A DNA stretch of 64,000 nucleotides from an uncultured Roseburia sp. (GTDB lineage: Bacteria; Bacillota; Clostridia; Lachnospirales; Lachnospiraceae), in NCBI GenBank assembly GCA_947644305.1, contig CANRYS010000001.1, forward strand, positions 248,001 to 312,000, in the 5' to 3' direction. The first letter of the stretch is position 1. Every line of letters starts with the position of its first letter. Positions 1-64,000 of the stretch are shown one piece after another. The translations under genes were made by a program, and so were the position numbers. The notes below the pieces were generated by a model, which did no database searches, was not told the DNA's origin, and saw nothing but the letters and a program-made list of their open reading frames with translations.

Positions 1-489
1 CGTGATCTGGCAGCCATCTGCCCCATATACCTTATAACCATTATATTTCGCCGGATTGTGGCTTGCCGTCACCACAATACCGCCGTCACAGTGAAGGGCG
101 CGCACTGCATAGGACAGCGCCGGCGTCGGCATCAATTCTTTATAGATGTGAACCTGGATTCCATTTGCCGCAAAAACCCCGGCGGCAGTTCTGGCAAATA
201 GATCGGATTTGATCCGGCTGTCATAAGCGATAGCCACCGAAGGCTCTGCCGTTACCTTTTTCAGATAATTGCTGTATCCCTGGGTCGCTTTTGCCACAGT
301 ATGCACGTTCATACGGTAAGTTCCGGCGCCGATCACACCGCGAAGCCCACCGGTGCCAAATTCCAGCTCCCGGTAAAAACGGTCATTGATCTCTTCTTCC
401 TTCCCTTCCACACTCTTTAATTCTTCCAGCAGGTCTTCTTCCTTTACCTTCTCCATCCATCTTTTATAATTAGATATAATATCCATCAT
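1..489 (-). CDS. Phosphoglucomutase/phosphomannomutase, N-terminal part (runs off the window)
   Basis: The first 163 codons of an alpha-D-phosphohexomutase are present; the 3' end lies left of the window. The active-site phosphoserine loop TASHNP is at residues 141-146 (Ser143), preceded by the family's EFGTGGLRG segment near residues 43-51. The enzyme interconverts hexose 6- and 1-phosphates. As the last gene of the GDP-sugar block (manA, manC, gmd, rmd upstream) it most likely supplies mannose-1-phosphate to ManC, although a glucose role is equally allowed by the motif. Two adjacent ATGs occur at 489 and 486; the first was chosen, with a TAAGGAGGAA ribosome site 9 bases upstream. Substrate preference cannot be read from this fragment. 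Confidence 0.9.
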   Translation of the reverse strand, partial: MMDIISNYKRWMEKVKEEDLLEELKSVEGKEEEINDRFYRELEFGTGGLRGVIGAGTYRMNVHTVAKATQGYSNYLKKVTAEPSVAIAYDSRIKSDLFARTAAGVFAANGIQVHIYKELMPTPALSYAVRALHCDGGIVVTASHNPAKYNGYKVYGADGCQIT

Positions 490-517
490 CCTTTAATTCC
501 TCCTTACACATCCTCCG

Positions 518-1462
518 CTATGAAATCTGTTCTCTCCAATAATTCAGCGTATCTTCCAGTGTTTTCTCCAGACGAATCTTGCGCGTCCAGTCCGTGTGCT
601 CTGTGATCTTAGATATATCTGCTGAGATGATCGGCACATCGATGGGCCTCAGTCGTTCCGCCTCTACCTGCACCCGGATCTCCTGTCCAGAGAGAGCGAT
701 GATCTGATCCAGGATCTCCTGGATCGAATATGCATTTCCCGCTCCCACGTTGTAGGTCTCACCAGCATGCCCCTGACGTACCAGGCACTCATAGGCGGCG
801 ATCACATCTCTCACATCTGTAAAATCCCTTTTGGCTTTCAGATTTCCCACATGGATCACCGGTTCCCGCAATCCCTTTTCCACTTCCACTACCTGTTTGC
901 AAAAATCCGACACCACAAACTGGGGAGACTGTCTCGGTCCCACATGGTTAAAGGCGCGGACCATTACAAGATTGAGTTGGTATGCCCTGGCATAGATCGC
1001 CGCCAACATATTCTGACAACCCTTGGTGGCAGCATAAATATTTCCGGGACGCAAAACCGTATCCTCAGTGATCGGGACCTCATCGGGATTGACATACCCA
1101 TATTCCTCTCCGGAACCGATCAAAAGTACTCTTCCTGTATATTTTCTTTCCTTTAGCACATCCAGCAGATTCAAAGTCCCCTTAATGTTTACATCCACCG
1201 TAAGCTGCGGATTGGACCAGGATAGAGCCACGGAACTCTGGGCCGCAAGGTGGAAAATATAATCCGGGGCACACTTTGCCAACACCTGCTCCACCTCTTC
1301 TTTCACCAGAAGATCCATGTCCAATATGTTAGCGTTCGCGTCCTCCAGCACTTCCTGTTTCATTTTTGTTATACTAACCTTATATCCACATTCCCCGCTC
1401 AGATATTCTGCCAGATACCTCCCCACAAAACCGGCGCCGCCGATAATCAATACTTTTTTCAT
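518..1462 (-). CDS. rmd: GDP-6-deoxy-D-mannose reductase (Rmd), GDP-D-rhamnose synthesis
   Basis: A 314-residue extended SDR. The Rossmann motif GGAGFVG is at residues 8-14 and the catalytic Tyr143-x3-Lys147 (YAATK) with the GSGEEYG strand at 116-122. The segment FNHVGPRQSPQFVVSDF is typical of GDP-4-keto-6-deoxy-D-mannose reductases. It reduces the Gmd product at C4 to give GDP-D-rhamnose; gmd lies directly upstream. The ATG at 1462 was chosen because the Rossmann strand begins there (MKKVLIIGG) and GAGGG lies upstream. A longer frame from 1519 would add 19 residues that do not look like family sequence. GDP-L-fucose or GDP-6-deoxytalose reductases are alternatives, but the overall pattern favours Rmd. 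Confidence 0.85.
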   Translation of the reverse strand: MKKVLIIGGAGFVGRYLAEYLSGECGYKVSITKMKQEVLEDANANILDMDLLVKEEVEQVLAKCAPDYIFHLAAQSSVALSWSNPQLTVDVNIKGTLNLLDVLKERKYTGRVLLIGSGEEYGYVNPDEVPITEDTVLRPGNIYAATKGCQNMLAAIYARAYQLNLVMVRAFNHVGPRQSPQFVVSDFCKQVVEVEKGLREPVIHVGNLKAKRDFTDVRDVIAAYECLVRQGHAGETYNVGAGNAYSIQEILDQIIALSGQEIRVQVEAERLRPIDVPIISADISKITEHTDWTRKIRLEKTLEDTLNYWREQIS

Positions 1463-1487
1463 TGTTTCCCTCATTTCTACTGCTGTC

Positions 1488-1523
1488 CTAAGGCTCAGCT
1501 TTGCTGAGACTATGCGCATTCAT
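1488..1523 (-). other. Possible 11-codon leader ORF plus small hairpin upstream of rmd
   Basis: A short frame starts with ATG at 1523, eight bases downstream of GAGGG, and ends at a TAG at 1488. It covers a CTCAGC-AAA-GCTGAG hairpin just before the rmd ribosome site. It could be a leader peptide or chance; there is no independent support beyond the ribosome site and hairpin. Confidence 0.2.
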
Positions 1524-1558
1524 GCAATTCCCTCGTTCTATAGAGGAATATATAAGGC

Positions 1559-1605
1559 AGCGGCGCGAATTCTCCGTTTTCAGGCGGGTTCCGATTCGCG
1601 CCGCT
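1559..1605. repeat. Perfect 12-bp inverted repeat between gmd and rmd
   Basis: Arms AGCGGCGCGAAT (1559-1570) and ATTCGCGCCGCT (1594-1605) enclose 23 bases. The stem is very GC-rich and lies in the 190-base gap between the gmd stop and the rmd start. No T-run follows on the minus strand, so it is not a standard intrinsic terminator. It may protect mRNA ends or bind a protein. Confidence 0.6.
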
Positions 1606-1655
1606 AAGCCAATGTAACAGCGCCTCATGATACCTCATGTTTGACGCCAAATCAA

Positions 1656-3796
<2,141 letters not shown>

Positions 3797-3858
3797 ACTC
3801 TTTTTCCTTTCTGAATGCTTTATATCCAACCGATGACACCATCGGCCAAAATTGTATC

Positions 3859-4821
3859 TTATAATTTAGACATTAGTATTTCATTCGTTCCATGTATATA
3901 ATACTCCCCAAATCCTGCTGGAATAAACATACTGTCTCCCGCCTGGAAATCATATCGTTTTCCCGCATGCTCCAAATATCCATTTCCCGAAACAACAAGC
4001 AGGGAATGAAAGCTACTTCTGTCACACCAGAATTTAATCTTTCCATTGTCTACCTGGATACGCAGCACACTGAAATAATCACACTCAAACAGTCTACGTA
4101 GGCTTCCTGATTTTAGGCGTACTTCGTTGTTGTCAAACACCTGGGAAGGAATCACAGGCGTCCGATCGATCACATCGATGGCCCGCTCTACATGAAGCTC
4201 CCGGTAATTTCCATCCTTATCCTTCCGCAGATAATCATATACCCGAAAGGTCGTGTTGGAGTTTTGCTGGATCTCGGCGATCACAGCCCCGGCTCCGATG
4301 GCATGGATCGTTCCAGGATGAATAAAGAACACGTCTCCGGCATGCACTTCAACTTTATTCAGCACCTCACAGACAGTACCATCCTGAATCTTCTTTTCCA
4401 GCTCTTCCCTACTGATCATTCGATTCAGCCCATAATACAGGAAAGCGCGGGGTTTTGCCGAGACCACATACCACATCTCTGCCTTTCCCTCTTCTCCCCG
4501 CTCTCCCAGGGCGGTTTCGTCCGAAGGATGAACCTGAATGGATAAATTTTTCTTAGCATCTATAAATTTAATCAATATCGGAAATTTATCTTCCGGCTTA
4601 AAATCCGGAGATACATATTCCGGAAACTCCCTTACGATATCACTCAGAAACTGCCTCTTAAATCTGCCGTTGACGATCTTATTCTGTCCATCCGGATGGC
4701 AGCATAGTTCCCAGCTCTCCGCTGTACAGAGGCCTCCTCCAGATTTTCCGTACAGCCGTTCCAGCTCTCTTCCGCCCCAGAGATATTCCTTATACACAGG
4801 AGATAATTTCATCGGATACAT
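3859..4821 (-). CDS. manA: Mannose-6-phosphate isomerase, class I
   Basis: A 320-residue type I phosphomannose isomerase (cupin fold) converting fructose-6-phosphate to mannose-6-phosphate. The metal-binding QVHPSDE is at residues 96-102, KAEMWYV around 113-119, and a second metal/His motif FFIHPGTIHAIG lies mid-protein. WGG near the N-terminus and the short length match the Firmicute form. It lies between the GT2 gene (16-base gap) and manC (62 bases), forming a GDP-mannose supply block. The start at 4821 has AGGAAGG eight bases upstream; a second ATG three codons later is less well placed. Confidence 0.95.
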   Translation of the reverse strand: MYPMKLSPVYKEYLWGGRELERLYGKSGGGLCTAESWELCCHPDGQNKIVNGRFKRQFLSDIVREFPEYVSPDFKPEDKFPILIKFIDAKKNLSIQVHPSDETALGERGEEGKAEMWYVVSAKPRAFLYYGLNRMISREELEKKIQDGTVCEVLNKVEVHAGDVFFIHPGTIHAIGAGAVIAEIQQNSNTTFRVYDYLRKDKDGNYRELHVERAIDVIDRTPVIPSQVFDNNEVRLKSGSLRRLFECDYFSVLRIQVDNGKIKFWCDRSSFHSLLVVSGNGYLEHAGKRYDFQAGDSMFIPAGFGEYYIHGTNEILMSKL

Positions 4822-4837
4822 AAAATAAACCTTCCTA

Positions 4838-5545
4838 TTATTTACCGGCGATACGCGTCACCGTAAGTCGGCATAATGTCTTGATATAGCTCATAATAAA
4901 CGGAATGAGGCGTCTCTTCGATTCCCCATAGATCCGCTTATCAAACTCGATCGGTACTTCACCGATCTTCAGTTTTTTATCTTTTTTATTCAAACGAAGG
5001 CGTAGCAACACCTCCTGAAGTACATCATAGTTATGGCAGGACAACGACACCTTTTTGAGCTCATTGGTATGATACATCCGATAATCCGTGGAAATATCCT
5101 TCGCTTTAATACCAAGAAAGAACCGGAACATACCGTTCAATATATGAGACATGATAATGGAACTCTTGGCATCGTTGGTCTTTCCGCCTTTTACATAGCG
5201 GGAACCGATAACCACATCGCAGTTTTCCTTTGTAAATTTCTCATAAATTCCTGGGATGTATTTGGGATTGTGAGATCCGTCACTGTCCAGGATAAGAAAT
5301 TTATCCATTTCCGCATATTTGATCCCCGTTTTAAAGGCGCCTGCAAAAGCGGGCTCCTCCTGATTGATGTATCTGGCTCCAAATTCTTCGCAGACACCTT
5401 TGGTATTATCCAGCGGCTCCGCCGTATCTATTACAAGAATTTCAAATTCTTCTCCTGTCTTTTTTACATTATCGATTATCTGCGGCAAAAGGACCTTAAG
5501 ATTCTCCTCTTCTTTGTATGCCAGCAGAACCACACTGATTCCCAT
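4838..5545 (-). CDS. GT2 glycosyltransferase, dolichol/undecaprenyl-phosphate mannose synthase-like
   Basis: A 235-residue GT-A fold protein with the N-terminal VVLLAYKEEENL strand, an IDTAEP segment, and the DXD-type DSDGSHNP for metal and nucleotide sugar. YRMYHT and GESKRRL near the C-terminus resemble Dpm1/GtrB short forms without obvious C-terminal membrane helices. It probably transfers a sugar, plausibly mannose given manA-manC next door, from GDP to undecaprenyl phosphate. The flippase could be the GtrA protein encoded just upstream. Substrate identity is inferred from neighbourhood only. The ribosome site GGAGG is seven bases from the ATG. Confidence 0.75.
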   Translation of the reverse strand: MGISVVLLAYKEEENLKVLLPQIIDNVKKTGEEFEILVIDTAEPLDNTKGVCEEFGARYINQEEPAFAGAFKTGIKYAEMDKFLILDSDGSHNPKYIPGIYEKFTKENCDVVIGSRYVKGGKTNDAKSSIIMSHILNGMFRFFLGIKAKDISTDYRMYHTNELKKVSLSCHNYDVLQEVLLRLRLNKKDKKLKIGEVPIEFDKRIYGESKRRLIPFIMSYIKTLCRLTVTRIAGK

Positions 5546-5603
5546 GAGCTTTCCTCCAAATTTATTCTACTATCTTCTTCCTTACGTTTAAGTAACTTCT
5601 TCT

Positions 5604-5690
5604 CGCATAAGCAGCTTCGTGCTTCTACTCGCATAAGCACCTTCGTACTTATTACGCATAAGCACCTTCGTGCTTCTACTCGCATAAGCA
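5604..5690. repeat. Tandem array of about 26-bp hairpin-forming repeats
   Basis: Three units of 25-26 bases start at 5604, 5630 and 5655, and a partial fourth starts at 5681. Each begins CGCATAAGCA and contains AAGCAC-CTTC-GTGCTT or a close variant, a 6-bp stem with a 4-base loop. There are no unique spacers, so it is not a CRISPR array. A reversed copy of the unit start (GTGCTTATGCG) occurs at 5807-5817, so the 214-base block has inverted ends. It fills the intergenic gap between the GtrA gene and the GT2 gene. Confidence 0.85.
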
Positions 5691-5692
5691 CT

Positions 5693-5728
5693 CACTAAGC
5701 TCCTTCGGCGCCCCGAAGGAGCTTAGTG
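5693..5728. repeat. 16-bp perfect hairpin with 4-base loop
   Basis: Arms CACTAAGCTCCTTCGG (5693-5708) and its exact complement (5713-5728) flank CGCC. It is placed immediately after the hairpin-repeat array. No T-run follows on either strand, so it is not a classical terminator, but such a stem would strongly affect transcript ends in the GtrA-GT2 interval. Confidence 0.8.
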
Positions 5729-5744
5729 TTCGTTGCACTCACAT

Positions 5745-5800
5745 ACCCTCTCCTGGAGACAGCCTTTCCTGCGAGCAGGAGGCTGTCTCCAGGAGAGGGT
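5745..5800. repeat. 21-bp perfect inverted repeat with nested 5-bp stem
   Basis: Arms 5745-5765 and 5780-5800 are exact complements of each other (CCTCTCCTGGAGACAGCC core). The 14-base interval contains a further CCTGC-GA-GCAGG stem, so nearly the whole 56 bases can fold. Together with the neighbouring hairpin and repeat array it explains the 310-base gap 5546-5855, in which no coding sequence was found. Confidence 0.85.
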
Positions 5801-5855
5801 GCGTTCGTGCTTATGCGTTCATTTTACCATATGTTGGCGGATTTGAAAAGGATTT

Positions 5856-6392
5856 TTACTTGTTTTCCGTTTTAAATGCCCAAAGCTTATTCATCACAAA
5901 GTTGATCGGTATCGCTATGATCAAGCTGATCAGCGGCGCTATAAATTTGGATATTCCCAGCACATTCACCCACAAATAGGCGAGAAGATTGTTCAAAATG
6001 ATGCCAGTAAAACCATAGGACAGATAGCTTTTCATCAGTGCCTTCCAGAAATTCCGGCTCTGGCCTTCCTCCAGCGTAAACACGAATTTGCTGTTGAGAA
6101 GAAAAGATACCAGAACGCTGATAATAAAAGCGATGGTGTTGGATACGTACATATCCAGGTCTGCGGTCTGCAGGACTCCTGCTTTTTTAAATAAGAGCAG
6201 ACACAAGACATTTATCGTATAGGAAAATACGGTATTCCATACCCCTACCAAACCGAATTTTACAAACTGAAGCAAAGCCTCCCACTGCTCCTCCGTCGGA
6301 TCGACTTTGATCAGCTTGAAGATCACTCCAAAGATCCCTCTCACTATCGTTTCTATTATGCCCCATAATTTTTCACTAATTCCATTCATCAT
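5856..6392 (-). CDS. GtrA-family membrane protein (polyprenyl-phosphate-sugar flippase)
   Basis: A 178-residue protein with four predicted membrane helices. The N-terminal amphipathic part leads into the GtrA signature FVKFGLVGVWNTVFSYTINVL (about residues 44-64) and ends in the typical NFVMNKLWAF motif. GtrA/GtcA proteins are thought to move undecaprenyl-phosphate-linked sugars to the outer membrane face for GT-C enzymes. It follows the GT39-like gene by 16 bases, and the structured spacer separates it from the downstream GT2. Adjacent ATGs at 6392 and 6389 are both possible; AAAGGATG lies upstream. The sugar carried is unknown. Confidence 0.88.
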   Translation of the reverse strand: MMNGISEKLWGIIETIVRGIFGVIFKLIKVDPTEEQWEALLQFVKFGLVGVWNTVFSYTINVLCLLLFKKAGVLQTADLDMYVSNTIAFIISVLVSFLLNSKFVFTLEEGQSRNFWKALMKSYLSYGFTGIILNNLLAYLWVNVLGISKFIAPLISLIIAIPINFVMNKLWAFKTENK

Positions 6393-6408
6393 CTTTCATC
6401 CTTTTCGT

Positions 6409-7881
6409 CTATTCCGCTTCCTTTTGCTCCATAGCATATTCCCGAATCCTGTTTTTCTTATCTCTGGAAACCATGTGATACTCCGTAAACAACTTTCTGG
6501 TCTCCTCCACCAGAGGTTGTTTCCCGATAAACAAATACGCTTTCTTATAATGTTTTACAATTTCCTGGAAATTATTATCGTGCTGGGAAATAACCTTTGG
6601 CCTAGTTCCATAAAAACCTTCAAAATACATCTCTATACCAGCTCGAACATAGGAATTATCCGTCGTCACAACGACAACGCCCTCTTCCATAATATCACTC
6701 TTTTCTGCCAATGCCCCTACGGAACCCCGATAGGAAATTTTCTGTTCCTGATGAAGTTCATTCAGAAGCAGCGTTCCATTCTGCACCGCCAGTACAAGAG
6801 CGATCCCCACACATAATGCTGCAAATTCACGATTCCTCTCTCTGCCAACAGCCAGCTTCCACCCCCAGAGCACCACCTGTGCCATCATCAGATAGCAAAA
6901 AGGCAGCAAACCAATAAAGTAGCGGTTATAAAAAATTCCACCGGAAGGATTGATCACGGTACTATAAAAATACATGATCGCTGGCACTGCGATCACAAGC
7001 CCAGGCAGATAGAGTTTTTCCGCATCATCTTCATAAGTAAACCTGCCAAAACGGCACTTCGTCAAACAACAGACAAGGCATCCTGCGATCCCCAGACAGA
7101 GAGTCCAGAACTGAAATTCATTCTCACTGCACATAAAACGAAGGAAATCAAATAAGGCATTCAGATCTGGCGGCTGAATCCAAAATTCTGTGATACTCCT
7201 GGTGTGATTGATAAAAACCAGCAGCAGCCAGGGAACAAACCCGCCACCCGCTGCCAGATAGGGATAAATACTTTGAATTCTCTGCTTCCCGGCGATGACT
7301 AAGACCAGCTCTAATAAGAAAAGCACCCCTGCGATCACACAGCCATAATAATGGGAATACAAAAGTAAAAGCAGAGAAATCGTCAATAAAATATTTCCTT
7401 TCTTCCCTGAACTGCGGATTCGTTTTGCCAGGGCACAGGCCAGCAGGGCCGCCGACATAAAATACAGGGAATACGAACGGAATTCGTATCCTGCATGTAA
7501 AACCAACACCGCAGATGAGGCAGACAAGATCTCTGCCAGGAGCCCAAGTTTTTTTCCACCCAGCTCTCTGCCGGCAAGAGCGGTAAAAAAAATACCAGCA
7601 GCAGTAAACCCTTCTGATATGAGCAGCAACCAGGGAAAAGAAAATGGGATCAAAGCCCTCCATATCCATACTATGATGGCATACAGAGGAGGTGTATAAT
7701 CTTTTAGCTGCATATAGGATCGAAGCACCTCTCCGATCCCCTTATCTGGTCCCACAAGTCCAAGCTGATACACTTCATCGTACCAAAACTCCTGTACGCC
7801 AGAATACGCTAACATCCCCACAAAGGCCAGCGCAGCAATGACAGCATAGACAACATTGCAATACTTATTTTTTTGCTCCAT
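6409..7881 (-). CDS. GT39/ArnT-like polytopic glycosyltransferase (GT-C fold)
   Basis: A 490-residue integral membrane protein with about ten hydrophobic helices. After helix 1 comes FWYDEVYQLG (about residues 32-41), carrying the Asp-Glu pair of the first periplasmic loop that is catalytic in PMT/ArnT-type enzymes. A YEFRSYSL segment after helix 4 is also family-like. Such enzymes take a sugar from a polyprenyl-phosphate donor outside the membrane. The neighbouring GtrA protein and GT2 enzymes would make and flip that donor. Acceptor is unknown; the growing polysaccharide is the natural guess. GAGGAAAA precedes the ATG. Confidence 0.78.
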   Translation of the reverse strand: MEQKNKYCNVVYAVIAALAFVGMLAYSGVQEFWYDEVYQLGLVGPDKGIGEVLRSYMQLKDYTPPLYAIIVWIWRALIPFSFPWLLLISEGFTAAGIFFTALAGRELGGKKLGLLAEILSASSAVLVLHAGYEFRSYSLYFMSAALLACALAKRIRSSGKKGNILLTISLLLLLYSHYYGCVIAGVLFLLELVLVIAGKQRIQSIYPYLAAGGGFVPWLLLVFINHTRSITEFWIQPPDLNALFDFLRFMCSENEFQFWTLCLGIAGCLVCCLTKCRFGRFTYEDDAEKLYLPGLVIAVPAIMYFYSTVINPSGGIFYNRYFIGLLPFCYLMMAQVVLWGWKLAVGRERNREFAALCVGIALVLAVQNGTLLLNELHQEQKISYRGSVGALAEKSDIMEEGVVVVTTDNSYVRAGIEMYFEGFYGTRPKVISQHDNNFQEIVKHYKKAYLFIGKQPLVEETRKLFTEYHMVSRDKKNRIREYAMEQKEAE

Positions 7882-7918
7882 AACTTTTCCTCATACTCAT
7901 TCTAAGCAGAATCCGTTT

Positions 7919-9364
7919 CTATAGAAAACAGATCAGCAAAGAATATGCCATAAAACCAACCGTAGGAAGAACTCTGCACCAGACAGCATATCTCTCCCAT
8001 TTTCTCATTTTCTCAGCCGCTTCGCACATATTCCTTCGCTTGTAGCAGTCAAAGGCAAAGACACCGATCATCCCCAATACAACTCCGCAGAGAAGGGATG
8101 AGTAGATATCAATCGGAATGTCCGGAAACTTTCGCAGTAACACTTTGTGTATCATATAATTCTTATTTATTTCCAAACCGAGAAGCTTCGGAATAACGCC
8201 TCCATTGAGCATTCTAACATCATAATTGTGAAGCCAGCCCAGCGCTGTCACAATTATGATAAGCAAAGAAAACAAGCATTCAAAGATACATGTAATGCGG
8301 ATATTACAGGTATACAAAAGCATCAAAGTGCCAAATGGAACCACCAGAACCATCCAGTTCGGATGCCACTGGACAAACATTACAAAAGCACCCATCACCA
8401 TAAAGGGAAGGGCAAATACAAGTTCCCATCTCACCTTTCGAATCATATAGGCAACTGCACAGATCAGCACAAAAGCAACGATAAAATAACTTACAGTAGA
8501 ATCATAACAATTTCTCTTAAAAGCAAATCCCACACCAAAAAACCTTCCGATAAAACCATAGGTTTCACTCATAAACTTCTGCGTCTCCTGATAGCCTGGA
8601 TCAAAACCATAAACCGCACTCTGAAGGAGGATACCAAACATCACTGCGACGGCGTCCCGGATCAGATAGAGAATTCTCTTTTCACGGAGAAGCAGAATCG
8701 GGATGATGCCCAACAGCACAAATGGCTTATAGGAAGCTGCCAGCATAAAAAACAGCAGTTCCAGCCAGTGATTCCCTTTGGCCATATATTTTATGCCAAG
8801 AAGCAGAAACAGAATCGAAAAAATATCCAGATGAGATATAATGATCGAGGCAAACAAAAATACCGGAGATGTCAAAAAGCAAAGGGCTGTCCAGCCAGCA
8901 TCCTTCTCATCTGATTTCAAGATCTTACCAATATCAAACACAAGCTTTGACATATAGATCATAATAGCCGCAAAAGCAGCTTTCACAATCGCTTCATACA
9001 CAAGAAAAGAAACCGAAAGATCGAAAAGCCGATCAAAAATATACACTGGCAGACAGATCAATCCAACTGTGGCATAGTTAATGATGGAATAATTGGCTCC
9101 TGCCAGAAGCGTCTGGGGCCATGCCTTGCTGTAATGTCCCGACAACGCCAGTTCATTGATCTCACTGTAATAACGAAACAGTTTCCCATGGAATAAACAA
9201 TCGTTAAAATCCAGCGACTGTGTGACCGTCAGCTTAAAATCCTTCGTAAAACAAAACATAAAGGCCGCAGCGATAACGATCAGGGCACCCACGATATATT
9301 CTGCCCGGTAGGGACCTGCTGTCACATAATTGAAATCATTAAAATACTTTTTGATCTTCTGCAT
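7919..9364 (-). CDS. Polytopic membrane protein, GT87-like (GT-C fold)
   Basis: A 481-residue multi-pass membrane protein with around ten helices. FNDCLFHGKLFRYYSEIN after helix 1 carries a polar Asp in the first outer loop, and the general plan resembles GT87/DUF2029 polyprenyl-phosphate-dependent mannosyltransferases. That family call comes from overall architecture rather than a diagnostic motif. It sits in a run of GT-C-like genes, 37 bases upstream of the GT39-like gene. The ATG at 9364 is preceded by GTGGAGGAAACT; a GTG at 9382 would overlap the stop of the upstream gene and is less likely as the start. Confidence 0.6.
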   Translation of the reverse strand: MQKIKKYFNDFNYVTAGPYRAEYIVGALIVIAAAFMFCFTKDFKLTVTQSLDFNDCLFHGKLFRYYSEINELALSGHYSKAWPQTLLAGANYSIINYATVGLICLPVYIFDRLFDLSVSFLVYEAIVKAAFAAIMIYMSKLVFDIGKILKSDEKDAGWTALCFLTSPVFLFASIIISHLDIFSILFLLLGIKYMAKGNHWLELLFFMLAASYKPFVLLGIIPILLLREKRILYLIRDAVAVMFGILLQSAVYGFDPGYQETQKFMSETYGFIGRFFGVGFAFKRNCYDSTVSYFIVAFVLICAVAYMIRKVRWELVFALPFMVMGAFVMFVQWHPNWMVLVVPFGTLMLLYTCNIRITCIFECLFSLLIIIVTALGWLHNYDVRMLNGGVIPKLLGLEINKNYMIHKVLLRKFPDIPIDIYSSLLCGVVLGMIGVFAFDCYKRRNMCEAAEKMRKWERYAVWCRVLPTVGFMAYSLLICFL

Positions 9365-9381
9365 AGTTTCCTCCACTTGCA

Positions 9382-11532
9382 CTATTCTAGATACGTCACT
9401 GTCATCTTCTTCACGAAAATTCCCCGTTCTTCCTCGGAACCATTCTGCTTCACCTCGAATATATCATCCGTGTTCAAAAACAGCCAGTTTACACCGATCC
9501 GCCGTTTCTCATCGACAGTTTCCTTTAGCTCCGTATCAAAAGAGACGGTACCAGACTGCTTATTATTGATACTCAGTTTTTTGCTTCCATTGACTTTAAC
9601 CGTCGTCTTTCCTCGCTTTTTACCCGCTTCATATTCCAAGGTAATACGAACTTTTTTCGCTCCGCCGGAATAGATGCGCAGTACGCTCTGTTTGGTGGTC
9701 CACATTCCCTCTTCTCCATAATCCGGCAGATTCCACCCATTGTGAGCAAACCGCCTCGCCTGTCCAGTATAAGAAAAGTCCATCTCCAAATAGGGGTCCT
9801 CTTTGCTGATGTATACATCATTGTAAGGTTTCAGACCTTCCACCGGTTTTTTCAGAGCAAGAATCAGATTGTCAACCAAATACAGATGACATCTGTCTTT
9901 AAATTTATGGGCATTGGCATAATCGGTAATATAGACCGTGTCCTCCGCCAGTAGATTTTCCTCAAACACCTTTTTGTTTTTTCGGTCTTCCTGCTTCGCC
10001 AGCTTATCTTTATAATAGCGGGACATATAAAAATAATTCATATCCATATTAAAATACGACGCCTTCGTCCCGATCTGAAGCATATGGTAAAAACTACAGG
10101 AATCCAAGGGATAATACACGATATGACGATAATTGCCAAGCTGGGTGGTCCAAAAATTGTCCTTTGCGTAGATGTCCTCTTCCACCGCTTCTCCGGTATA
10201 CTGACTGTGTATTTTCACAATAGGTTTTGCCAGATCTGCGATCTGAAGAAAAACGCACACCAGCAAAATTATTTTCTGAAGTTTCTTGTTCCGAATGAAC
10301 CTAGTGATCACATACAATCCCAGGAGCATCAACAGATACATAATCACCCACATAAATCTGCCGGAAGAACGGATCACTGCAAGCAGTTCTAACAGCTTAT
10401 CTGGAATATATACCCACATTACCATCCGGTTGCCAAAGTAGACCGAAGCTGTAAGTGCCAGCAGCCAGAACACGATCACTACTACTGCCAGGGAAATCAC
10501 GCCGGCTCTGTGCCTGCGGTATTTATCCAGAAGACATCTCCTGGCAGCCAAAACTCCACCGAGCTTTACGATCTTTACCACCAACAGCACCACACAGACC
10601 AGATACAGTAAGAGGATTCCCAGCCCAAGATATGAAAATCCTTCATACTGACCGGAATGCCAGGGTAATTTGTGGAAAAATGACGAATAATTAAATGGAT
10701 TCACCAATGCATTGATATTGGCGGAATACAGACCAAAACCACCCGCCGTAGATTTCAAGATATTGGAAAACCCTCCTACCACATAAAAAGCAGCCAGGGA
10801 ACATATCATAAAACTGGGAAATACGATCACCAGCCGTTTCCAATCTTTATATTTCAAAAGATAGTGCAGGAGATAACCGCACATAATCCCTCCCACCATA
10901 AAAATAATGTACATCTGGATCAGGATACACAGAACACCAAGAACACTAAAAGCCAGAGCTGCCTTCCAATACTTTTCAAAAGATTCCTTATACATCCAGA
11001 TTCCCAGCGCCGCCAAAATCAAAAAATGGGCCGCCAGAGAGGTATGTCTGGAATCTTCCGTCAGCAGGCCAAATAATCTCTGAAGAACTGGTGTGGAAAG
11101 GATAAAAAAGATCGTTCCAAAGAGACAAAACAATCTACTTTTATTAATTTTCGCAACCAGCAGTGCTCCGATTCCACCATTGAGCATAAAACACATCAAA
11201 CCAAAAAGTCCAAAATACTGAAATGTCTCTGGCAAAATCGGAGAAAAGAGCTTAAAAAATATGGCAAATAATGGAATAGAATCCGTATAGAGCACGCTGA
11301 CATAATATGGATAGGTTAGGCCGTTATGCATACCGATGGGAAATGTCCAATCGGCATTCCTGAAAAATTTCCATCCGATGTAATGCTGCTGAAGATCCCG
11401 ACCTGTCAAAAGCCATGAATCATTTGTGACATTCAATACATCAAAGCCGTAAATCACTACGAAAAATACAGCTCCCAGCAACATCCCCAGTAAAAAACTC
11501 TCAAGCCAATGCTTTCTTTTTCTAATCTTCAT
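9382..11532 (-). CDS. Large membrane protein, DUF6311/YfhO-like (putative GT-C glycosyltransferase)
   Basis: A 716-residue protein with roughly a dozen helices in the first 450 residues and an extracytoplasmic C-terminal part (about 460-716) rich in beta-type sequence. TFPIGMHNGLTYPYYVSVLYTDSIPLFAIFFK spans the first large outer loop and is the kind of block seen in DUF6311 proteins, with a conserved Asp before SIPLF. The role is probably transfer of a lipid-linked sugar outside the membrane. It lies between a GT2 gene (25-base gap) and the GT87-like gene. I recognise the architecture but not a specific substrate. Confidence 0.6.
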   Translation of the reverse strand: MKIRKRKHWLESFLLGMLLGAVFFVVIYGFDVLNVTNDSWLLTGRDLQQHYIGWKFFRNADWTFPIGMHNGLTYPYYVSVLYTDSIPLFAIFFKLFSPILPETFQYFGLFGLMCFMLNGGIGALLVAKINKSRLFCLFGTIFFILSTPVLQRLFGLLTEDSRHTSLAAHFLILAALGIWMYKESFEKYWKAALAFSVLGVLCILIQMYIIFMVGGIMCGYLLHYLLKYKDWKRLVIVFPSFMICSLAAFYVVGGFSNILKSTAGGFGLYSANINALVNPFNYSSFFHKLPWHSGQYEGFSYLGLGILLLYLVCVVLLVVKIVKLGGVLAARRCLLDKYRRHRAGVISLAVVVIVFWLLALTASVYFGNRMVMWVYIPDKLLELLAVIRSSGRFMWVIMYLLMLLGLYVITRFIRNKKLQKIILLVCVFLQIADLAKPIVKIHSQYTGEAVEEDIYAKDNFWTTQLGNYRHIVYYPLDSCSFYHMLQIGTKASYFNMDMNYFYMSRYYKDKLAKQEDRKNKKVFEENLLAEDTVYITDYANAHKFKDRCHLYLVDNLILALKKPVEGLKPYNDVYISKEDPYLEMDFSYTGQARRFAHNGWNLPDYGEEGMWTTKQSVLRIYSGGAKKVRITLEYEAGKKRGKTTVKVNGSKKLSINNKQSGTVSFDTELKETVDEKRRIGVNWLFLNTDDIFEVKQNGSEEERGIFVKKMTVTYLE

Positions 11533-11557
11533 ACTCTATACTCTCTCTCTAAACCAT

Positions 11558-12520
11558 CTACTTTTTCTCTTCTAATTCCGCCTTGTCAAAATTCACCCGT
11601 TCTTCTTCAATAACAAGGGGCCTCCTTGTCACTCTGGAATTGATATTCATGATATACTCACCCAGCAGGCCGATAAAGAACAACTGAATCGAACCAAATA
11701 TAAAAATGCCTAAAAGTATCGGTGTCATACCCGCCACAAAACGCTCCCAGAAAACCAGCTTCATAATCAGATACACCAGCGCTACCAGTATACTTATCCC
11801 CGACAGGATAAACCCCAGAATCGTAGCGATACGCATGCCGACTTTGGTATAGGAAGTAAAACTGAGCATCGCCGCATCGTAGAGACTGTACCAGTTATTA
11901 TGGGTTTTGCCCGCCCGGCGTCTCTCCTGCTGATACTCGATATCCTTTCTCTTGAAACCAAGTTCGGCCACGATCCCCCGCAAAAAAGGAGTGGGGTCAT
12001 CTAATTCCCTGAGCACATCGATAAACTCTTTGTCATAGAGTCCAAAGCCGGTAAAATGTTCGATCTGTTCCACACTGGACATCCTTTTAATCAGCTTATA
12101 ATAACAGCTCCGAAGGAAATACATGATCTTATTTTCCTTACTCTTGGACTTGATCCCAATGACGATCTTATTACCCTGTTCCCACTCATGCACCAACTTG
12201 GGAATCATATAGATCGGATCCTGAAAATCTGCACACATCAATATCGTACATTCACCATTGGTCTGCAACAAACCATAATACGGGGAATTAAACTGCCCAA
12301 AATTTTTCGCATTGAAAATAGCACGAATCTTAGGATTCCCCGCACACAGCCCGCGGATCTTCTCCCTCGTCCGGTCATTGGAATCGTTATCAATAAACAC
12401 GAGCTCGTAATCATACTGGGGAAGATTTTTCCCCATTTCTTCGATGATCGCCTCACTCAATGGTTCTACATTTTCCTCTTCGTTGTACGTCGGTACAAGT
12501 ATACTGATTACTTTTTTCAT
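11558..12520 (-). CDS. GT2 glycosyltransferase with C-terminal membrane helices (GtrB/ArnC-like)
   Basis: A 320-residue protein with an N-terminal GT-A domain (ILVPTYNEEENVEPL at 7-21, FIDNDSNDRT near 47, MCADFQDP acting as the DXD motif near 96) followed by two membrane helices around residues 230-300. This is the plan of undecaprenyl-phosphate sugar synthases such as GtrB, CsbB and ArnC. It directly follows rfbH (15 bases), so a CDP-3,6-dideoxyhexose derivative is a candidate donor, with the downstream GT-C proteins as users of the lipid-linked sugar. Donor assignment is inference. Confidence 0.83.
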   Translation of the reverse strand: MKKVISILVPTYNEEENVEPLSEAIIEEMGKNLPQYDYELVFIDNDSNDRTREKIRGLCAGNPKIRAIFNAKNFGQFNSPYYGLLQTNGECTILMCADFQDPIYMIPKLVHEWEQGNKIVIGIKSKSKENKIMYFLRSCYYKLIKRMSSVEQIEHFTGFGLYDKEFIDVLRELDDPTPFLRGIVAELGFKRKDIEYQQERRRAGKTHNNWYSLYDAAMLSFTSYTKVGMRIATILGFILSGISILVALVYLIMKLVFWERFVAGMTPILLGIFIFGSIQLFFIGLLGEYIMNINSRVTRRPLVIEEERVNFDKAELEEKK

Positions 12521-12535
12521 AATTTCTCCATTCTG

Positions 12536-13876
12536 TTACTGCTGCAAAGCCTCTTTGATCACCTTTGCCATATAATCGATCTTCGCATCTGTCATGCCCG
12601 GATATACTCCCAGCCAGAATGTATCTTTCATGATCCGGTCCGTCACCGCAAGATCGCCAATCACACGGTATCCCTTACCAGAAGCGCGGAACTCATCAAA
12701 ACATGGCTGCTTTACGATATTTCCGGCAAACAGCATACGAGTCTGTACACCGTGGTCCTCAATATACTGAACAACTTTATTCTTATCCACACCCTCACGG
12801 CAGGTAAGCAGGAATCCAAACCAGCTTGGCTTGGAATTCGGACAAGCCTCTGGAAGAATCAGTTTATCTTCCACATCCTCCAATGCTTTTCTCAGACGGT
12901 CAAAATTATGTCTTCTCTTTTCTACAAATGTAGGAAACTTCTCCAACTGCGCACAGCCCACTGCCGCCTGCATATCCGTTGCCTTCAAGTTATATCCGAA
13001 ATGAGAATACACATACTTATGGTCATAGCCCAGGGGAAGTTCCCCGTACTGTTTATCAAAACGGTGTCCGCACATATTATCCCTTCCAGAAGGACACACG
13101 CAGTCTCTTCCCCAGTCTCGCAGGGATCGAACTGCTTTATGGATCAGCGGATTGTTGGTATAGACAGCTCCGCCCTCTCCCATCGTCATATGATGTGGTG
13201 GATAGAAGCTGGAAGTTCCCACATCACCGATGGTTCCTGTAAACTTTTCTTCTCCATTGATGGTGTATTTAGATCCCAATGCATCACAGTTATCTTCTAC
13301 CAACCACAGTCCATGTTTATCACAGAATTCCCGGATGGAACCCAGATCCCATGGATTTCCCAGTGTATGAGCGATCATGATCGCCTTTGTCTTATCGGAA
13401 AGCGCTTCTTCCAGCATAGAGGCATCCATGTTATACTGTGGAATGGTCATATCTACAAATACCGGCACCGCGCCATATTGAATAATCGGTGCAATGGTGG
13501 TCGGAAATCCGGCTGCCACGGTGATCACTTCATCTCCCGGCATAATCCTGCGATCTCCCATCAGCGGGGAGGTGAGCGCCATAAATGCCAGAAGGTTAGC
13601 AGAAGAACCCGAATTCACAAGAGAACAATGTTTGATTCCCAGATACTTCGCAAATTCTTTTTCAAATTTATCCGTATAACGACCGGAGGTAAGCCAAAAT
13701 TCCAGTGAACTGTCTACCAGATTCACCATCTCCTCATGTCCATAATATCTAGACGCGTAGGGAATACGGTCTCCCTCCTCAAAGGGCTTTTCCTGATTGT
13801 GATACTTGTCACAATACTCTTTTACCTGCTCCAAAATGCTCTCTCTCGCCTGTGCCTCATTCATATTTTCAAACAT
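12536..13876 (-). CDS. rfbH: CDP-4-keto-6-deoxyglucose 3-dehydrase (E1, RfbH/DdhC family)
   Basis: A 446-residue PMP-dependent, iron-sulfur member of the aminotransferase fold. The usual PLP lysine position reads SFYPPHHMTMGEGG (residues 223-236), with histidine instead of lysine, the hallmark of E1 dehydrases. Cysteines at 197, 259, 261 and 269 give the C-x1-C-x7-C pattern of the [2Fe-2S] site. It removes the C3 hydroxyl of CDP-4-keto-6-deoxyglucose, leading to 3,6-dideoxyhexoses. rfbG and rfbF are immediately upstream. No matching flavin reductase (E3) is seen in the window. The start follows AAAGGAATTGATATT. Confidence 0.95.
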   Translation of the reverse strand: MFENMNEAQARESILEQVKEYCDKYHNQEKPFEEGDRIPYASRYYGHEEMVNLVDSSLEFWLTSGRYTDKFEKEFAKYLGIKHCSLVNSGSSANLLAFMALTSPLMGDRRIMPGDEVITVAAGFPTTIAPIIQYGAVPVFVDMTIPQYNMDASMLEEALSDKTKAIMIAHTLGNPWDLGSIREFCDKHGLWLVEDNCDALGSKYTINGEEKFTGTIGDVGTSSFYPPHHMTMGEGGAVYTNNPLIHKAVRSLRDWGRDCVCPSGRDNMCGHRFDKQYGELPLGYDHKYVYSHFGYNLKATDMQAAVGCAQLEKFPTFVEKRRHNFDRLRKALEDVEDKLILPEACPNSKPSWFGFLLTCREGVDKNKVVQYIEDHGVQTRMLFAGNIVKQPCFDEFRASGKGYRVIGDLAVTDRIMKDTFWLGVYPGMTDAKIDYMAKVIKEALQQ

Positions 13877-13906
13877 AATATCAATTCCTTTCACTTCCGT
13901 TTTTCT

Positions 13907-14959
13907 TTATCTTCCAACAAACTCCTGGATCTGACGGTCCATCACATCCGGGATATTTTCACCGGCAAACCACGCCTTGGTCCACTCCACCGTCTTATCC
14001 AGAGCTTCTGAAACAGACCATGTCGTTTTCCAGCCAAAGGTTTTCTTAAGTTTGGAACAGTCCAGCTTAAGGAAACCTGCCTCATGGGGCCCTCCATCGT
14101 ACTGATCGATCCACTTAAGACCCTCTCCCCATTTTTCCACAAACATCTCTACCAGATCTCCCGTAGTCACACAATCCACCTCATCCGGTCCTACATTATA
14201 GTATCCCTGAAGCTCGTGATTCTCATACTGTTCTTTTACGATCATCAGATACGCGACCACCGGCTCCAGCACATGCTGATAGGGCCTGGTAGAAAAGGGA
14301 TTCCTTATAATGATATCTTTCTTTTGCTCTGCCGCCCTGACACAGTCCGGAATAATGCGGTCATTAGCAAAATCGCCGCCGCCGATGACATTACCTGCCC
14401 TTGCGGTAGACACCGCCACCCGGTCGTCGGTAAAAAAGGAATTTTTATAGCTGTGAGTCACCAGCTCGGAACAGGATTTACTGTTGGAATAGGGATCGTA
14501 CCCATCCAGAGGTTCATTTTCCCGGTATCCCCACTCCCACTCTCTGTTCTCATAGACCTTATCCGTGGTGACATTCAAAAAACTCTTCACACATTCATTC
14601 TGTCTCACACATTCACAAATATTTACGGTACCCATCACATTCGTCTCATAGGTATAGACCGGTTCCTTATAGGAATCCCGGACGATAGGCTGTGCGGCGA
14701 GATGGATCACGATCTCCGGCTTAGTTTCACGAAATACTTTGGATAACTTGTCCAGGTCTCTGATATCAGCGATCACAGAGTTCATCTTATCCTCTATTCC
14801 TGCCATAGCAAAGAGATTAGGGTCTGTCGGCGGTTCCAAAGAATATCCTGTCACCTCCGCCCCAGCTCCGATCAGGGTGCGGCACATCCACGTCCCCTTG
14901 AATCCGGTATGGCCTGTCACCAGAACTTTCTTTCCATTAAAAAACGATAAATCGATCAT
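13907..14959 (-). CDS. rfbG: CDP-glucose 4,6-dehydratase
   Basis: A 350-residue extended SDR. The cofactor motif GHTGFKG lies at residues 16-22, HLAAQPIV near 86, NVTTDKVYENREW near 128, and the catalytic YSNSK near 156. These are characteristic of RfbG/DdhB rather than dTDP-glucose dehydratases. It turns CDP-glucose into CDP-4-keto-6-deoxyglucose for RfbH. It lies between rfbF (48-base gap) and rfbH (30 bases) with a GGAGG ribosome site. Length and motifs are complete. Confidence 0.95.
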   Translation of the reverse strand: MIDLSFFNGKKVLVTGHTGFKGTWMCRTLIGAGAEVTGYSLEPPTDPNLFAMAGIEDKMNSVIADIRDLDKLSKVFRETKPEIVIHLAAQPIVRDSYKEPVYTYETNVMGTVNICECVRQNECVKSFLNVTTDKVYENREWEWGYRENEPLDGYDPYSNSKSCSELVTHSYKNSFFTDDRVAVSTARAGNVIGGGDFANDRIIPDCVRAAEQKKDIIIRNPFSTRPYQHVLEPVVAYLMIVKEQYENHELQGYYNVGPDEVDCVTTGDLVEMFVEKWGEGLKWIDQYDGGPHEAGFLKLDCSKLKKTFGWKTTWSVSEALDKTVEWTKAWFAGENIPDVMDRQIQEFVGR

Positions 14960-15007
14960 ATATTTTCCTCCATATTTTGCTTTGCAGAGCCGGTACCCTG
15001 GAGCCTC

Positions 15008-15784
15008 TTAATCCCAGACCTTCCACGGAGCATTTCCGTCGGTCCACATCTCCTCCAGCTTCATCTTGTCTCTCTGGGTATCCATACACTGCCAGAAACC
15101 TTCGTGTTTACGTGATACCAGTTGTCCTTCTTTCGCCAGCATTTCTAAAGGTTTTTTCTCAAAAACCGTGGAATCTCCCTCAATGTAATCAAAGATTGCC
15201 GGTTCGAGAACCATATAGCCTACGTTGATCAATCCGCCGTCGATATTGGACTTTTCCCGGAATGCCGTGACGAGACCATTGTCATCTACATCCAACACCC
15301 CAAATTGCTGCCCCACATTATAGGAACTCATGGTAGCGATCTTGCCATGTCCCTTATGAAATTCGATGAGCTCTTTGATATTGATATCACTGACGCCATC
15401 GCCATAGGTCAGTAGAAAGGGCTCATCCCCGATATATTTTTTAATTCTTTTCACACGGCCGCCGGTCATCGTATTCAGTCCGGTGTCCACGATCGTCACC
15501 TTCCATGGTTCAGCAATATTACTGTGAACAATCATCTCGCCACCCCTGGTATAATCAAAGGTGATGTCACTGTTATGAAGAAAATAATCGGCAAACCATT
15601 CCTTGATCACATGCTGCTTATAACCGGCACAGATTACAAACTCATCGATGCCATAGTAGGCATACAGCTTCATGATATGCCATAAGATTGGTTTTTCTCC
15701 GATCTCAACCATTGGTTTTGGTTTCAGATAACTCTCCTCACTGATTCTCGTCCCAAATCCACCTGCAAGCAAAACTGCTTTCAT
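15008..15784 (-). CDS. rfbF: Glucose-1-phosphate cytidylyltransferase
   Basis: A 258-residue nucleotidyltransferase. The N-terminal LAGGFGTRISEES and KPKPMVEIGEKPILWHIM blocks match RfbF/DdhA closely, YGDGVSD in the middle is the metal-binding motif, and EGFWQCMDTQRD near the C-terminus is typical of this family. It makes CDP-glucose from CTP and glucose-1-phosphate and so starts the CDP-3,6-dideoxyhexose pathway continued by rfbG and rfbH. AGGAGG lies eight bases before the ATG. The full length agrees with the family. Confidence 0.96.
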   Translation of the reverse strand: MKAVLLAGGFGTRISEESYLKPKPMVEIGEKPILWHIMKLYAYYGIDEFVICAGYKQHVIKEWFADYFLHNSDITFDYTRGGEMIVHSNIAEPWKVTIVDTGLNTMTGGRVKRIKKYIGDEPFLLTYGDGVSDINIKELIEFHKGHGKIATMSSYNVGQQFGVLDVDDNGLVTAFREKSNIDGGLINVGYMVLEPAIFDYIEGDSTVFEKKPLEMLAKEGQLVSRKHEGFWQCMDTQRDKMKLEEMWTDGNAPWKVWD

Positions 15785-15803
15785 ATCTTTTACCTCCTAG
15801 TAT

Positions 15804-17597
15804 TTACTCAAATTTCCAAAAGTATAAATTCTCATTTTTGCTATGGCTGGGCTCGTATCCAAGACAAACATTGATAACATTATATATATTGTCAAACACA
15901 GCCTCCTCATATGCACGCTTGTCCAGATAAATCCCAGCAAATCCTTCTTTCTTCAACGCCTCTACCATCTCTGGCAGCTCCTTTTCTGACATCTCCTTGT
16001 TCCACAGATCTCCTTCCCGACCCTTGCTGCCACCATAACTCCAGCGCAGGGTATCGGAATACAGATAGCCGATCAACAGATGATAGTCTGCCAGATCAAA
16101 TACTGGCCCTCCCTCGGGATACGGATGATAGGGCAACTGGTAGATCATGGCCCCTGCAGGGAGCTGACTCTCGATGCTCTGGATAAATTCCTCATCCGAA
16201 GCTCTTTCCTCTGCGTAGACCGCAGAATTTCCCGTGATATGATCTGGAATCTGATCCTTGAGCCCCAATACCACAAACACGACAAATAGGACATAAAGGA
16301 TACCTTTTGCCCTTTTAAATCGAACAAATTTATGTTGTACCATCTTAGTCATCACAATACAAAGCGCCGCAATGGAAAAGAAACCGATAAAAATGGATAT
16401 CCGGTTCACTCCCCGGATCAGTCCCATCACAAAGTTGGCAAAAATACTGCTAAATCCGCCCATGGTGGCAAACAACACCGCAAAGACATTCAATTCAACC
16501 AATAACGTCAAAATGCTTTTATTGTCGCTTTCCTTCGTTCTCTTCCGTAGAATAGCAAAAAGAAGAAACAGAAAACCTAGACCAGCCACCAGTCCCAGAT
16601 AGGACATATAGGCTTCCGTGAAAGTAAATACTTTATAATATTCACTGTGAAAATCCTGAAGCTTCTGAATCCCATAATCCTTATAAGGGATCAGGAGCTG
16701 TATGATCTTCATCGCATACAGTTCAGAATCCCCGATCTGACGGGAGGTAAGAAGAAAACCATTCTTCAACTGATACAGCAGCGACGGAATCAGAGACACA
16801 GCCATAAAAAGGACGATAGGTGCAATCATTCCACACATTTTTGCCAGATATCGAAATTTCTTCTCCTTTATGGTCTTGGATACACCTGTGATGCCCAAAA
16901 ACATACAGGTGAAAAAGGCATAATAAGCGATACCATTATTCGCGATCAGCAAAGCAAACAAAATTACAAGATAATTTTTCTTATAGCGGAAAAATTCTTT
17001 CCCATACACAAAAAGCTTCTCATCCTTCCAGAGCCACACGCACAAAAGTACCGAAAGTGGAACAAACTCATAGGCTCCCAGTGAGAAATGCGCGATCATC
17101 CGCATAAAATGATAATACATAAAATCAAAGGTCACCGCCCCCATGATGGCAAAATCATTTCTGACTCCCATCTGTCGCAACGCGTAGTAGGCAGTTCCCG
17201 CAATGACAAAAAATAAAAAAAATACAGTAAGATTTACATTTAAAATGATATCATCTGTAAAAAACCCAAAAAATTTGATCAATAAATTATCGACATTCAT
17301 CAGGGCATCCGGCATAAAGTCATGATATTCTGCCCCATAAGGCGCCCCCAGACGCTGGGTTTCACTGATCCAGCCAGAACTCTCTGAAAGCATTTTCGCA
17401 TTTTTATAAACAGAAAAATCATCCCCGCCATTATAGGCAATGGGCATAGATATATTATATTCTGGAAAGCCAAAGGAAAGAAACAGCACAATAAAAACTA
17501 ATGCAAACAGAATAAGAACAGAGAATCCTTCTTTTTTAATATTTTGTATTCTTGAATCCAAGATTTCTTCCTCCTCTTCTCCTTCGACCCAAAACAT
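15804..17597 (-). CDS. Polytopic membrane protein, YfhO-like (putative GT-C glycosyltransferase)
   Basis: A 597-residue protein with an acidic cytoplasmic N-terminus (EGEEEEE at residues 5-11), a first helix around 30-52, then about eleven further helices and a soluble C-terminal domain of about 110 residues. The first outer loop holds YNGGDDFSVYKNAKML, with a DD pair in the position of the GT-C catalytic acid. The ATG at 17597 was chosen because AGGATTGCC precedes it and a consensus promoter occupies the bases upstream, where a TTG-initiated extension would otherwise run. It probably transfers a lipid-linked sugar outside the cell; the substrate is unknown. Confidence 0.6.
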   Translation of the reverse strand: MFWVEGEEEEEILDSRIQNIKKEGFSVLILFALVFIVLFLSFGFPEYNISMPIAYNGGDDFSVYKNAKMLSESSGWISETQRLGAPYGAEYHDFMPDALMNVDNLLIKFFGFFTDDIILNVNLTVFFLFFVIAGTAYYALRQMGVRNDFAIMGAVTFDFMYYHFMRMIAHFSLGAYEFVPLSVLLCVWLWKDEKLFVYGKEFFRYKKNYLVILFALLIANNGIAYYAFFTCMFLGITGVSKTIKEKKFRYLAKMCGMIAPIVLFMAVSLIPSLLYQLKNGFLLTSRQIGDSELYAMKIIQLLIPYKDYGIQKLQDFHSEYYKVFTFTEAYMSYLGLVAGLGFLFLLFAILRKRTKESDNKSILTLLVELNVFAVLFATMGGFSSIFANFVMGLIRGVNRISIFIGFFSIAALCIVMTKMVQHKFVRFKRAKGILYVLFVVFVVLGLKDQIPDHITGNSAVYAEERASDEEFIQSIESQLPAGAMIYQLPYHPYPEGGPVFDLADYHLLIGYLYSDTLRWSYGGSKGREGDLWNKEMSEKELPEMVEALKKEGFAGIYLDKRAYEEAVFDNIYNVINVCLGYEPSHSKNENLYFWKFE

Positions 17598-17630
17598 TGG
17601 CAATCCTAGCCATCTGACACATCTTTCAAT

Positions 17631-17659
17631 AGTATAAAATACATTTCGCAGGTTGTCAA
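17631..17659 (-). promoter_or_regulatory. Consensus sigma-A promoter for the 17597 gene and rfbFGH
   Basis: TTGACA (minus strand, 17659-17654) and TATACT (17636-17631) are separated by exactly 17 bases. This would start RNA about 25-30 bases upstream of the ATG at 17597, and so provide extra transcription of the membrane protein and rfbF-rfbG-rfbH downstream. Confidence 0.65.
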
Positions 17660-17675
17660 CAAACAACTGCCTGTT

Positions 17676-19541
17676 TTACTGTTTTCTGACAAAATACCCA
17701 AATACTACATCATTGTAGGCAAACTGCTGAACCTTCTGAAATTCTTTCGGCACAGACGGAAAATACCGGTCAATGACAAATATCTTATCCTGCTTCTGCA
17801 TCTCCTCGGCGATCACATCACCAAATTCATAGGCCTTGTTGTTTCTGCCCAATTCCATATAAATCGCTGTGGTCCCCTCTCCTTTTGCCCAGGTATCTTC
17901 TGGAACCGCATGTCCAATTTGACTGACAAAATCCTGAAACTTTTCATAATCATAAACACCAGTACTATATTTTTCCTGAAAGTTTGAATATACGGTCAAA
18001 TTTGCCATCCCACATCCCGCAAGAAGCAGACACGCATAGACTCCACAAACCGCCTTCCCGATCCCGGCAAAGGAGCTTCGTTTCAGATTCCACTTAACAG
18101 CAGCTAATTCATAAGCCCCACTCACAATAAATCCCAGACATAAGATAAAAAACAGATTTACAAGAGCATGTCCAGCAAGCGTTCGATTCATATAATAGGT
18201 AAGAAGTCCTAATCCCATCACCGACACAGCGATGCTGCAGTTTGCTTTTGCTTCATTCCCCTGAATCCCAAACAACCGGTTATGAAAAATCCCCCAGCAG
18301 AAACAAAGTAAAAAGACCAAAATCTTATGAATATAAAACTCATTTCCCCAAGCCAAATCCGTCTGGAGTTGGGAGATATAGCTATCGTCAACTACCATTC
18401 CCACAAAATCCCGCAATCCCAAAAACTTCGCTTCGGAACCTGCTGCGATCCAATTATAAAGATTCACACTTCCCAATGCCAGCAGAAAAGGGACCACCAC
18501 ATCCGCCAACAGGAAAATTCCGCAGAACAAAAGCTTTTTCTTCGTCATCTTTCCCTTCTGTAGCAGAAAAACAATGCTGTACACAAACCACGCCGCGGCG
18601 CAGATGATGCCAGATTCAAAATTCCAAAGCAGAGCCAGGGCAATCACGACACACCCAGTCACATACTGCCACATCTTCATCCCCTTGCGGCTGAAATAAG
18701 TTATCATAAAGATCGTGATCGCCGGAAAAACCAGACGATGGGGATAGCACTGCCAGTAAATACTTCCCAATGCAGGATTTAAACCTGCGATACCAGCGAT
18801 ACAGATCACAGCGATCTGTAACACCGTATTTCTTACGACCATACAAAAGCTAGTCATACATAAAATATACACCATCGCCGCCAGAATTCCTAATATCACG
18901 GCAACGGTAGCGCTAGAACACCCGAAAAGCTTTAAAGGAAGATAAAAAAACAATCCATAATGCCCATACTGATCCGTTAGACCGCCCTCATACCCCATAT
19001 GGCGATACACATTAAAGATCGAGTCCATATATGCTGACGTATGGTGCAGATCATAAAAGGCGCCGTGGGGCGCAGAGCGAAAAGTATTCACGGTGGCCAT
19101 TGCCACTCCCCACAGCAAACCAAATAACAAAATGAGAAAGAAGACAGAAATCAAGCTCTTCGACCGGCTGCAAAGTCCGGCGCAAACAAAAACTGTAAAG
19201 AGTGCTCCCATCCCCACCGTGACCCAGGTCGGAAATTCCCAAACTGTTTTTATATGAGGCAGCAGTATGTATAAAACCGCTCCGATTCCCACTGCCGCCA
19301 ATACATATCTCATCTGATCCATGCTTTTGTTCGTCAGCCCGGTCCAATAAAAAATCATATAAAACCCAAGAAAGAAAAAGACCAGTAACATCACCAATAC
19401 CGCATAACATTTTATATTCCCTAACGAATGTACCCCCAGCACTCCATCCGGCGCTGCCACAAGGGCAAAATTCCAATACGTCATAGCTGCCATGACAGCA
19501 AGCAGTCCGCTGATCATCGCATAGGTCCGTTTCTGTTGCAT
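17676..19541 (-). CDS. Polytopic membrane protein, putative GT-C glycosyltransferase
   Basis: A 621-residue protein with about thirteen hydrophobic helices and a C-terminal soluble part of about 100 residues. The first large outer loop carries YDLHHTSAYMDSIFNVYRHMGYEGGLTDQYGHYG, a His/Asp/Tyr-rich block such as GT-C enzymes use at the active site. I do not recognise a named family. It sits between the SDR gene and the 17597 gene and is probably another side-branch transferase. The ATG at 19541 follows AGAAGGAGAAAGAAA; an upstream in-frame start seven codons earlier has no ribosome site. Confidence 0.5.
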   Translation of the reverse strand: MQQKRTYAMISGLLAVMAAMTYWNFALVAAPDGVLGVHSLGNIKCYAVLVMLLVFFFLGFYMIFYWTGLTNKSMDQMRYVLAAVGIGAVLYILLPHIKTVWEFPTWVTVGMGALFTVFVCAGLCSRSKSLISVFFLILLFGLLWGVAMATVNTFRSAPHGAFYDLHHTSAYMDSIFNVYRHMGYEGGLTDQYGHYGLFFYLPLKLFGCSSATVAVILGILAAMVYILCMTSFCMVVRNTVLQIAVICIAGIAGLNPALGSIYWQCYPHRLVFPAITIFMITYFSRKGMKMWQYVTGCVVIALALLWNFESGIICAAAWFVYSIVFLLQKGKMTKKKLLFCGIFLLADVVVPFLLALGSVNLYNWIAAGSEAKFLGLRDFVGMVVDDSYISQLQTDLAWGNEFYIHKILVFLLCFCWGIFHNRLFGIQGNEAKANCSIAVSVMGLGLLTYYMNRTLAGHALVNLFFILCLGFIVSGAYELAAVKWNLKRSSFAGIGKAVCGVYACLLLAGCGMANLTVYSNFQEKYSTGVYDYEKFQDFVSQIGHAVPEDTWAKGEGTTAIYMELGRNNKAYEFGDVIAEEMQKQDKIFVIDRYFPSVPKEFQKVQQFAYNDVVFGYFVRKQ

Positions 19542-19596
19542 TTTCTTTCTCCTTCTTACCATAAAAATGTTATCCGAATTTTAGTATATCCTATTT

Positions 19597-20538
19597 TTAA
19601 TTGTCAAACAAAGGCCTGGCACATGCTTTTCTCCATGCCACTGTTTTTTCTATGCCCTCACGGAAAGCGGTCTCCGGTTCAAACCCGGTATCCCGTTTCA
19701 GATCTTCTATATCAGCACAGAGATACATCACCTGTTTATCGTAATATGGAACCTCTCCAAAGGTGATCTCTTGCCCCGGGCATACTACATCGCCAATATC
19801 CTTTATATAGTCTTTTAGAAATCTCTCCTGCCCACTTCCCACACAATAAACGGCTCCATCCTTGCCTTTTTCCGCCGCCAGATAAAAGGCCTTCGCCGCA
19901 TCGTCACAATACAGATAATCCCAGATCTGCTCCCCTTTCGTATACTTAGGGATCTCCCCCCGCAGCATGGAACAGATTCCAGACATCACCATGGTCCTGT
20001 CCTTGTCCCCCGGACCATATACGCTGAGAATCCTCGTCCAGATATGGCGGATTCCATAATCCCGGCACGCAGCGCGGCTCATCTGCCCGGCACAGAGTTT
20101 CGCGATGCCATACCCCGTCTCCGGGTTAGCAGCTAATTTTGCCGAAAGCTTTACTCCTTCCGGCACCCGGCCAAACTCCGCCTGGGATCCCGCGCCGAGA
20201 AATACACTGCACCCTAATTCTTTTGCCGCCTCCACAGCATCCAACGTATAACTTACATTTTGCAGTTGCCCATAATAATTATTTCTCGTGTTTCCAAAAG
20301 TTCCTCCCCAGCCAAAATGAAAAAAGGCATCACATGTCTGCGGAATTTTTTCTGGCAGAGACGTCAAATCTGCCAGATCACATTTTACAGGAATCACTCT
20401 CTCATCATGAAACGCCTCTGCATTTTGCTCGGACCCCGGCCGCAGTACCGTATACACTTCGTTTTCATTTTGTACCAGTAATCTAGCAAGCGCCTGGCCA
20501 AGCATTCCGGAAGCCCCTGTTATAACCGCTCTTTTCAT
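19597..20538 (-). CDS. NAD(P)-dependent SDR, candidate CDP-4-keto-hexose reductase
   Basis: A 313-residue extended SDR. The cofactor motif GASGMLG is at residues 8-14, FHFGWGGTFG around 73, GAGSQAEFG around 116-124, and the catalytic YGIAK around 143-147. The GSQAEFG strand is like that of abequose/paratose-type synthases that finish CDP-dideoxysugars. With rfbFGH in the same transcription unit, and a ThDP enzyme two genes upstream, it may reduce the C4 ketone or the acetyl ketone of a CDP-3,6-dideoxyhexose (compare YerF of yersiniose synthesis). This assignment is inference. Its start overlaps the upstream acyltransferase stop by four bases (ATGA). Confidence 0.7.
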   Translation of the reverse strand: MKRAVITGASGMLGQALARLLVQNENEVYTVLRPGSEQNAEAFHDERVIPVKCDLADLTSLPEKIPQTCDAFFHFGWGGTFGNTRNNYYGQLQNVSYTLDAVEAAKELGCSVFLGAGSQAEFGRVPEGVKLSAKLAANPETGYGIAKLCAGQMSRAACRDYGIRHIWTRILSVYGPGDKDRTMVMSGICSMLRGEIPKYTKGEQIWDYLYCDDAAKAFYLAAEKGKDGAVYCVGSGQERFLKDYIKDIGDVVCPGQEITFGEVPYYDKQVMYLCADIEDLKRDTGFEPETAFREGIEKTVAWRKACARPLFDN

Positions 20539-21611
20539 TCTTTCACCCTTTCTTCTGTCACCCTATGTATACCAAATCGTAAAATCGCCACAACTCCGTA
20601 GACTGCCAGTGCCGTGAGCAGGGAAATAACAACATAGTATACCATCAATTGGCTAATAGACGCCGTAGGAAAGATCGTCCGCATGCATTTGCTCCAATAA
20701 AAATTATTGAGAAAGATCGCCATACTCAATGTTCCGAACGCTCCAAATATCTTAAAATTAAAATACTCATACCAGATACTCTGCCTGCTGGTGGTTATCG
20801 CGATCCCGGCAAAAAGCAGCAATATTGCCAATATGTCCGTTTTCCCCGGCTGATATTTATAGGCGATATAGGCCACCCCTGCATAGCAAAACACTTCTGC
20901 GATACCGAAAAGCACCTTTGAGACAATGGATGACTTCCATCTGCTGATATAGGAGGATACTCCAAAACAGACAGCACCCAGTGCGATTTCCGCCACGGCG
21001 CGAACCAGGCCTTTTCCAAAATATCCATCCCAAAGCCCCGGGTCGTTTCCTACACTACCGTAAGTCAAAGTAAGATGTCCTAATATCAAAATAGCCATCA
21101 AAGGAGCTATGACGTTCAAAAACATAGACCGAAACTTCATCGCCACTGGGAAAAGAAACAGCAGAGCCAGTATCAGTGCGGACAAGTACCAGGCTGCCCC
21201 CGTCGGATAATTTCCCCAGAAGCCTGCCATCTGCAGCATCAACAGCTCCGAATAGGCATATACGATACCATGAAGAATCCCCTCTTTTAAAACGATAAAA
21301 CAGACGACGATGGACACCACATCAGAAACAAGTAAATAGGGCCATATCTTCATCAATTTTTTCAGAACAAATGTTCTCGTCTCACCGCCAAGATCCATAA
21401 CCTCTGTCTGCTGTTCCCTCCACCATCTTTCTATATAGACCATCATATAATAGCCCGTCACGATGAAAAAGAATTCAACTCCGATATAACCGCTGGGGGC
21501 ATACCGGAATTTACCATCCGTAATCAAATACGAGTGATGGATCAGAATCATGATACTAAATAAAAAGCGCATCGCGTCAAGAACATAATTTCTTTTGTGT
21601 TCTACCCTCAT
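20535..21611 (-). CDS. Membrane acyltransferase (acyltransferase 3 family)
   Basis: A 358-residue protein with about ten membrane helices. Helix 1 is followed by MILIHHSYLITDG (about residues 17-29), the family's catalytic histidine region, and GYIGVEFFFIVTGYYM is the second hallmark block. Such proteins O-acetylate surface polysaccharides using cytoplasmic acetyl-CoA. It lies three bases after the ThDP-enzyme gene and overlaps the SDR gene by four bases, so the three are translationally coupled. The acetylated sugar could be the dideoxyhexose made by this operon, which is inference. Confidence 0.85.
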   Translation of the reverse strand: MRVEHKRNYVLDAMRFLFSIMILIHHSYLITDGKFRYAPSGYIGVEFFFIVTGYYMMVYIERWWREQQTEVMDLGGETRTFVLKKLMKIWPYLLVSDVVSIVVCFIVLKEGILHGIVYAYSELLMLQMAGFWGNYPTGAAWYLSALILALLFLFPVAMKFRSMFLNVIAPLMAILILGHLTLTYGSVGNDPGLWDGYFGKGLVRAVAEIALGAVCFGVSSYISRWKSSIVSKVLFGIAEVFCYAGVAYIAYKYQPGKTDILAILLLFAGIAITTSRQSIWYEYFNFKIFGAFGTLSMAIFLNNFYWSKCMRTIFPTASISQLMVYYVVISLLTALAVYGVVAILRFGIHRVTEERVKE

Positions 21612-21614
21612 ACA

Positions 21615-23432
21615 CTATTCCTCCGAAACCGGATCTATAATCATCTCATTTAAGAATGTCTCTCTGTCAAGGAACGGCGCCAGGTCCTCCAGTGGCGGTG
21701 ACACCAGTGTTCCATCCTCCAGTCGCTTGGTAGAGGACTTTGGCTCAAAGTTCTGATCCGTGGAGACCATAATCTCACAGATCACAGCTCCCTCTGTGGC
21801 GAAAACCTGTCGGATCGTCTCCTCCAACGTATCGTTGCTCTCACAGCGAAAAAATGGATAATCATAGGCAAAAGCGATCTTCTTCATATCTGGAAATTCC
21901 AGGTCATGACTCTGGGGTCCAATGCCCACAAATGGCTCTCCGAAGAAGTTAGTCTGGGTCTGACGTATGGAGTGATACCCATTGTTATTGATCACAAAGA
22001 TCTTGATGGGCAACTTATTGGTCTGAATCGTTTGCAATTCCTGTAGATTCATCTGGATGCTTCCGTCGCCGCTCAGACACACCAGCTCCCGGCCTCCCTC
22101 GGCTACACAGGCACCGATGGCAGCAGGCAGATCGTATCCCATGGAGGCGATGGCCGAATTGATAATAAACCTTTGTCCCTTTTTGATCTCATAACCATGG
22201 CTTCCCACCACACAGGCAGAACCATTTCCCACCACCGTCACATAATCTTCTGGAAGGACTCTGCTCACTTCCTTGATAAATGCATAGACGTTGGCCAATC
22301 CCTTCTGCTCGTAATGCTTCGGCAAAACAACAGGATAAGTTTTTTTCCAATGATCACATTTATTCAACCAAAACGGATCTGTGTCCAGTTTTGTATCCCC
22401 AAGCTTTTCATTGATCATCTTCATCACATCTCTGACATCCGCACATACTGGCATGTCCACGTGGATCGTAGGTTTTTTCAGCTCCTCACCATCCACATCT
22501 ACCACGATGGTATACGCCTCTCTCGCCCAGGTCTTATAATTGTACCCCACCTGACGGATACTCAGACGGCTTCCCAAGGAAAGCACCAGATCACTGTTCT
22601 GGATCGCAAAATTCCCTGCCCGGTCTCCCATAATACCACCGCGGCCCACATACAATGGATGCTCGTCAGCGATCAGATCGATGCTGTTCCAGCCAGTCAC
22701 CACCGGAATATTCAGCTTATCTACCATCTGGCAAAAATCTTCATAACCGCCGGAGATTCGAATTCCATTTCCGGCATTGATCACTGGACGTTTCGCCTGT
22801 TTGATCTTTTCAATGATCGTATCAATGGTTTCCTCCGATGGCTTTGTCGGAACCTCTGCGGCGCATTCTGTCGGATCAAAAGGCCGAAGTTCCTCCGTCT
22901 CGATCATTGCTCCCTGCACATTTACTGGAATATCCAGCCAACATGGCCCCGGTCTTCCGATCTGCGCCAGATACAGCGCCTTTTCCAGACAATACCGAAT
23001 ATCCAGAGGATCGATCACCATCTGGCAGTATTTCGTCATACTGTCCACAGCCTTACAGATATCAAATTCCTGGTCTCCCATCGCCCGGATTCCAAGCCCG
23101 GTGCTTCTCGCCGTAGTGTCATAGCGCACCTGACCGGAGATCACCAGCATGGGGATAGAATCCAGCCATCCTCCTACCACACCGGTAATGGCATTGGTCC
23201 CTCCTGGCCCCGTGGTCACACACACGGCGCCTATTTTATTATGCATTCTCGCATACGCCTCTCCCGCAATGGCGCATGCCTGCTCATGGTGCTGATAAAC
23301 ACAGTGCAGTCCCTCCTGGTGTCCCAGCCCATCGTTCAGATGCATGGCTCCGCCGCCGGTCACAGTAAACACCGTGTCAATCCCATGTTCCACTAAAAAC
23401 TGTGCTACATAGTTGGATAATTTTATCTTCAT
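21615..23432 (-). CDS. ThDP-dependent enzyme, acetolactate-synthase-like (candidate YerE-type acetyl transfer)
   Basis: A 605-residue member of the acetohydroxyacid-synthase fold. The conserved catalytic glutamate is Glu50 in VYQHHEQA, and the ThDP motif GDGS (455-458) with NNN at 482-484 is intact. Length and organisation match IlvB-type large subunits, but no regulatory subunit or ilv gene is near. In Yersinia O:VI a related enzyme, YerE, adds an acetyl group from pyruvate to CDP-3,6-dideoxy-4-ketoglucose made by DdhABC. The presence of rfbFGH and an SDR downstream makes that role attractive here, though sequence alone cannot exclude another carboligation or thiolysis. AGGAGG precedes the ATG. 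Confidence 0.75.
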   Translation of the reverse strand: MKIKLSNYVAQFLVEHGIDTVFTVTGGGAMHLNDGLGHQEGLHCVYQHHEQACAIAGEAYARMHNKIGAVCVTTGPGGTNAITGVVGGWLDSIPMLVISGQVRYDTTARSTGLGIRAMGDQEFDICKAVDSMTKYCQMVIDPLDIRYCLEKALYLAQIGRPGPCWLDIPVNVQGAMIETEELRPFDPTECAAEVPTKPSEETIDTIIEKIKQAKRPVINAGNGIRISGGYEDFCQMVDKLNIPVVTGWNSIDLIADEHPLYVGRGGIMGDRAGNFAIQNSDLVLSLGSRLSIRQVGYNYKTWAREAYTIVVDVDGEELKKPTIHVDMPVCADVRDVMKMINEKLGDTKLDTDPFWLNKCDHWKKTYPVVLPKHYEQKGLANVYAFIKEVSRVLPEDYVTVVGNGSACVVGSHGYEIKKGQRFIINSAIASMGYDLPAAIGACVAEGGRELVCLSGDGSIQMNLQELQTIQTNKLPIKIFVINNNGYHSIRQTQTNFFGEPFVGIGPQSHDLEFPDMKKIAFAYDYPFFRCESNDTLEETIRQVFATEGAVICEIMVSTDQNFEPKSSTKRLEDGTLVSPPLEDLAPFLDRETFLNEMIIDPVSEE

Positions 23433-23482
23433 ATCGTCCTCCTGAACTTACATTTCTTTCCTCTTTTTACGCATATAGAGAT

Positions 23483-23491
23483 AGTATACCA
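23483..23491 (-). promoter_or_regulatory. Extended -10 promoter for the ThDP-enzyme operon
   Basis: TGGTATACT on the minus strand (23491-23483) is an extended -10 element. It lies about 50 bases upstream of the 23432 start and just downstream of the terminator that ends the nuclease gene. No -35 is seen at 17 bases; a TTGACA lies 30 bases away, too far to count. Confidence 0.45.
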
Positions 23492-23522
23492 CTTTTTGTC
23501 TGTTCTTTCCATAGAAAATGTC

Positions 23523-23568
23523 AAAAACAAAAAAATAGCCGCATAATTCCCCATAGGAATATACGACT
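23523..23568 (-). terminator. Intrinsic terminator after the PD-(D/E)XK nuclease gene
   Basis: An imperfect stem of about 13 bp (AGTCGTATATTCC ... GGAATTATGCGGCT, two G-U pairs and one bulge) with a short loop occupies 23537-23568. On the minus strand it runs into ATTTTTTTGTTTTT. It also has TTTTT on the other side, so it may act in both directions. Confidence 0.65.
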
Positions 23569-23628
23569 GTTTTTATATAAACGAATGAAAACTTATTTTC
23601 ATTGTACCAGCTCAATGGCGCCATAGAG

Positions 23629-24594
23629 CTAATTTAGTACCGGCTCCTTTTTTTGAGTTACCGCCTTCATGCTATAAATATTCTTTTTCTTCTCTGGTAC
23701 TTTCAAGATATCCATGCATTTTTCCATATCCCAGCCTGTGGCCTCCATCATGTTACATACATCCTCATACTTCGCCTCATCCCAGGCTTCTTTCCAAAGA
23801 CCAATCCCCAGATCACACATTTGCGACACCTCTCTTTCCATATTAGATGATAAAATAATCGAAAATTCTTCCTGCAATATCCTTTTTTTCTCTGCGGCAG
23901 ACATGCCCTTCTTCAAAAGTACATCCAACATCTTTAGCAGTCCTTTATAGTTTTTATCATCAGAATTGCCAAGGCAGATCATGACAACGGTTATCAGATC
24001 GTAATTCTTCTTCTCTTCCTTTGTTTTCCCAATCAGATCGTGCTGCTCCAAGGAGTAACTTACAATAGTATTCCTTCGGTACCGTGGCGGGTTTGTACAC
24101 ACCCAGATCGAATACACCTTATTTATCTTTTCATAGTGTGAATTTGAAAATACAGTTCCACACTGGGATGAAATCAACCTGCTGCCGTAATAGACGCCTC
24201 TTTTTATCAATGGGTAGCCCGGATAAAAATCCTTCTGGGCTTCTATATTAAATATAAGTATCACAGATGTATCAGAATCAGGCTTGATTGCTCTAAAATG
24301 TATGTCAAAGGAAACAGTCCCCTCCATCATCGTGAGATCTTCTGTCACTGCGCCCTCAATAAACTCACTACATTCATCTGGATATATAGGGACCACTGTT
24401 ATACCAGGGCGGCCTTCAATATATTTTTCTGCGATATCCTGTAAGCTGCACTCCGCAAACTCAGCCACACAACCTTTCAGTATCCATGCCAGAATCTGCT
24501 TATTTGCCAGCAGTCTTTTACATAACTGATCATAAGACGAACAGATTTCTGATGTGTTGATACGTTTTGCCAACAGATTTTCGTAATGTTGCAT
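23629..24594 (-). CDS. PD-(D/E)XK nuclease-family (Rpn/transposase-like) protein
   Basis: A 321-residue protein of the type common in many copies in Lachnospiraceae genomes. The nuclease core is visible as FDIHF (about residues 99-103, catalytic Asp), ILIFNIEAQKDFYPGYPLIKRGVYYGSRLIS (about 112-142, Glu-x-Gln/Lys) and the following CTNPPRYRRNTI. A helical C-terminal half, probably for DNA or self-association, ends with a Lys-rich tail. Related proteins are annotated as Rpn-like recombination-promoting nucleases or PD-(D/E)XK transposases. It has its own promoter and terminator and interrupts the polysaccharide genes without being part of their pathway. No inverted repeats mark it as a mobile unit. 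Confidence 0.7.
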   Translation of the reverse strand: MQHYENLLAKRINTSEICSSYDQLCKRLLANKQILAWILKGCVAEFAECSLQDIAEKYIEGRPGITVVPIYPDECSEFIEGAVTEDLTMMEGTVSFDIHFRAIKPDSDTSVILIFNIEAQKDFYPGYPLIKRGVYYGSRLISSQCGTVFSNSHYEKINKVYSIWVCTNPPRYRRNTIVSYSLEQHDLIGKTKEEKKNYDLITVVMICLGNSDDKNYKGLLKMLDVLLKKGMSAAEKKRILQEEFSIILSSNMEREVSQMCDLGIGLWKEAWDEAKYEDVCNMMEATGWDMEKCMDILKVPEKKKNIYSMKAVTQKKEPVLN

Positions 24595-24763
24595 ATCCTA
24601 TCCCCTCCTAAGATAAACACTATATCAGGAGAAATGGATATTCATCTCATATGTATAATTTCCACACTCCTGCTTAATGAATGAAAAAAATAATTGATAA
24701 GCAAGAGTTCTAAAGACAAAGATTAAAGAAAATCAGAAAAATAGAAACTTATTGCTTAAGGAT

Positions 24764-24792
24764 AGTATAGCATAGTTTACTTGGCAATGCAA
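24764..24792 (-). promoter_or_regulatory. Promoter for the PD-(D/E)XK nuclease gene
   Basis: TTGCAT (24792-24787) and TATACT (24769-24764) on the minus strand are 17 bases apart. The transcript would have about 160 bases of leader before the ATG at 24594. The remaining parts of the 304-base gap 24595-24898 are AT-rich and show no coding or clear structured element. Confidence 0.6.
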
Positions 24793-24898
24793 GAAAAAAA
24801 TTACGGTCAGCACAATTAATCTGGCCTTTCTAACTTAAATATCTTGTTTAACAAACTTCATAATGTAAGTAATGTTAATATCAACTTCTTTCACTATT

Positions 24899-25234
24899 TT
24901 ACAAACAGTAAATCACCACTCCGGTCAATGTCACCAAAATAGAAATTATCTTTATTTTGGATGGCTTTTCGTTTATGAAAATAGCTGCCAGAATAGTAAC
25001 CCAGATCAGTCCAGTGGAGTCAATCATAGGCTGATATTTTAACGAAAGCGTCCGATACGCAAAAACATTAAAAACCGTAGACAAAAACAATAATCCATAG
25101 GCAAAAATCACTTTAAAGTTTAAAAACTTCTTAATAAAACTATGATGTTTTTGATTCGCAGAACTTTTTAAGAACAACTGTGATACAGCGGCTATTATGG
25201 TAGCACCAAAGGCTAGAATAAATTCAATGATCAT
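24899..25234 (-). CDS. SMR/EamA-type small membrane protein, half-flippase B
   Basis: A 111-residue protein with four helices and the SMR/ArnE-ArnF plan: helix 1 with QLFLKSSA, helix 3 with FAYRTLSLKYQPMIDSTGLIWV (the conserved L-x-Y-x-x-P-like stretch), and helix 4 preceded by FINEKPSKIKI. It overlaps the gene for the other half by 11 bases, suggesting a co-translated heterodimer. ArnE/ArnF move undecaprenyl-phosphate-aminoarabinose across the membrane; here the cargo would be an undecaprenyl-linked 4-amino-sugar made by the upstream genes. The cargo is inferred. Confidence 0.78.
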   Translation of the reverse strand: MIIEFILAFGATIIAAVSQLFLKSSANQKHHSFIKKFLNFKVIFAYGLLFLSTVFNVFAYRTLSLKYQPMIDSTGLIWVTILAAIFINEKPSKIKIISILVTLTGVVIYCL

Positions 25235-25577
25235 GACTGCTAATTACAACTCCTATAATAATTATCACACTTCCCAAAATATTATTCCATGTGATGTTTT
25301 CATGAAAAATCAATACGGACCAGGCGAGAACCAGTATATAAGAAATTCCTTTTCTTAAATATGCTGTTGTCAGCGGAATACGCTCCAGTAGAAACTGCCA
25401 CATGATAGAAAAAAGTCCCAAACAAAGTATGGCAAGTCCATAGTAAAGCAAGAATTTTTCTGACATTACTGGATATCTTCCCGCTATTTTCACAAATACA
25501 GAACTAAAACTTTGTACCAAAAGTGTTATTGCCAACAATGCAAAAACACTCCCACCCACCTTATTTTTTATTCCCAT
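25224..25577 (-). CDS. SMR/EamA-type small membrane protein, half-flippase A
   Basis: A 117-residue protein with four hydrophobic helices, including YYGLAILCLGLFSIMWQF and LTTAYLRKGISYILVLAWSVLIFHENITWNN, the EamA/SMR helix 3 to loop pattern. It overlaps the ATP-grasp gene upstream by 10 bases and its partner downstream by 11. The pair resembles ArnE/ArnF subunits of the lipid-A aminoarabinose flippase, suggesting that a lipid-linked amino-sugar is translocated. A drug-export function is less likely given the context. Confidence 0.78.
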   Translation of the reverse strand: MGIKNKVGGSVFALLAITLLVQSFSSVFVKIAGRYPVMSEKFLLYYGLAILCLGLFSIMWQFLLERIPLTTAYLRKGISYILVLAWSVLIFHENITWNNILGSVIIIIGVVISSHDH

Positions 25578-26788
25578 ATCGGATATTTCACTCCCTCTTC
25601 CGTATCTACCTCGATCGACAGGGTTTTTCGTATCTGCTCCATATGCTCATTCAATTCCTCGGCACTCTTTCCGCTTACAATAATAGAAAAACGGGAAGTC
25701 TTGTCCTCGATTGTTCCGATCTGCATACCAGTATGGATAGTATAAAGAATATTTCGATGAACGAAATCATAATTTTTGATAGTATCGATTCCCTGTATGG
25801 ATTTTACCGTACCCTTTGGAAGATAAAATGCCATATAACCACAATGACACCGGCCCTTTTGCACCTCAGGCATGGCACTTAATTCCCCTAACGCAATGCG
25901 GATAAGAAACTCTTCCGTATTCACCCCGGCACCAAGATGTATCAAATCACTGGAGATAAATACACCGCCGCCGCGAGCCGCCGTTTCGATCAGATATACC
26001 TCATCGCCATCCATTACATACTCACTGTGGCTGATTCCCTGTTTCAAACCGAACCCTTTTATAATTCTCTCATTGAGCAGAGATACCTTTTTACAGATCT
26101 CCTCACTGGCATTGGACGGAAAAATGCGATTCTTCGCTGCAAATGCATTTTCTATATCAAAATAAATCGTATCTCCCAGAATCAATTCCTGGTACTCATG
26201 ATTCAGAGACATCGCCTCAACCACGAATTCTCTTCCCTCTGCATACTTTTCTATCACCACCTGACCAGTCGGCGATACACTTACGGAAGAATCAAAATGT
26301 TTCTCCAATTCCATACTGGATGAGATCTTATATACCCCTCTGCTTCCTTGGTTATCCGCTGGTTTAATAATCGCTGCACCATCCAGGGACTCAAAGAAAC
26401 AAACTGCCTCTTCCAATGTTTGAACCGTCTTATTGGGAAGTACCGGAATTCCTAACTCCTCTAGCTTTTGACGCATCTTTCCTTTATCCGTAAAAAGGCA
26501 TGCCGTGTCATAGCCGATTCCCGGAAGTCCCATGTTTTCCGCCACGTAAGCTACCGTTCGCACTGGAATATCTGTTTGATCCGTAATAATACCATCTATT
26601 TTTTCTTTTTGGGCAATTTCCAGTATCTCGTCCTGCTGCCGCAAATCCAGATCATATACCTTGTCCGCGTATTCCTTAAAATCCTGTGAAACCGCCGGCG
26701 CTACGAGTATTACTTCACACATGTCAGCAGCCTTTTGCAAAATTGGGAGCTGATAAACTCCGGCTCCCAGAATCATTATCTTTTTCAA
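25568..26788 (-). CDS. ATP-grasp ligase
   Basis: A 406-residue ATP-grasp protein of the carbamoyl-phosphate-synthase/PurK-like type. An N-terminal Rossmann-like part (MILGAGVYQLPILQKA) leads to TDKGKMRQKLEELGIPVLP near residues 108-126, the ATP-binding AAIIKPADNQGSRGVYKI near 148-165, and YLIETAARGGGVFISSDLI near 274-292, carrying the metal-binding Glu/Asn-like positions. The family joins a carboxylate to an amine or thiol through an acyl-phosphate. Beside an aminotransferase and an acyltransferase for a 4-amino-sugar, it might build or attach an amino-acyl group, which is speculative. TTG start at 26788 with GGAGG upstream; an ATG four codons later is possible. Confidence 0.75.
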   Translation of the reverse strand: MKKIMILGAGVYQLPILQKAADMCEVILVAPAVSQDFKEYADKVYDLDLRQQDEILEIAQKEKIDGIITDQTDIPVRTVAYVAENMGLPGIGYDTACLFTDKGKMRQKLEELGIPVLPNKTVQTLEEAVCFFESLDGAAIIKPADNQGSRGVYKISSSMELEKHFDSSVSVSPTGQVVIEKYAEGREFVVEAMSLNHEYQELILGDTIYFDIENAFAAKNRIFPSNASEEICKKVSLLNERIIKGFGLKQGISHSEYVMDGDEVYLIETAARGGGVFISSDLIHLGAGVNTEEFLIRIALGELSAMPEVQKGRCHCGYMAFYLPKGTVKSIQGIDTIKNYDFVHRNILYTIHTGMQIGTIEDKTSRFSIIVSGKSAEELNEHMEQIRKTLSIEVDTEEGVKYPIWE

Positions 26789-26828
26789 TATATAGGTTCC
26801 TCCAAGTCAAATCATATCCAAACTATTC

Positions 26829-27467
26829 TTACCTTCCAACTGCATACATCTTACAGGGACGAATACACCCCCCCCCTATATCCGTATTTCCTTGTAGGTA
26901 ACATCCCGCCCCCACCAGTGTATAATCATGAACCATAATTCCATTTTTTAAGGTGCAGTTATTGCCAAAGAAACAATTACTATTTATTCTCACACTTCCC
27001 GCAACCGAACACGATATGGCGAAAAAATTAAAATCTTCCACCTGGGTATGATGGGCAACATGTGCACAGGGATAAAAAACGTTACCTGTTCCGATCCGTA
27101 CATGCTTTCCAATCGTAACATTTTCCAAAAAAATATTTCCTTCTCCGATTTGATCTGCCTGAATCAACGCTGTCGGATGACGATATCCGATAATTTCATA
27201 TCCCTTTTCTTTCAACTCCAGATACTTCTTCTGACGAATTGTATTCATTTTATGATAACCCAGAGCAAGTATTATATTATACTGCTCTGCCGGAACCTCC
27301 TGCTCCATATGTTCCGTAATATAAATCGGTTTTTCACAAAACATCTCCTGATCCGGCTTATATTTTTCATCAACCAGAAAACCTGCCACCGGAATGCCAT
27401 CCTCTTCCATGTATTCGGATAACAGTTCGGCGAACCGATTTATTCCAAAAATCAGTGTTTTTCTCAT
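26829..27467 (-). CDS. NeuD/PglD-family sugar O/N-acyltransferase with G9 tract near its end
   Basis: A left-handed beta-helix acyltransferase of 212 residues as read. The N-terminal Rossmann-like part (LIFGINRFAELLSEY) and the hexapeptide region from about residue 113 (IGEGNIFLENVTIGKHVRIGTGNVFYP, then HVAHHTQVED with the catalytic His) match NeuD/PglD. Near codon 200 a run of nine G residues (26868-26876 on the opposite strand) encodes Gly-Gly-Gly, after which the reading ends with an atypical tail. One fewer G would give a tail ending LEGKNSLDMI and a stop at 26807, much more like the family. It probably acetylates the 4-amino group of the WecE product. It overlaps the upstream GT2 stop (ATGA). 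Confidence 0.8.
   Translation of the reverse strand: MRKTLIFGINRFAELLSEYMEEDGIPVAGFLVDEKYKPDQEMFCEKPIYITEHMEQEVPAEQYNIILALGYHKMNTIRQKKYLELKEKGYEIIGYRHPTALIQADQIGEGNIFLENVTIGKHVRIGTGNVFYPCAHVAHHTQVEDFNFFAISCSVAGSVRINSNCFFGNNCTLKNGIMVHDYTLVGAGCYLQGNTDIGGGCIRPCKMYAVGR
26868..26876. repeat. Nine-base C/G homopolymer inside the NeuD-like gene
   Basis: Nine consecutive C residues on the plus strand (G9 in the coding strand) near the 3' end of the acyltransferase gene. A length change of one base switches the C-terminal reading frame, so it is either a slippage-prone phase-variable tract or a sequencing-type error. Confidence 0.9.
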
Positions 27468-28426
27468 TCTCCCTTTTCCTCTCCAGAACAAACGCTCTGC
27501 TGCACATTTATTTCTTCTTTTACCACATACTGAGGGGTAGCATTAATGCACATAAACGCCCTTCCAATATACTCCCCTGTAAGTCCAATACCGATCAGAA
27601 TAATTCCAGAAAAAAAGCAAACCGCTGCCATCAAAGAAGGCCAGCCCAGAGACATATTTATATTCATAATCTTTTTTATAATCAAGACCAAGGCCCCAAG
27701 AAAGCCTCCGGCAGAAGCGATACTCCCGATCAAAAGAAAAATTCGCAAAGGAGCCACAGAAAAATTGATGCAATTACTCCATAGCTTTATCAGTGACTTA
27801 AGTGTATAATTGGATCTGCCATATTTTCTTGCAAAATGCTCCACCTCAACACAGGCAATATAGGCGGTTGTCCGAAAAAACAATCCTCGCAGATTCGTAT
27901 AGGAATGTTCATATCTAACAGCTTCTTTTATCACATATGCTTTGGCAATCCAAAAGCTTGATGTCCGAATATGTCTTGGCTGCTGTATCATTCTACCCAA
28001 AACCACGTTATTAAACCGGCTTCCCAGACGCCGAAAGAAACTTTGTCTCACCATCGGATAAGTGCCATATACCAGATCATAACCTTCTTTCATCTTATCA
28101 AACAACTTTGGAAATTGCGATGGATCGGTCTGCAAGTCATCATCCATTCCAATCACATAACTGCCACTGACATAGTGAAACCCAGCCAGAATCGCATTGT
28201 GCTGTCCAAAATTCTTCGCCAGGTTAATTCCTTTCACAAAGGAGTATTTTTTAGCAAGACGATGTATCTCCTGAAATGTCCCATCTTTGGAATAGTCATT
28301 AACAAGTACCATCTCATACGTATATCCCATCTCAGAGAGTTTGGCAGACACCTTCTCCACTACCTCTCCGATAGACTTCTCTGAATTATAACATGGTATT
28401 ACTACTGAAACATCTGGCTGCTTCAT
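27464..28426 (-). CDS. GT2 glycosyltransferase with C-terminal helices (ArnC/GtrB-like)
   Basis: A 320-residue polyprenyl-phosphate sugar synthase. The GT-A domain has VVIPCYNSEKSIGEVV (residues 8-23), NDYSKDGT near 43, and the DXD-type GMDDDLQTDPSQ near 93. Two membrane helices at about 228-255 and 265-290 end the protein. It is closest in plan to ArnC and GtrB. It lies directly after the WecE-type aminotransferase (21 bases) and overlaps the NeuD-like gene, so the donor is probably the nucleotide-linked 4-amino- or 4-acylamino-dideoxyhexose. Product flipping would fall to the SMR pair downstream. Confidence 0.85.
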   Translation of the reverse strand: MKQPDVSVVIPCYNSEKSIGEVVEKVSAKLSEMGYTYEMVLVNDYSKDGTFQEIHRLAKKYSFVKGINLAKNFGQHNAILAGFHYVSGSYVIGMDDDLQTDPSQFPKLFDKMKEGYDLVYGTYPMVRQSFFRRLGSRFNNVVLGRMIQQPRHIRTSSFWIAKAYVIKEAVRYEHSYTNLRGLFFRTTAYIACVEVEHFARKYGRSNYTLKSLIKLWSNCINFSVAPLRIFLLIGSIASAGGFLGALVLIIKKIMNINMSLGWPSLMAAVCFFSGIILIGIGLTGEYIGRAFMCINATPQYVVKEEINVQQSVCSGEEKGE

Positions 28427-28447
28427 TCTGCACGCTCCTTCGTACTG

Positions 28448-29575
28448 TTATTTATAAAACTGTTTTACACATTCTGTAATCATTTCTATTTCATCTGAGT
28501 TTAAACCATAATACATCGGCAGACGCAGCAGCCTCTCGCTCTCTTTCGTCGTATACCTATCCTCTCCATGAAACCATCCAAAGCGTTTTCCAGCCTCAGA
28601 ACTATGTAGAGGAATATAGTGAAATACCGCGCCGATCTCATGTTCTTTCAGATACCGGATCAAATCTGTCCGCTCTTCTAAATCCCTTGTTTTGATATAA
28701 AACATATGGGCATTATGAACACAATACTCTGGAATAACAGGCAGCTCAATGCAGCCCTTCTCAGCTAGTGTGGATAGCTGATCCTGGTATGTATCCCAGC
28801 TACGCATCCTATCTTCATATATAATTTCCGCCGCCTCTAATTCTCCCCAGAGATATGCCGCGTTGAGCTCACTGGGTAAATAGGAAGAGCCCTGTTCCAC
28901 CCAGGAATACTTGTCAATCTCACCGCGGAAAAACTTACTGCGGTTTGTCCCCTTTTCACGGATGATCTCCGCTTTTTCTATATTTCCGGCATCGCGGATC
29001 AGAAGGGCGCCTCCTTCTCCCATGCTGATATTTTTCGTCTCATGAAAACTATAACATCCATAATCTCCGATCGTTCCCAGAATCTTTCCTTTATATGTGC
29101 TCATAATCCCCTGGGCCGCATCCTCGATCACAGCCAGTTGGTGCCTCTGTGCGATGTCCAAAATAGCATCCATCTCACAACTGACTCCCGCATAATGAAC
29201 CGGAACGATGGCCTTTGTTTTATTTGTAATAGCAGCTTCGATAAGACTCTCATCTATATTCATCGTATCGGGTCTAATATCGACGAACACTACCCTGGCA
29301 CCGCGAAGTACAAAGGCATTTGCCGTAGATACAAACGTATAAGAGGGCATAATCACCTCATCTCCTGGTCTTATATCCGCCAATATTGCCGCCATCTCTA
29401 TGGCATGGGTACAGGAAGTCGTCAAAAGGACCTTTTCCGACTTTGTAATCTTCTCCAGATAATCATTACACTTCTTTGTGAACTGCCCATCCCCACATAA
29501 TTTATGACAATTTACTGCTTCTTCTATATACTTAAGTTCTTTTCCAACAAAAGGTGGTTTATTAAATGGTATCAA
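28448..29575 (-). CDS. wecE: dTDP-4-amino-4,6-dideoxygalactose transaminase (WecE/RffA-like)
   Basis: A 375-residue DegT/DnrJ/EryC1-type PLP aminotransferase with very strong resemblance to E. coli WecE: the N-terminal MIPFNKPPFVG, KLCGDGQFT, GDEVIMPSYTFVSTANAFVLRGA, VPVHYAGVSCEMD, EDAAQG, and the PLP-lysine segment SFHETKNISMGEGGA (Lys near 181), then EIIREKGTNRS and HGEDRYTTKESERLLRLP. WecE aminates dTDP-4-keto-6-deoxyglucose to dTDP-Fuc4N; the dTDP-sugar enzymes RmlA/RmlB are not in the window. It heads a module with GT2, acyltransferase, ATP-grasp and flippase genes. TTG start at 29575 after GGAGGTTTTACA, and a strong promoter upstream. Confidence 0.92.
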   Translation of the reverse strand: MIPFNKPPFVGKELKYIEEAVNCHKLCGDGQFTKKCNDYLEKITKSEKVLLTTSCTHAIEMAAILADIRPGDEVIMPSYTFVSTANAFVLRGARVVFVDIRPDTMNIDESLIEAAITNKTKAIVPVHYAGVSCEMDAILDIAQRHQLAVIEDAAQGIMSTYKGKILGTIGDYGCYSFHETKNISMGEGGALLIRDAGNIEKAEIIREKGTNRSKFFRGEIDKYSWVEQGSSYLPSELNAAYLWGELEAAEIIYEDRMRSWDTYQDQLSTLAEKGCIELPVIPEYCVHNAHMFYIKTRDLEERTDLIRYLKEHEIGAVFHYIPLHSSEAGKRFGWFHGEDRYTTKESERLLRLPMYYGLNSDEIEMITECVKQFYK

Positions 29576-29658
29576 TGTAAAACCTCCATCTCTTTGTATA
29601 ATAACCTATAAAAATACTAGGGTCAAAAGGTAATTTACCCCCTATGATACATTTAGAT

Positions 29659-29687
29659 ATTATAGCACCTAAGGATGTTAATTGCAA
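29659..29687 (-). promoter_or_regulatory. Promoter for the wecE-like module
   Basis: TTGCAA (29687-29682) and TATAAT (29664-29659) on the minus strand are 17 bases apart, with a TG one base before the -10. It overlaps the space just after the YfhO-like gene and gives a leader of about 80 bases before wecE. Confidence 0.65.
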
Positions 29688-29696
29688 TAAATTTTT

Positions 29697-32417
29697 CTAC
29701 TGTCGTCGAAAACGCCCCCTGATAAATCCCGCTATTAGCAGAGCTACTGTAAGTGCAGTCAACGCCACTCCCATAACATAAAACCAGTCAAAGTATTCAA
29801 AAACAACAGTGTGTTCACCAGAAGGCACCGCCACTCCCATAATAAGTCCATTTATCATCTCTAGCTTTTGCTCTTTACCATCGATCTTCACAGACCAATT
29901 AGGAGAGTAATTTTGGGAAAAACATAGATATGTGTCCGCATCGGAAGTGATCTTCGCCGTCAATGTATTACTCGTTCGAGAAATCACTTCTGCTTCGGAG
30001 TTTATATTTTCCAGATTCTTTGATTCCCGGTTTCCATATGCAGTGTCTGAGAGATCATATTTTTCGTAATTATCATAGATATCATCAAAATTCTCCAGTT
30101 TGGATATCCTCTTTGGAAAATACAAGATGTCTTTTGCATTGGCATTCTCATAGATCTTCATTCCATACTTATCTGTATTCCAGTACTGATATGCCTGCCT
30201 CGGCTGCACACGGGAAACCTCACACTTTTCCACCAGTACTTCTCCCAAATTTGACCTGGCAAGTATCCTGATTCGTATATCCTCTGTGGCCTGTTCGGCG
30301 TTTTCTGAATACAGGTATGCCACATATTCATTGCTGTTCTTAGCCAGATAAAACTGCTTTTCCTGTGACGCCGGATCATAATTGTCCCCTCCAAAAAGAT
30401 CTACTGACAAATGAGTCAAAGCTGCATTGTGCTCTTCGTTTATTTTGAAACTAACTTTATAACAAGTATTTGCTGTAACCCCTTCCATCACCGTACTGAC
30501 GCCTATCCCATTCTCCTGAAAATCTAAAGATATATTTTCCTTAGAATTCACCAGGTCTGCTTTGCACTGTGAATCATAAACCTGTCCTCCCATATTTTCT
30601 ACTACATGGCAGGAATCAATAATATACCTAACTCCCAGCATGGATAACAGTTCATTCTGAAACATAACATTATTTTTGACATTTTTAGATCCTGTAAGCA
30701 GTCCTGAAAAATTGAAAGAAGCTGTTTTGTTTTCAATTCCAAGATTTTTAAAATATTTAAAAATAAGGGGATTATTATAAGCCGTATAAGAATTAAGGGA
30801 AGCGATTTCCTTAGAAGCGCTCTTATTTTGTGAGATAATACTTTCATGAGCACCGTCCACGTTATCAAAAGCATCCCAAATCTTATATCCCCCAATATTC
30901 TCCTTTAACTTTTCTTCCACAGGATGAACCGTCTCAAACTGCGCCAGAGACGTGGGCTCTGTAATTAAACTAAAAGGAAGTATTTCTACCAATGTAATGA
31001 CCACGACAGCGCCACAAAGAATGCGCATTCTCAATGCAGATGTGAGCTTCCAACGCAGACACACCTTCCTCTGAACAATAGACAAAATAATAAGAATCAG
31101 TGCAAGAAATACCAGTGGTAATATAAGCGCACTCTGCAGTTTATAATAATATTCTGGCTGCTGCTCCTTTGTCATCAGAAGAGAAATCAAAAAAGCGCTC
31201 ACAATGCCAAGGCCAGCAATTCCCGTGAAGAAAATCTTAGCCAATTTTTTCATACATTTTAGATCGGATTCCTTTAGCTCCCCTTGTATCAGGGAATGAA
31301 GTCCCTTTGCCGCCATCGAAAGTATAAAGAAGTAGAAAATATACAACATTCTTCCTGCACATCGAAAGCCTCCCAATAGCGGAAGTTTGTGTACAATATG
31401 ATTCAGAACGGGAATATGCGCGATGGAGGCATATAAAAAAGCAATGACCGCACATGCCAGATCCAGCTTAATACTCCACTTATCCTTTTTTAGAAGAACG
31501 ACAGTAACCGCCAAAAGTAAAACAAATATACCCAGATAGAGCTCTATATCCATTTCAGAAGAATAATAATTTCCTAAGGGTTGGTAGATATCTCCAAAAA
31601 ACCGTGGAATGATCATCTGGATCAGTTTCACAGGATGAATGGAATACGTACTAAAGGTATCAAATGATGTCCCTGCCGAACCATATGCTTTATACTGCCT
31701 CATGATGCTGAGATTCGGCAGCAGCGCGTAGGCAAATATCCCTACATACACACCGAGCCAAAGAATGCCTCTTTTCATCAAATCCTTTATGGTAAACTTT
31801 TCACAAAGACAGCTTACCACGATATATACAAATAAGATCATGACTGCATAGACACTGTATTGCTGCCCGATGGTTGCCTGAACTGCCGCCATCACCGCTG
31901 ACAAGCACAGCCATTTATTCTCTCTCGTATCGATAAACTTCTTTACGAAAAACATGATTACGGGAAACAGACATATGGATGCAATGATCGTTGGATGTGA
32001 TTTCCTCACCCCGTTAATCTGTATGGAGCACTCATAGATCACGGCGAAGATCATAGATACTACATAGGAACATTTGCATTCCCGTAAATATCGATAAAAG
32101 AAATAACTTCCAATGAATAAATGAACGATAAAATAAGCATATATATATTGTTTTAAAGGAAGAAACGAAAGTAAAATGCTGATAATATAAAAATTTCCAA
32201 TGGTGGGCATGCCATTTGCCAAATACCCATTCCATTGCGGAAGCTCTCCATTCAATAAACATTGTACAAAATGCTTTCTTGCTGAAAAGTATTGAACCAG
32301 ATCTGCATTTCCAGGTATTTGATTATTCAAGTAATATTTTGCATATATTAGTATTGGAATGAGTAAGAAAATTATAACTCCAGCTCTTTGTATCCTCTTT
32401 TCATTTACTGAGTTCAT
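29697..32417 (-). CDS. YfhO-family membrane protein (putative GT-C glycosyltransferase)
   Basis: A 906-residue protein. About thirteen helices fill residues 10-500, with a first outer loop YYLNNQIPGNADLVQYFSARKHFVQCLLNGELPQWNGYLANGMPT carrying the YfhO-type Asp, Gln and PxWN features. A large outer domain (about 520-870) with beta-rich sequence follows, then a last helix and a basic tail. YfhO works with CsbB and GtcA in Bacillus to add sugars outside the cell from undecaprenyl phosphate. It could be the transferase partner for the downstream wecE/GT2/flippase module, or for another sugar. AGAGAGGAG precedes the ATG. Confidence 0.8.
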   Translation of the reverse strand: MNSVNEKRIQRAGVIIFLLIPILIYAKYYLNNQIPGNADLVQYFSARKHFVQCLLNGELPQWNGYLANGMPTIGNFYIISILLSFLPLKQYIYAYFIVHLFIGSYFFYRYLRECKCSYVVSMIFAVIYECSIQINGVRKSHPTIIASICLFPVIMFFVKKFIDTRENKWLCLSAVMAAVQATIGQQYSVYAVMILFVYIVVSCLCEKFTIKDLMKRGILWLGVYVGIFAYALLPNLSIMRQYKAYGSAGTSFDTFSTYSIHPVKLIQMIIPRFFGDIYQPLGNYYSSEMDIELYLGIFVLLLAVTVVLLKKDKWSIKLDLACAVIAFLYASIAHIPVLNHIVHKLPLLGGFRCAGRMLYIFYFFILSMAAKGLHSLIQGELKESDLKCMKKLAKIFFTGIAGLGIVSAFLISLLMTKEQQPEYYYKLQSALILPLVFLALILIILSIVQRKVCLRWKLTSALRMRILCGAVVVITLVEILPFSLITEPTSLAQFETVHPVEEKLKENIGGYKIWDAFDNVDGAHESIISQNKSASKEIASLNSYTAYNNPLIFKYFKNLGIENKTASFNFSGLLTGSKNVKNNVMFQNELLSMLGVRYIIDSCHVVENMGGQVYDSQCKADLVNSKENISLDFQENGIGVSTVMEGVTANTCYKVSFKINEEHNAALTHLSVDLFGGDNYDPASQEKQFYLAKNSNEYVAYLYSENAEQATEDIRIRILARSNLGEVLVEKCEVSRVQPRQAYQYWNTDKYGMKIYENANAKDILYFPKRISKLENFDDIYDNYEKYDLSDTAYGNRESKNLENINSEAEVISRTSNTLTAKITSDADTYLCFSQNYSPNWSVKIDGKEQKLEMINGLIMGVAVPSGEHTVVFEYFDWFYVMGVALTALTVALLIAGFIRGRFRRQ

Positions 32418-32432
32418 CGCTGTTACTCCTCT

Positions 32433-33605
32433 CTATTTGTTGCAAATAAATTCTGAAATCTGATCCACGATCTTCTGTCTGGAATACTCATCCTGAATAT
32501 ATTTTTTTGCTCTTTTAGATATCAATCCCGCTCTTTTCGGATTCGAAATCATCTCTGTTAATACCCTCTTTAATTCCTCATCCAGATGATCCAGGGAAAT
32601 TTTTATCGCACATTCGTCTGGGATTTCTGAAAACCATCCACCTTCATTTATCACACTGACTTTTCCTTTTTCCATGATCTGAAGCATGGTTCTGGATGTC
32701 TCTCCCATAGATGGATTTCTCAGATTAAATATAAGATCCGAATGTTCAAGAAAACCATTGAACTCCTCAGCATCCACATAACCTGTTTTGATTATGACCT
32801 TTCCATCTATATATTGATCTACATAATTTCCCTCACCTACCATCACATAACATAGTTTAGAAATACCATTTTTATACAGTTGCTGTACCGCTTTGCACAC
32901 TTCATGATTCAGTTTGGTTGACCCAATATTCCCTAACGAAGCCACAACATACGCATCCTGCGGAATGTTATATTTCTCAAATAATGCTGATTTCGTAATG
33001 AGGGAATCTTCTCCCTTAAAAAATTGATTAATTTTAGCAAGGCGTTGCTTTTCTACAAGCTTTGTCTCCAGTATTTTATGATAGGCATAAAATGAATGCA
33101 CCATAATCTTGTTGTCTGATTTCAACAATTCATTATTTAAGGACAATCTTTCTGCCATGTGTTTCTGTGCCAGCAGATCGGGCCCATTTTCTTTCACCGC
33201 ATGCTTTAACTTCAAAAATTCCTCTAATCCTTCATGCTCATAAGTCTTAGAATACAATAAACCTCTCTTCTGATAATATCCAATAAACAAATAGTATAAT
33301 ACCATATCATGAAGAATAACCATCCCTGGATATTTAAGACAGCACTCATAAATATAATCATGATATTCTGGATTGTTGCCTATGTTATAGATCTTATAAT
33401 CGTAGAGAGAAAAATCTATTTTATCTCTTCCGTGCCTTACTACTTTAAAATTCTTAATTATTTCATTAGAAATGTTATAATCATCCGTGTACAAAGTAAT
33501 ATCAAATTTCTTTGCTAAGTCTTGGATCAGTTCTTCTGAATAATCCGATATTCCACTTTTCATAGGTGAAAATGGACTCGCATATAATAATGATGGCCTT
33601 CCCAT
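32433..33605 (-). CDS. GT4 glycosyltransferase
   Basis: A 390-residue GT-B fold enzyme. The N-terminal domain starts LLYASPFSPMKSGISDYSEELI (about 6-27), as in GT4 enzymes that grip the acceptor. The C-terminal domain holds VVASLGNIGSTKLNH near 218 and NPSMGETSRTMLQIMEKGKVSV near 297-318, equivalent to the donor-binding E-x7-E region in altered form. It follows a GT4 gene (11 bases) and precedes the YfhO-like gene (15 bases). It is AT-richer than the rfb and man genes of the locus. Donor unknown; GDP-rhamnose or GDP-mannose are candidates. Confidence 0.8.
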   Translation of the reverse strand: MGRPSLLYASPFSPMKSGISDYSEELIQDLAKKFDITLYTDDYNISNEIIKNFKVVRHGRDKIDFSLYDYKIYNIGNNPEYHDYIYECCLKYPGMVILHDMVLYYLFIGYYQKRGLLYSKTYEHEGLEEFLKLKHAVKENGPDLLAQKHMAERLSLNNELLKSDNKIMVHSFYAYHKILETKLVEKQRLAKINQFFKGEDSLITKSALFEKYNIPQDAYVVASLGNIGSTKLNHEVCKAVQQLYKNGISKLCYVMVGEGNYVDQYIDGKVIIKTGYVDAEEFNGFLEHSDLIFNLRNPSMGETSRTMLQIMEKGKVSVINEGGWFSEIPDECAIKISLDHLDEELKRVLTEMISNPKRAGLISKRAKKYIQDEYSRQKIVDQISEFICNK

Positions 33606-33616
33606 TTCAGATCTCC

Positions 33617-34660
33617 TTAGTTCAATAATTTATCAATGACATAGTCCCAATCCATATGCTTATCGATCAGAGACTTTTTACCAGCACGTCCCATTTCTTC
33701 TGCCTTTTGACGATTTTCATACCAGTAATCTATTTTTTCTGCCACGATCCTGGCATCTGCCTCAATTACAAAACCATTCCTGCCATCCTCTACAAATTCC
33801 AGAGGCCCCCCAGCATCCTGATGCACGATTACCGGTTTTTCTGAGAAAAATCCTTCCAGAGTAATATATCCATAATCCTCATCATAGGCGCCAAAATATA
33901 CCCCAAGGCAATTTGCATAGTAATCCATCTTTTCCTGTTCTGAAATAAATCCAGCAAGGGTCACCCGATCTTTCAACTTATACTTCTTGATAAGATCATG
34001 GATGTATCTTAACTCCGTTTCACTTCCTGAACCGGCTAGAACCACCTTCACGTCTGTCTTAAAATATCTGGCCGCCTCCACTAACAATCTCTGTCTTTTA
34101 ATTGAATCGATGCGGCTGGGATAAAATACATAATCCCCATAACTGTCACAATGCAGCTTTTCATAATTCAATGGCGGATGGTATATTGTTTCGGAATCAA
34201 TCCCACAAAATTTCTTAAGTCGTTTCGATGTATTATGTGCAATGGTAAAAACACTCTTCGCCTCTGAAATGTACTGCTTATCACACTCACAGATAAATTC
34301 CCGGATCTTATCCCCCTTGGGAAAGTGATGCAGATCACCAAATTCTGTTTCCCACAGATCATACGCTTGTCTGTGCTGGTGCATAAGCCAGAGTACCTTA
34401 TTCTCATGTTTCACATAATAAGCCGGAAATTTCATAGCGATAACCCTGTCAATCTTTTCTCCGTTGACTTCTGTTAAATCCATCAGTCTCCCCATCATCA
34501 TACAGTTCATCAACGTCTCTCCTGGATACCACTTAAACGGAATGGTGACAACATCCACCTGATGCCCGCGTTTTACCAATTGTTCCCTTAGCATCTCCGT
34601 AAGGATCTCCGCGCCTCCCCGAATAAAAGGCACCTGAACCGTCGCAATCGCAATTTTCAT
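33617..34660 (-). CDS. GT4 glycosyltransferase
   Basis: A 347-residue GT-B enzyme of the GT4 family. The N-terminal TVQVPFIRGGAEILTEMLREQL (residues 7-28) has the glycine-rich acceptor loop, YPSRIDSIKRQRLLVEAARYF near 180 is the nucleotide-binding K-R-Q element, and GAYDEDYGYITLEGFFSEKPVIV near 263-285 has the donor E-x7-E motif (EDYGYITLE). Its start overlaps the stop of the preceding GT4 gene by four bases. It probably adds a backbone or adaptor sugar on the cytoplasmic side before ABC export. AAAGGAG precedes the ATG. Confidence 0.87.
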   Translation of the reverse strand: MKIAIATVQVPFIRGGAEILTEMLREQLVKRGHQVDVVTIPFKWYPGETLMNCMMMGRLMDLTEVNGEKIDRVIAMKFPAYYVKHENKVLWLMHQHRQAYDLWETEFGDLHHFPKGDKIREFICECDKQYISEAKSVFTIAHNTSKRLKKFCGIDSETIYHPPLNYEKLHCDSYGDYVFYPSRIDSIKRQRLLVEAARYFKTDVKVVLAGSGSETELRYIHDLIKKYKLKDRVTLAGFISEQEKMDYYANCLGVYFGAYDEDYGYITLEGFFSEKPVIVHQDAGGPLEFVEDGRNGFVIEADARIVAEKIDYWYENRQKAEEMGRAGKKSLIDKHMDWDYVIDKLLN

Positions 34661-35745
34661 CTCTGTACTCCTTTCTCAAAAGCTTCCATAAAACATCTTC
34701 TGATAGACTCCTGGCTGAAACGCTGCTGGACATTTTGAATTCCCTTTTCTATCACATATTCCCTATAATCGCTGTGGTGCCGCAGCACGTGAATCGCTGC
34801 CGCAAACACCTCTGGTCTCTTTTCAAATACCAACTGTTCTCTACCGATGGTTTCCGGAACTGCACATTCTCTCAAAGCCAGGATCGGAAGTCCCATATAC
34901 TGTGCTTCCACGATGGGGACACAAAACCCCTCATGTTCGCTGGCACATACCAACATATCACTTCCCAGATAATAGGCAAGCAGCGTAGCATCATTGATCT
35001 CACCGATAAATTCCACCGAATCTTTTAGTTTATATTCATTAATGTAATCCAACAGCATATTATTATAAGCGGCAAGCCCATCATCAAATTTGCCTACAAG
35101 CCTCAGTTTTATCTTTTCTGAATAATTGGTTCGATATGCTCTCAATATATCCATTAAAAAAATATGTCCCTTGTTGGGGGCAATCCTGCCCACAAACAAT
35201 AAATTAATGGCCCTGTCTTCTATTAATTCTTTCAGAATCTTCTCATCTGGAATGCCTTCCATTCCCCATTGTTCAACCTTATGAAATGGGGGACATACTG
35301 CGATCCGATCCGACTGAACTCCTGTCAGATCACCCGTATTATAATGGGAAGCCGGCATCCAAAAACTTTTTGGAAACTCTTCTACAAACTGTTCCGTCTG
35401 CCTTCTCCCCTCTGCACACTGTTTTGTGTGAAATTGATTATATTTTTCAAAAAAGGACGCCGGAGTTATATTGTGATAACGAAATATAATTTTTCCTTTC
35501 ACTCTTTTTAAAATATGATACCCCTCAGACCAGTATACACTGTGATGATAGATCACAACACAATCTTGTTTATGAATGATCTGATCCATCTGTTTTTCAT
35601 CCACGTATTGAACCACCGTATTAAACTGATTCTCTGCATACACGAAACAATTGTGATTCTGTTTCAGCAACAGATACATCGCTTCTATATCATTTCCTAT
35701 GGCATCATGTTTAGTTACCGTTTGATGCATTATGACAATATCCAT
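34657..35745 (-). CDS. GT4 glycosyltransferase
   Basis: A 362-residue GT-B enzyme. The N-terminal domain begins MHQTVTKHDAIGNDIEAM, FRYHNITPASFF is near residue 88, the nucleotide-binding FVGRIAPNKGH is near 183-193, and the donor motif CASEHEGFCVPIVEAQYMGLPIL near 268-290 has the E-x7-E pattern. It follows the coiled-coil methyltransferase gene by 17 bases and overlaps the next GT4 gene by four. It belongs to the same transcription unit as the exporter, so it should act on the exported chain. Donor is not predictable. Confidence 0.88.
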   Translation of the reverse strand: MDIVIMHQTVTKHDAIGNDIEAMYLLLKQNHNCFVYAENQFNTVVQYVDEKQMDQIIHKQDCVVIYHHSVYWSEGYHILKRVKGKIIFRYHNITPASFFEKYNQFHTKQCAEGRRQTEQFVEEFPKSFWMPASHYNTGDLTGVQSDRIAVCPPFHKVEQWGMEGIPDEKILKELIEDRAINLLFVGRIAPNKGHIFLMDILRAYRTNYSEKIKLRLVGKFDDGLAAYNNMLLDYINEYKLKDSVEFIGEINDATLLAYYLGSDMLVCASEHEGFCVPIVEAQYMGLPILALRECAVPETIGREQLVFEKRPEVFAAAIHVLRHHSDYREYVIEKGIQNVQQRFSQESIRRCFMEAFEKGVQR

Positions 35746-35762
35746 TTTACAAACTCCTTTGT

Positions 35763-37571
35763 CTATTTCTTTGCAATGATCGCATAATCCTGGCTGCCAA
35801 ATAGCAAGTCAGCAACGCGCTCCATGGCCAAATCAAATTCGTGTGCTCTCCCCTCCCCATGTTCTGCAATTTTCGGAATATCATATGGAAGCCGACTGCT
35901 CTCTGTAAACAGGACCTGTACCTGTGAAAATCCCTGTTTCTCGGTAATATACTGTAAGGTTTTGGGATGAATCGGCCTGTTATGAGAGGGATCCATATAA
36001 AAAGATTCTGTGTAAATCGCCAATGAGGTGGGATTTGGCGTCTCCATGATCAGATATCCCCCCACTTCCAATTTGTCATAAGCGATGCGGCACAGTTCTA
36101 TGGTCTGTGCTGTGCTGAGATGTTCTACCACCTGGCCGAGAAATATACCATCAACCCTTTCCTGTCCCTTTAAATAAGCAAGAGCGTCCCCTTGTTCCAC
36201 CGGAAGATTTTGCAGCTTACAATACTCCACATAAGGAGAATATAAATCTACACCTTTTACTCCGATCCCATTCTCAATCAGCAGTTCAACAAACTCTCCT
36301 CTTCCGCACCCAAGATCCAACACGTTCGTGCAATTTTTAAAATATGGAAGATATATCTCCTGTACCTGTTTTACATGTTCCCTGCTGCCGCGAAACCGAT
36401 TTTCAAAGTCAAAATAATCGATAGAACGATATGGGTCTGACTCCGAAACTACTGTGGTCATACCCTCATGCTTCTCCACGTTGTCTTCCTTCTTTTCACA
36501 CCTTTCTACCAGTTGCATTTGCTTTATCTCTGACTTCAGATTACTAAATGCGACAGAAAAATTCTCAAGAGATTTCTTCTGCTGTTCAAAATCTCCTGTC
36601 AGGGCAGACTCGTGTTTCTTAATCAGCACATTGTTATTTCTAATATTCTCTTCGAGATTTTCCACCCGTCCCGGCATATCTCCCATGTGTTCTATTCTCA
36701 TAGACAGATTTTCTAACTGCTTCACCCTATGATTAGTCAGGCTTTCTAACTGCTCTAATCTTCTTGACTGAGTTACTAACTTTTCTACTCTCCCCTCTGC
36801 CAGCTCCTCTAATGCCTGTACCCTCCCTGACAGATTTTCCAAAGCCTTTACCCGGTCAGTCAAATTTTCCAGTCCCTGCATCTTCTCTTGCAATTTCATA
36901 TTCCAGCAGATCATGGAGTTCATCGTCCGGTTGATACAAAAGAAATGATAGGTAAAGCGAAAAATTCTTCCAACGATGGGAATCCGAAACAGCTTTCTCA
37001 GACATCGGAGCATATAATACCTGACTTTACACCCCTTAACCACAATCCCCTTCCCGACAGCCTCATGGGAAAAAGAAAAGTCATAGGCCATCTCAATCCG
37101 GCTGACTTCCCTTAGCTGCAATCTCCTTAAATTATGCCGCAGGCCTTCTTTATCCGGCTCCCGCAATAGAATCTGCTCATAGCAGGCATGTACAAAATCT
37201 TCTCCCTCGAACTGGAGAATCCGCTTCATCTTTACCTGTTTATGCCCATTCATTTTCTTGTATATCTTTTTCAGGAAATCACGTAAATACAGCCGGTAGA
37301 AACGAAATCTTTTCATCCTTTCATCAATTGCCCTGCACTTATTGAACAACTCCCTGGAACTCTTTGGAGGCAGAGCGTATACCTTATATTCTCCCTTACC
37401 AATTGGCTGCAGACCGTCCGCTTCCCTCTCGATCTCCGAATAGATCGTGTGAATATTTATAGAATCATCAAACCAGTCCACATCCAGTGATTGCCTTGAT
37501 ACTGCCTCGTTTCTTTTCCCTTCAATTCTTTCATCCAAATTCATAACTTTTCCCCATTTTCTATCACTCAT
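35763..37571 (-). CDS. SAM methyltransferase with coiled coil, possible chain terminator/ruler
   Basis: A 602-residue, multi-part protein. Residues 124-172 (DFVHACYEQILLREPDKEGL and following) look like a DUF4214-type linker. Basic and hydrophobic residues 183-215 could bind the membrane. Residues 225-365 form a long coiled coil with repeated LENL-x-x-RV units, and residues 410-600 are a class I methyltransferase with VLDLGCGRGEF (417-427). It sits right after wzt, overlapping it by eight bases. In Gram-negative O9a systems WbdD, a coiled-coil chain-terminating methyltransferase beside a Wzt with a binding tail, sets chain length. The same job here is inference. An ATG at 37544 is an alternative start. 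Confidence 0.75.
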   Translation of the reverse strand: MSDRKWGKVMNLDERIEGKRNEAVSRQSLDVDWFDDSINIHTIYSEIEREADGLQPIGKGEYKVYALPPKSSRELFNKCRAIDERMKRFRFYRLYLRDFLKKIYKKMNGHKQVKMKRILQFEGEDFVHACYEQILLREPDKEGLRHNLRRLQLREVSRIEMAYDFSFSHEAVGKGIVVKGCKVRYYMLRCLRKLFRIPIVGRIFRFTYHFFCINRTMNSMICWNMKLQEKMQGLENLTDRVKALENLSGRVQALEELAEGRVEKLVTQSRRLEQLESLTNHRVKQLENLSMRIEHMGDMPGRVENLEENIRNNNVLIKKHESALTGDFEQQKKSLENFSVAFSNLKSEIKQMQLVERCEKKEDNVEKHEGMTTVVSESDPYRSIDYFDFENRFRGSREHVKQVQEIYLPYFKNCTNVLDLGCGRGEFVELLIENGIGVKGVDLYSPYVEYCKLQNLPVEQGDALAYLKGQERVDGIFLGQVVEHLSTAQTIELCRIAYDKLEVGGYLIMETPNPTSLAIYTESFYMDPSHNRPIHPKTLQYITEKQGFSQVQVLFTESSRLPYDIPKIAEHGEGRAHEFDLAMERVADLLFGSQDYAIIAKK

Positions 37572-38802
37572 TTGATATGCTCCACTGGTGTGCGATCCGT
37601 GCAACGCCGACATCTGATATATCCGAAAATACTTCAAAACGATAGGCTTCTCTAAAATAGTCCACCGCAATACCGATCTGCGATTCTATTGCAACATCCA
37701 GCAGGTATTGTCCTGGGATCAGGTTGAGAGAAGAAATTTCCACCTCAGCCACACCATCCCCGGCCAGCTTAAATTCCGGCAGCTTATCTATTCTGGTATT
37801 GGTGCCATAACACTGTACCCCGTCACTGCGGAAAAATCCAATACCAATAACCGCATCTTCCACCGTATTTTTTATCTCATACTCGATGGAGATCGTTACT
37901 TGCTCATCCGTTTTGATGACGGATCTTTCTTTTCCCTCTCTGTCCAAAATCATAACCCTTCTGATTCTGGCATCTCCATTTCCCCAGCGTTTTTCCTCTG
38001 TCACAGTGGGCTCTGTCTTCTCCTGAGGAGCCTCTTCTTTTTCCTTCTCCGCCCGCTCCTGACGCTTTTCTCCCATAAAATCCAAATATTCTGGATGTAC
38101 ATCCCTTGGCCTGCCCTGCCGTCGTATGTCCCCCTCATGAATCCAGATCGAGCGGTCACAGATCTGTTCGATTTGATCCATAGAATGAGATACGATCACA
38201 ATCGTAGTTCCCTGTCCTTTTATCTCCCGAAGCCGGTTAAAGCACTTCGCTTGAAAATTCACATCACCGACTGCTAAAATTTCGTCCACAAGCAATATAT
38301 CCGCATCCACATTTATGGCAACAGAAAAAGCCAGTCGCATATACATTCCAGATGAATAAGTACGCACTGGATTGTCAATAAAGTCCTGTAATTCAGAAAA
38401 ATTTATGATCGCTTCCATTCTCTCATCGATTTCCTTACGGGACAATCCGAAGATAGAGGCATTGATATATATATTTTCCCTTCCGCTCATATCCTCATGA
38501 AATCCTGCGCCAAGCTCGATCAGGCTCGATACCCGTCCAGACATCTTGATCTCTCCTGCGTCCGGATACATGATTCTGGTCAGCAATTTGAGTGTCGTGC
38601 TTTTACCGCAGCCATTGTGGCCGATCAAACCCACCGCCTCGCCCTTTTTCACCTGGAAGCTTATATCTTTTAATACGTTTCGTTCTTCATATCTTCTTCG
38701 TTTTTTAAACAACACCTTTTCCTTTAGTGTATTCCCTTTGTCCAAATACACTTTAAAGCTTTTGGTGACATGATTTACCTCAATGGCATTTTCCGGTTGC
38801 AT
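37564..38802 (-). CDS. wzt: Polysaccharide ABC exporter, ATPase with C-terminal glycan-binding domain
   Basis: A 412-residue Wzt/TagH-family ATPase. Walker A GHNGCGKST is at residues 61-69, signature YSSGM at 149-153, and Walker B DILLVDE at 168-174. A Glu/Lys-rich linker (about 235-265) leads to a C-terminal beta domain (about 275-405) of the Wzt_C type, which in E. coli O8/O9a binds the capped polysaccharide end before export. The family without this tail is usual in teichoic-acid exporters, so its presence fits a terminal modification by the adjacent methyltransferase. It overlaps the permease gene by one base. Confidence 0.93.
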   Translation of the reverse strand: MQPENAIEVNHVTKSFKVYLDKGNTLKEKVLFKKRRRYEERNVLKDISFQVKKGEAVGLIGHNGCGKSTTLKLLTRIMYPDAGEIKMSGRVSSLIELGAGFHEDMSGRENIYINASIFGLSRKEIDERMEAIINFSELQDFIDNPVRTYSSGMYMRLAFSVAINVDADILLVDEILAVGDVNFQAKCFNRLREIKGQGTTIVIVSHSMDQIEQICDRSIWIHEGDIRRQGRPRDVHPEYLDFMGEKRQERAEKEKEEAPQEKTEPTVTEEKRWGNGDARIRRVMILDREGKERSVIKTDEQVTISIEYEIKNTVEDAVIGIGFFRSDGVQCYGTNTRIDKLPEFKLAGDGVAEVEISSLNLIPGQYLLDVAIESQIGIAVDYFREAYRFEVFSDISDVGVARIAHQWSISNE

Positions 38803-39578
38803 TACATCTCCTCCGCAAAGTGTTTTTTCAGTCTTCCAAAGACCAGCCAGCCAATTACTAATAAAATCGTACTTAACACAAATCCATGAAGCAGATTTCC
38901 GATCTCAGGCAGGCGCTTATAATACAGAATGTCCCGGTATGCAACTATGATCGGAGTCATGGGATTGATGTTAAAAATAGAGCGCAGCTCTTCTGGCACC
39001 ATATCAATGGAGTACATCACCGGGGTCAAAAACTGCCATGCCATCGTTAGTATCACAAGAACATGTTCCAAATCCCGCAAATACACCGTCACCGCTGAGA
39101 CGATCATCGTTATACTGATGGCGAGAAAATATTCCGCCACGATCACAATGGGAAGATATAACAACGCCTGCAGGGAAATTCCCTTTCCGGATAAAAGCAA
39201 CACAGCAAATACAACGACAAAACTGAGAAGCATATTAACCATCTGACAGGTAACATGGGCGATAGGCAGCACCTCTCTTGGAAAATATATTTTTTTTACC
39301 ATTTCTTTCTGTGCCATCACACAACTGGCGCCGGCAGACACTGAAGTACTAAAAAACAGCCACGGAATCAATGCCACAAATAAGAACAAATAATAGTCCT
39401 CGATACCGGCTCGCATAATAATTGAAAATACTACCGTATACACACCTAACTGCAGCAGTGGATTCAAAAAGGTCCAGGCAAACCCTAATGCCGATCCCTT
39501 ATAGCGTCCTCTGAGATCTCTTCGAATCAGGCTGACAATCATGGTCCGATATTCATATATTTCCCTTAGAGTATTCAT
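38802..39578 (-). CDS. wzm: Polysaccharide ABC exporter permease
   Basis: A 258-residue ABC-2 type permease with six helices. The amphipathic N-terminus has the typical LIRRDLRGRYKGSALGFAWTFLNPLLQLGVYTVVF (residues 17-51), and WLFFSTSV and KIYFPREVLPI follow, all common to Wzm/TagG/RfbA permeases. With Wzt it exports an undecaprenyl-diphosphate-linked glycan made in the cytoplasm. It overlaps the GT4 gene upstream by four bases and the ATPase gene by one, so the three are coupled. Confidence 0.94.
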   Translation of the reverse strand: MNTLREIYEYRTMIVSLIRRDLRGRYKGSALGFAWTFLNPLLQLGVYTVVFSIIMRAGIEDYYLFLFVALIPWLFFSTSVSAGASCVMAQKEMVKKIYFPREVLPIAHVTCQMVNMLLSFVVVFAVLLLSGKGISLQALLYLPIVIVAEYFLAISITMIVSAVTVYLRDLEHVLVILTMAWQFLTPVMYSIDMVPEELRSIFNINPMTPIIVAYRDILYYKRLPEIGNLLHGFVLSTILLVIGWLVFGRLKKHFAEEM

Positions 39579-40765
39579 TCTCCTGTCCTCTCTTCATACA
39601 CTGGTTGTGCAGCCACTCTTTGGTACACTTCCCACAACTTCTCCACTGCGTTTGCCCAGGAATACTGCCCTGCTTGTTTGATGCCACGCTCCCGCAGTTG
39701 CTGTCTCAAGTCACTGTTGTCGCACAATTCTGCCATCTTCTGCGCCATCTGGTCCAAATCGTATGGGTCCACCTGGATAGCAGCCTCTCCCGTCACCTCT
39801 GTCAAAGAAGAGTTGTTCGAAGTCAGCACCGGCGTACCACACGCCATCGCCTCCAATGGCGGCATGCCAAAACCTTCATACAACGACGGAAAACAAAACA
39901 CAGAGGCGCCGCTCATCAATGGGGCTTTATCCTGCTCATCGACGTAACCGGTAAATATTACATGGTCTTTGAGGGAGATCTCCTCTGCTGTCTGGAAAAT
40001 CTCATCGTACATCCATCCCTTTCCGCCGGCAAGTACGAGTTTGGGGATTTCTTTTCCCGTTTCCTTTCTCCCCTCATAAAATTTTTTGTAGGCCAGGAGC
40101 AGTCCCCTCAAGTTCTTGCGGGGCTCCAATGTCCCCAAATATAAGAAATAACTTCCTTCTATACTATATTTTTTTTTCGCACCCTGAATCTGTTCTCTGC
40201 TATAGTTCAAATGATATTGAGTCGTGTCCACCCCATTCGGTACCACGGCTATTTTTTCAGACGCAATGTCATAATATTTCATCAGTTCCATTTTTGTAAA
40301 TTCTGAAACCGTCACGATGCCATCCGCCCGACGGAGAGAGCGTTTGAGATTTCGTTTTAACATGACCATAGTCCGGCCGCGCACCGTCTCTGGAAATTCC
40401 CGAAACGCCAGATCATGAACCGTCACTACTTTTTTTCCCCTCACGCCAAGGGGAATCACATAGTTGCAAAAATGTGTGATGTCGCGTTTCTCACGGAAAA
40501 ACCAAACATAAGGCAGCTCTACCACAAGAGAAAGCAGTTTAAACACCCGTTCTGAGATCCAGCCACACTCGCTGATCTTCACACCCTCTCCATAGTCTCG
40601 TATATACTGCCTTTTTTTTTCTCTTTCCCCGGAAGTAAAAATATCTGCCAGATACTCCTGCTGAGGGTGTAATGCTAAGAGGCCGCGAAGCAGCCCATCC
40701 TCACAATATCCAATCCCTGTTTTATTGTCGCTCAATAAAGGTTGTCCATAAAAAGCTATCTTCAA
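39575..40765 (-). CDS. GT4 glycosyltransferase
   Basis: A 396-residue GT-B enzyme with clear GT4 features: the N-terminal DNKTGIGYCEDGLLRGLL loop, VVTVHDLAFREFPET near 115, YLGTLEPRKNLRGLLLAY near 210 (nucleotide-binding), and FPSLYEGFGMPPLEAMACGTPVLTS near 289-311 with the donor E-x7-E motif. It is the mannosyl/rhamnosyl-transferase-like type common in D-rhamnan and mannan clusters. TTG start at 40765 overlaps the previous GT4 stop (TTGA). It is coupled to wzm downstream. Confidence 0.9.
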   Translation of the reverse strand: MKIAFYGQPLLSDNKTGIGYCEDGLLRGLLALHPQQEYLADIFTSGEREKKRQYIRDYGEGVKISECGWISERVFKLLSLVVELPYVWFFREKRDITHFCNYVIPLGVRGKKVVTVHDLAFREFPETVRGRTMVMLKRNLKRSLRRADGIVTVSEFTKMELMKYYDIASEKIAVVPNGVDTTQYHLNYSREQIQGAKKKYSIEGSYFLYLGTLEPRKNLRGLLLAYKKFYEGRKETGKEIPKLVLAGGKGWMYDEIFQTAEEISLKDHVIFTGYVDEQDKAPLMSGASVFCFPSLYEGFGMPPLEAMACGTPVLTSNNSSLTEVTGEAAIQVDPYDLDQMAQKMAELCDNSDLRQQLRERGIKQAGQYSWANAVEKLWEVYQRVAAQPVYEERTGE

Positions 40766-41937
40766 CGCGATTCGTTCCCTTCCATTAATTCCTCGTACAG
40801 TCTCTTTACATGTTCGAGCATTGTGTCAATGCGATACATCTTTTTCATTCTCTGCCTCGCCCGCACACCCATCTCTCTTCTCTCATCGAGATGTTCTGCC
40901 AGATACTGCATCGCCTGTGCAAGCTCACGGACATCCTCTGGCGGAACCGTCAGTCCCGTAATTTGATCCAAACTAACATATGGCACACCGCTGGGAAGTT
41001 TTGTATTAATGACCGGTTTGCCAAATGCCATCGCCTCAATCTGAACCAGGCCAAACGCCTCACTCCTCGCTACAGAGGGGAGCACGAATACATCACATGT
41101 ACCAAAAAATTCTGCCAGTTCCTCGTCTTCCACATTGGCATAAAATCTAACTCGTTCCTCAAGTCCCGCCTCGTGGACCATCTCCTTCATCTCCCGCTCC
41201 AGCGGTCCCGTTCCCACGATGTCAAGAAATAGGTTCGAACAACTGGCGGAGGCCTGAATAAATGCCCGGATCAGTTCATTACAACCTTTATAATATACGA
41301 GCCTGCCAACGAACAAAAAACGAACCGAATCTTTGGAACTATGCTGTCTTTCTGTTGATTCTTCCTGCGCGGCGATCCAACGGTCCGCGGTTTCCTCGAT
41401 CTGCCGCTCCACGCCAAAGGGTATGATCCTGCATTTGTCCGCGTAGGGTTTGAGAAACTCAGATCCATCGATATGCCCTTGTGTGGCTACTATGATACAG
41501 TCTGCACGCCGCAGAAGCCACTCCATAAGGGGACGGTAGATTTTTAACATTCGTTTCTGACGGACAATATCACTGTGCCACCAAAGCACGACCTTTCCTC
41601 GGTACCCCGATAAAAAACAGGCAAGATCCCCCAGGGGAAAGGGCATATGGATATGTAGGATATCCCTGTCCCTGGACATTTTGCGAAATTTCCACAAAAA
41701 CGACATGGACAAGGGAAGTGAAGAAAGCATGCCAATACTGGATGCTCTCGTCACCTCCACGCCATTGATCCGTTCTGTTATTGTCTTTCCCTTTTGCTGA
41801 CACACAAGCACCTTGCTGTCTGTGACATCGCAAAGCCCCTCTGCCAGTTGCTGCACTACCCTCTCAATACCGCCGGTAACAGGGTAATACAATTTATTTA
41901 CCTGTAAAATCCGAATGTTTTTTTTCGTCTCTGCCAA
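40762..41937 (-). CDS. GT4 glycosyltransferase
   Basis: A 391-residue GT-B enzyme. VNKLYYPVTGGIERVVQQLAEGL near 13-35 is the GT4 acceptor loop, FLFVGRLVYYKGCNELIRAF near 205-224 the nucleotide-binding element, and LPSVARSEAFGLVQIEAMAFGKPVIN near 284-309 the donor E-x7-E motif. It heads the exporter operon behind a clear promoter. The start is read as TTG at 41937; no ATG is in frame nearby and the ribosome site is weak, so the exact start is uncertain. Donor unknown, GDP-mannose/rhamnose plausible. Confidence 0.88.
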   Translation of the reverse strand: MAETKKNIRILQVNKLYYPVTGGIERVVQQLAEGLCDVTDSKVLVCQQKGKTITERINGVEVTRASSIGMLSSLPLSMSFLWKFRKMSRDRDILHIHMPFPLGDLACFLSGYRGKVVLWWHSDIVRQKRMLKIYRPLMEWLLRRADCIIVATQGHIDGSEFLKPYADKCRIIPFGVERQIEETADRWIAAQEESTERQHSSKDSVRFLFVGRLVYYKGCNELIRAFIQASASCSNLFLDIVGTGPLEREMKEMVHEAGLEERVRFYANVEDEELAEFFGTCDVFVLPSVARSEAFGLVQIEAMAFGKPVINTKLPSGVPYVSLDQITGLTVPPEDVRELAQAMQYLAEHLDERREMGVRARQRMKKMYRIDTMLEHVKRLYEELMEGNESR

Positions 41938-41980
41938 AGCTTCTTCTCATTTCTTCTTTCTTAAGTCATGCACTTACCAA

Positions 41981-42009
41981 AGTATACTACTTTTAGTTCA
42001 ACTTTTCAA
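41981..42009 (-). promoter_or_regulatory. Promoter for the exporter/GT4 operon
   Basis: TTGAAA (42009-42004) and TATACT (41986-41981) on the minus strand, 17 bases apart, lie in the 90-base gap after the DUF6270-like gene. They give a leader of about 40 bases. Confidence 0.6.
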
Positions 42010-42027
42010 GGCAATGCCTGTGAATTG

Positions 42028-44106
42028 TCAGCCCTCTATGATCTTCCTGATCTGCCGGTACCCCTTCTCATAAAATTCTTTTTCATAGTGCACCATAAAG
42101 GCCCCCGAAACACACAGATCATCTGCATGATACTTTCTGGCGTTGTCAATCACATGGCAGTCCATGTGTTCTAGAAAATAATCCTGCCATTTGTTCAGAA
42201 ATTTCTTCTTTTTCAACAAAGTTTCCTTTTTATACCCCCGAATCGGCTGCATGGAACGCCTGAAATCAAGAAATCTAGTCTTTACGTCTGCTTTCACAAA
42301 GATGACATTTTTTCCATACCGCTCTTTGATAAACTGGATAAATACCCCGAACCGTTCCTTGATCTCCTCATCACTCAACACCGCGTCGATGGAAGTAATC
42401 TGGCACTCTTCCTTGATCTGCTTGTAAAATTTTAGTCCGCGAACCTCACTGTCCGCTGTCAGTATCCCCCCATGATATTCCACCACATCACAGATGAGAT
42501 CGTAAAAATCCAGAAGCAGCCACTGGGACTCGGTCTGCTGTAGCTGCTGGGGCAGATCCTTATGGAAGGCGCTTTTAATATATCCTACCCGCCAGCTACT
42601 GTTCTCAAATAATGAGAGATCCTCAAAATTATTGTCATCATAGGGGATCGGTTTATCAAAGGCAAATAGAAAACTATTCCGGTAAGCATATTTGCCGATC
42701 TTAAACCTGCCGTCGTCCTCATTCAATATCTCTCTCGTGATACAGGAGCCCCAAAGATCTACCAGAATCGGCTCGTAGTACCGGTTCATTGCTCTCATAC
42801 ATGCCTGAAGAGGATCTCTCGTCTCTCTCCCCTCCTCCCGGAGCAGATCCTTACATTTGGCTTTTTCTGTGATGCCGCCGCCAAGACCCAAAACAAGTTT
42901 TTTAAGAGCTCCCTGCTTTCCACTGCGGTATAAAAGAAGGGCGTGATAATAATTCCGGCAGTGGAACCGGTTGATCCACAATTCTCCTTCGATCACCCCA
43001 GCCTTTTCTATCTCCTTTTTCACCAGCTCCATAAAGGGATCTATCAGCTTTAAATGATATTCAAAGATCACTTCATAGTCCACACTGGAATCATAAATAT
43101 CCCCTGCCTCCACGGCCCGCACTGCCCTCAGGCATTCCCGCAGCAGAGTAGAAAACTTGAAATTATAATTCTCCAGAATCTCATCGATGCTCCCGTATCC
43201 GCCAGCTTGTATCGCCACCAAGTCGCTCTCATATTCTGCCAGGATTTCCCGGCTCATCTGTAGCACCAGATGATCCAGGAATACACTGTCATCCATAAAA
43301 AGCGCTACATTATTTTTGGCATACAGATTGTCATAATATTTGATAAACCGCCCCAGACGGATAAAATATTCCTGGTCCCGGAATACTCTCTGCTCCGGCT
43401 GCGTCCGAATGATCATGGAGATCAATCTTTTGGCATGATAATAAAAGGGCTTCTCGTAAGAAGACATGGTAAATCCCTTTTTACTGTTGAAATCCACATA
43501 ATAGTGGGAATAGATATCGATCACATAGGGATTCATTTTTTCCACAAAATAATCTTCCAACTGCTGGATGCGCTTATTATAGGCACGGCGGCTTTTTTTA
43601 GAAAGTTTTCTCACATGGGTATGGGTCACATACCAGAGAGGACAGCGAGATTTCACAAGAATGATGTGATTGGCATCAAAATATCTGCCCACCAGTTCCA
43701 GATACCGGTCCATATAGGGTTTCCAGTCAAATTCCTGATCCCGCATCACATCGATCTCTTCGATCTCCGCCTCGTGCTCCGCATAAAAAGTGCTTTGTTT
43801 AAATTTAGGGTTTTTTGTAAACACCTGATCTTTCCATCTACAGAGAGCATGTCCCGCCGTATAGCACATATCCACCACAAGAAATTCGGCCGGATTCTCT
43901 TCCAGTTCCACAGCCAGACGTTTTTCCAGATCCATCGTCAGAAGTGGGGATACTGGTTCTTGCAGAGTCACCGTCACTCCCTCCGGATTTCCCACCAGGG
44001 AGAGCAGAGAGATCCACAAACTGTCCCCAAATACCTGAAAGCGGTCATTCAACTCCATCTCATTGATATAAGACGAGCCATTTAATCGTATCGTAACCTT
44101 ATCCAT
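42028..44106 (-). CDS. Tandem DUF6270-like (SGNH-like) protein
   Basis: A 692-residue protein built from two related halves. The second (443-692) begins VDLWGSCITRE, the Gly-Ser-Cys motif of DUF6270, and ends with YFLEHMDCHVIDNARKYHADD and HYEKEFYEKGYRQIRKII. The first half has the matching YFVEKMNPYVIDIYSHYYVD and YEKPFYYHAKRLISMI but reads NGSSY in place of GSC. The fold is thought to be SGNH-like, often in surface-glycan clusters; its activity is not established, O-acylation or esterase chemistry being a guess. A middle part (about 290-440) is specific. It is the first gene of the locus, with its own promoter. ATG at 44106 after GAGGAAAAC. Confidence 0.7.
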   Translation of the reverse strand: MDKVTIRLNGSSYINEMELNDRFQVFGDSLWISLLSLVGNPEGVTVTLQEPVSPLLTMDLEKRLAVELEENPAEFLVVDMCYTAGHALCRWKDQVFTKNPKFKQSTFYAEHEAEIEEIDVMRDQEFDWKPYMDRYLELVGRYFDANHIILVKSRCPLWYVTHTHVRKLSKKSRRAYNKRIQQLEDYFVEKMNPYVIDIYSHYYVDFNSKKGFTMSSYEKPFYYHAKRLISMIIRTQPEQRVFRDQEYFIRLGRFIKYYDNLYAKNNVALFMDDSVFLDHLVLQMSREILAEYESDLVAIQAGGYGSIDEILENYNFKFSTLLRECLRAVRAVEAGDIYDSSVDYEVIFEYHLKLIDPFMELVKKEIEKAGVIEGELWINRFHCRNYYHALLLYRSGKQGALKKLVLGLGGGITEKAKCKDLLREEGRETRDPLQACMRAMNRYYEPILVDLWGSCITREILNEDDGRFKIGKYAYRNSFLFAFDKPIPYDDNNFEDLSLFENSSWRVGYIKSAFHKDLPQQLQQTESQWLLLDFYDLICDVVEYHGGILTADSEVRGLKFYKQIKEECQITSIDAVLSDEEIKERFGVFIQFIKERYGKNVIFVKADVKTRFLDFRRSMQPIRGYKKETLLKKKKFLNKWQDYFLEHMDCHVIDNARKYHADDLCVSGAFMVHYEKEFYEKGYRQIRKIIEG

Positions 44107-44159
44107 TGTTTTCCTCATTTCTACGCATACTTTCCGCGCAAAGCATAATAACTGACACA

Positions 44160-44189
44160 ATTATAACATACATTATTCCCCTACCGCAA
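44160..44189 (-). promoter_or_regulatory. Extended -10 promoter for the DUF6270-like gene
   Basis: TGTTATAAT with a perfect -10 (TATAAT at 44165-44160 on the minus strand) and a weak TTGCGG -35 at 44189-44184, 18 bases away. It lies in the divergent gap 44107-44272 and would drive the first gene of the polysaccharide locus. Confidence 0.5.
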
Positions 44190-44272
44190 GTTTTCTATTA
44201 GCTGTCTGTATAAATCGCACCGCTTGGGACACCATATGAAGTACAAAAACAAACAGAAAAGAGGGATTTATC

Positions 44273-44590
44273 ATGAATGAAAAAGAACGATTCCGAAGTG
44301 CACTTCCCATGGCTGCGCTGGATGAGATACCGGAGCCTTCCTCCGACGCCAAAGAAATCGTCGGACTTGTAAAGGAACATGGCAGGATCGCCGGCTACCA
44401 GCTTTCTGACGGAAAGACTGTCAGCAAAAGTGAAGGAGTAGCTATGGCAAAAGCGGGAGAGATCCAAGGCGTGGGCATCGCCCACCGGGGAGACACAGAG
44501 TATCTCAAATCTCTTCCTGACGGAAAAGAGGGAAACAACCTTAACAGTCTTCCGGCTGTTGGCAAAGACTCGGATACCCGCATATCATAA
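44273..44590 (+). CDS. DUF3892-like small protein
   Basis: A 105-residue protein. The middle part IVGLVKEHGRIAGYQLSDGKTVSKSEGVAMAKAGEIQGVGIA (about 29-70) has the strand-turn-strand and AMAKAGEI-like helix of DUF3892 domains, in which a glycine and DG turn are conserved. The function of that domain is unknown. It lies 32 bases before an S8 protease gene, so a joint transcript is probable; it could be a substrate or inhibitor, but nothing in the sequence shows this. AGAGGG is placed eight bases before the ATG. Confidence 0.7.
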   Translation: MNEKERFRSALPMAALDEIPEPSSDAKEIVGLVKEHGRIAGYQLSDGKTVSKSEGVAMAKAGEIQGVGIAHRGDTEYLKSLPDGKEGNNLNSLPAVGKDSDTRIS

Positions 44591-44622
44591 TATTGATTCT
44601 ATTATGGCACGGGGTAAGGAAC

Positions 44623-45492
44623 ATGAACCATGTCAGAGAAATTGTAAGAGCAGATGCCGTTCACCAGAAAGGAATTCTGGGAAAAGGTAGTTGTATCGCC
44701 ATACTGGACAGTGGCATCTGCAGCCACCCGGACTTTGAAAACCGTGTCATCGGCTGGTATGACACCGTAAATGGAAGAACCAGACCCTATGACGATAATG
44801 GCCACGGAACCCATGTGGCGGGCATTGCCGCCGGTAGCGGGCAATCCAGCCGGGGAAACTTCTGCGGTATGGCGCCAGAAGCAAAGATCGTCTCCGTGAA
44901 GATCCTGAACCGGTATGGGGAGGGGATGATCCCCCATATCATCGCTGGCATCCGCTGGGTTATGAGAAACCGTTATCAATATAACATCAACATCATCAAT
45001 ATCTCCGTGGGCACTACCGATGGCAAACAGTTTGACGAAAATTCGGACTTTGTACAGACGGTAAATGAACTCTGGGACGCGGGACTGGTCGTCGTGGCTT
45101 CCGCCGGAAACAAGGGACCGGAACCCTATACCATCAGCGCTCCGGGAAACAGCCGAAAGATCATCACGGTAGGGTATTACAGTAAACACTCCAATTCTAG
45201 TGTGGGTCCCACCTCCCTCTGTATCAAAAAACCGGATGTCGTGACGCCAGGACACCAAGTCCAGAGCTGCAGCAATAAGTATCTCAACGGACAATCTTAC
45301 GAAAAAAAGAGCGGCACTTCCATGGCGACTCCAATCGTCAGTGGAAGCATCGCTCTGCTTCTTTCAAAATATCCTGATCTTACTCCGAAGGAAGTAAAAT
45401 TACGCCTGAAAAATAGCTGTACTGACCTTCATCTCCCCCACAGCAGCCAGGGCTGGGGGCTTTTAAATACCAAACGCTTTCTGGAAGTATAA
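44623..45492 (+). CDS. S8-family (subtilisin-like) serine protease, no signal peptide
   Basis: A 289-residue subtilase with the full triad: Asp in CIAILDSGICSHPDF (about residue 27), His in NGHGTHVAGIAAG (about 62), and Ser in KSGTSMATPIVSG (about 236), with the oxyanion Asn in ASAGNKGPEP. No signal peptide or long propeptide is present, so it is probably cytoplasmic or spore/mother-cell located, as with ISP-type enzymes. The ATG at 44623 follows GGTAAGGAA; a TTG ten codons earlier is less likely. The DUF3892 gene is just upstream and the glgP gene converges from the right. Confidence 0.93.
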   Translation: MNHVREIVRADAVHQKGILGKGSCIAILDSGICSHPDFENRVIGWYDTVNGRTRPYDDNGHGTHVAGIAAGSGQSSRGNFCGMAPEAKIVSVKILNRYGEGMIPHIIAGIRWVMRNRYQYNINIINISVGTTDGKQFDENSDFVQTVNELWDAGLVVVASAGNKGPEPYTISAPGNSRKIITVGYYSKHSNSSVGPTSLCIKKPDVVTPGHQVQSCSNKYLNGQSYEKKSGTSMATPIVSGSIALLLSKYPDLTPKEVKLRLKNSCTDLHLPHSSQGWGLLNTKRFLEV

Positions 45493-45516
45493 CGAATTCA
45501 GCCAGTACAACGGATC

Positions 45517-47772
45517 TTATCGATCCAGTTTCCAGATATCTTCGTTGTACTGCGCGATGGTGCGGTCGGAGGAGAAAAAACCTGCCTTTGCAATGTTTAC
45601 CAACATCTTTTGTGCCCAGCTCTTCCGATCGTCATAATCGCGGTATGCCAGCTCCTTCGTTCGGACATACTCCTGGAAATCTGGAAAAGTCATAAACCAG
45701 TCCTTATTCAAAAGCTCATTGTACAATCTGGTTAGACATTTTTTCTTGCCCGTCTTCATCATTTTCTTGCTGACAATAAAATCCACTGCCTCCTTCAAGT
45801 CGGCATCCTTCTTGTAGTAATCCCTGGAACAATAGTCCCCCCGCTCATAACGGGCGATCACGGTATCACTGTCCTCACCAAATACATAGATATTTTCATC
45901 TCCCACCAACTGATGGATCTCCACATTGGCGCCGTCTTCTGTACCGAGGGTCACCGCACCGTTGAGCATAAATTTCATATTGCCGGTACCGCTGGCCTCT
46001 TTGGAAGCCAGAGAGATCTGCTCTGAGATATCGCAGGCCGGGATCAGCTTTTCTGCCAAAGTGACATTGTAGTTCTCAACCATTACAATATTCAGATAGG
46101 GTTTCACTTTTTTATCTTTATTTACAATCTTCTGCAGGCATAGAATTAGATGGATGATGTCCTTTGCAATGGTATAAGCTGGCGCCGCTTTCGCACCAAA
46201 GATCAGGGTGATCGGTGTCTTTGGCGTCTTTCCTCTTTTGATCTCCAAGTACTTGTGGATCGCATACAAGGCATTGAGCTGCTGCCGCTTGTATTCATGC
46301 AGGCGCTTGATCTGAATATCAAAGATGGAGTCCTCATGGATCTTTAACCCCTGGGTCTCCTTCAGATACTTGACCAGCTTATGTTTATTCTTTTTCTTGA
46401 TGTCCAGGAGCTTCTGAAGCACCTTTTCATCTTCTGCAAAAGAGAGGAGCTTTTCTAACTCTTCGGCATCTTTTTTAAAGCCGTTCCCGATGGTCTTTTC
46501 AAGGAAAGCTGCCAGCGGCTTGTTGCAGTGAAGCAGCCAGCGGCGGAACGTGATGCCGTTGGTCTTGTTATTGAACTTCTCTGGGTATATTTTATAAAAA
46601 TGATTTAGTTCATTGTTTTTCAAAATTTCTGTGTGAAGATATGCCACTCCGTTTACACTGTGGCCATAGTGGATATCCATATGCGCCATATGGACCCGAT
46701 CTTCATCATCTATAATGTAGACGGATTCATCATCGTACTGGTCCTTCACACACAAATCCAGCTCACGAATGATGGGAACCAGTTGGGGCGCCACCCGCTC
46801 GATAAAGGACAGGGGCCACTTTTCCAATGCTTCGGATAGAATCGTATGATTGGTATAAGCACAGGTATGTTTCGTGATCTCAATCGCCTCATCCATATCG
46901 ATTCCCTTGGCAGTCAGAAGCCTTATTAGTTCCGGGATCACCATGGATGGATGAGTATCGTTGATCTGGATCGCCACATAGTCCGCCAGATCATGAAGGT
47001 CACTGCCCCGCTCCACCGCCTCATCCAGGATCAGTTGCGCGCCGCAGCTCACCATAAAATACTGCTGGTAAACTCTCAGCAGACGCCCGGCGTCATCGCT
47101 GTCGTCGGGATAGAGAAACAGTGTTAGGTTCTTACGGATATCTTCCTTGTCAAAGTCGATGCCTTTCTTTACGATATCTTCTTTCAGCGTATCGATATCA
47201 AAGAGATGAAGAGTATTCGTCCGGTTGTTATATCCCGTCACAAGAATTTCATATAAAGTGGAATCCACACTGAATTTTCCAAAGGAAACTTTATATTTTT
47301 TCTCACTCCGAATCAGCCATCCCTGTTCTTCTAACCAGGGATTGGGCTGCTCCTTCTGCAGATTCTTGTGAAATACCTGCTTAAACAGTCCAAAGTGATA
47401 ATTCAGCCCAATTCCATCTCCCGGCAGTCCCAGCGTCGCAATGGAATCTAAAAAGCAGGCGGCCAGTCTTCCCAACCCGCCATTTCCCAGAGAGGGCTCC
47501 GGCTCCAACTCCTCCAGCCGGCTCAGTTTTTTTCCTGCTTTTTTAAGTTCTTCCTTGATCTCATCGTAAATACCGAGATTGATCAGGTTATTGCTCAAAA
47601 GTTTTCCGATCAGAAACTCTGCCGATATATAATATAGTTTCTTTTTTCCATTATTTTTTTTCTTGGCAGCTGCCATTTCATTCGTCATCTGTAACAGCGC
47701 TGCATATAACTCCCGGTCCCCGCAGCCATCGATCTCTTTTCCAAATATTTTCTTCACATACTCACTCAGCAT
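45517..47772 (-). CDS. glgP: Glycogen/alpha-glucan phosphorylase
   Basis: A 751-residue GT35 enzyme that releases glucose-1-phosphate from alpha-1,4-glucan. [19 protein letters not shown] near the N-terminus, [12 protein letters not shown] mid-protein, and the PLP-lysine segment [28 protein letters not shown] near 590-617 are all intact. The length is that of the shorter bacterial form. The ATG at 47772 follows GAGGAGGCGGGCAGAG; another at 47790 also has a fair ribosome site. It is a single-gene unit with a consensus promoter, convergent with the S8 protease gene. Confidence 0.96.
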
Positions 47773-47841
47773 CTCTGCCCGCCTCCTCATTCTTTTCCTC
47801 AGAACCATAATCGTTGTACTAGGTACTGGCGCACCCTATTC

Positions 47842-47870
47842 AGAATATCATACTATACTTCTTGTGTCAA
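47842..47870 (-). promoter_or_regulatory. Promoter for glgP
   Basis: TTGACA (47870-47865) and TATTCT (47847-47842) on the minus strand with 17-base spacing. The leader to the glgP ATG is about 65 bases. Confidence 0.65.
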
Positions 47871-47903
47871 AAGATTTTGGAAAAAGGTGGCAGCGAAATA
47901 AGA

Positions 47904-47943
47904 GGGTAATCCCTCAAGTCACTTTATGACTTTTGGGACACCC
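47904..47943 (-). terminator. Possible terminator after the zinc-ribbon gene
   Basis: An imperfect 17-bp stem (GGGTGTCCC..AAGTCA pairing with TGACTT..GGGATTACCC) with loop TAAAG lies about 60 bases past the stop of the zinc-ribbon gene. The following minus-strand sequence has only short T stretches, so termination efficiency is uncertain. Confidence 0.4.
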
Positions 47944-48002
47944 TCCCCTATCCTTACTACTCAATTACTAAAATCAATATCATACCACTACATTCCGCAA
48001 GA

Positions 48003-49604
48003 CTAAATATACTTATACAAGTAATCATACTTCTCTAATAATTGGCAGAATTTATATACTTTTCTTATATTGTTCTTCTCTGATGAAGTAATGGTATGGC
48101 TTCTGGTTCCATTACCATCTGCCTCAAATCTCACCGTAGCTTTTTTAGACGTAGTTATTTTAGAAACTAAATTGTCGATACTATCGAACAATTCTGGATA
48201 AGCCAAATTAGTTAGGTATATCCACTCGCATATACCACCCCCATAATTTAACACCTGTGTATAACGATCTGAATAACCAACAGGATAAGTCACTCTATAT
48301 TTTCCCGATGCAAATTTTACAAATTCAGTAAAAATCCAATCATCTTGCTGAAAACCTGCAATCAACATAAAATCTACATCCTTTTCTTTTTTATCCACTG
48401 TCGCAGTTGCTTCCATGTTTATTGACCTGGAAATATTAAGATATTTAGGATCATAGCCTTTATTTACTACTGTATAATTTCTATCAACAGAATCATATTT
48501 CAATGTTAAATTTGCTTTAAGTGCTTTAAATTCAGCTACAACTGCATCCTTAATTTTTTTCTTGTATAATTTCGTTTTATTTGAAATCGTATTACCAGTA
48601 TCATAAGATTCATACTGTTCCAATAACTCCACTGCCTTATCATACTTTTTCTTATTTGCAAGTGCCGATGCTTTTTTTGTTACCCACGCAACCATAGCGT
48701 TTGTTATATTGTTTTTAACGCCACTCACTTTGCTGTCCTCTAAATACTCAGGAGGAACTGCCTTTAAAGCTTCAAATGCCTTAAGATAATCGTTCTTTTT
48801 CGCTAGTTCTTCAGCATTTAAAACCTCATAGTCTTTTACTTTCTCTTTAAGTTCTGTAAGCTTTGCAGATATATCACCATCATTCTCTAAATAATCATTA
48901 TATTTTATGGAATTCTCAATATCTTTATAGGATGGCTCGCTAGCAGAAATCTGCTTGTTAATCTCATTTAGCACGGATTCCTTATGCGCCGTCTTACATT
49001 GATCTATTTGATTTTGCGCATCCTCATAATTTGAATCTCTCTCTATAACCTTTTGGTATTTCGAGACAGCAACTGAATAATTCTTATCTGATTGAGCTTT
49101 ATTCGCTTTATCATAACTAGTTTTAGATGCTTCTATTTCTTCTATTTGCTTTTCATACGATACTACGTCATAATTTTTATAATTCGCCGTAACAAAATCT
49201 TTTAAGCTCACATATGCATCATACTTAGCTGAATCTTTAGCATAATCATCTACCGCAGACGATAATACATCTGTCAACCCTTCCTCGAATTTTATTGATA
49301 ATTTGTTATCTGATTTTATCTCATCATCAAATATTGCCTGGGCCTGTTTAATATCTCCTTCTTTTAAATAATTTTGAGCCTTTCTAACCGGTGAATTCAA
49401 ATAGAAATAAAATGTTATCCCACCACTTGCTACTACAACCACAATGAAAACTATCAATAAAATCTTCCGCCAATTAAAATTTTTTAGTATTTTAAATTGG
49501 TTTTCATCTTCTCTCCGTAACTTTAGTCTGTACCCACAGTTAGGACATTTTTTCACTGTATCCGAAATTTCCTTACTACATTCTGGACATTTTATTAATG
49601 CCAT
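48003..49604 (-). CDS. Zinc-ribbon membrane protein with helical repeat ectodomain
   Basis: A 533-residue protein. Residues 6-24 form a zinc ribbon (CPEC ... CPNC); residues 48-68 are a single membrane helix; the rest is outside the membrane. From about 75 to 345 come helical, TPR-like repeats rich in Lys, Asp and Ala (KAQNYLKEGDIKQAQAIFDDE and similar). A beta-rich C-terminal domain follows (from about 365). The plan resembles stress or cell-envelope sensor proteins of Firmicutes, but I recognise no named function. Its base composition is AT-richer than glgP next door. AGGAGG lies eight bases before the ATG. Confidence 0.65.
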   Translation of the reverse strand: MALIKCPECSKEISDTVKKCPNCGYRLKLRREDENQFKILKNFNWRKILLIVFIVVVVASGGITFYFYLNSPVRKAQNYLKEGDIKQAQAIFDDEIKSDNKLSIKFEEGLTDVLSSAVDDYAKDSAKYDAYVSLKDFVTANYKNYDVVSYEKQIEEIEASKTSYDKANKAQSDKNYSVAVSKYQKVIERDSNYEDAQNQIDQCKTAHKESVLNEINKQISASEPSYKDIENSIKYNDYLENDGDISAKLTELKEKVKDYEVLNAEELAKKNDYLKAFEALKAVPPEYLEDSKVSGVKNNITNAMVAWVTKKASALANKKKYDKAVELLEQYESYDTGNTISNKTKLYKKKIKDAVVAEFKALKANLTLKYDSVDRNYTVVNKGYDPKYLNISRSINMEATATVDKKEKDVDFMLIAGFQQDDWIFTEFVKFASGKYRVTYPVGYSDRYTQVLNYGGGICEWIYLTNLAYPELFDSIDNLVSKITTSKKATVRFEADGNGTRSHTITSSEKNNIRKVYKFCQLLEKYDYLYKYI

Positions 49605-49654
49605 ATTGTATTCCTCCTCTGTATATAAATTAATTATGAATAGATACGATAATT

Positions 49655-49683
49655 AATATATCATGATCAATATCACAAGTCAA
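49655..49683 (-). promoter_or_regulatory. Promoter for the zinc-ribbon membrane protein
   Basis: TTGACT (49683-49678) and TATATT (49660-49655) on the minus strand, 17 bases apart, about 50 bases before the start at 49604. Confidence 0.6.
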
Positions 49684-49776
49684 CAAATGTCTGAATGAGG
49701 AATGATAAAATGGATTCCAGGTAAAATATTACCCTCCTCAATTATTACTGCCCCTCAATTTTGCAACATTGCCAGG

Positions 49777-49805
49777 CACTATTGGACACCAATCCACATA
49801 CACTA
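49777..49805 (+). promoter_or_regulatory. Sigma-E/K-type promoter upstream of the sigK-like gene
   Basis: CATACACTA at 49797-49805 matches the sigma-E (CATACAnT) and sigma-K (CATAnnnTA) -10 consensus. CACTATT at 49777-49783, 13 bases upstream, is a passable sigma-E -35. RNA would start near 49812, 12 bases before the ribosome site. In Bacillus sigK is transcribed by sigma-E, so this matches the gene's identity. Confidence 0.55.
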
Positions 49806-49835
49806 AAATTAACGTAGATTTCTGAGGTGGCAGCA

Positions 49836-50489
49836 TTGCAGTCATTTCCCAAACCCCTTTCTGCCAAAGAGGAACTGGAATACATACGACGGTACGAAAA
49901 CGGGGACATGGAAGCCCGGAAAATATTGATTGAGCGAAATTTACGGTTAGTCGCATATCTTGTCAAAAAATACAACAACAGCGAGCACAGCCAGGAAGAC
50001 CTAATCTCCATCGGCACCATCGGCCTGATCAAGGCCATCGACAGTTATAAACAGGGAAAAGGTGTCCGGCTCGCCACGTATGCATCGAGATGTATCGACA
50101 ATGAACTACTGATGACCTTCCGCAGCACAAAAAAGCAGGCCAAGGAAGTATATCTTTATGAGCCGATCAATAATGATGACGGGGAGGGCAACAGCATCAG
50201 CCTTTTGGATCTGCTGGAGACAACCGATGAAGATGTGGCAGAACGACTGGAAACAGAAGAGAATGTAAAAAAGCTTTATCAATATGTAGAAACTGCACTC
50301 ACTGACCGTGAAAAAGAGATCATCCGTCTTCGCTATGGCCTGCCCCAGAGTCGCAGCTCTCATGAAAAGACAGAAATTACCCAGCGAGAGATTGCAAAAA
50401 AATATGGCATCAGCAGAAGTTATGTGAGCCGCATCGAAAAGAAGGCACTGGAAAAACTGCGCCGTGCCTATGAGGAGAATATCCAATGA
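49836..50489 (+). CDS. sigK: Sporulation sigma factor, sigma-K-like
   Basis: A 217-residue sigma-70 family protein. The N-terminus FPKPLSAKEELEYI, NLRLVAYLVKKY with EDLISIGTIGLIKAIDSYKQGKG (regions 2.1-2.2), LATYASRCIDNELLM (2.3-2.4) and the C-terminal TQREIAKKYGISRSYVSRIEKKAL (region 4.2 helix-turn-helix) match SigK. It would direct late mother-cell transcription in sporulation. TTG at 49836 was chosen as start because GAGGTGG lies eight bases upstream; a GTG at 49827 is inside that site. An in-frame stop at 49815 shows there is no membrane pro-sequence, unlike Bacillus pro-sigma-K. It overlaps the next protease gene by four bases. Confidence 0.85.
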   Translation: MQSFPKPLSAKEELEYIRRYENGDMEARKILIERNLRLVAYLVKKYNNSEHSQEDLISIGTIGLIKAIDSYKQGKGVRLATYASRCIDNELLMTFRSTKKQAKEVYLYEPINNDDGEGNSISLLDLLETTDEDVAERLETEENVKKLYQYVETALTDREKEIIRLRYGLPQSRSSHEKTEITQREIAKKYGISRSYVSRIEKKALEKLRRAYEENIQ

Positions 50490-52201
50490 CCGATCAAAAA
50501 CTTGAAACCGTACTGGAACTGGCACTATCCACGGATGAAGCCCAGAGGGAGCAGAGCAATACCCTGGATGTAGGATACGATCCCGCCACCAAACGCTGGG
50601 AACTGATCGTAAAATACTCCGGTTCCCCGGTCTTCCCAGACTTTGTTACTTTTTTCCCACTGTTCGGAGGCTATGCCATCATTTCCGTACCAGAAAATTA
50701 TATCCCCACCCTCTCTGAAATGCCAGAGATCGAATACATTGAAAAACCAAAAAATCTCGTTCTTTCCCTTTATGAAGCCCGTGCCGCCTCCTGCATCACT
50801 CCGGTGCAGAATCCCCCCCTGTCGCTGGACGGTAGCGGCGTACTGGTGGGGATCGTGGACAGCGGCATCGATATCTTTCACCCTGATTTCCGCAATGAGG
50901 ACGGTACCACCAGAATCCGGGAACTCTGGGATCAGACCGTCCCCAATGAAGCCGAGTCGTTTTTTAACCGCGGCCAGATCTTCACCAGTGAAGACATCAA
51001 CCGCGCCCTGGCAGAGAACGACCGCAGCTTTCCCAGTCGCGATCTTTCTGGTCATGGCACCCACGTAGCCGGGATTGCGGCCGGCAACGGACGAGCCAGC
51101 CAAGGCAGACAAAAAGGTGTGGCTCCCGCCAGCAGCCTCCTTATCGTAAAACTGGGAAATGTTTTCCCAGAGGGCTTTCCCCGCACAACGGAACTCATGC
51201 TGGGGATGGAGTACTGCGTCCGCAGATCCATAGAATGGCAACTACCCCTGGCGATGAATATCAGTTTTGGCAACAGCTACGGCAGCCATGACGGAACTTC
51301 CCTTCTGGAAACCTACATCGATAATCTCGCCGGCCTGGGCAGAACGACTATCTGTATCGGCAGCGGAAATGAGGGCAACAAGGGCAGACATACTTCCGGG
51401 ACTCTCAATGCCACCCAGACCACCCAGATCGAACTGGCTGTAGCTCCCAGTGAAACCTCTCTGAATCTCCAGATCTGGAAAAATTATGTTGACACCTTCC
51501 GCATCCGTCTGCTAGCCCCCAGTGGAAATGATATTTTCCTCACCGCCCGGTCTCCTGGCGTCCATAATGACATTCTGGACTCCACCCAGCTTCTCTGGTA
51601 TCTGGGAGAACCCTCCCCTTATAGCACGTCCCAGGAGATCTATCTGGAGATGCTGCCTACACCCGGCAACACCTATATCCAGGGAGGCATCTGGAAATTT
51701 CAGCTTATACCGGAAACTATAGTAGACGGAAGCTATAATCTCTGGCTGCCCTCGGGAAATTCTGTCAATCCTGATACAAGATTTCTCGTCCCCATCGAAA
51801 ACACCACCCTTACCATCCCTTCCACCGCCTCCGCTCCCATCTCAGTGGCCGCCTACAACAGCAATACCGATACCTTTGCCCCCTTTTCCGGGCAGGGATA
51901 TACCGGTCTTTCTCTCGCCAAGCCAGATATCGCCGCACCAGGTGTAGATATTCTCAGCACCGCCCCCGGCGGAGGCTATACGCGGAACACCGGCACCTCC
52001 ATGGCCACCCCTTTTGTCACCGGCAGCGCCGCCCTGCTCATGCAGTACGGCATCGTCCAGAACCGTGATCCCTATCTGTACGGACAAAAGGTAAAAGCCT
52101 ATCTGCAGCGGGGGGCCAGACATCTTCCCGCAGAAAAAAATTATCCCAGTCCGATGATCGGCTGGGGGGCGCTGTGCCTAAAGGATAGTTTACCGGGGTA
52201 A
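50486..52201 (+). CDS. Csp-like S8 protease (spore germination type)
   Basis: A 571-residue subtilase. An N-terminal prodomain (1-95) precedes the catalytic domain with Asp in VGIVDSGID (about 127), His in SGHGTHVAGIAAG (about 191) and Ser in GTSMATPFVTG (about 509). Between His and Ser lies an inserted beta-rich (jelly-roll) domain, about residues 290-430. This is the layout of CspA/CspB/CspC of Clostridium, which activate the cortex hydrolase SleC during germination. The triad is intact, as in CspB. Its ATG overlaps the sigK stop (ATGA), so it would be made in the mother cell late in sporulation. The exact paralogue is not clear. Confidence 0.85.
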   Translation: MTDQKLETVLELALSTDEAQREQSNTLDVGYDPATKRWELIVKYSGSPVFPDFVTFFPLFGGYAIISVPENYIPTLSEMPEIEYIEKPKNLVLSLYEARAASCITPVQNPPLSLDGSGVLVGIVDSGIDIFHPDFRNEDGTTRIRELWDQTVPNEAESFFNRGQIFTSEDINRALAENDRSFPSRDLSGHGTHVAGIAAGNGRASQGRQKGVAPASSLLIVKLGNVFPEGFPRTTELMLGMEYCVRRSIEWQLPLAMNISFGNSYGSHDGTSLLETYIDNLAGLGRTTICIGSGNEGNKGRHTSGTLNATQTTQIELAVAPSETSLNLQIWKNYVDTFRIRLLAPSGNDIFLTARSPGVHNDILDSTQLLWYLGEPSPYSTSQEIYLEMLPTPGNTYIQGGIWKFQLIPETIVDGSYNLWLPSGNSVNPDTRFLVPIENTTLTIPSTASAPISVAAYNSNTDTFAPFSGQGYTGLSLAKPDIAAPGVDILSTAPGGGYTRNTGTSMATPFVTGSAALLMQYGIVQNRDPYLYGQKVKAYLQRGARHLPAEKNYPSPMIGWGALCLKDSLPG

Positions 52202-52214
52202 AAAGGCATTTTTT
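52175..52214 (+). terminator. Intrinsic terminator after the sigK-csp pair
   Basis: TGCCT ... TTTACC-GG-GGTAAA ... AGGCA (52175-52208) followed by six T (52209-52214). It overlaps the last codons of the protease gene. There is a bulge of about eight bases on one side of the stem. Confidence 0.5.
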
Positions 52215-52306
52215 GAAAAGATATATTATTTTAGAAAAAGTGTGAGATAATGAAACTGGATATCATATCTGACAACATTATTTTTAGCAGGAGGAATTAA
52301 ATTATT

Positions 52307-53050
52307 ATGTTAAAAGGTAAAGTGGCAGTTGTCACAGGAGGAACACGCGGGATTGGATTTGCTATTGTAAAAAAATATTTAGAAAATGGAGCCAAAGTAG
52401 TTCTGTTCGGTTCCAGAAAAGAGACGGTGGACAAGGCGCTTTCAGCTTTAAAAAATGAGAATCCGAGCTGGGAAGTAGACGGTGCTTATCCAGATCTTTC
52501 TGATGCAGAGAAAGTGGAAGAGGCAATAGAAGCAGTGAAAACACAGTTCGGAAGGATTGACATTCTGGTAAACAATGCCGGAATTTCTGACAGCACAAAA
52601 GTTGATAATTATGAACCAGGACAGTTTGAAAAGGTTATCAGCCTGAATGTGAATTCCATTTTTTATGCGATTCAGCCAACCGTAAAGATTATGAAGGAAC
52701 AGGGTGGCGGCTGCATTATCAATACAAGCTCCATGGTAAGCATCAGCGGACAGCCGGGAGGGGTTGCCTATCCAACAAGTAAATTCGCAGTCAATGGCAT
52801 GACGCTTTCCCTTGCAAGGGAATTGGGGCCAAGCAATATCCGTGTGAATGCGGTCGCGCCTGGCATTACGAGGACAGATATGGTAGCTGCCCTCCCCAAA
52901 GAAATGATTGAACCGATGACAGCAGCAATTCCCCTCCGCAGAATTGGGGAGCCGGAAGACGTGGCAAATGCATTTGTGTTTCTTGCAAGTGACATGGCAA
53001 GCTATGTGACTGGGGAAGTGTTGTCCGTGGATGGAGCGATGAGAGCGTAA
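52307..53050 (+). CDS. Short-chain dehydrogenase/reductase
   Basis: A 247-residue classical SDR. The cofactor motif GGTRGIG is at residues 11-17 (NNAG near 91-94), Ser in TSSMVS near 141, and the catalytic Tyr-x3-Lys in YPTSK near 155-159; the C-terminal SVDGAMRA is typical. FabG-like oxidoreductases and gut bacterial hydroxysteroid dehydrogenases such as BaiA share this plan, and the TGGTRGIGFA and GAKV-x-FG blocks resemble the latter. Substrate cannot be decided from sequence. Residue Arg in the turn favours NADP. It has AGGAGG 12 bases before the ATG and a long inverted repeat after its stop. Confidence 0.85.
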   Translation: MLKGKVAVVTGGTRGIGFAIVKKYLENGAKVVLFGSRKETVDKALSALKNENPSWEVDGAYPDLSDAEKVEEAIEAVKTQFGRIDILVNNAGISDSTKVDNYEPGQFEKVISLNVNSIFYAIQPTVKIMKEQGGGCIINTSSMVSISGQPGGVAYPTSKFAVNGMTLSLARELGPSNIRVNAVAPGITRTDMVAALPKEMIEPMTAAIPLRRIGEPEDVANAFVFLASDMASYVTGEVLSVDGAMRA

Positions 53051-53091
53051 GAACCCATAACAGTAAGCTGGCATAATACTGTAAAACGAAG

Positions 53092-53145
53092 CATAACTCC
53101 GCCCCCGCTGGCCTGAAATTTGCCATCAGCGGGGGCGGAGTTATG
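53092..53145. terminator. 19-bp GC-rich inverted repeat, probable terminator of the SDR gene
   Basis: Arms CATAACTCCGCCCCCGCTG (53092-53110) and its complement (53127-53145) are perfect. A T5 run follows at 53158-53162 but 12 bases away, so it is not classical. Its GC-rich sequence contrasts with the AT-rich DNA that begins just after. Confidence 0.55.
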
Positions 53146-53188
53146 GGAAATTGCGGATTTTTGATTTCAAAGTATAAAAAAAGCTATG

Positions 53189-53217
53189 TTGTCAAAAATA
53201 ATATAATATGTTATGAT
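53189..53217 (+). promoter_or_regulatory. Promoter for the AAA/TOPRIM pair
   Basis: TTGTCA (53189-53194) and TATGAT (53212-53217) are 17 bases apart in AT-rich DNA, about 65 bases before the ATPase start. Confidence 0.6.
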
Positions 53218-53281
53218 GTAAAAGTAAAAAAATTACGAACTTTATATATTCTAACGAAAAAAAATTGCGAGGTGGGACAAT

Positions 53282-54424
53282 ATGTTCAGTCGGATCATAG
53301 TAAAAAATTTTAAATGCTTTAAAAATGAGACTGTGTTTGATTTTCGGAAAACGAATTATAAATTGTTGAAACAGAATACAAAGGGAAAGTTATTAAAAGG
53401 ACTTCTTTTTGTAGGGGATAATGCCTCCGGTAAGACGACAGCGATTCAACCAGTTATTTTATTATTGGACCTGCTTTTCAAAGACCGGGATATCCATTTA
53501 TTTTTATATCAATGCCTGTTTTCCAGGGAAGATGAGACATCACTAAAATATGAATTCAATATAGACGGGCATGAGATCCTCTACAGCTTTTCCTTTGATA
53601 GAAATAAATTTCTGGAAGAAACATTACAGATGGATAATCAGCCAGTTATAGAAAGAATCGGAGAGAATGCTAAGCTCTGGCTGTCAGAAAACAATACCTT
53701 TCATGAAGTAGATGAATCCATATTATTTATAAAAAAAGTATACTTTAATACCAAATTTGAAGACAATGAAATATTAAAAAAATGGTTTGCATTCTTAAAA
53801 CAATCCGTCTGCATCAATGCATATAAACGAACCATCTCTTCTTATAATGATGAATCTCTGACACTTCGGAAATATCTCGAAAAATATGGGGTTGAAGAGA
53901 TTAATTTATTTTTTAAAGACAACAACTTCAAATATTCTGTTGAGTATGCACTGGAAATTGAAGGAAAAGGGATACGGTATGAAATGTCGGAGGAAGAGGG
54001 TAAAACGCTGTTTTTTCAACGGGAAGACATCTCAGTACCGATTCCACTGTTTTTAGAATCAACAGGCAATAAGACATTAATTAATATCCTTCCGGCGATA
54101 TTACATTCTGTACAGAAGGGTGGATTACTTGTCATTGACGAATTCAGCAGTGGATTTCATAACAAATTGGAAGAATTGATTGTCCGTTATATCATGAACA
54201 ACAGCACCAACACCCAGTTGCTATTGGTATCCCATTCTACAAATTTACTTTCCAATGCACTGCTTCGTCCTGACCAAATATATTCCGTGGAAATGATGGG
54301 CGGAGAGGGCAGTGTTTTAAACCGTTTTTCAGATGAACAGCCCAGGGTTGCCCAAAATCTAGAAAAAATGTACCTGAGCGGCGTCTTTGGAGGAATACCA
54401 GAATATGAAACTGATAAAGAATAA
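53282..54424 (+). CDS. AAA/ABC-type ATPase (AAA15/RloA-like), putative phage-defence component
   Basis: A 380-residue ATPase of the SMC/OLD-like class. Walker A GDNASGKTT is at 45-53, after the NFKCF-type N-terminal strand; Walker B LLVIDE is at 282-287 and the H-loop VSHST at 316-320. Family members (AAA15, COG1106) are paired with effectors in abortive infection systems such as AbiL, RloAB and PARIS. Here the next gene encodes a TOPRIM-like protein starting 20 bases inside this one. The gene is much AT-richer than its neighbours, suggesting horizontal transfer. Assignment to a named system needs structural or profile comparison. Confidence 0.75.
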   Translation: MFSRIIVKNFKCFKNETVFDFRKTNYKLLKQNTKGKLLKGLLFVGDNASGKTTAIQPVILLLDLLFKDRDIHLFLYQCLFSREDETSLKYEFNIDGHEILYSFSFDRNKFLEETLQMDNQPVIERIGENAKLWLSENNTFHEVDESILFIKKVYFNTKFEDNEILKKWFAFLKQSVCINAYKRTISSYNDESLTLRKYLEKYGVEEINLFFKDNNFKYSVEYALEIEGKGIRYEMSEEEGKTLFFQREDISVPIPLFLESTGNKTLINILPAILHSVQKGGLLVIDEFSSGFHNKLEELIVRYIMNNSTNTQLLLVSHSTNLLSNALLRPDQIYSVEMMGGEGSVLNRFSDEQPRVAQNLEKMYLSGVFGGIPEYETDKE

Positions 54425-55157
54425 AAGAGTCGGCAAAATTTTATTTATTGTGGAAGGAAGCAGACACGAATTTTCATTAATTAAAACGATCTTTGAAGAC
54501 CTTCTGGGGTATCAGAGAATTGAAAAGAGACGGAATAAGGCAACTTATTATAAAAGCCAGACCGATAGCCATAGTATCGTCGCTGTGATCAATACAAAGA
54601 CTTCCCATATCGGTTCAATCAATGAAACTGATTATCTCGATACCATTTATGCTGAATTAATTGAGCGATATTCATTTGATGTAACCAATGCTGCTGTATA
54701 TTATATTTTTGATCGTGATTCAAAATCAAATACTGATTCTCAATTTATCTTAAACCTGCTTCATAGATTGAAGAATTCTCGGGAAAATGAAGACAGTATG
54801 ATGGGGGGAATTTTAATTTTGAGTTATCCCTCCATTGAAGCATACGAAATTTCCCACTTTATCGATGGATCCTATAATATATGTGCATGCCTTGGAGCAG
54901 ATGCAAAACAATTCATATCGCAGCATGCAGACAAAATTGCTATGAATAAAATAAATGAACCTAGTATTTTACATGCATGCGACGAGTTCAAAAAATATTT
55001 ATCTGATCAGGGAATCGATTTCAATATTGACGATTTCTCAAGTACTAATATACATATTTTTAACAAGGAAGAAAAATATTATGAGGAAAAAAGTACGTAT
55101 TTCCTATTTTCCGTAATGTCATACATATTATTAGACTTAGGAATCATCCAGTACTAG
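54405..55157 (+). CDS. TOPRIM/RloB-like protein, putative effector of defence pair
   Basis: A 250-residue protein with TOPRIM-type signatures: IVEGSRHEF (15-23, Glu17) and YIFDRDSKS (100-108, DRD acidic cluster), the two metal-binding motifs seen in OLD, DUF4435 and RloB nucleases. The rest (SYPSIEAYEISHF near 149, then a helical tail) resembles the RloB type, where a second Glu follows. It overlaps the ATPase gene by 20 bases; GGAGG lies 11 bases before the ATG at 54405. Its 3' end overlaps the convergent folA gene by 14 bases. Probable role: nuclease partner triggered in phage infection, by analogy only. Confidence 0.65.
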   Translation: MKLIKNKRVGKILFIVEGSRHEFSLIKTIFEDLLGYQRIEKRRNKATYYKSQTDSHSIVAVINTKTSHIGSINETDYLDTIYAELIERYSFDVTNAAVYYIFDRDSKSNTDSQFILNLLHRLKNSRENEDSMMGGILILSYPSIEAYEISHFIDGSYNICACLGADAKQFISQHADKIAMNKINEPSILHACDEFKKYLSDQGIDFNIDDFSSTNIHIFNKEEKYYEEKSTYFLFSVMSYILLDLGIIQY

Positions 55158-55695
55158 AGCATCGCTCATAACGATAAAACCGGAACAAAAGTTCCCCTTC
55201 CCGGAATTCCTCACTCACAGAAGCCTGCTCCCACTCTGGATCCGCCGCCAAATCTGGAAAAAAAGTATCCGCCCCCCTCTCTGCCTCAAACTGCGTGATA
55301 TAAGCGGTGGAAACGAGAGGAAGAAATTCCCGGTAAATCTCCCCACCCCCGATAATATAAATCTTTCCCGGAAAATTCTCTGCTATCTCTCGTGCCTCTT
55401 CCACGGATCCGGCTGGTACCAGCCGGGTTCCGGTATCCTCGGAGGTATACTCTCTACCGATTTCTTTTGTCTGCTCAGCCAATCCATTTCTCGTCAAAAC
55501 AATATTCGTCCGTCCAGAAAGTGGCGCACCTCCTGGAAAACTCTCCAGTGTCTTTCTTCCCATGATAACGATATTTCCCATGGTGTGCTGGCGAAAACAA
55601 GACATATCTTTCTTGCTGTGGAACAAAAGATGGTTCTTATAGCCGATTCCCCAGTTCCGGTCCACTGCCGCAATGATCTCCATTTTTTTATCCAT
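55144..55695 (-). CDS. folA: Dihydrofolate reductase
   Basis: A 183-residue DHFR. IIAAVDRNWGIGYKNHLLF (about 7-25) holds the folate-site region, MGRKTLESFPGGAPLSGRTNIVLTR near 45-69 binds NADPH, and IYIIGGGEIYREFL near 112-125 is the conserved C-terminal strand. It makes tetrahydrofolate from dihydrofolate. The start at 55695 follows ACAGGTGATGTGACTT; a second ATG four codons on lacks a ribosome site. The gene lies three bases after hflX and converges on the defence pair with a 14-base overlap. Confidence 0.95.
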   Translation of the reverse strand: MDKKMEIIAAVDRNWGIGYKNHLLFHSKKDMSCFRQHTMGNIVIMGRKTLESFPGGAPLSGRTNIVLTRNGLAEQTKEIGREYTSEDTGTRLVPAGSVEEAREIAENFPGKIYIIGGGEIYREFLPLVSTAYITQFEAERGADTFFPDLAADPEWEQASVSEEFREGELLFRFYRYERCSSTG

Positions 55696-55698
55696 AAG

Positions 55699-56988
55699 TC
55701 ACATCACCTGTCCCACATACTCCGACGGTATCGCCGCTCTCACAAAGATTCCATCTTCCGTATATTCCTCAAGTTCTAGATTTCCGTACTTGCGGATCAA
55801 TTGGATCTTCGACGCCTCATCATAGGAAAAGGTCTTCTCAATCCGAACAAATCCCGCATTCAATATATTCTCCAGCTTTTCTAGCAATTTGTCAAAGCCC
55901 TCTCGTTTTTTGGCAGAAATCCTCACCGAAGCCTCACTGGCAGCATCCCGGAATACCTGCCCGACTCCCTCCGGCAGAAGGTCGATCTTATTGAACACCG
56001 TAAGCACCGGTTTGTCCTGCACTCCCAGTTGTTTCAGCGTATCATACACCACATCCATATGAATCTCATAGTGTTCATCGGAACAATCCACTACATGAAG
56101 GATGATATCGGCGTATTTTGCCTCTTCCAGCGTACTTCGAAATGCCTGGATCAGATGATGGGGAAGCTTGTTGATAAAACCGACGGTATCGGTAAATAAA
56201 ACCTTTTGTCCGCTCTCAAATTCATAGCTTCTTGTGGTAGGATCCAGAGTAGCAAAAAGCATATTTTCTTCCAGAACCTCCGCCGCAGTCAGCGCATTGA
56301 GCAGCGTGGATTTTCCCGCATTGGTATACCCTACGATGGCCACTACCTTTACCGCATTGTTTCTCCGCTGTTTGCGCATGGTCTCTCTGGTGCTGACTAC
56401 ATTTTTAAGCTGCCGGTTCAGCATGGAGATCCGGTCTCTGATCAGACGCCGGTCCATCTCCAGTTTCTTCTCTCCCGGTCCTCTGGTACCGATCCCCCCG
56501 GTGCTTCCCGCCGCACCGCCGCCGATTCGTGACAGCGATTTGCCCAGGCCGGTGAGCCGGGACGCCCGGTACTTGAGCTGCGCCAGTTCCACCTGAAGCT
56601 TGCCCTCACTGGTTCCCGCATGGGCGGCAAAGATATCCAGGATCATCACCGTCCGGTCAATGACCTTACACTGCAGTTCTTCCTGAAGATTTCCGATCTG
56701 TGCCGGAGACAGCTCATCGTCACAAACTACCGTATCCGCCTGCAGGTTGCGGATCATCTCCCGAAGCTCTTCCAGTTTGCCCTTGCCGATATAAGTTCCG
56801 GGATGAATCCCCTCCCGGTTCTGGATCAACCGTCCCACAGTCTCGGCGCCTGCGGTCTCTGCCAGTTCTTCTAGCTCATCCAGGGAAATATCCGCCGCCG
56901 CTTCGCCGCCCTCCTGCTTTTCTCCGAGAGAGACCGCTACGAGGATCACCCTCTCCTTCCGCTCTGCTGTATCATAAAAATCCGTCAT
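55699..56988 (-). CDS. hflX: Ribosome-associated GTPase HflX
   Basis: A 429-residue GTPase. The N-terminal HflX domain contains GKGKLEELREM and CDDELSPAQIGNLQEEL, then a glycine-rich GGGAAGSTGGIGTRGPGEKKLEMDRR linker near 162-187. The G domain has G1 GYTNAGKST (about 222-230), G3 DTVGFINKLPHHLI and G4 NKID. HflX binds the 50S subunit and splits stalled ribosomes. It is transcribed with folA from a divergent promoter. AGGAGG precedes the ATG. Confidence 0.96.
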   Translation of the reverse strand: MTDFYDTAERKERVILVAVSLGEKQEGGEAAADISLDELEELAETAGAETVGRLIQNREGIHPGTYIGKGKLEELREMIRNLQADTVVCDDELSPAQIGNLQEELQCKVIDRTVMILDIFAAHAGTSEGKLQVELAQLKYRASRLTGLGKSLSRIGGGAAGSTGGIGTRGPGEKKLEMDRRLIRDRISMLNRQLKNVVSTRETMRKQRRNNAVKVVAIVGYTNAGKSTLLNALTAAEVLEENMLFATLDPTTRSYEFESGQKVLFTDTVGFINKLPHHLIQAFRSTLEEAKYADIILHVVDCSDEHYEIHMDVVYDTLKQLGVQDKPVLTVFNKIDLLPEGVGQVFRDAASEASVRISAKKREGFDKLLEKLENILNAGFVRIEKTFSYDEASKIQLIRKYGNLELEEYTEDGIFVRAAIPSEYVGQVM

Positions 56989-57038
56989 ATGGCTTGTCCT
57001 CCTAAAATCTTGCAGCTAAAACCAACTTTTTTACTATC

Positions 57039-57068
57039 ATTATAGCTTGTTATATGGTAGATATGCAA
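57039..57068 (-). promoter_or_regulatory. Promoter for hflX-folA
   Basis: TTGCAT (57068-57063) and a perfect TATAAT (57044-57039) on the minus strand, spaced by 18 bases, lie in the divergent gap 56989-57144. Confidence 0.6.
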
Positions 57069-57086
57069 TCTCTTTTTGGAAACCAT

Positions 57087-57115
57087 TTGATAAAGAATTG
57101 TATCTTTGATACAAT
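57087..57115 (+). promoter_or_regulatory. Promoter for the NUDIX gene
   Basis: TTGATA (57087-57092) and TACAAT (57110-57115) with 17-base spacing, about 30 bases before the ATG at 57145. It lies back to back with the hflX promoter. Confidence 0.6.
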
Positions 57116-57144
57116 GAAAATAATTTAAGAAAAGGAGCGCACTT

Positions 57145-57645
57145 ATGAATAAATTACCCCTTACTACCTTATGCTATATTGAAAACGAAGACAGTTTCCT
57201 AATGATGCACCGCATCAAAAAGGAAAAGGATATCAACAAAGACAAATGGATCGGCGTAGGCGGCCATTTTGAACCGGGAGAATCCCCAGATGATTGTCTC
57301 CGGCGAGAAGTTCTGGAAGAGACTGGACTGACGCTGACCGACTACCGGCTGCGGGGTATCATTACCTTTACTACCACCAACTGGCCCACCGAGTATATGT
57401 TTCTCTACACAGCCACGGCGGATACCCGCTCCGTCGCCCAGTGCAGCGAAGGGGAGCTGGTCTGGGTTCCCAAATCCGCGGTCCAGGATCTGAATCTTTG
57501 GGAGGGAGACAAAATATTTTTCCAGCTTCTGGAGGAAGAACGGGAAATGTTCTCCCTGAAACTCACCTATCAGGAGGATACCCTGGTCTCCGCGGTACTC
57601 GACGGAATTCCGCTGCCTTCTGAGAAAGACACAAATCATTCTTGA
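57145..57645 (+). CDS. NUDIX hydrolase (MutT/8-oxo-dGTP diphosphatase-like)
   Basis: A 166-residue NUDIX protein. The box GHFEPGESPDDCLRREVLEETGL (about 34-56) has the full G-x5-E-x7-R-E-x2-E-E pattern for metal binding, and RLRGIITFTTTNWPTEYMFLY follows. It is of the MutT/YtkD class that hydrolyses oxidised nucleoside triphosphates, although NUDIX substrates are hard to predict. Single gene behind its own promoter; AAGGAG seven bases before the ATG. Confidence 0.9.
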   Translation: MNKLPLTTLCYIENEDSFLMMHRIKKEKDINKDKWIGVGGHFEPGESPDDCLRREVLEETGLTLTDYRLRGIITFTTTNWPTEYMFLYTATADTRSVAQCSEGELVWVPKSAVQDLNLWEGDKIFFQLLEEEREMFSLKLTYQEDTLVSAVLDGIPLPSEKDTNHS

Positions 57646-57670
57646 CATAAAATAAAGGGATAATTATAAT
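57642..57670 (+). promoter_or_regulatory. Consensus sigma-A promoter for the sugar kinase gene
   Basis: TTGACA (57642-57647) and TATAAT (57665-57670) match the consensus exactly with 17-base spacing. The -35 overlaps the stop codon of the NUDIX gene. Confidence 0.8.
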
Positions 57671-57705
57671 CATAATTAAGCATTCTATATATGGAGGAAT
57701 AAATC

Positions 57706-58731
57706 ATGTCTAAAAAAGTTGTAACCTTTGGAGAAATCATGCTGCGTCTTGCACCAGAGGGCTATACCCGTTTCGTACAGGCTGAATCTTATGGCGCCAC
57801 CTACGGCGGCGGTGAGGCAAATGTAGCCGTTTCCCTTGCAAATTACGGAATGGACGCCAGCTTTGTCACTAAGCTGCCGGCTCATGAGATCGGACAAGCC
57901 GGTGTCAATTCTCTTCGCCGTTTTGGGGTGGACACGAAGGATATCACAAGAGGCGGTGACCGCGTCGGCATCTATTATCTTGAAAAGGGTGCCAGCCAGA
58001 GACCTTCCAAAGTCATCTATGACCGTGCTGGTTCTTCGATCGCCACTGCCACCACCGAAGATTTTAACTGGGATAAGATCTTTAATGGGGCTGACTGGTT
58101 CCATTTCACTGGTATCACTCCTGCTCTCGGTGACAATGTCGCTGCCATCTGCCTGGAAGCCTGCAAGGCAGCAAAGGCAAAAGGGATCACTGTTAGCTGT
58201 GACCTGAACTATCGAAATAAATTGTGGAGTAAAGAAAAGGCTGGAAAGGTAATGGGCGAACTGTGCCAGTACGTAGACGTCTGCATTTCCAACGAAGAAG
58301 ACGCCAATGATGTATTTGGTATCAAAGCTGCCGGAACCGATGTGACTGCCGGACAGGTAAACCACGAGGGTTACAAGGATGTGGCAAAACAGTTGGCAGA
58401 TCGCTTTGGTTTTAAAAAGGTAGCCATCACTCTGCGTACCTCCATCTCCGCCAATGACAATAAATGGGCAGCCATGCTCTACGATGGAAATGACTACTAT
58501 TTCTCAAAGCAGTACCTGATGCACATCGTAGACCGTGTGGGCGGCGGAGATTCCTTTGGTGGCGGACTGATCTACTCCTGTCTTCAGGATATGGCGCCAC
58601 AGGATATCATTGAGTTTGCCGTGGCTGCAAGCTGTCTCAAACACAGCATCGAGGGCGACTTCAATCAGGTTTCCGTAGACGAGGTTATGAAGCTGGCTGG
58701 CGGAGACGCTTCCGGCAGGGTCCAGAGATAA
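57706..58731 (+). CDS. kdgK: PfkB-family sugar kinase, 2-keto-3-deoxygluconate kinase-like
   Basis: A 341-residue ribokinase-type kinase. The N-terminal FGEIMLRLAPEG and YGGGEANVAVSLANYGMDASFVTKLP match KDG kinases. VGGGDSFGGGLIY (about 276-288) is the second PfkB signature with the catalytic Asp. The enzyme phosphorylates 2-keto-3-deoxygluconate in hexuronate breakdown; a related hexose substrate is possible since no other uronate gene is near. It is strongly promoted and ended by a classic terminator, which suggests high expression. GGAGG precedes the ATG. Confidence 0.85.
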   Translation: MSKKVVTFGEIMLRLAPEGYTRFVQAESYGATYGGGEANVAVSLANYGMDASFVTKLPAHEIGQAGVNSLRRFGVDTKDITRGGDRVGIYYLEKGASQRPSKVIYDRAGSSIATATTEDFNWDKIFNGADWFHFTGITPALGDNVAAICLEACKAAKAKGITVSCDLNYRNKLWSKEKAGKVMGELCQYVDVCISNEEDANDVFGIKAAGTDVTAGQVNHEGYKDVAKQLADRFGFKKVAITLRTSISANDNKWAAMLYDGNDYYFSKQYLMHIVDRVGGGDSFGGGLIYSCLQDMAPQDIIEFAVAASCLKHSIEGDFNQVSVDEVMKLAGGDASGRVQR

Positions 58732-58749
58732 GAAATAATTTATGATATC

Positions 58750-58796
58750 AAAAAAGAATATGTACTTTCCTCTCTGGAAAATACATATTCTTTTTT
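58750..58796 (+). terminator. Intrinsic terminator after the sugar kinase gene
   Basis: A stem of about 20 bp (AAAAAAGAATATGTA-CTTTCC pairing with GGAAAA-TACATATTCTTTTTT) with a TCTCT loop and one mismatch, flanked by A6 and T6. It can end transcription from both sides. Confidence 0.85.
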
Positions 58797-58835
58797 GTAC
58801 CCAGCCAAAAGAGAGAAAAGCGGAGAGTAATACAT

Positions 58836-59516
58836 ATGAGATTTTGTGATATATTTATCAGTTATAAAATAGGCTTAAAAAACCTTAAAAATACTATACC
58901 TTTTACCAAGTTACCCCTATATAGGAAAATTGCTGTAATAGCAACTTTTGCAATCACTATAGTTAGTGCCTTACTATTTATGTTTAAGTTATACATTGCT
59001 GGTTTAATTATTTTAAGTATCGGTATAGTATCCCTTGTGGTTTTCATCATTATTGATTCAAAGAAAAACAATCTTGAACTCATGCTCAAAGAACATTATT
59101 CACCATATTCCCAAAAACGGATGAATATGGTCATTGAGGTTCTTCACGAATATGGTATGGATGTCCATAACATTAATAAAATTGATCTATTGATTAACGA
59201 AGCACAAAAAGCTCAAATTCAAAGTGATTATTTGCTACCTCTTAAAAAACCATTCAAAATACTCGCCGCAATAATCGTGCCAATTGTTGCCTATGTTGCT
59301 GAAAAAATCGGCGATGCAGCATCTGAAAACGAAATGATTACAATGGCAGCTTCAATAATCATAATTGTTTTACTTATTTTCTCACTTATTTTTTCACTTA
59401 CACCTATTGTGAAAGATATTTTATATCGCGATTACAATAAATATGGCGAACTAATTTATGACTTAAGACAAATAAAACTTTTTTATGCAAAAGAAGATTC
59501 TTCATCTTTAAATTAA
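58836..59516 (+). CDS. Unknown four-helix membrane protein
   Basis: A 226-residue protein that I do not recognise. Two hydrophobic helices lie at about 29-50 and 53-73, followed by a polar part (74-140) with SKKNNLELMLKEHYSPYSQKRMNMVIEVLHEYGMD, then two more helices at about 142-160 and 168-192, and a basic, Tyr-rich cytoplasmic tail. The composition is AT-rich compared with the kinase gene before it. It stands alone between two terminators, with GCGGAGAG before the ATG. It may be an acquired or strain-specific gene. Confidence 0.6.
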   Translation: MRFCDIFISYKIGLKNLKNTIPFTKLPLYRKIAVIATFAITIVSALLFMFKLYIAGLIILSIGIVSLVVFIIIDSKKNNLELMLKEHYSPYSQKRMNMVIEVLHEYGMDVHNINKIDLLINEAQKAQIQSDYLLPLKKPFKILAAIIVPIVAYVAEKIGDAASENEMITMAASIIIIVLLIFSLIFSLTPIVKDILYRDYNKYGELIYDLRQIKLFYAKEDSSSLN

Positions 59517-59550
59517 ACACATAAAATAATTCCCCATAAATATTGTCATA

Positions 59551-59599
59551 GCAAAAAACAAGAGCCAAGAAACGCCATAAAATCGGCATTCATTGGCTC
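59551..59599 (-). terminator. Intrinsic terminator after the deacetylase gene
   Basis: Outer stem GAGCCAA/TTGGCTC (59593-59599 and 59562-59568) with an inner GCC/GGC pairing, followed on the minus strand by TTGTTTTTTG (59560-59551). It ends the pdaA-like transcript about 75 bases past its stop. Confidence 0.7.
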
Positions 59600-59673
59600 A
59601 TTTGTATTACTCGAACTCAGCAGCACCAGCTGGGATTCTTTTTCCTCCTGCGCCACCAAGTAAAACAAACATC

Positions 59674-60447
59674 CTACTTCCGCCAGCTCTGGGGAAAGGT
59701 ATACTCTTCTCTTTCATCCAGCGTTCCAAAGGAATAGCCTTTTTCTATGATAAGGTCTATAATCTCTCCCAGAACCTCAGAGGTGTTCTTCGTGGAGTTA
59801 GAGTCGTGAAGAAGAATAATGGGCTGGTCATACTTCTCCAGATCCTTCGCTACATTTTTATAAATGACCGCCTTCGGTACATTCTGTCCCACCGAATCTT
59901 CCCCAGAGACGTTCCAGTCATAACTCACTACGTTTTCCTTTTTTAACTTTGCCAGAAGATCATCCACGATGGGGCACACATAACCATTGTTACTTCCCCA
60001 TGGAAAACGGTGCAGCTTTGGCAGAATTCCTGTCACCTGCCGAATTCGCTCCCGACACTGGTTGAAGTCGTCAAAAAATGTCACTTCATTACAATACATC
60101 TCATCCTTTTTATGAGAAAAGGTATGAACCCCGATGCTGTGGCCTTCCTCTAATTCTCGCTTCACGATCTGTTCCCTCTCCGCAGTGATCTCATTGCCCA
60201 CAAGGAAAAACGTCGCCTTTGCCTTTTTGTTCTTCAAAGTATCCAATATGTCCGGCGTGATCTCACTGGGACCATCATCAAAGGTCAGATACGCGATCTT
60301 TTCTAATTTTTCCTCCGGATCACTGGAGGATTCCTTGAAAACTGCCACATTTTCTGCCGCCTCTTCCGGCGTATTTTTCTGAAATTCATGGAAGATCATT
60401 ACACTCAAAATACAGACGCCAAATATGTAAAATACCTTTTTCACCAT
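59674..60447 (-). CDS. Polysaccharide deacetylase, membrane-anchored
   Basis: A 257-residue protein of the CE4 (NodB) family. A single N-terminal helix (about 3-20) anchors it outside the membrane. YLTFDDGPSE (about 55-64) holds the catalytic Asp and metal Asp, HTFSHKKDEM (about 108-117) the metal histidines, RFPWGSNNGY (about 147-156) the Arg motif, and PIILLHDSN near 213 the last His. Expected substrate is peptidoglycan or a surface polymer; PgdA- or PdaA-type roles are both possible. Start at 60447 after GGGTGAT; an ATG eight codons earlier is the alternative. Confidence 0.9.
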   Translation of the reverse strand: MVKKVFYIFGVCILSVMIFHEFQKNTPEEAAENVAVFKESSSDPEEKLEKIAYLTFDDGPSEITPDILDTLKNKKAKATFFLVGNEITAEREQIVKRELEEGHSIGVHTFSHKKDEMYCNEVTFFDDFNQCRERIRQVTGILPKLHRFPWGSNNGYVCPIVDDLLAKLKKENVVSYDWNVSGEDSVGQNVPKAVIYKNVAKDLEKYDQPIILLHDSNSTKNTSEVLGEIIDLIIEKGYSFGTLDEREEYTFPQSWRK

Positions 60448-60511
60448 ATCACCCAATGAAACGATTCTCATTTTATTATATTCAGCAACAGGGAAAAGGT
60501 TCTGAAATGAT

Positions 60512-61492
60512 TTATTCTCTGACTCTCAGTGTGATTTCTCCCGTGTGAAGTACCCTAACCTGCTTCCTGCCCTCTTCCTCCAGACATTCCACCACAAGTC
60601 CGCCATCATCGTCGATATCCAGCGCTCTTCCTTCTCTCCACACATCCTGTTCCAAAAAAGAGATTTCTCTTCCAATGACATTGGAATACTCCCGGTATTC
60701 TTTCATAAAGCTGCGGTCTGTAAGATGGGAATAAATCTCCCAAAATTCATTGATGACTGCCGCAGCCAGCCGATTTCTGGGCACACTGGTATCCTTCGCC
60801 ACGCTTCCAGCCCGTTTTTCCAGATCCTGGGGAAAATCCTCAGTCTTGTAATTGATGCCGATGCCCACCACAACGGTGTCGATCTTTCCCACCTCAAAAT
60901 CCGATACTGCTTCTGTCAGTATCCCACAGATCTTTCGGTTCTCCCAATAAACATCGTTCACCCATTTGATCTGAGGACAGATTCCAAGCACCTTCTGGAT
61001 CCCGCGGCACACCGCCACGGACGCCGCCGTGGTGATCAGGATGGCATCGGAACCAGCCAGTTCTGGTTTCAGCAGTATGCTCATGTAGATGCCAGTATTC
61101 GCCGGAGAATAAAAACTTCTCCCCAGCCGTCCCTTTCCTTTTGTCTGTTCTTCCGCCAGCAAGATCGTCCCATGGACACCGTTTTCCAAGGCAATACGTT
61201 TCGCTTCGACATTAGTAGAATCAATAGTTTTATAGACTTTGATCGGAAAGTTTCGACATCTGTCGTCCAATTCCAGGCGAATTCCCTCCTCACTGAGTAC
61301 ATCCGTCATCTCCAGCAACCGATACCCCCGATTGTTTACTGCCTCGATCTGATATCCTTCACTTTTTAATGTTTTAATCGCTTTCCAGATGGAGGTCCGG
61401 GAAACTCCCAGCTCTCCGGCGAGTTCTTCTCCCGAAAGATCCTGTTCCCTGTTCGCTTCCAGGATCGAGAGCAAGTCCGTCTTTACACTCAT
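60512..61492 (-). CDS. birA: Biotin operon repressor / biotin-protein ligase
   Basis: A 326-residue bifunctional BirA. The N-terminal winged helix (LSGEELAGELGVSRTSIWKAIKTLKSEGYQI, about 19-49) binds DNA. The catalytic domain has TKGKGRLGRSFYSP near 116-129, KWVNDVYWENRKICGILTE near 184-202, and GIGINY; the small C-terminal SH3-like domain ends the protein. It biotinylates carboxylases and represses biotin genes. Its ATG overlaps the trhP stop by four bases, so it is co-transcribed with the tRNA-modification genes. Confidence 0.96.
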   Translation of the reverse strand: MSVKTDLLSILEANREQDLSGEELAGELGVSRTSIWKAIKTLKSEGYQIEAVNNRGYRLLEMTDVLSEEGIRLELDDRCRNFPIKVYKTIDSTNVEAKRIALENGVHGTILLAEEQTKGKGRLGRSFYSPANTGIYMSILLKPELAGSDAILITTAASVAVCRGIQKVLGICPQIKWVNDVYWENRKICGILTEAVSDFEVGKIDTVVVGIGINYKTEDFPQDLEKRAGSVAKDTSVPRNRLAAAVINEFWEIYSHLTDRSFMKEYREYSNVIGREISFLEQDVWREGRALDIDDDGGLVVECLEEEGRKQVRVLHTGEITLRVRE

Positions 61493-62724
61493 TCTTCCCC
61501 CTCTTTTCGTATGATATCAAAGGGTTCCAGAGTACATTCCGTACATAAAGTGATACTCTGTCCCGGATGGGGGCAGCTTTCCATCTCATTTCCATCCTCA
61601 TCCCGCAGGGCAAGAACTTTCGTCCTTATATTTTCCCCAGAGGGCTTCATGATCTCCACCTCATCCCCCACAGAGAATTTATTTTTCTGTTCAAACACGC
61701 CGGAACCATCTGAATCCGCCCGGTTGATCATTCCGAGATAGACATACCCTTTGACATAGGTATTATGATCGTAAATCTGGCTTTCATGGGAAGTAGGACC
61801 GAAGAAAAATCCGGTGGTAAACTGCCGGTAGGTGCATTTTGCGATCTCCTCCTTGTAATACGGAATATTTTTCTCGTACTTTTCTGGATCTTCAAAATAA
61901 TCATCCAGCGCCTTGCGGTAAGTCCGTGAGACCACGGCCACATACAATGCGGTTTTCATCCGTCCCTCGATCTTAAAGCTGTCGATCCCCGCTTTTACCA
62001 GCTCTGGAATGTGCTCGATCATACATAGATCTTTGGAATTGAATATATAGGTCCCTCTCTCATTTTCCTCCACAGGAAGATACTCGCCAGGACGCTTTTC
62101 CTCCATAATATAATATTTCCAGCGACAGGGATGGGTGCAGGCACCGAGATTGGCATCTCTTCCAGTAAAATAATTGCTCAACAGGCAGCGTCCCGAATAG
62201 GAAATGCACATGGCTCCGTGAACAAAAGTCTCAATCTCCAGATCCTCCGGTATATTGTCCCGGATATCACCGATCTCTTCTAAGGAGAGCTCCCTGGCGG
62301 TCACGACCCTCACAGCCCCCTGATCCTTCCAAAAACGAAAGGTCATATAATTTACATTGTTACTCTGGGTACTGATATGAATATCAATCTCCGGGCATAC
62401 CTCTCTGGCAATAGAAAAAACGCCCGGATCTGATATGATCAGCGCATCTGGCTTGATGTCTTTCAGCTCATGAAAATAAGCCCGCACGCCCTCTATATCC
62501 CGGTTATGCGCGGTGATATTTGCGGTCACATAGACTTTCTTTCCCCGACTGTGGGCATATTCGATCCCCTTTTTCATATCCTCAGCGGAAAAGTTTTTCG
62601 CCTTTGCCCGGAGTCCATACATCTCTCCTCCAATGTAAACAGCGTCTGCTCCGTACTCCACCGCTGTCTTCAATACCTCCAGACTGTTTGCCGGCGCCAG
62701 TATCTCCGGTTTTTTTCCTTTCAT
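61489..62724 (-). CDS. trhP: Peptidase U32 family, tRNA uridine-34 hydroxylation protein TrhP-like
   Basis: A 411-residue U32 protein. KPEILAPANSLEVLKTAVEYGADAVYIGGE starts the TIM-barrel part, and the hallmark EIETFVHGAMCISYSGRCLLSNYFTGRDANLGACTHPCRW spans about 163-202 with cysteines suited to an iron-sulfur cluster. In Bacillus the yrrN/yrrO (trhP) genes lie beside yrrM (trmR) and make 5-hydroxyuridine at the wobble base from prephenate. The same order here (mltG-like, trmR-like, this gene) supports that role rather than proteolysis. Four-base overlaps join it to both neighbours. Confidence 0.88.
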   Translation of the reverse strand: MKGKKPEILAPANSLEVLKTAVEYGADAVYIGGEMYGLRAKAKNFSAEDMKKGIEYAHSRGKKVYVTANITAHNRDIEGVRAYFHELKDIKPDALIISDPGVFSIAREVCPEIDIHISTQSNNVNYMTFRFWKDQGAVRVVTARELSLEEIGDIRDNIPEDLEIETFVHGAMCISYSGRCLLSNYFTGRDANLGACTHPCRWKYYIMEEKRPGEYLPVEENERGTYIFNSKDLCMIEHIPELVKAGIDSFKIEGRMKTALYVAVVSRTYRKALDDYFEDPEKYEKNIPYYKEEIAKCTYRQFTTGFFFGPTSHESQIYDHNTYVKGYVYLGMINRADSDGSGVFEQKNKFSVGDEVEIMKPSGENIRTKVLALRDEDGNEMESCPHPGQSITLCTECTLEPFDIIRKEGEE

Positions 62725-63395
62725 CGCCTTCTCCTTTCCGTCGGTTCACACCGTTTTGTACTCACTGTAACGCCATCCCCTACAGACAGGCAGATCGTTT
62801 CCAGCTCCTCCATATGGGTAATGGTATATAAATATTCCCGCATTCTGCTGTGGATCGTCCGGTCGCGTCTCACCACAGCATAACGGGATTCCAGAATATC
62901 ACAGTCATGTAGTATATTATCGGACACAAGCACCCCGCCCGGTTCTAATAGCCTAAGCAAAAAAGGCAGAAAATTCATATACTGCCCCTTTGCTGCATCC
63001 ATAAATATAAAATCGTAGTGTTCTCCTTTTGCCGCAAGCTGCTCAAGGATCTGGGCAGCCTCTCCCTCCACCAGTCGAATCCGCTTTTGTGGATCGTACA
63101 TACTGAGATTTTTCCTCGCCTCTACCAAGCGCATCTCCACCTTTTCAATGGTAGTAATCCGGGATTCCGCAGGAAGGCACTCTTTCATAAATAGTGCTGA
63201 ATAACCGATGGCGGTCCCCACTTCAAGGACACGACCAGGTTTTGCGGTACGCAGAAGATATCGCAGAAGGTCTCTTGTCCCTCTTCGAATAACAGGCACT
63301 TCATCTCGAAGTGCCTCTTTCTCCAAATTATTTATATAGTCCGGAAGTTCCGGGCGAAGTGTGTCAAAAAACACTTCAATTCTTTCTTTTTCCAT
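62721..63395 (-). CDS. trmR: SAM O-methyltransferase, TrmR (tRNA 5-hydroxyuridine methyltransferase)-like
   Basis: A 224-residue class I methyltransferase of the caffeoyl-CoA/catechol OMT type. The SAM motif RVLEVGTAIGYSALFM is at about 55-70, TTIEK near 81, and the metal-site IFMDAAKGQYMNFLPF near 129-144, then VLVSDNILHDCDI near 156. TrmR methylates 5-hydroxyuridine-34 to mo5U. The neighbouring trhP-like gene and the MltG-like gene repeat the Bacillus yrrLMNO order. It overlaps trhP by four bases and the MltG-like gene by 20. Confidence 0.88.
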   Translation of the reverse strand: MEKERIEVFFDTLRPELPDYINNLEKEALRDEVPVIRRGTRDLLRYLLRTAKPGRVLEVGTAIGYSALFMKECLPAESRITTIEKVEMRLVEARKNLSMYDPQKRIRLVEGEAAQILEQLAAKGEHYDFIFMDAAKGQYMNFLPFLLRLLEPGGVLVSDNILHDCDILESRYAVVRRDRTIHSRMREYLYTITHMEELETICLSVGDGVTVSTKRCEPTERRRR

Positions 63396-63795
63396 CCGTC
63401 GACACCTTTTTTACAATTTCCCCTAGTATCTCTTTATACGTCATACTTGTATTCAGATTATAACTGCCTGCTGCCACGATGTTCGTATCGCTCAGTGACA
63501 GTTTCAGCCGGATATAAAAGGAATAGGCATTGGGCACGATGCCCTCCCGTTCCAGATTTTTTGCTATGGTAAGAGAATCCTCTGCTTTCTGTATGACAAA
63601 TACTTTATCCTGTCCTGGCGGCGCTTCTGCCATGACCTCACCAAATACCTCATTGGCAAAAGAATAGGTAAACTTACACACCTCCACCGTCGCAAAGACA
63701 ATAACGACATAGAAGATCATATTTAATACAAGGATCAGTATCCCCCGGATCACGAGGAGTACTGTCGCGTTTCCCTTTTCTGTTTGTCCAGCCAT
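63376..63795 (-). CDS. Short MltG/YceG-like membrane protein
   Basis: A 139-residue protein with one membrane helix (about 16-40) and an outer domain with KVFVIQKAEDSLTIAKNLEREGIVPNAYSFYIRLKL and AGSYNLNTSMTYKEILGEIVKK. This is the LysM-like N-terminal domain of MltG, the lytic transglycosylase that ends glycan chains. The catalytic domain is absent, so it may be a shortened, non-enzymatic form common in this group. Its place in front of trmR matches yrrL in Bacillus. ATG at 63795 after CGGAGTGGTTGTC. Confidence 0.75.
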   Translation of the reverse strand: MAGQTEKGNATVLLVIRGILILVLNMIFYVVIVFATVEVCKFTYSFANEVFGEVMAEAPPGQDKVFVIQKAEDSLTIAKNLEREGIVPNAYSFYIRLKLSLSDTNIVAAGSYNLNTSMTYKEILGEIVKKVSTDGKRKN

Positions 63796-63817
63796 GACAA
63801 CCACTCCGTTTCGCTGT

Positions 63818-64000
63818 TTATACCTCCATGATAATCGGAAGTATCATCGGATTTCGTTTTGTTTTCTTCCAGAGGAAATCATTCAGCGAATCCTTGATCT
63901 CCGCCTTGATCCTCCCCCAGTCCGTCACTCCTCTGTCATAGATCCGATCCAGGGCAATGTTCACGATCTCCAGGCACTCATCCATAAGATTTTCTGCCTC
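63818..64000 (-). CDS. Ribonuclease J, C-terminal end (runs off the window)
   Basis: The last 60 codons of an RNase J gene. The translated end includes DRGVTDWGRIKAEIKDSL, then LWKKTKRNPMILPIIMEV, the conserved C-terminal domain and tail of RNase J1/J2. It belongs to the mRNA-degrading nucleases of Firmicutes. The stop codon lies 22 bases before the start of the MltG-like gene. Which J paralogue it is cannot be said from this fragment. Confidence 0.85.
   Translation of the reverse strand, partial: EAENLMDECLEIVNIALDRIYDRGVTDWGRIKAEIKDSLNDFLWKKTKRNPMILPIIMEV

Follow-up and report, generated by a model that had tools for sequence, protein, structure and literature searches.

Does this locus couple a surface-glycan exporter of a Gram-positive bacterium to an enzyme that caps the glycan and measures its length? 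A reading made from the sequence alone had proposed as much for a 64,000-nucleotide stretch of a contig from an uncultured Roseburia sp. (referred to here as the window), likening one gene product to the coiled-coil methyltransferase WbdD. In this Gram-positive host, the exporter adjoins a rod-shaped methyltransferase (here called MT), the probable agent of both chain capping and length control.

The exporter genes and their surroundings

The genes wzm, wzt, and MT lie in a row on the minus strand. These genes, the glycosyltransferase genes around them, and the nucleotide-sugar genes of the window are as follows:

38802..39578, minus strand: wzm, ABC-2 permease, 258 aa (Pfam ABC2_membrane, E 5.6e-18)
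37564..38802, minus strand: wzt, ATPase with a C-terminal glycan-binding domain assigned by profile, 412 aa (ABC_tran at residues 44-175, Wzt_C at 270-402)
37597..37995, minus strand: Wzt_C domain, Wzt residues 270-402 (Pfam E 3.3e-30)
35763..37571, minus strand: MT, coiled-coil methyltransferase, ORF of 602 aa; likely start Met10 at 37544, giving 593 aa
34657..35745, minus strand: GTa, GT4 glycosyltransferase directly after MT (Pfam Glycos_transf_1)
33617..34660, minus strand: GTb, GT4 glycosyltransferase
32433..33605, minus strand: GTc, GT4-like glycosyltransferase (Pfam match weak, at 22.0 bits with a cutoff of 26.4)
39575..40765, minus strand: GTd, GT4 glycosyltransferase
40762..41937, minus strand: GTe, GT4 glycosyltransferase
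1656..2702, minus strand: GMD, GDP-mannose 4,6-dehydratase (TIGR01472, 487.5 bits against an NCBIfam cutoff of 415)
518..1519, minus strand: RMD-like SDR, no family above its cutoff; putative GDP-D-rhamnose step
2726..3829: ManC

The three genes are adjacent, as the sequence-only reading had stated, and wzm and wzt do overlap, by one base. The overlap claimed for MT and wzt (8 nt for the 602-aa ORF) is probably not real, and neither is the length of 602 residues. MT of the nearest relative (locus L030) begins at the counterpart of Met10, and GGGGAAAAGTT precedes the Met10 ATG (37544); Met10 is thus the better start, and MT is likely 593 aa long and does not reach wzt. The glycan-binding tail proposed for the ATPase was recovered by the Pfam scan, where Wzt_C (PF14524) scored 105.4 bits against a curated cutoff of 30.4, and a profile of 20 Wzts scored the domain at 78.5 bits. 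The wzt product is matched over residues 7-387 by PDB entry 8dku (E 2.9e-79), with the Wzt_C domain alone reaching E 0.0014 only. A Wzt with Wzt_C adjoins a coil-bearing candidate terminator, as in polymerase-terminator systems with a cap-binding Wzt.

Placing these genes beside GDP-D-rhamnose genes was loose, since GMD, the RMD-like gene, and ManC are about 32-33 kb or more away; in some relatives, unlike in the window, GMD is within the same locus. An ORF in L017 shares 58.9% identity with the RMD-like gene product. GTa also adjoins MT in L017, L020, L051, and L052, and in L030 as a 198-aa ORF. GTb, which could be the polymerase, has counterparts of 70.5% identity in L017 and 76.3% in L030.

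Anatomy of MT

From the N terminus, MT consists of a head, DUF4214, a basic amphipathic segment, long helices whose period is 3.5 residues, and a class I SAM methyltransferase:

37221..37544, minus strand: head module, residues 10-117
37053..37205, minus strand: DUF4214, residues 123-173 (Pfam E 2.4e-6; pLDDT 71-91 by ten-residue blocks)
36906..37037, minus strand: basic amphipathic segment, residues 179-222, peak at 180-197; predicted membrane-proximal anchor
36480..36980, minus strand: coil, residues 198-364; helices at 198-295 and 302-364 with a break near Pro300
35766..36422, minus strand: class I SAM methyltransferase domain, residues 384-602 (Pfam methyltransferase at 408-552)

The head is 49% identical to that of L030 over 101 aa and weakly similar to that of L017 (28%, z 4.4). 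The stretch described earlier as DUF4214-like is DUF4214 by Pfam. The domain lacks a counterpart in L030 and is present in 5/44 scanned MTs, the window's included; it is therefore inessential to the family. The basic segment noted earlier is amphipathic: 18 residues from position 180 exceed the rest of MT in hydrophobic moment (0.62, with a net charge of +6; a raw value without a shuffle control), and a stretch of the head from residue 72 comes near (0.60, net charge of +3). The basic segment's maximum 19-residue Kyte-Doolittle score, 0.95 versus 2.42 for wzm, is too low for a transmembrane helix.

The coiled coil of about 140 residues had been a prediction from the letters, and its periodicity is beyond chance. 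The power of the 3.5-residue period over residues 225-365 was 1.71, compared with a shuffle mean of 0.18, and 1/5000 shuffles was as high. The AlphaFold2 helices at 198-295 and 302-364 have low confidence (ten-residue pLDDT means of 40-66) in a model built on an alignment of 12 sequences only. The LENL..R[VI] repeats are real and lie at residues 234, 244, and 286. DNA tandem repeats, considered as a route to length change, were not found in the coil at the tool's threshold. The best PDB match of the methyltransferase domain is 3dli (E 8.4e-51), which Foldseek also retrieves (TM 0.89 of target). Thirteen residues are invariant across 44 aligned MTs, including D419, G421, and G423 of the SAM motif, and the Pfam scan found no glycosyltransferase domain in MT.

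Co-occurrence with the exporter and the cap pocket

Among 398 genomes of the phylum, MT is present in 12, Wzt_C in 37, and both in 9 (Fisher p 3.6e-8; thresholds of E up to 1e-20 for MT and 1e-6 for Wzt_C). The three MT matches without Wzt_C fall in ORFs of 217, 200, and 1113 aa. Of 80 loci, 19 are from Bacillota, and in 17 of these, Wzt and Wzm are encoded on the same strand no more than 4.5 kb away; in the other two, Wzm is at about 5.1 kb (L044) or neither gene is on the 4.1-kb contig (L064). Distant Bacillota repeat the placement of MT beside the transporter, and so do archaea (L053, L054, L059). Against a universal rule, some coil-bearing MTs have no transporter nearby, and one (L018) lies beside a Wzt whose 253 aa leave no room for a binding domain. 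In total, in 57/94 MT loci, many of them acidobacterial, at least one of Wzt and Wzm is missing from the surrounding 4.5 kb; the count includes loci at contig ends. The neighbors scanned in two acidobacterial loci encode a penicillin-binding protein, UvrB, an aldolase, an oxidoreductase, and two unknowns.

In the Aquifex aeolicus Wzt (8dku), the closest solved Wzt, an Asn and an aromatic lid are described as holding the O-methyl cap, with His350 holding the C2 hydroxyl and Ala348 lining the methyl pocket (PMC9445017). By alignment, N335, A371, E373, and Y382 of the window's Wzt correspond to Aquifex N313, A348, H350, and W362 as named in that report (the chain numbers in our mapping are one ahead of the paper's), so that the Asn and the aromatic lid are conserved. 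The lid is present in 38/40 Wzts from MT loci versus 7/13 control Wzt_C domains (p 0.0016, a value that ignores kinship), and the Asn is frequent in the controls too (11/13). The window's Wzt has Glu in place of His350, as do 11 of the 40 other Wzts. The Ala348 position is Ala or Gly in 39/40 Wzts from MT loci versus 11/13 controls, which is not significant (p 0.15). As a lead only, this position is Thr in L145, which has no MT, and Ser in L150.

Other candidate signals were set aside. Aquifex Tyr233 maps to L240, which is not conserved, and the neighboring Y239 is conserved but also in 13/13 controls and is thus uninformative on this system. Specific coevolution of the methyltransferase with the binding domain is weak (partial correlation of 0.17 over 37 loci, with 47/999 permutations as high); the value over 24 Bacillota is 0.35, without a permutation test.

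Proposed membrane bases and mechanism, and known systems

A separate small ORF directly after MT encodes the basic anchor in 12 loci. L031 is split in this way, and Ruminococcus flavefaciens has a split locus. Within one methyltransferase clade of 13, the anchor is a separate ORF in ten and fused in L040, and the window and L030 carry a different head. The window's head is not detectably homologous to the relatives' anchor (the best hmmsearch domain, E 0.13, falls in the coil; hhalign gives a probability of 2.3%), although both proteins carry a similarly strong basic amphipathic stretch (moments of 0.62 for the window and 0.64 for the anchor module); we therefore call the two analogous, not homologous. 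The residues preceding the methyltransferase number 109-399 across the 37 MT loci that have both exporter genes. MTs of split loci have about 109-196, which is little for a ruler if the anchor ORF contributes no further length. Tentatively, and with the odds somewhat against it, these proteins may form a modular, inverted ruler, in which a C-terminal capping methyltransferase sits on a coil whose membrane base is fused, replaced (by the head, with or without DUF4214), or separate. If so, a separate base would pair with the methyltransferase's own coil, and a two-protein assembly would set chain length; bases and capping domains swapped at the coil would make length and cap changeable separately.

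Our main reading, to which we assign a probability of roughly 0.55, is that MT is a chain terminator with a coil ruler and that an O-methyl cap licenses Wzm/Wzt export of an ABC-transporter-dependent glycan. It builds on the parts and their order, the coil periodicity, the genome association with Wzt_C, and the pocket conservation. The basic amphipathic segment, perhaps with the head, would sit at the inner membrane face beside the polymerizing glycosyltransferases, most likely GTa-GTc, and the coil, which at full extension would measure about 24 nm, would keep the methyltransferase off the membrane. A chain, possibly built from GDP-D-rhamnose or another GMD product, would be O-methylated at its nonreducing end only once it is long enough to reach the methyltransferase domain. 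Methylation would stop growth and create the cap for the Wzt_C domain, and Wzm/Wzt would export finished chains only, because Wzt_C would bind the cap.

The cap could instead license export without any ruler, with the coil serving as an oligomerization or docking surface and chain length left to chance as polymerase and terminator compete. Methylation by Geobacillus WsaE in vitro is reported to be independent of chain length (PMC2943079), and the part of MT before the methyltransferase varies widely in length, as would suit this explanation. A spacer, in turn, would be expected to keep its periodicity while its sequence diverges: the periodic stretch is found in 32/37 MT loci with Wzt and Wzm (no more than 2/40 shuffles as high), and the coils of the window and L030 are 31% identical, versus 70% for their methyltransferases. 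This argument is qualified by the 40/57 MT loci without a full nearby Wzt/Wzm pair that also have a periodic stretch, and we regard the absence of a ruler as doubtful rather than improbable.

It is less likely that MT decorates internal residues or another cell-wall substrate and is near wzt through operon packing. Coil-bearing MTs for which the fetched DNA shows no transporter would fit such an enzyme, as would L145, which retains a 61% identical Wzt and the anchor ORF without MT (its genome, G052, has no MT match). The strong genome co-occurrence with Wzt_C argues against it, as does the adjacency repeated in distant Bacillota and archaea; moreover, in 4/13 fetched Wzt_C loci without MT, another, methyltransferase-first protein directly follows wzt (L141, L143, L144, L148). 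L145 also speaks for the proposal that MT chiefly gathers glycosyltransferases at the membrane, with methylation secondary, in that the locus has no MT match and still retains the anchor module, with wzt on one side and a GTa-like gene on the other. The invariance of the SAM-motif residues in the 44 aligned MTs makes a mainly scaffolding role very improbable.

WbdD is a trimer that recruits the polymerase and whose coil length sets chain length; its O9a type has a kinase domain, and its O8 type does not. MT probably acts in the manner of WbdD, but its identity as a WbdD is not supported. The working likeness suggested by the sequence-only reading has support, with the catalytic domain and the basic amphipathic segment at opposite ends of the coil, a binding-domain Wzt in synteny, and a conserved cap pocket. 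Against the identity, the order is reversed, the methyltransferase is closest to 3dli, DUF4214 is inserted, and no kinase family was found with Pfam or NCBIfam profiles (E up to 0.1). No match named WbdD was present among 16 PDB sequences (E up to 1) or the best 50 of 1852 Foldseek matches. As described for E. coli O8/O9a and Klebsiella O5/O3, WbdD shares with MT a methyltransferase joined to a long coil, a binding-domain Wzt, and a membrane-side amphipathic segment at the other coil end, which for MT is a prediction only. Its export is reported to be coupled to the cap (PMC3482155, PMC5082667, PMC11231755). Its catalytic domains are described as N-terminal and its coil as C-terminal (PMC3482155), giving the order methyltransferase(-kinase)-coil-membrane region, whereas MT has head-anchor-coil-methyltransferase. 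The Klebsiella O4, O7, and O12 coil terminators are depicted with the catalytic terminator at the distal coil end, like MT, but with the terminating part N-terminal of the coil, unlike MT (PMC11231755).

The Aquifex Wzm/Wzt glycan is reported to carry a 3-O-methyl-D-rhamnose/mannose cap, and the word methyltransferase is absent from the main text of that paper (PMC9445017). A Firmicute with a capped, Wzm/Wzt-exported glycan is by itself no novelty, because Geobacillus WsaE and Wzt have been described: the S-layer rhamnan of the likewise Gram-positive G. stearothermophilus has a terminal O-methyl cap, its Wzm/Wzt export is predicted, and its wzm, wzt, and wsaE genes overlap (PMC2943079). Unlike MT, WsaE carries its methyltransferase at the N terminus, in fusion with two glycosyltransferase domains, with no coil mentioned in the sections of that report cited here (PMC2943079). 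Coil terminators and cap binding by Wzt are thus known logic (PMC11231755, PMC5082667, PMC9445017); a coil-first terminator was not described in the open-license literature searched. Under our main reading, surface glycans in several Clostridia should carry a terminal O-methyl sugar. Glycan-length coil rulers have so far been worked out in Gram-negative O antigens, and an inverted Bacillota version, with parts re-partnered or split between species, would supply natural variants for testing the ruler idea.

Architecture of the wzm, wzt, and methyltransferase row

All genes named as part of the glycan system are carried on the minus strand. They include the ABC exporter genes wzm and wzt and the gene for the coiled-coil methyltransferase (MT), with the following features:

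38802-39578, minus strand: wzm, permease, 258 aa
37564-38802, minus strand: wzt, ATPase domain plus Wzt_C domain, 412 aa
Residues 270-402 of Wzt, minus strand: C-terminal glycan-binding domain, Wzt_C (E = 3.3e-30)
35763-37571, minus strand: MT ORF, 602 aa from the first ATG
MT residues 10-117: head
MT residues 123-173: DUF4214 (pLDDT 71 to 91 by blocks)
MT from residue 180: basic amphipathic stretch (hydrophobic moment 0.62, net +6)
MT residues 384-602: methyltransferase domain

The sequence-only reading described the three genes as adjacent and overlapping. They are adjacent, and wzm and wzt have one base in common, but the 8-nt overlap of MT with wzt, counted from the first ATG, probably does not exist. 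An in-frame ATG at 37544 (Met10) is preceded by GGGGAAAAGTT, and the MT of L030, a Eubacterium MAG locus and the nearest among the matches listed, begins at the counterpart of Met10; thus, the MT gene probably encodes 593 aa and starts after a short gap behind wzt. The glycan-binding tail proposed for wzt was recovered as the Wzt_C match. Among solved structures, the full-length Aquifex Wzt (8dku) matches the window Wzt best (E = 2.9e-79); with the Wzt_C domain alone as query, it is reached at just E = 0.0014.

From the N to the C terminus, MT consists of the head, DUF4214, the basic amphipathic stretch, the coil, and the methyltransferase domain. The stretch from residue 180 has the top hydrophobic moment within MT, with a hydrophobicity too low for a transmembrane helix; a head stretch from residue 72 is nearly as amphipathic (moment 0.60, net +3). 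The predicted coiled coil and its LENL repeats were both confirmed: power at 3.5 residues was 1.71 versus a shuffle mean of 0.18 (1/5000 shuffles as high), and the motif LENL..R[VI] occurs at 234, 244, and 286. AlphaFold2, supplied with 12 sequences, placed helices at 198-295 and 302-364 with low confidence, which in this model would sum to ∼24 nm (0.148 nm per residue), compared with the about 20 nm reported for the E. coli terminator WbdD in the available text of PMC5082667. The mean pLDDT was 66.3 overall and exceeded 90 in 12 of the 23 ten-residue blocks of the methyltransferase domain, which is of the type of the solved Archaeoglobus protein 3dli (phmmer E = 8.4e-51; Foldseek E = 4.7e-25, TM 0.89 of target).

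Elsewhere in the window, the ranges 12536-15784, 19597-20538, and 21615-23432 hold RfbH, CDP-glucose 4,6-dehydratase, and glucose-1-phosphate cytidylyltransferase, all scoring above NCBIfam cut-offs, with an SDR and a ThDP enzyme resembling acetolactate synthase nearby. Judged from its genes, this group is a CDP-3,6-dideoxyhexose pathway, which, we assume by analogy with YerE, perhaps leads to a branched yersiniose-like sugar. Two further regions (4838-11532 and 15804-19562) encode a GT2, a GtrA-family protein, a DUF6311 protein, and four more large ORFs with no Pfam match (membrane-spanning by eye); as a group, these could attach side sugars on the outside of the cell once the chain has been exported. 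A sugar aminotransferase above the WecE cut-off (28448-29575) and a nearby short acyltransferase-like ORF (26829-27491, by eye) may possibly yield a dTDP-Fuc4N-type sugar. On the plus strand, upstream of all the glycan genes, two ORFs (44593-45492 and 50486-52201) bear the subtilase-like motifs GHGTHVAG and GTSMATP (by eye).

Distribution of MT and co-occurrence with Wzt_C

The window's genome, which was included in each count, has one MT copy. At E values up to 1e-20, MT was rare, being found in 7/299 genomes of the family, 4/295 of the order, and 12/398 of the phylum. In the phylum set (one and the same draw of 398 genomes, to judge from the handles given in the tables), 37 genomes had Wzt_C and 9 had both (Fisher p = 3.6e-8); the three MT matches without Wzt_C lay in ORFs of 217, 1113, and 200 aa, and in G597 the MT and Wzt_C genes lie ∼9 kb apart. 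Thirteen of the 28 Wzt_C-positive, MT-negative genomes were fetched. In four of these (L141, L143, L144, and L148), a different, methyltransferase-first protein directly follows wzt; that of L144 is a single chain of methyltransferase, GT2, and GT4, much like the Geobacillus protein WsaE in domain make-up. Thus, methyltransferases beside a Wzt with a binding domain turn up repeatedly in Bacillota, where the coil-first protein of the window represents one of several solutions.

Named genomes were scanned with a 12-MT alignment, yielding at least 80 loci in a sample biased to close relatives, and 14 longer stretches around MT matches in other genomes brought the number examined to 94, some ended by the contig. 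Wzt and Wzm were found on the same strand, within 4.5 kb of MT, at 37/94 loci among the matches listed, and a same-strand GDP-mannose 4,6-dehydratase match was present at 12 of these 37 (weak in L054, 30% identity). Both exporter genes occur in 17 of the 19 Bacillota loci among the at least 80 listed; in L044, Wzm is slightly beyond 4.5 kb, and L064, a 4.1-kb contig, has neither. The usual Bacillota order among the matches listed, shared by the window, is Wzm, Wzt, MT, and then GT4 enzymes.

L030 repeats the complete row of the window. Identities are 91% for the DUF6270 protein, 70% and 61% for the glycosyltransferases GTe and GTd before wzm, 85% for Wzm, 71% for Wzt, 51% for MT (which lacks DUF4214 in L030), and 76%, 49%, and 43% for GTb, GTc, and GTa after MT, the last over a shorter 198-aa ORF. 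The DUF6270 protein (42028-44160), with two Pfam-matching stretches, is thus unusually conserved relative to the 43 to 85% of adjoining genes.

Many Acidobacterial MT loci, including those of coil-methyltransferases L049, L058, L077, and L106, had no Wzt or Wzm match in the DNA fetched. Of six neighboring ORFs scanned in L077 and L106, two had no match; the other four are a penicillin-binding protein, UvrB, an aldolase, and a GMC oxidoreductase. Among the matches listed, a periodic stretch (no more than 2/40 shuffles as high) was present in 32/37 loci with Wzt and Wzm versus 40/57 remaining loci, meaning that a coil is not in itself linked to export.

Exchange of N-terminal bases

In relatives that do not have the head of the window MT, the N terminus is often another basic module of ∼115 residues, the anchor (KKxxRKxxxxYxxPxxxxQxxFN). 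In ten split loci (L031-L039 and L057), little precedes the MT coil and the basic module is a separate 141-170 aa ORF next after MT, with a coil-like stretch at its end (by eye). L167 and L168 are also split, giving 12 loci with a separate anchor ORF; L169 and L170, whose contigs match those of L034 and L039 in length and which therefore repeat them, are outside this count. L145 (6750-8492), a same-family locus in a genome without an MT match, offers a natural contrast to the window: its Wzt is 61% identical, and a lone small anchor ORF lies between wzt and a GTa-like gene. By the tables, the anchor module occurs in 8/398 genomes, four of which supplied sequences to the anchor alignment; Wzt_C is present in seven of the eight and MT in six.

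In a methyltransferase-domain tree of the window and 93/94 loci (L027 was too short), the window and L030 paired (100/100) within a 13-row clade (100/94) that also holds the ten split loci and L040, which has a fused anchor. The DUF4214 of the window MT has matches (z 12 to 16) in L017, L025, L081, and L083, which group in a separate clade where some of them have long branches. After L030, the best head matches among the 12 MTs compared were L017 (28%, z 4.4) and L083 (z 3.7); L017 also shares 58% (Wzt) and 70.5% (GTb) identity with the window proteins. The pairing of bases with capping domains has thus changed, and we infer that the coil is the joint for this exchange. Homology between the two base types could not be demonstrated.

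Proposed capping and chain-length control; known systems

In the available text of PMC9445017, the Aquifex binding domain holds 3-O-methyl-mannose via Asn313 and His350, Trp362 stacks on the methyl, and Ala348 lines the methyl pocket. In the window Wzt, profile alignment places N335, E373, Y382, and A371 at the positions of Asn313, His350, Trp362, and Ala348. We compared 40 Wzts of >350 aa (best per MT locus, some not adjoining MT, window excluded) with 13 control Wzt_C sequences. Asn was present at 335 in 38/40 versus 11/13, an aromatic lid in 38/40 versus 7/13 (p = 0.0016, kinship ignored), and a small residue at 371 in 39/40 versus 11/13 (p = 0.15, kinship ignored); position 373 was His in 20 and Glu in 11 of the 40. 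The conserved residues make the window-type pocket compatible with a methyl cap, which it fits without proving one, and the cap sugar may perhaps differ from that of Aquifex. The lid is Arg in 6/13 controls (L140-L143, L148, and L152), L141, L143, and L148 being loci with a methyltransferase-first protein after wzt; as a guess, Arg might suit a phosphate-bearing cap. The L145 Wzt has Thr in place of the pocket Ala.

In characterized systems, as described in the available parts of PMC11231755, PMC5082667, and PMC3482155, a coil keeps the terminator off the polymerase so that long chains alone are capped, and export requires the cap. MT has the same geometry in reversed sequence order; its coil would hold the methyltransferase off the polymerase, and only long chains would be capped and then exported. 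We put the probability that MT acts as both cap and ruler at about 0.55. A cap applied without a ruler we consider less likely. The low confidence of the coil model weighs against the combined role. Coil-bearing MTs without a transporter nearby, the L018 Wzt of 253 aa with no room for a binding domain, the transporter and anchor ORF of L145 without MT, and weak tree-mirroring also speak against cap plus ruler; decoration and scaffold roles for MT jointly take the remaining, smaller share.

A capped glycan in a Firmicute, proposed from the sequence, has a precedent: the available text of PMC2943079 describes a Geobacillus S-layer glycan that is O-methylated at its terminus and predicted to be exported by Wzm/Wzt, with overlap among the genes wzm, wzt, and wsaE, so a capped Gram-positive glycan is not new. 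As far as we found in the accessible portions of the literature searched, three features are new: the coil precedes the methyltransferase, the base contains DUF4214 or is a separate anchor, and modules have been exchanged.
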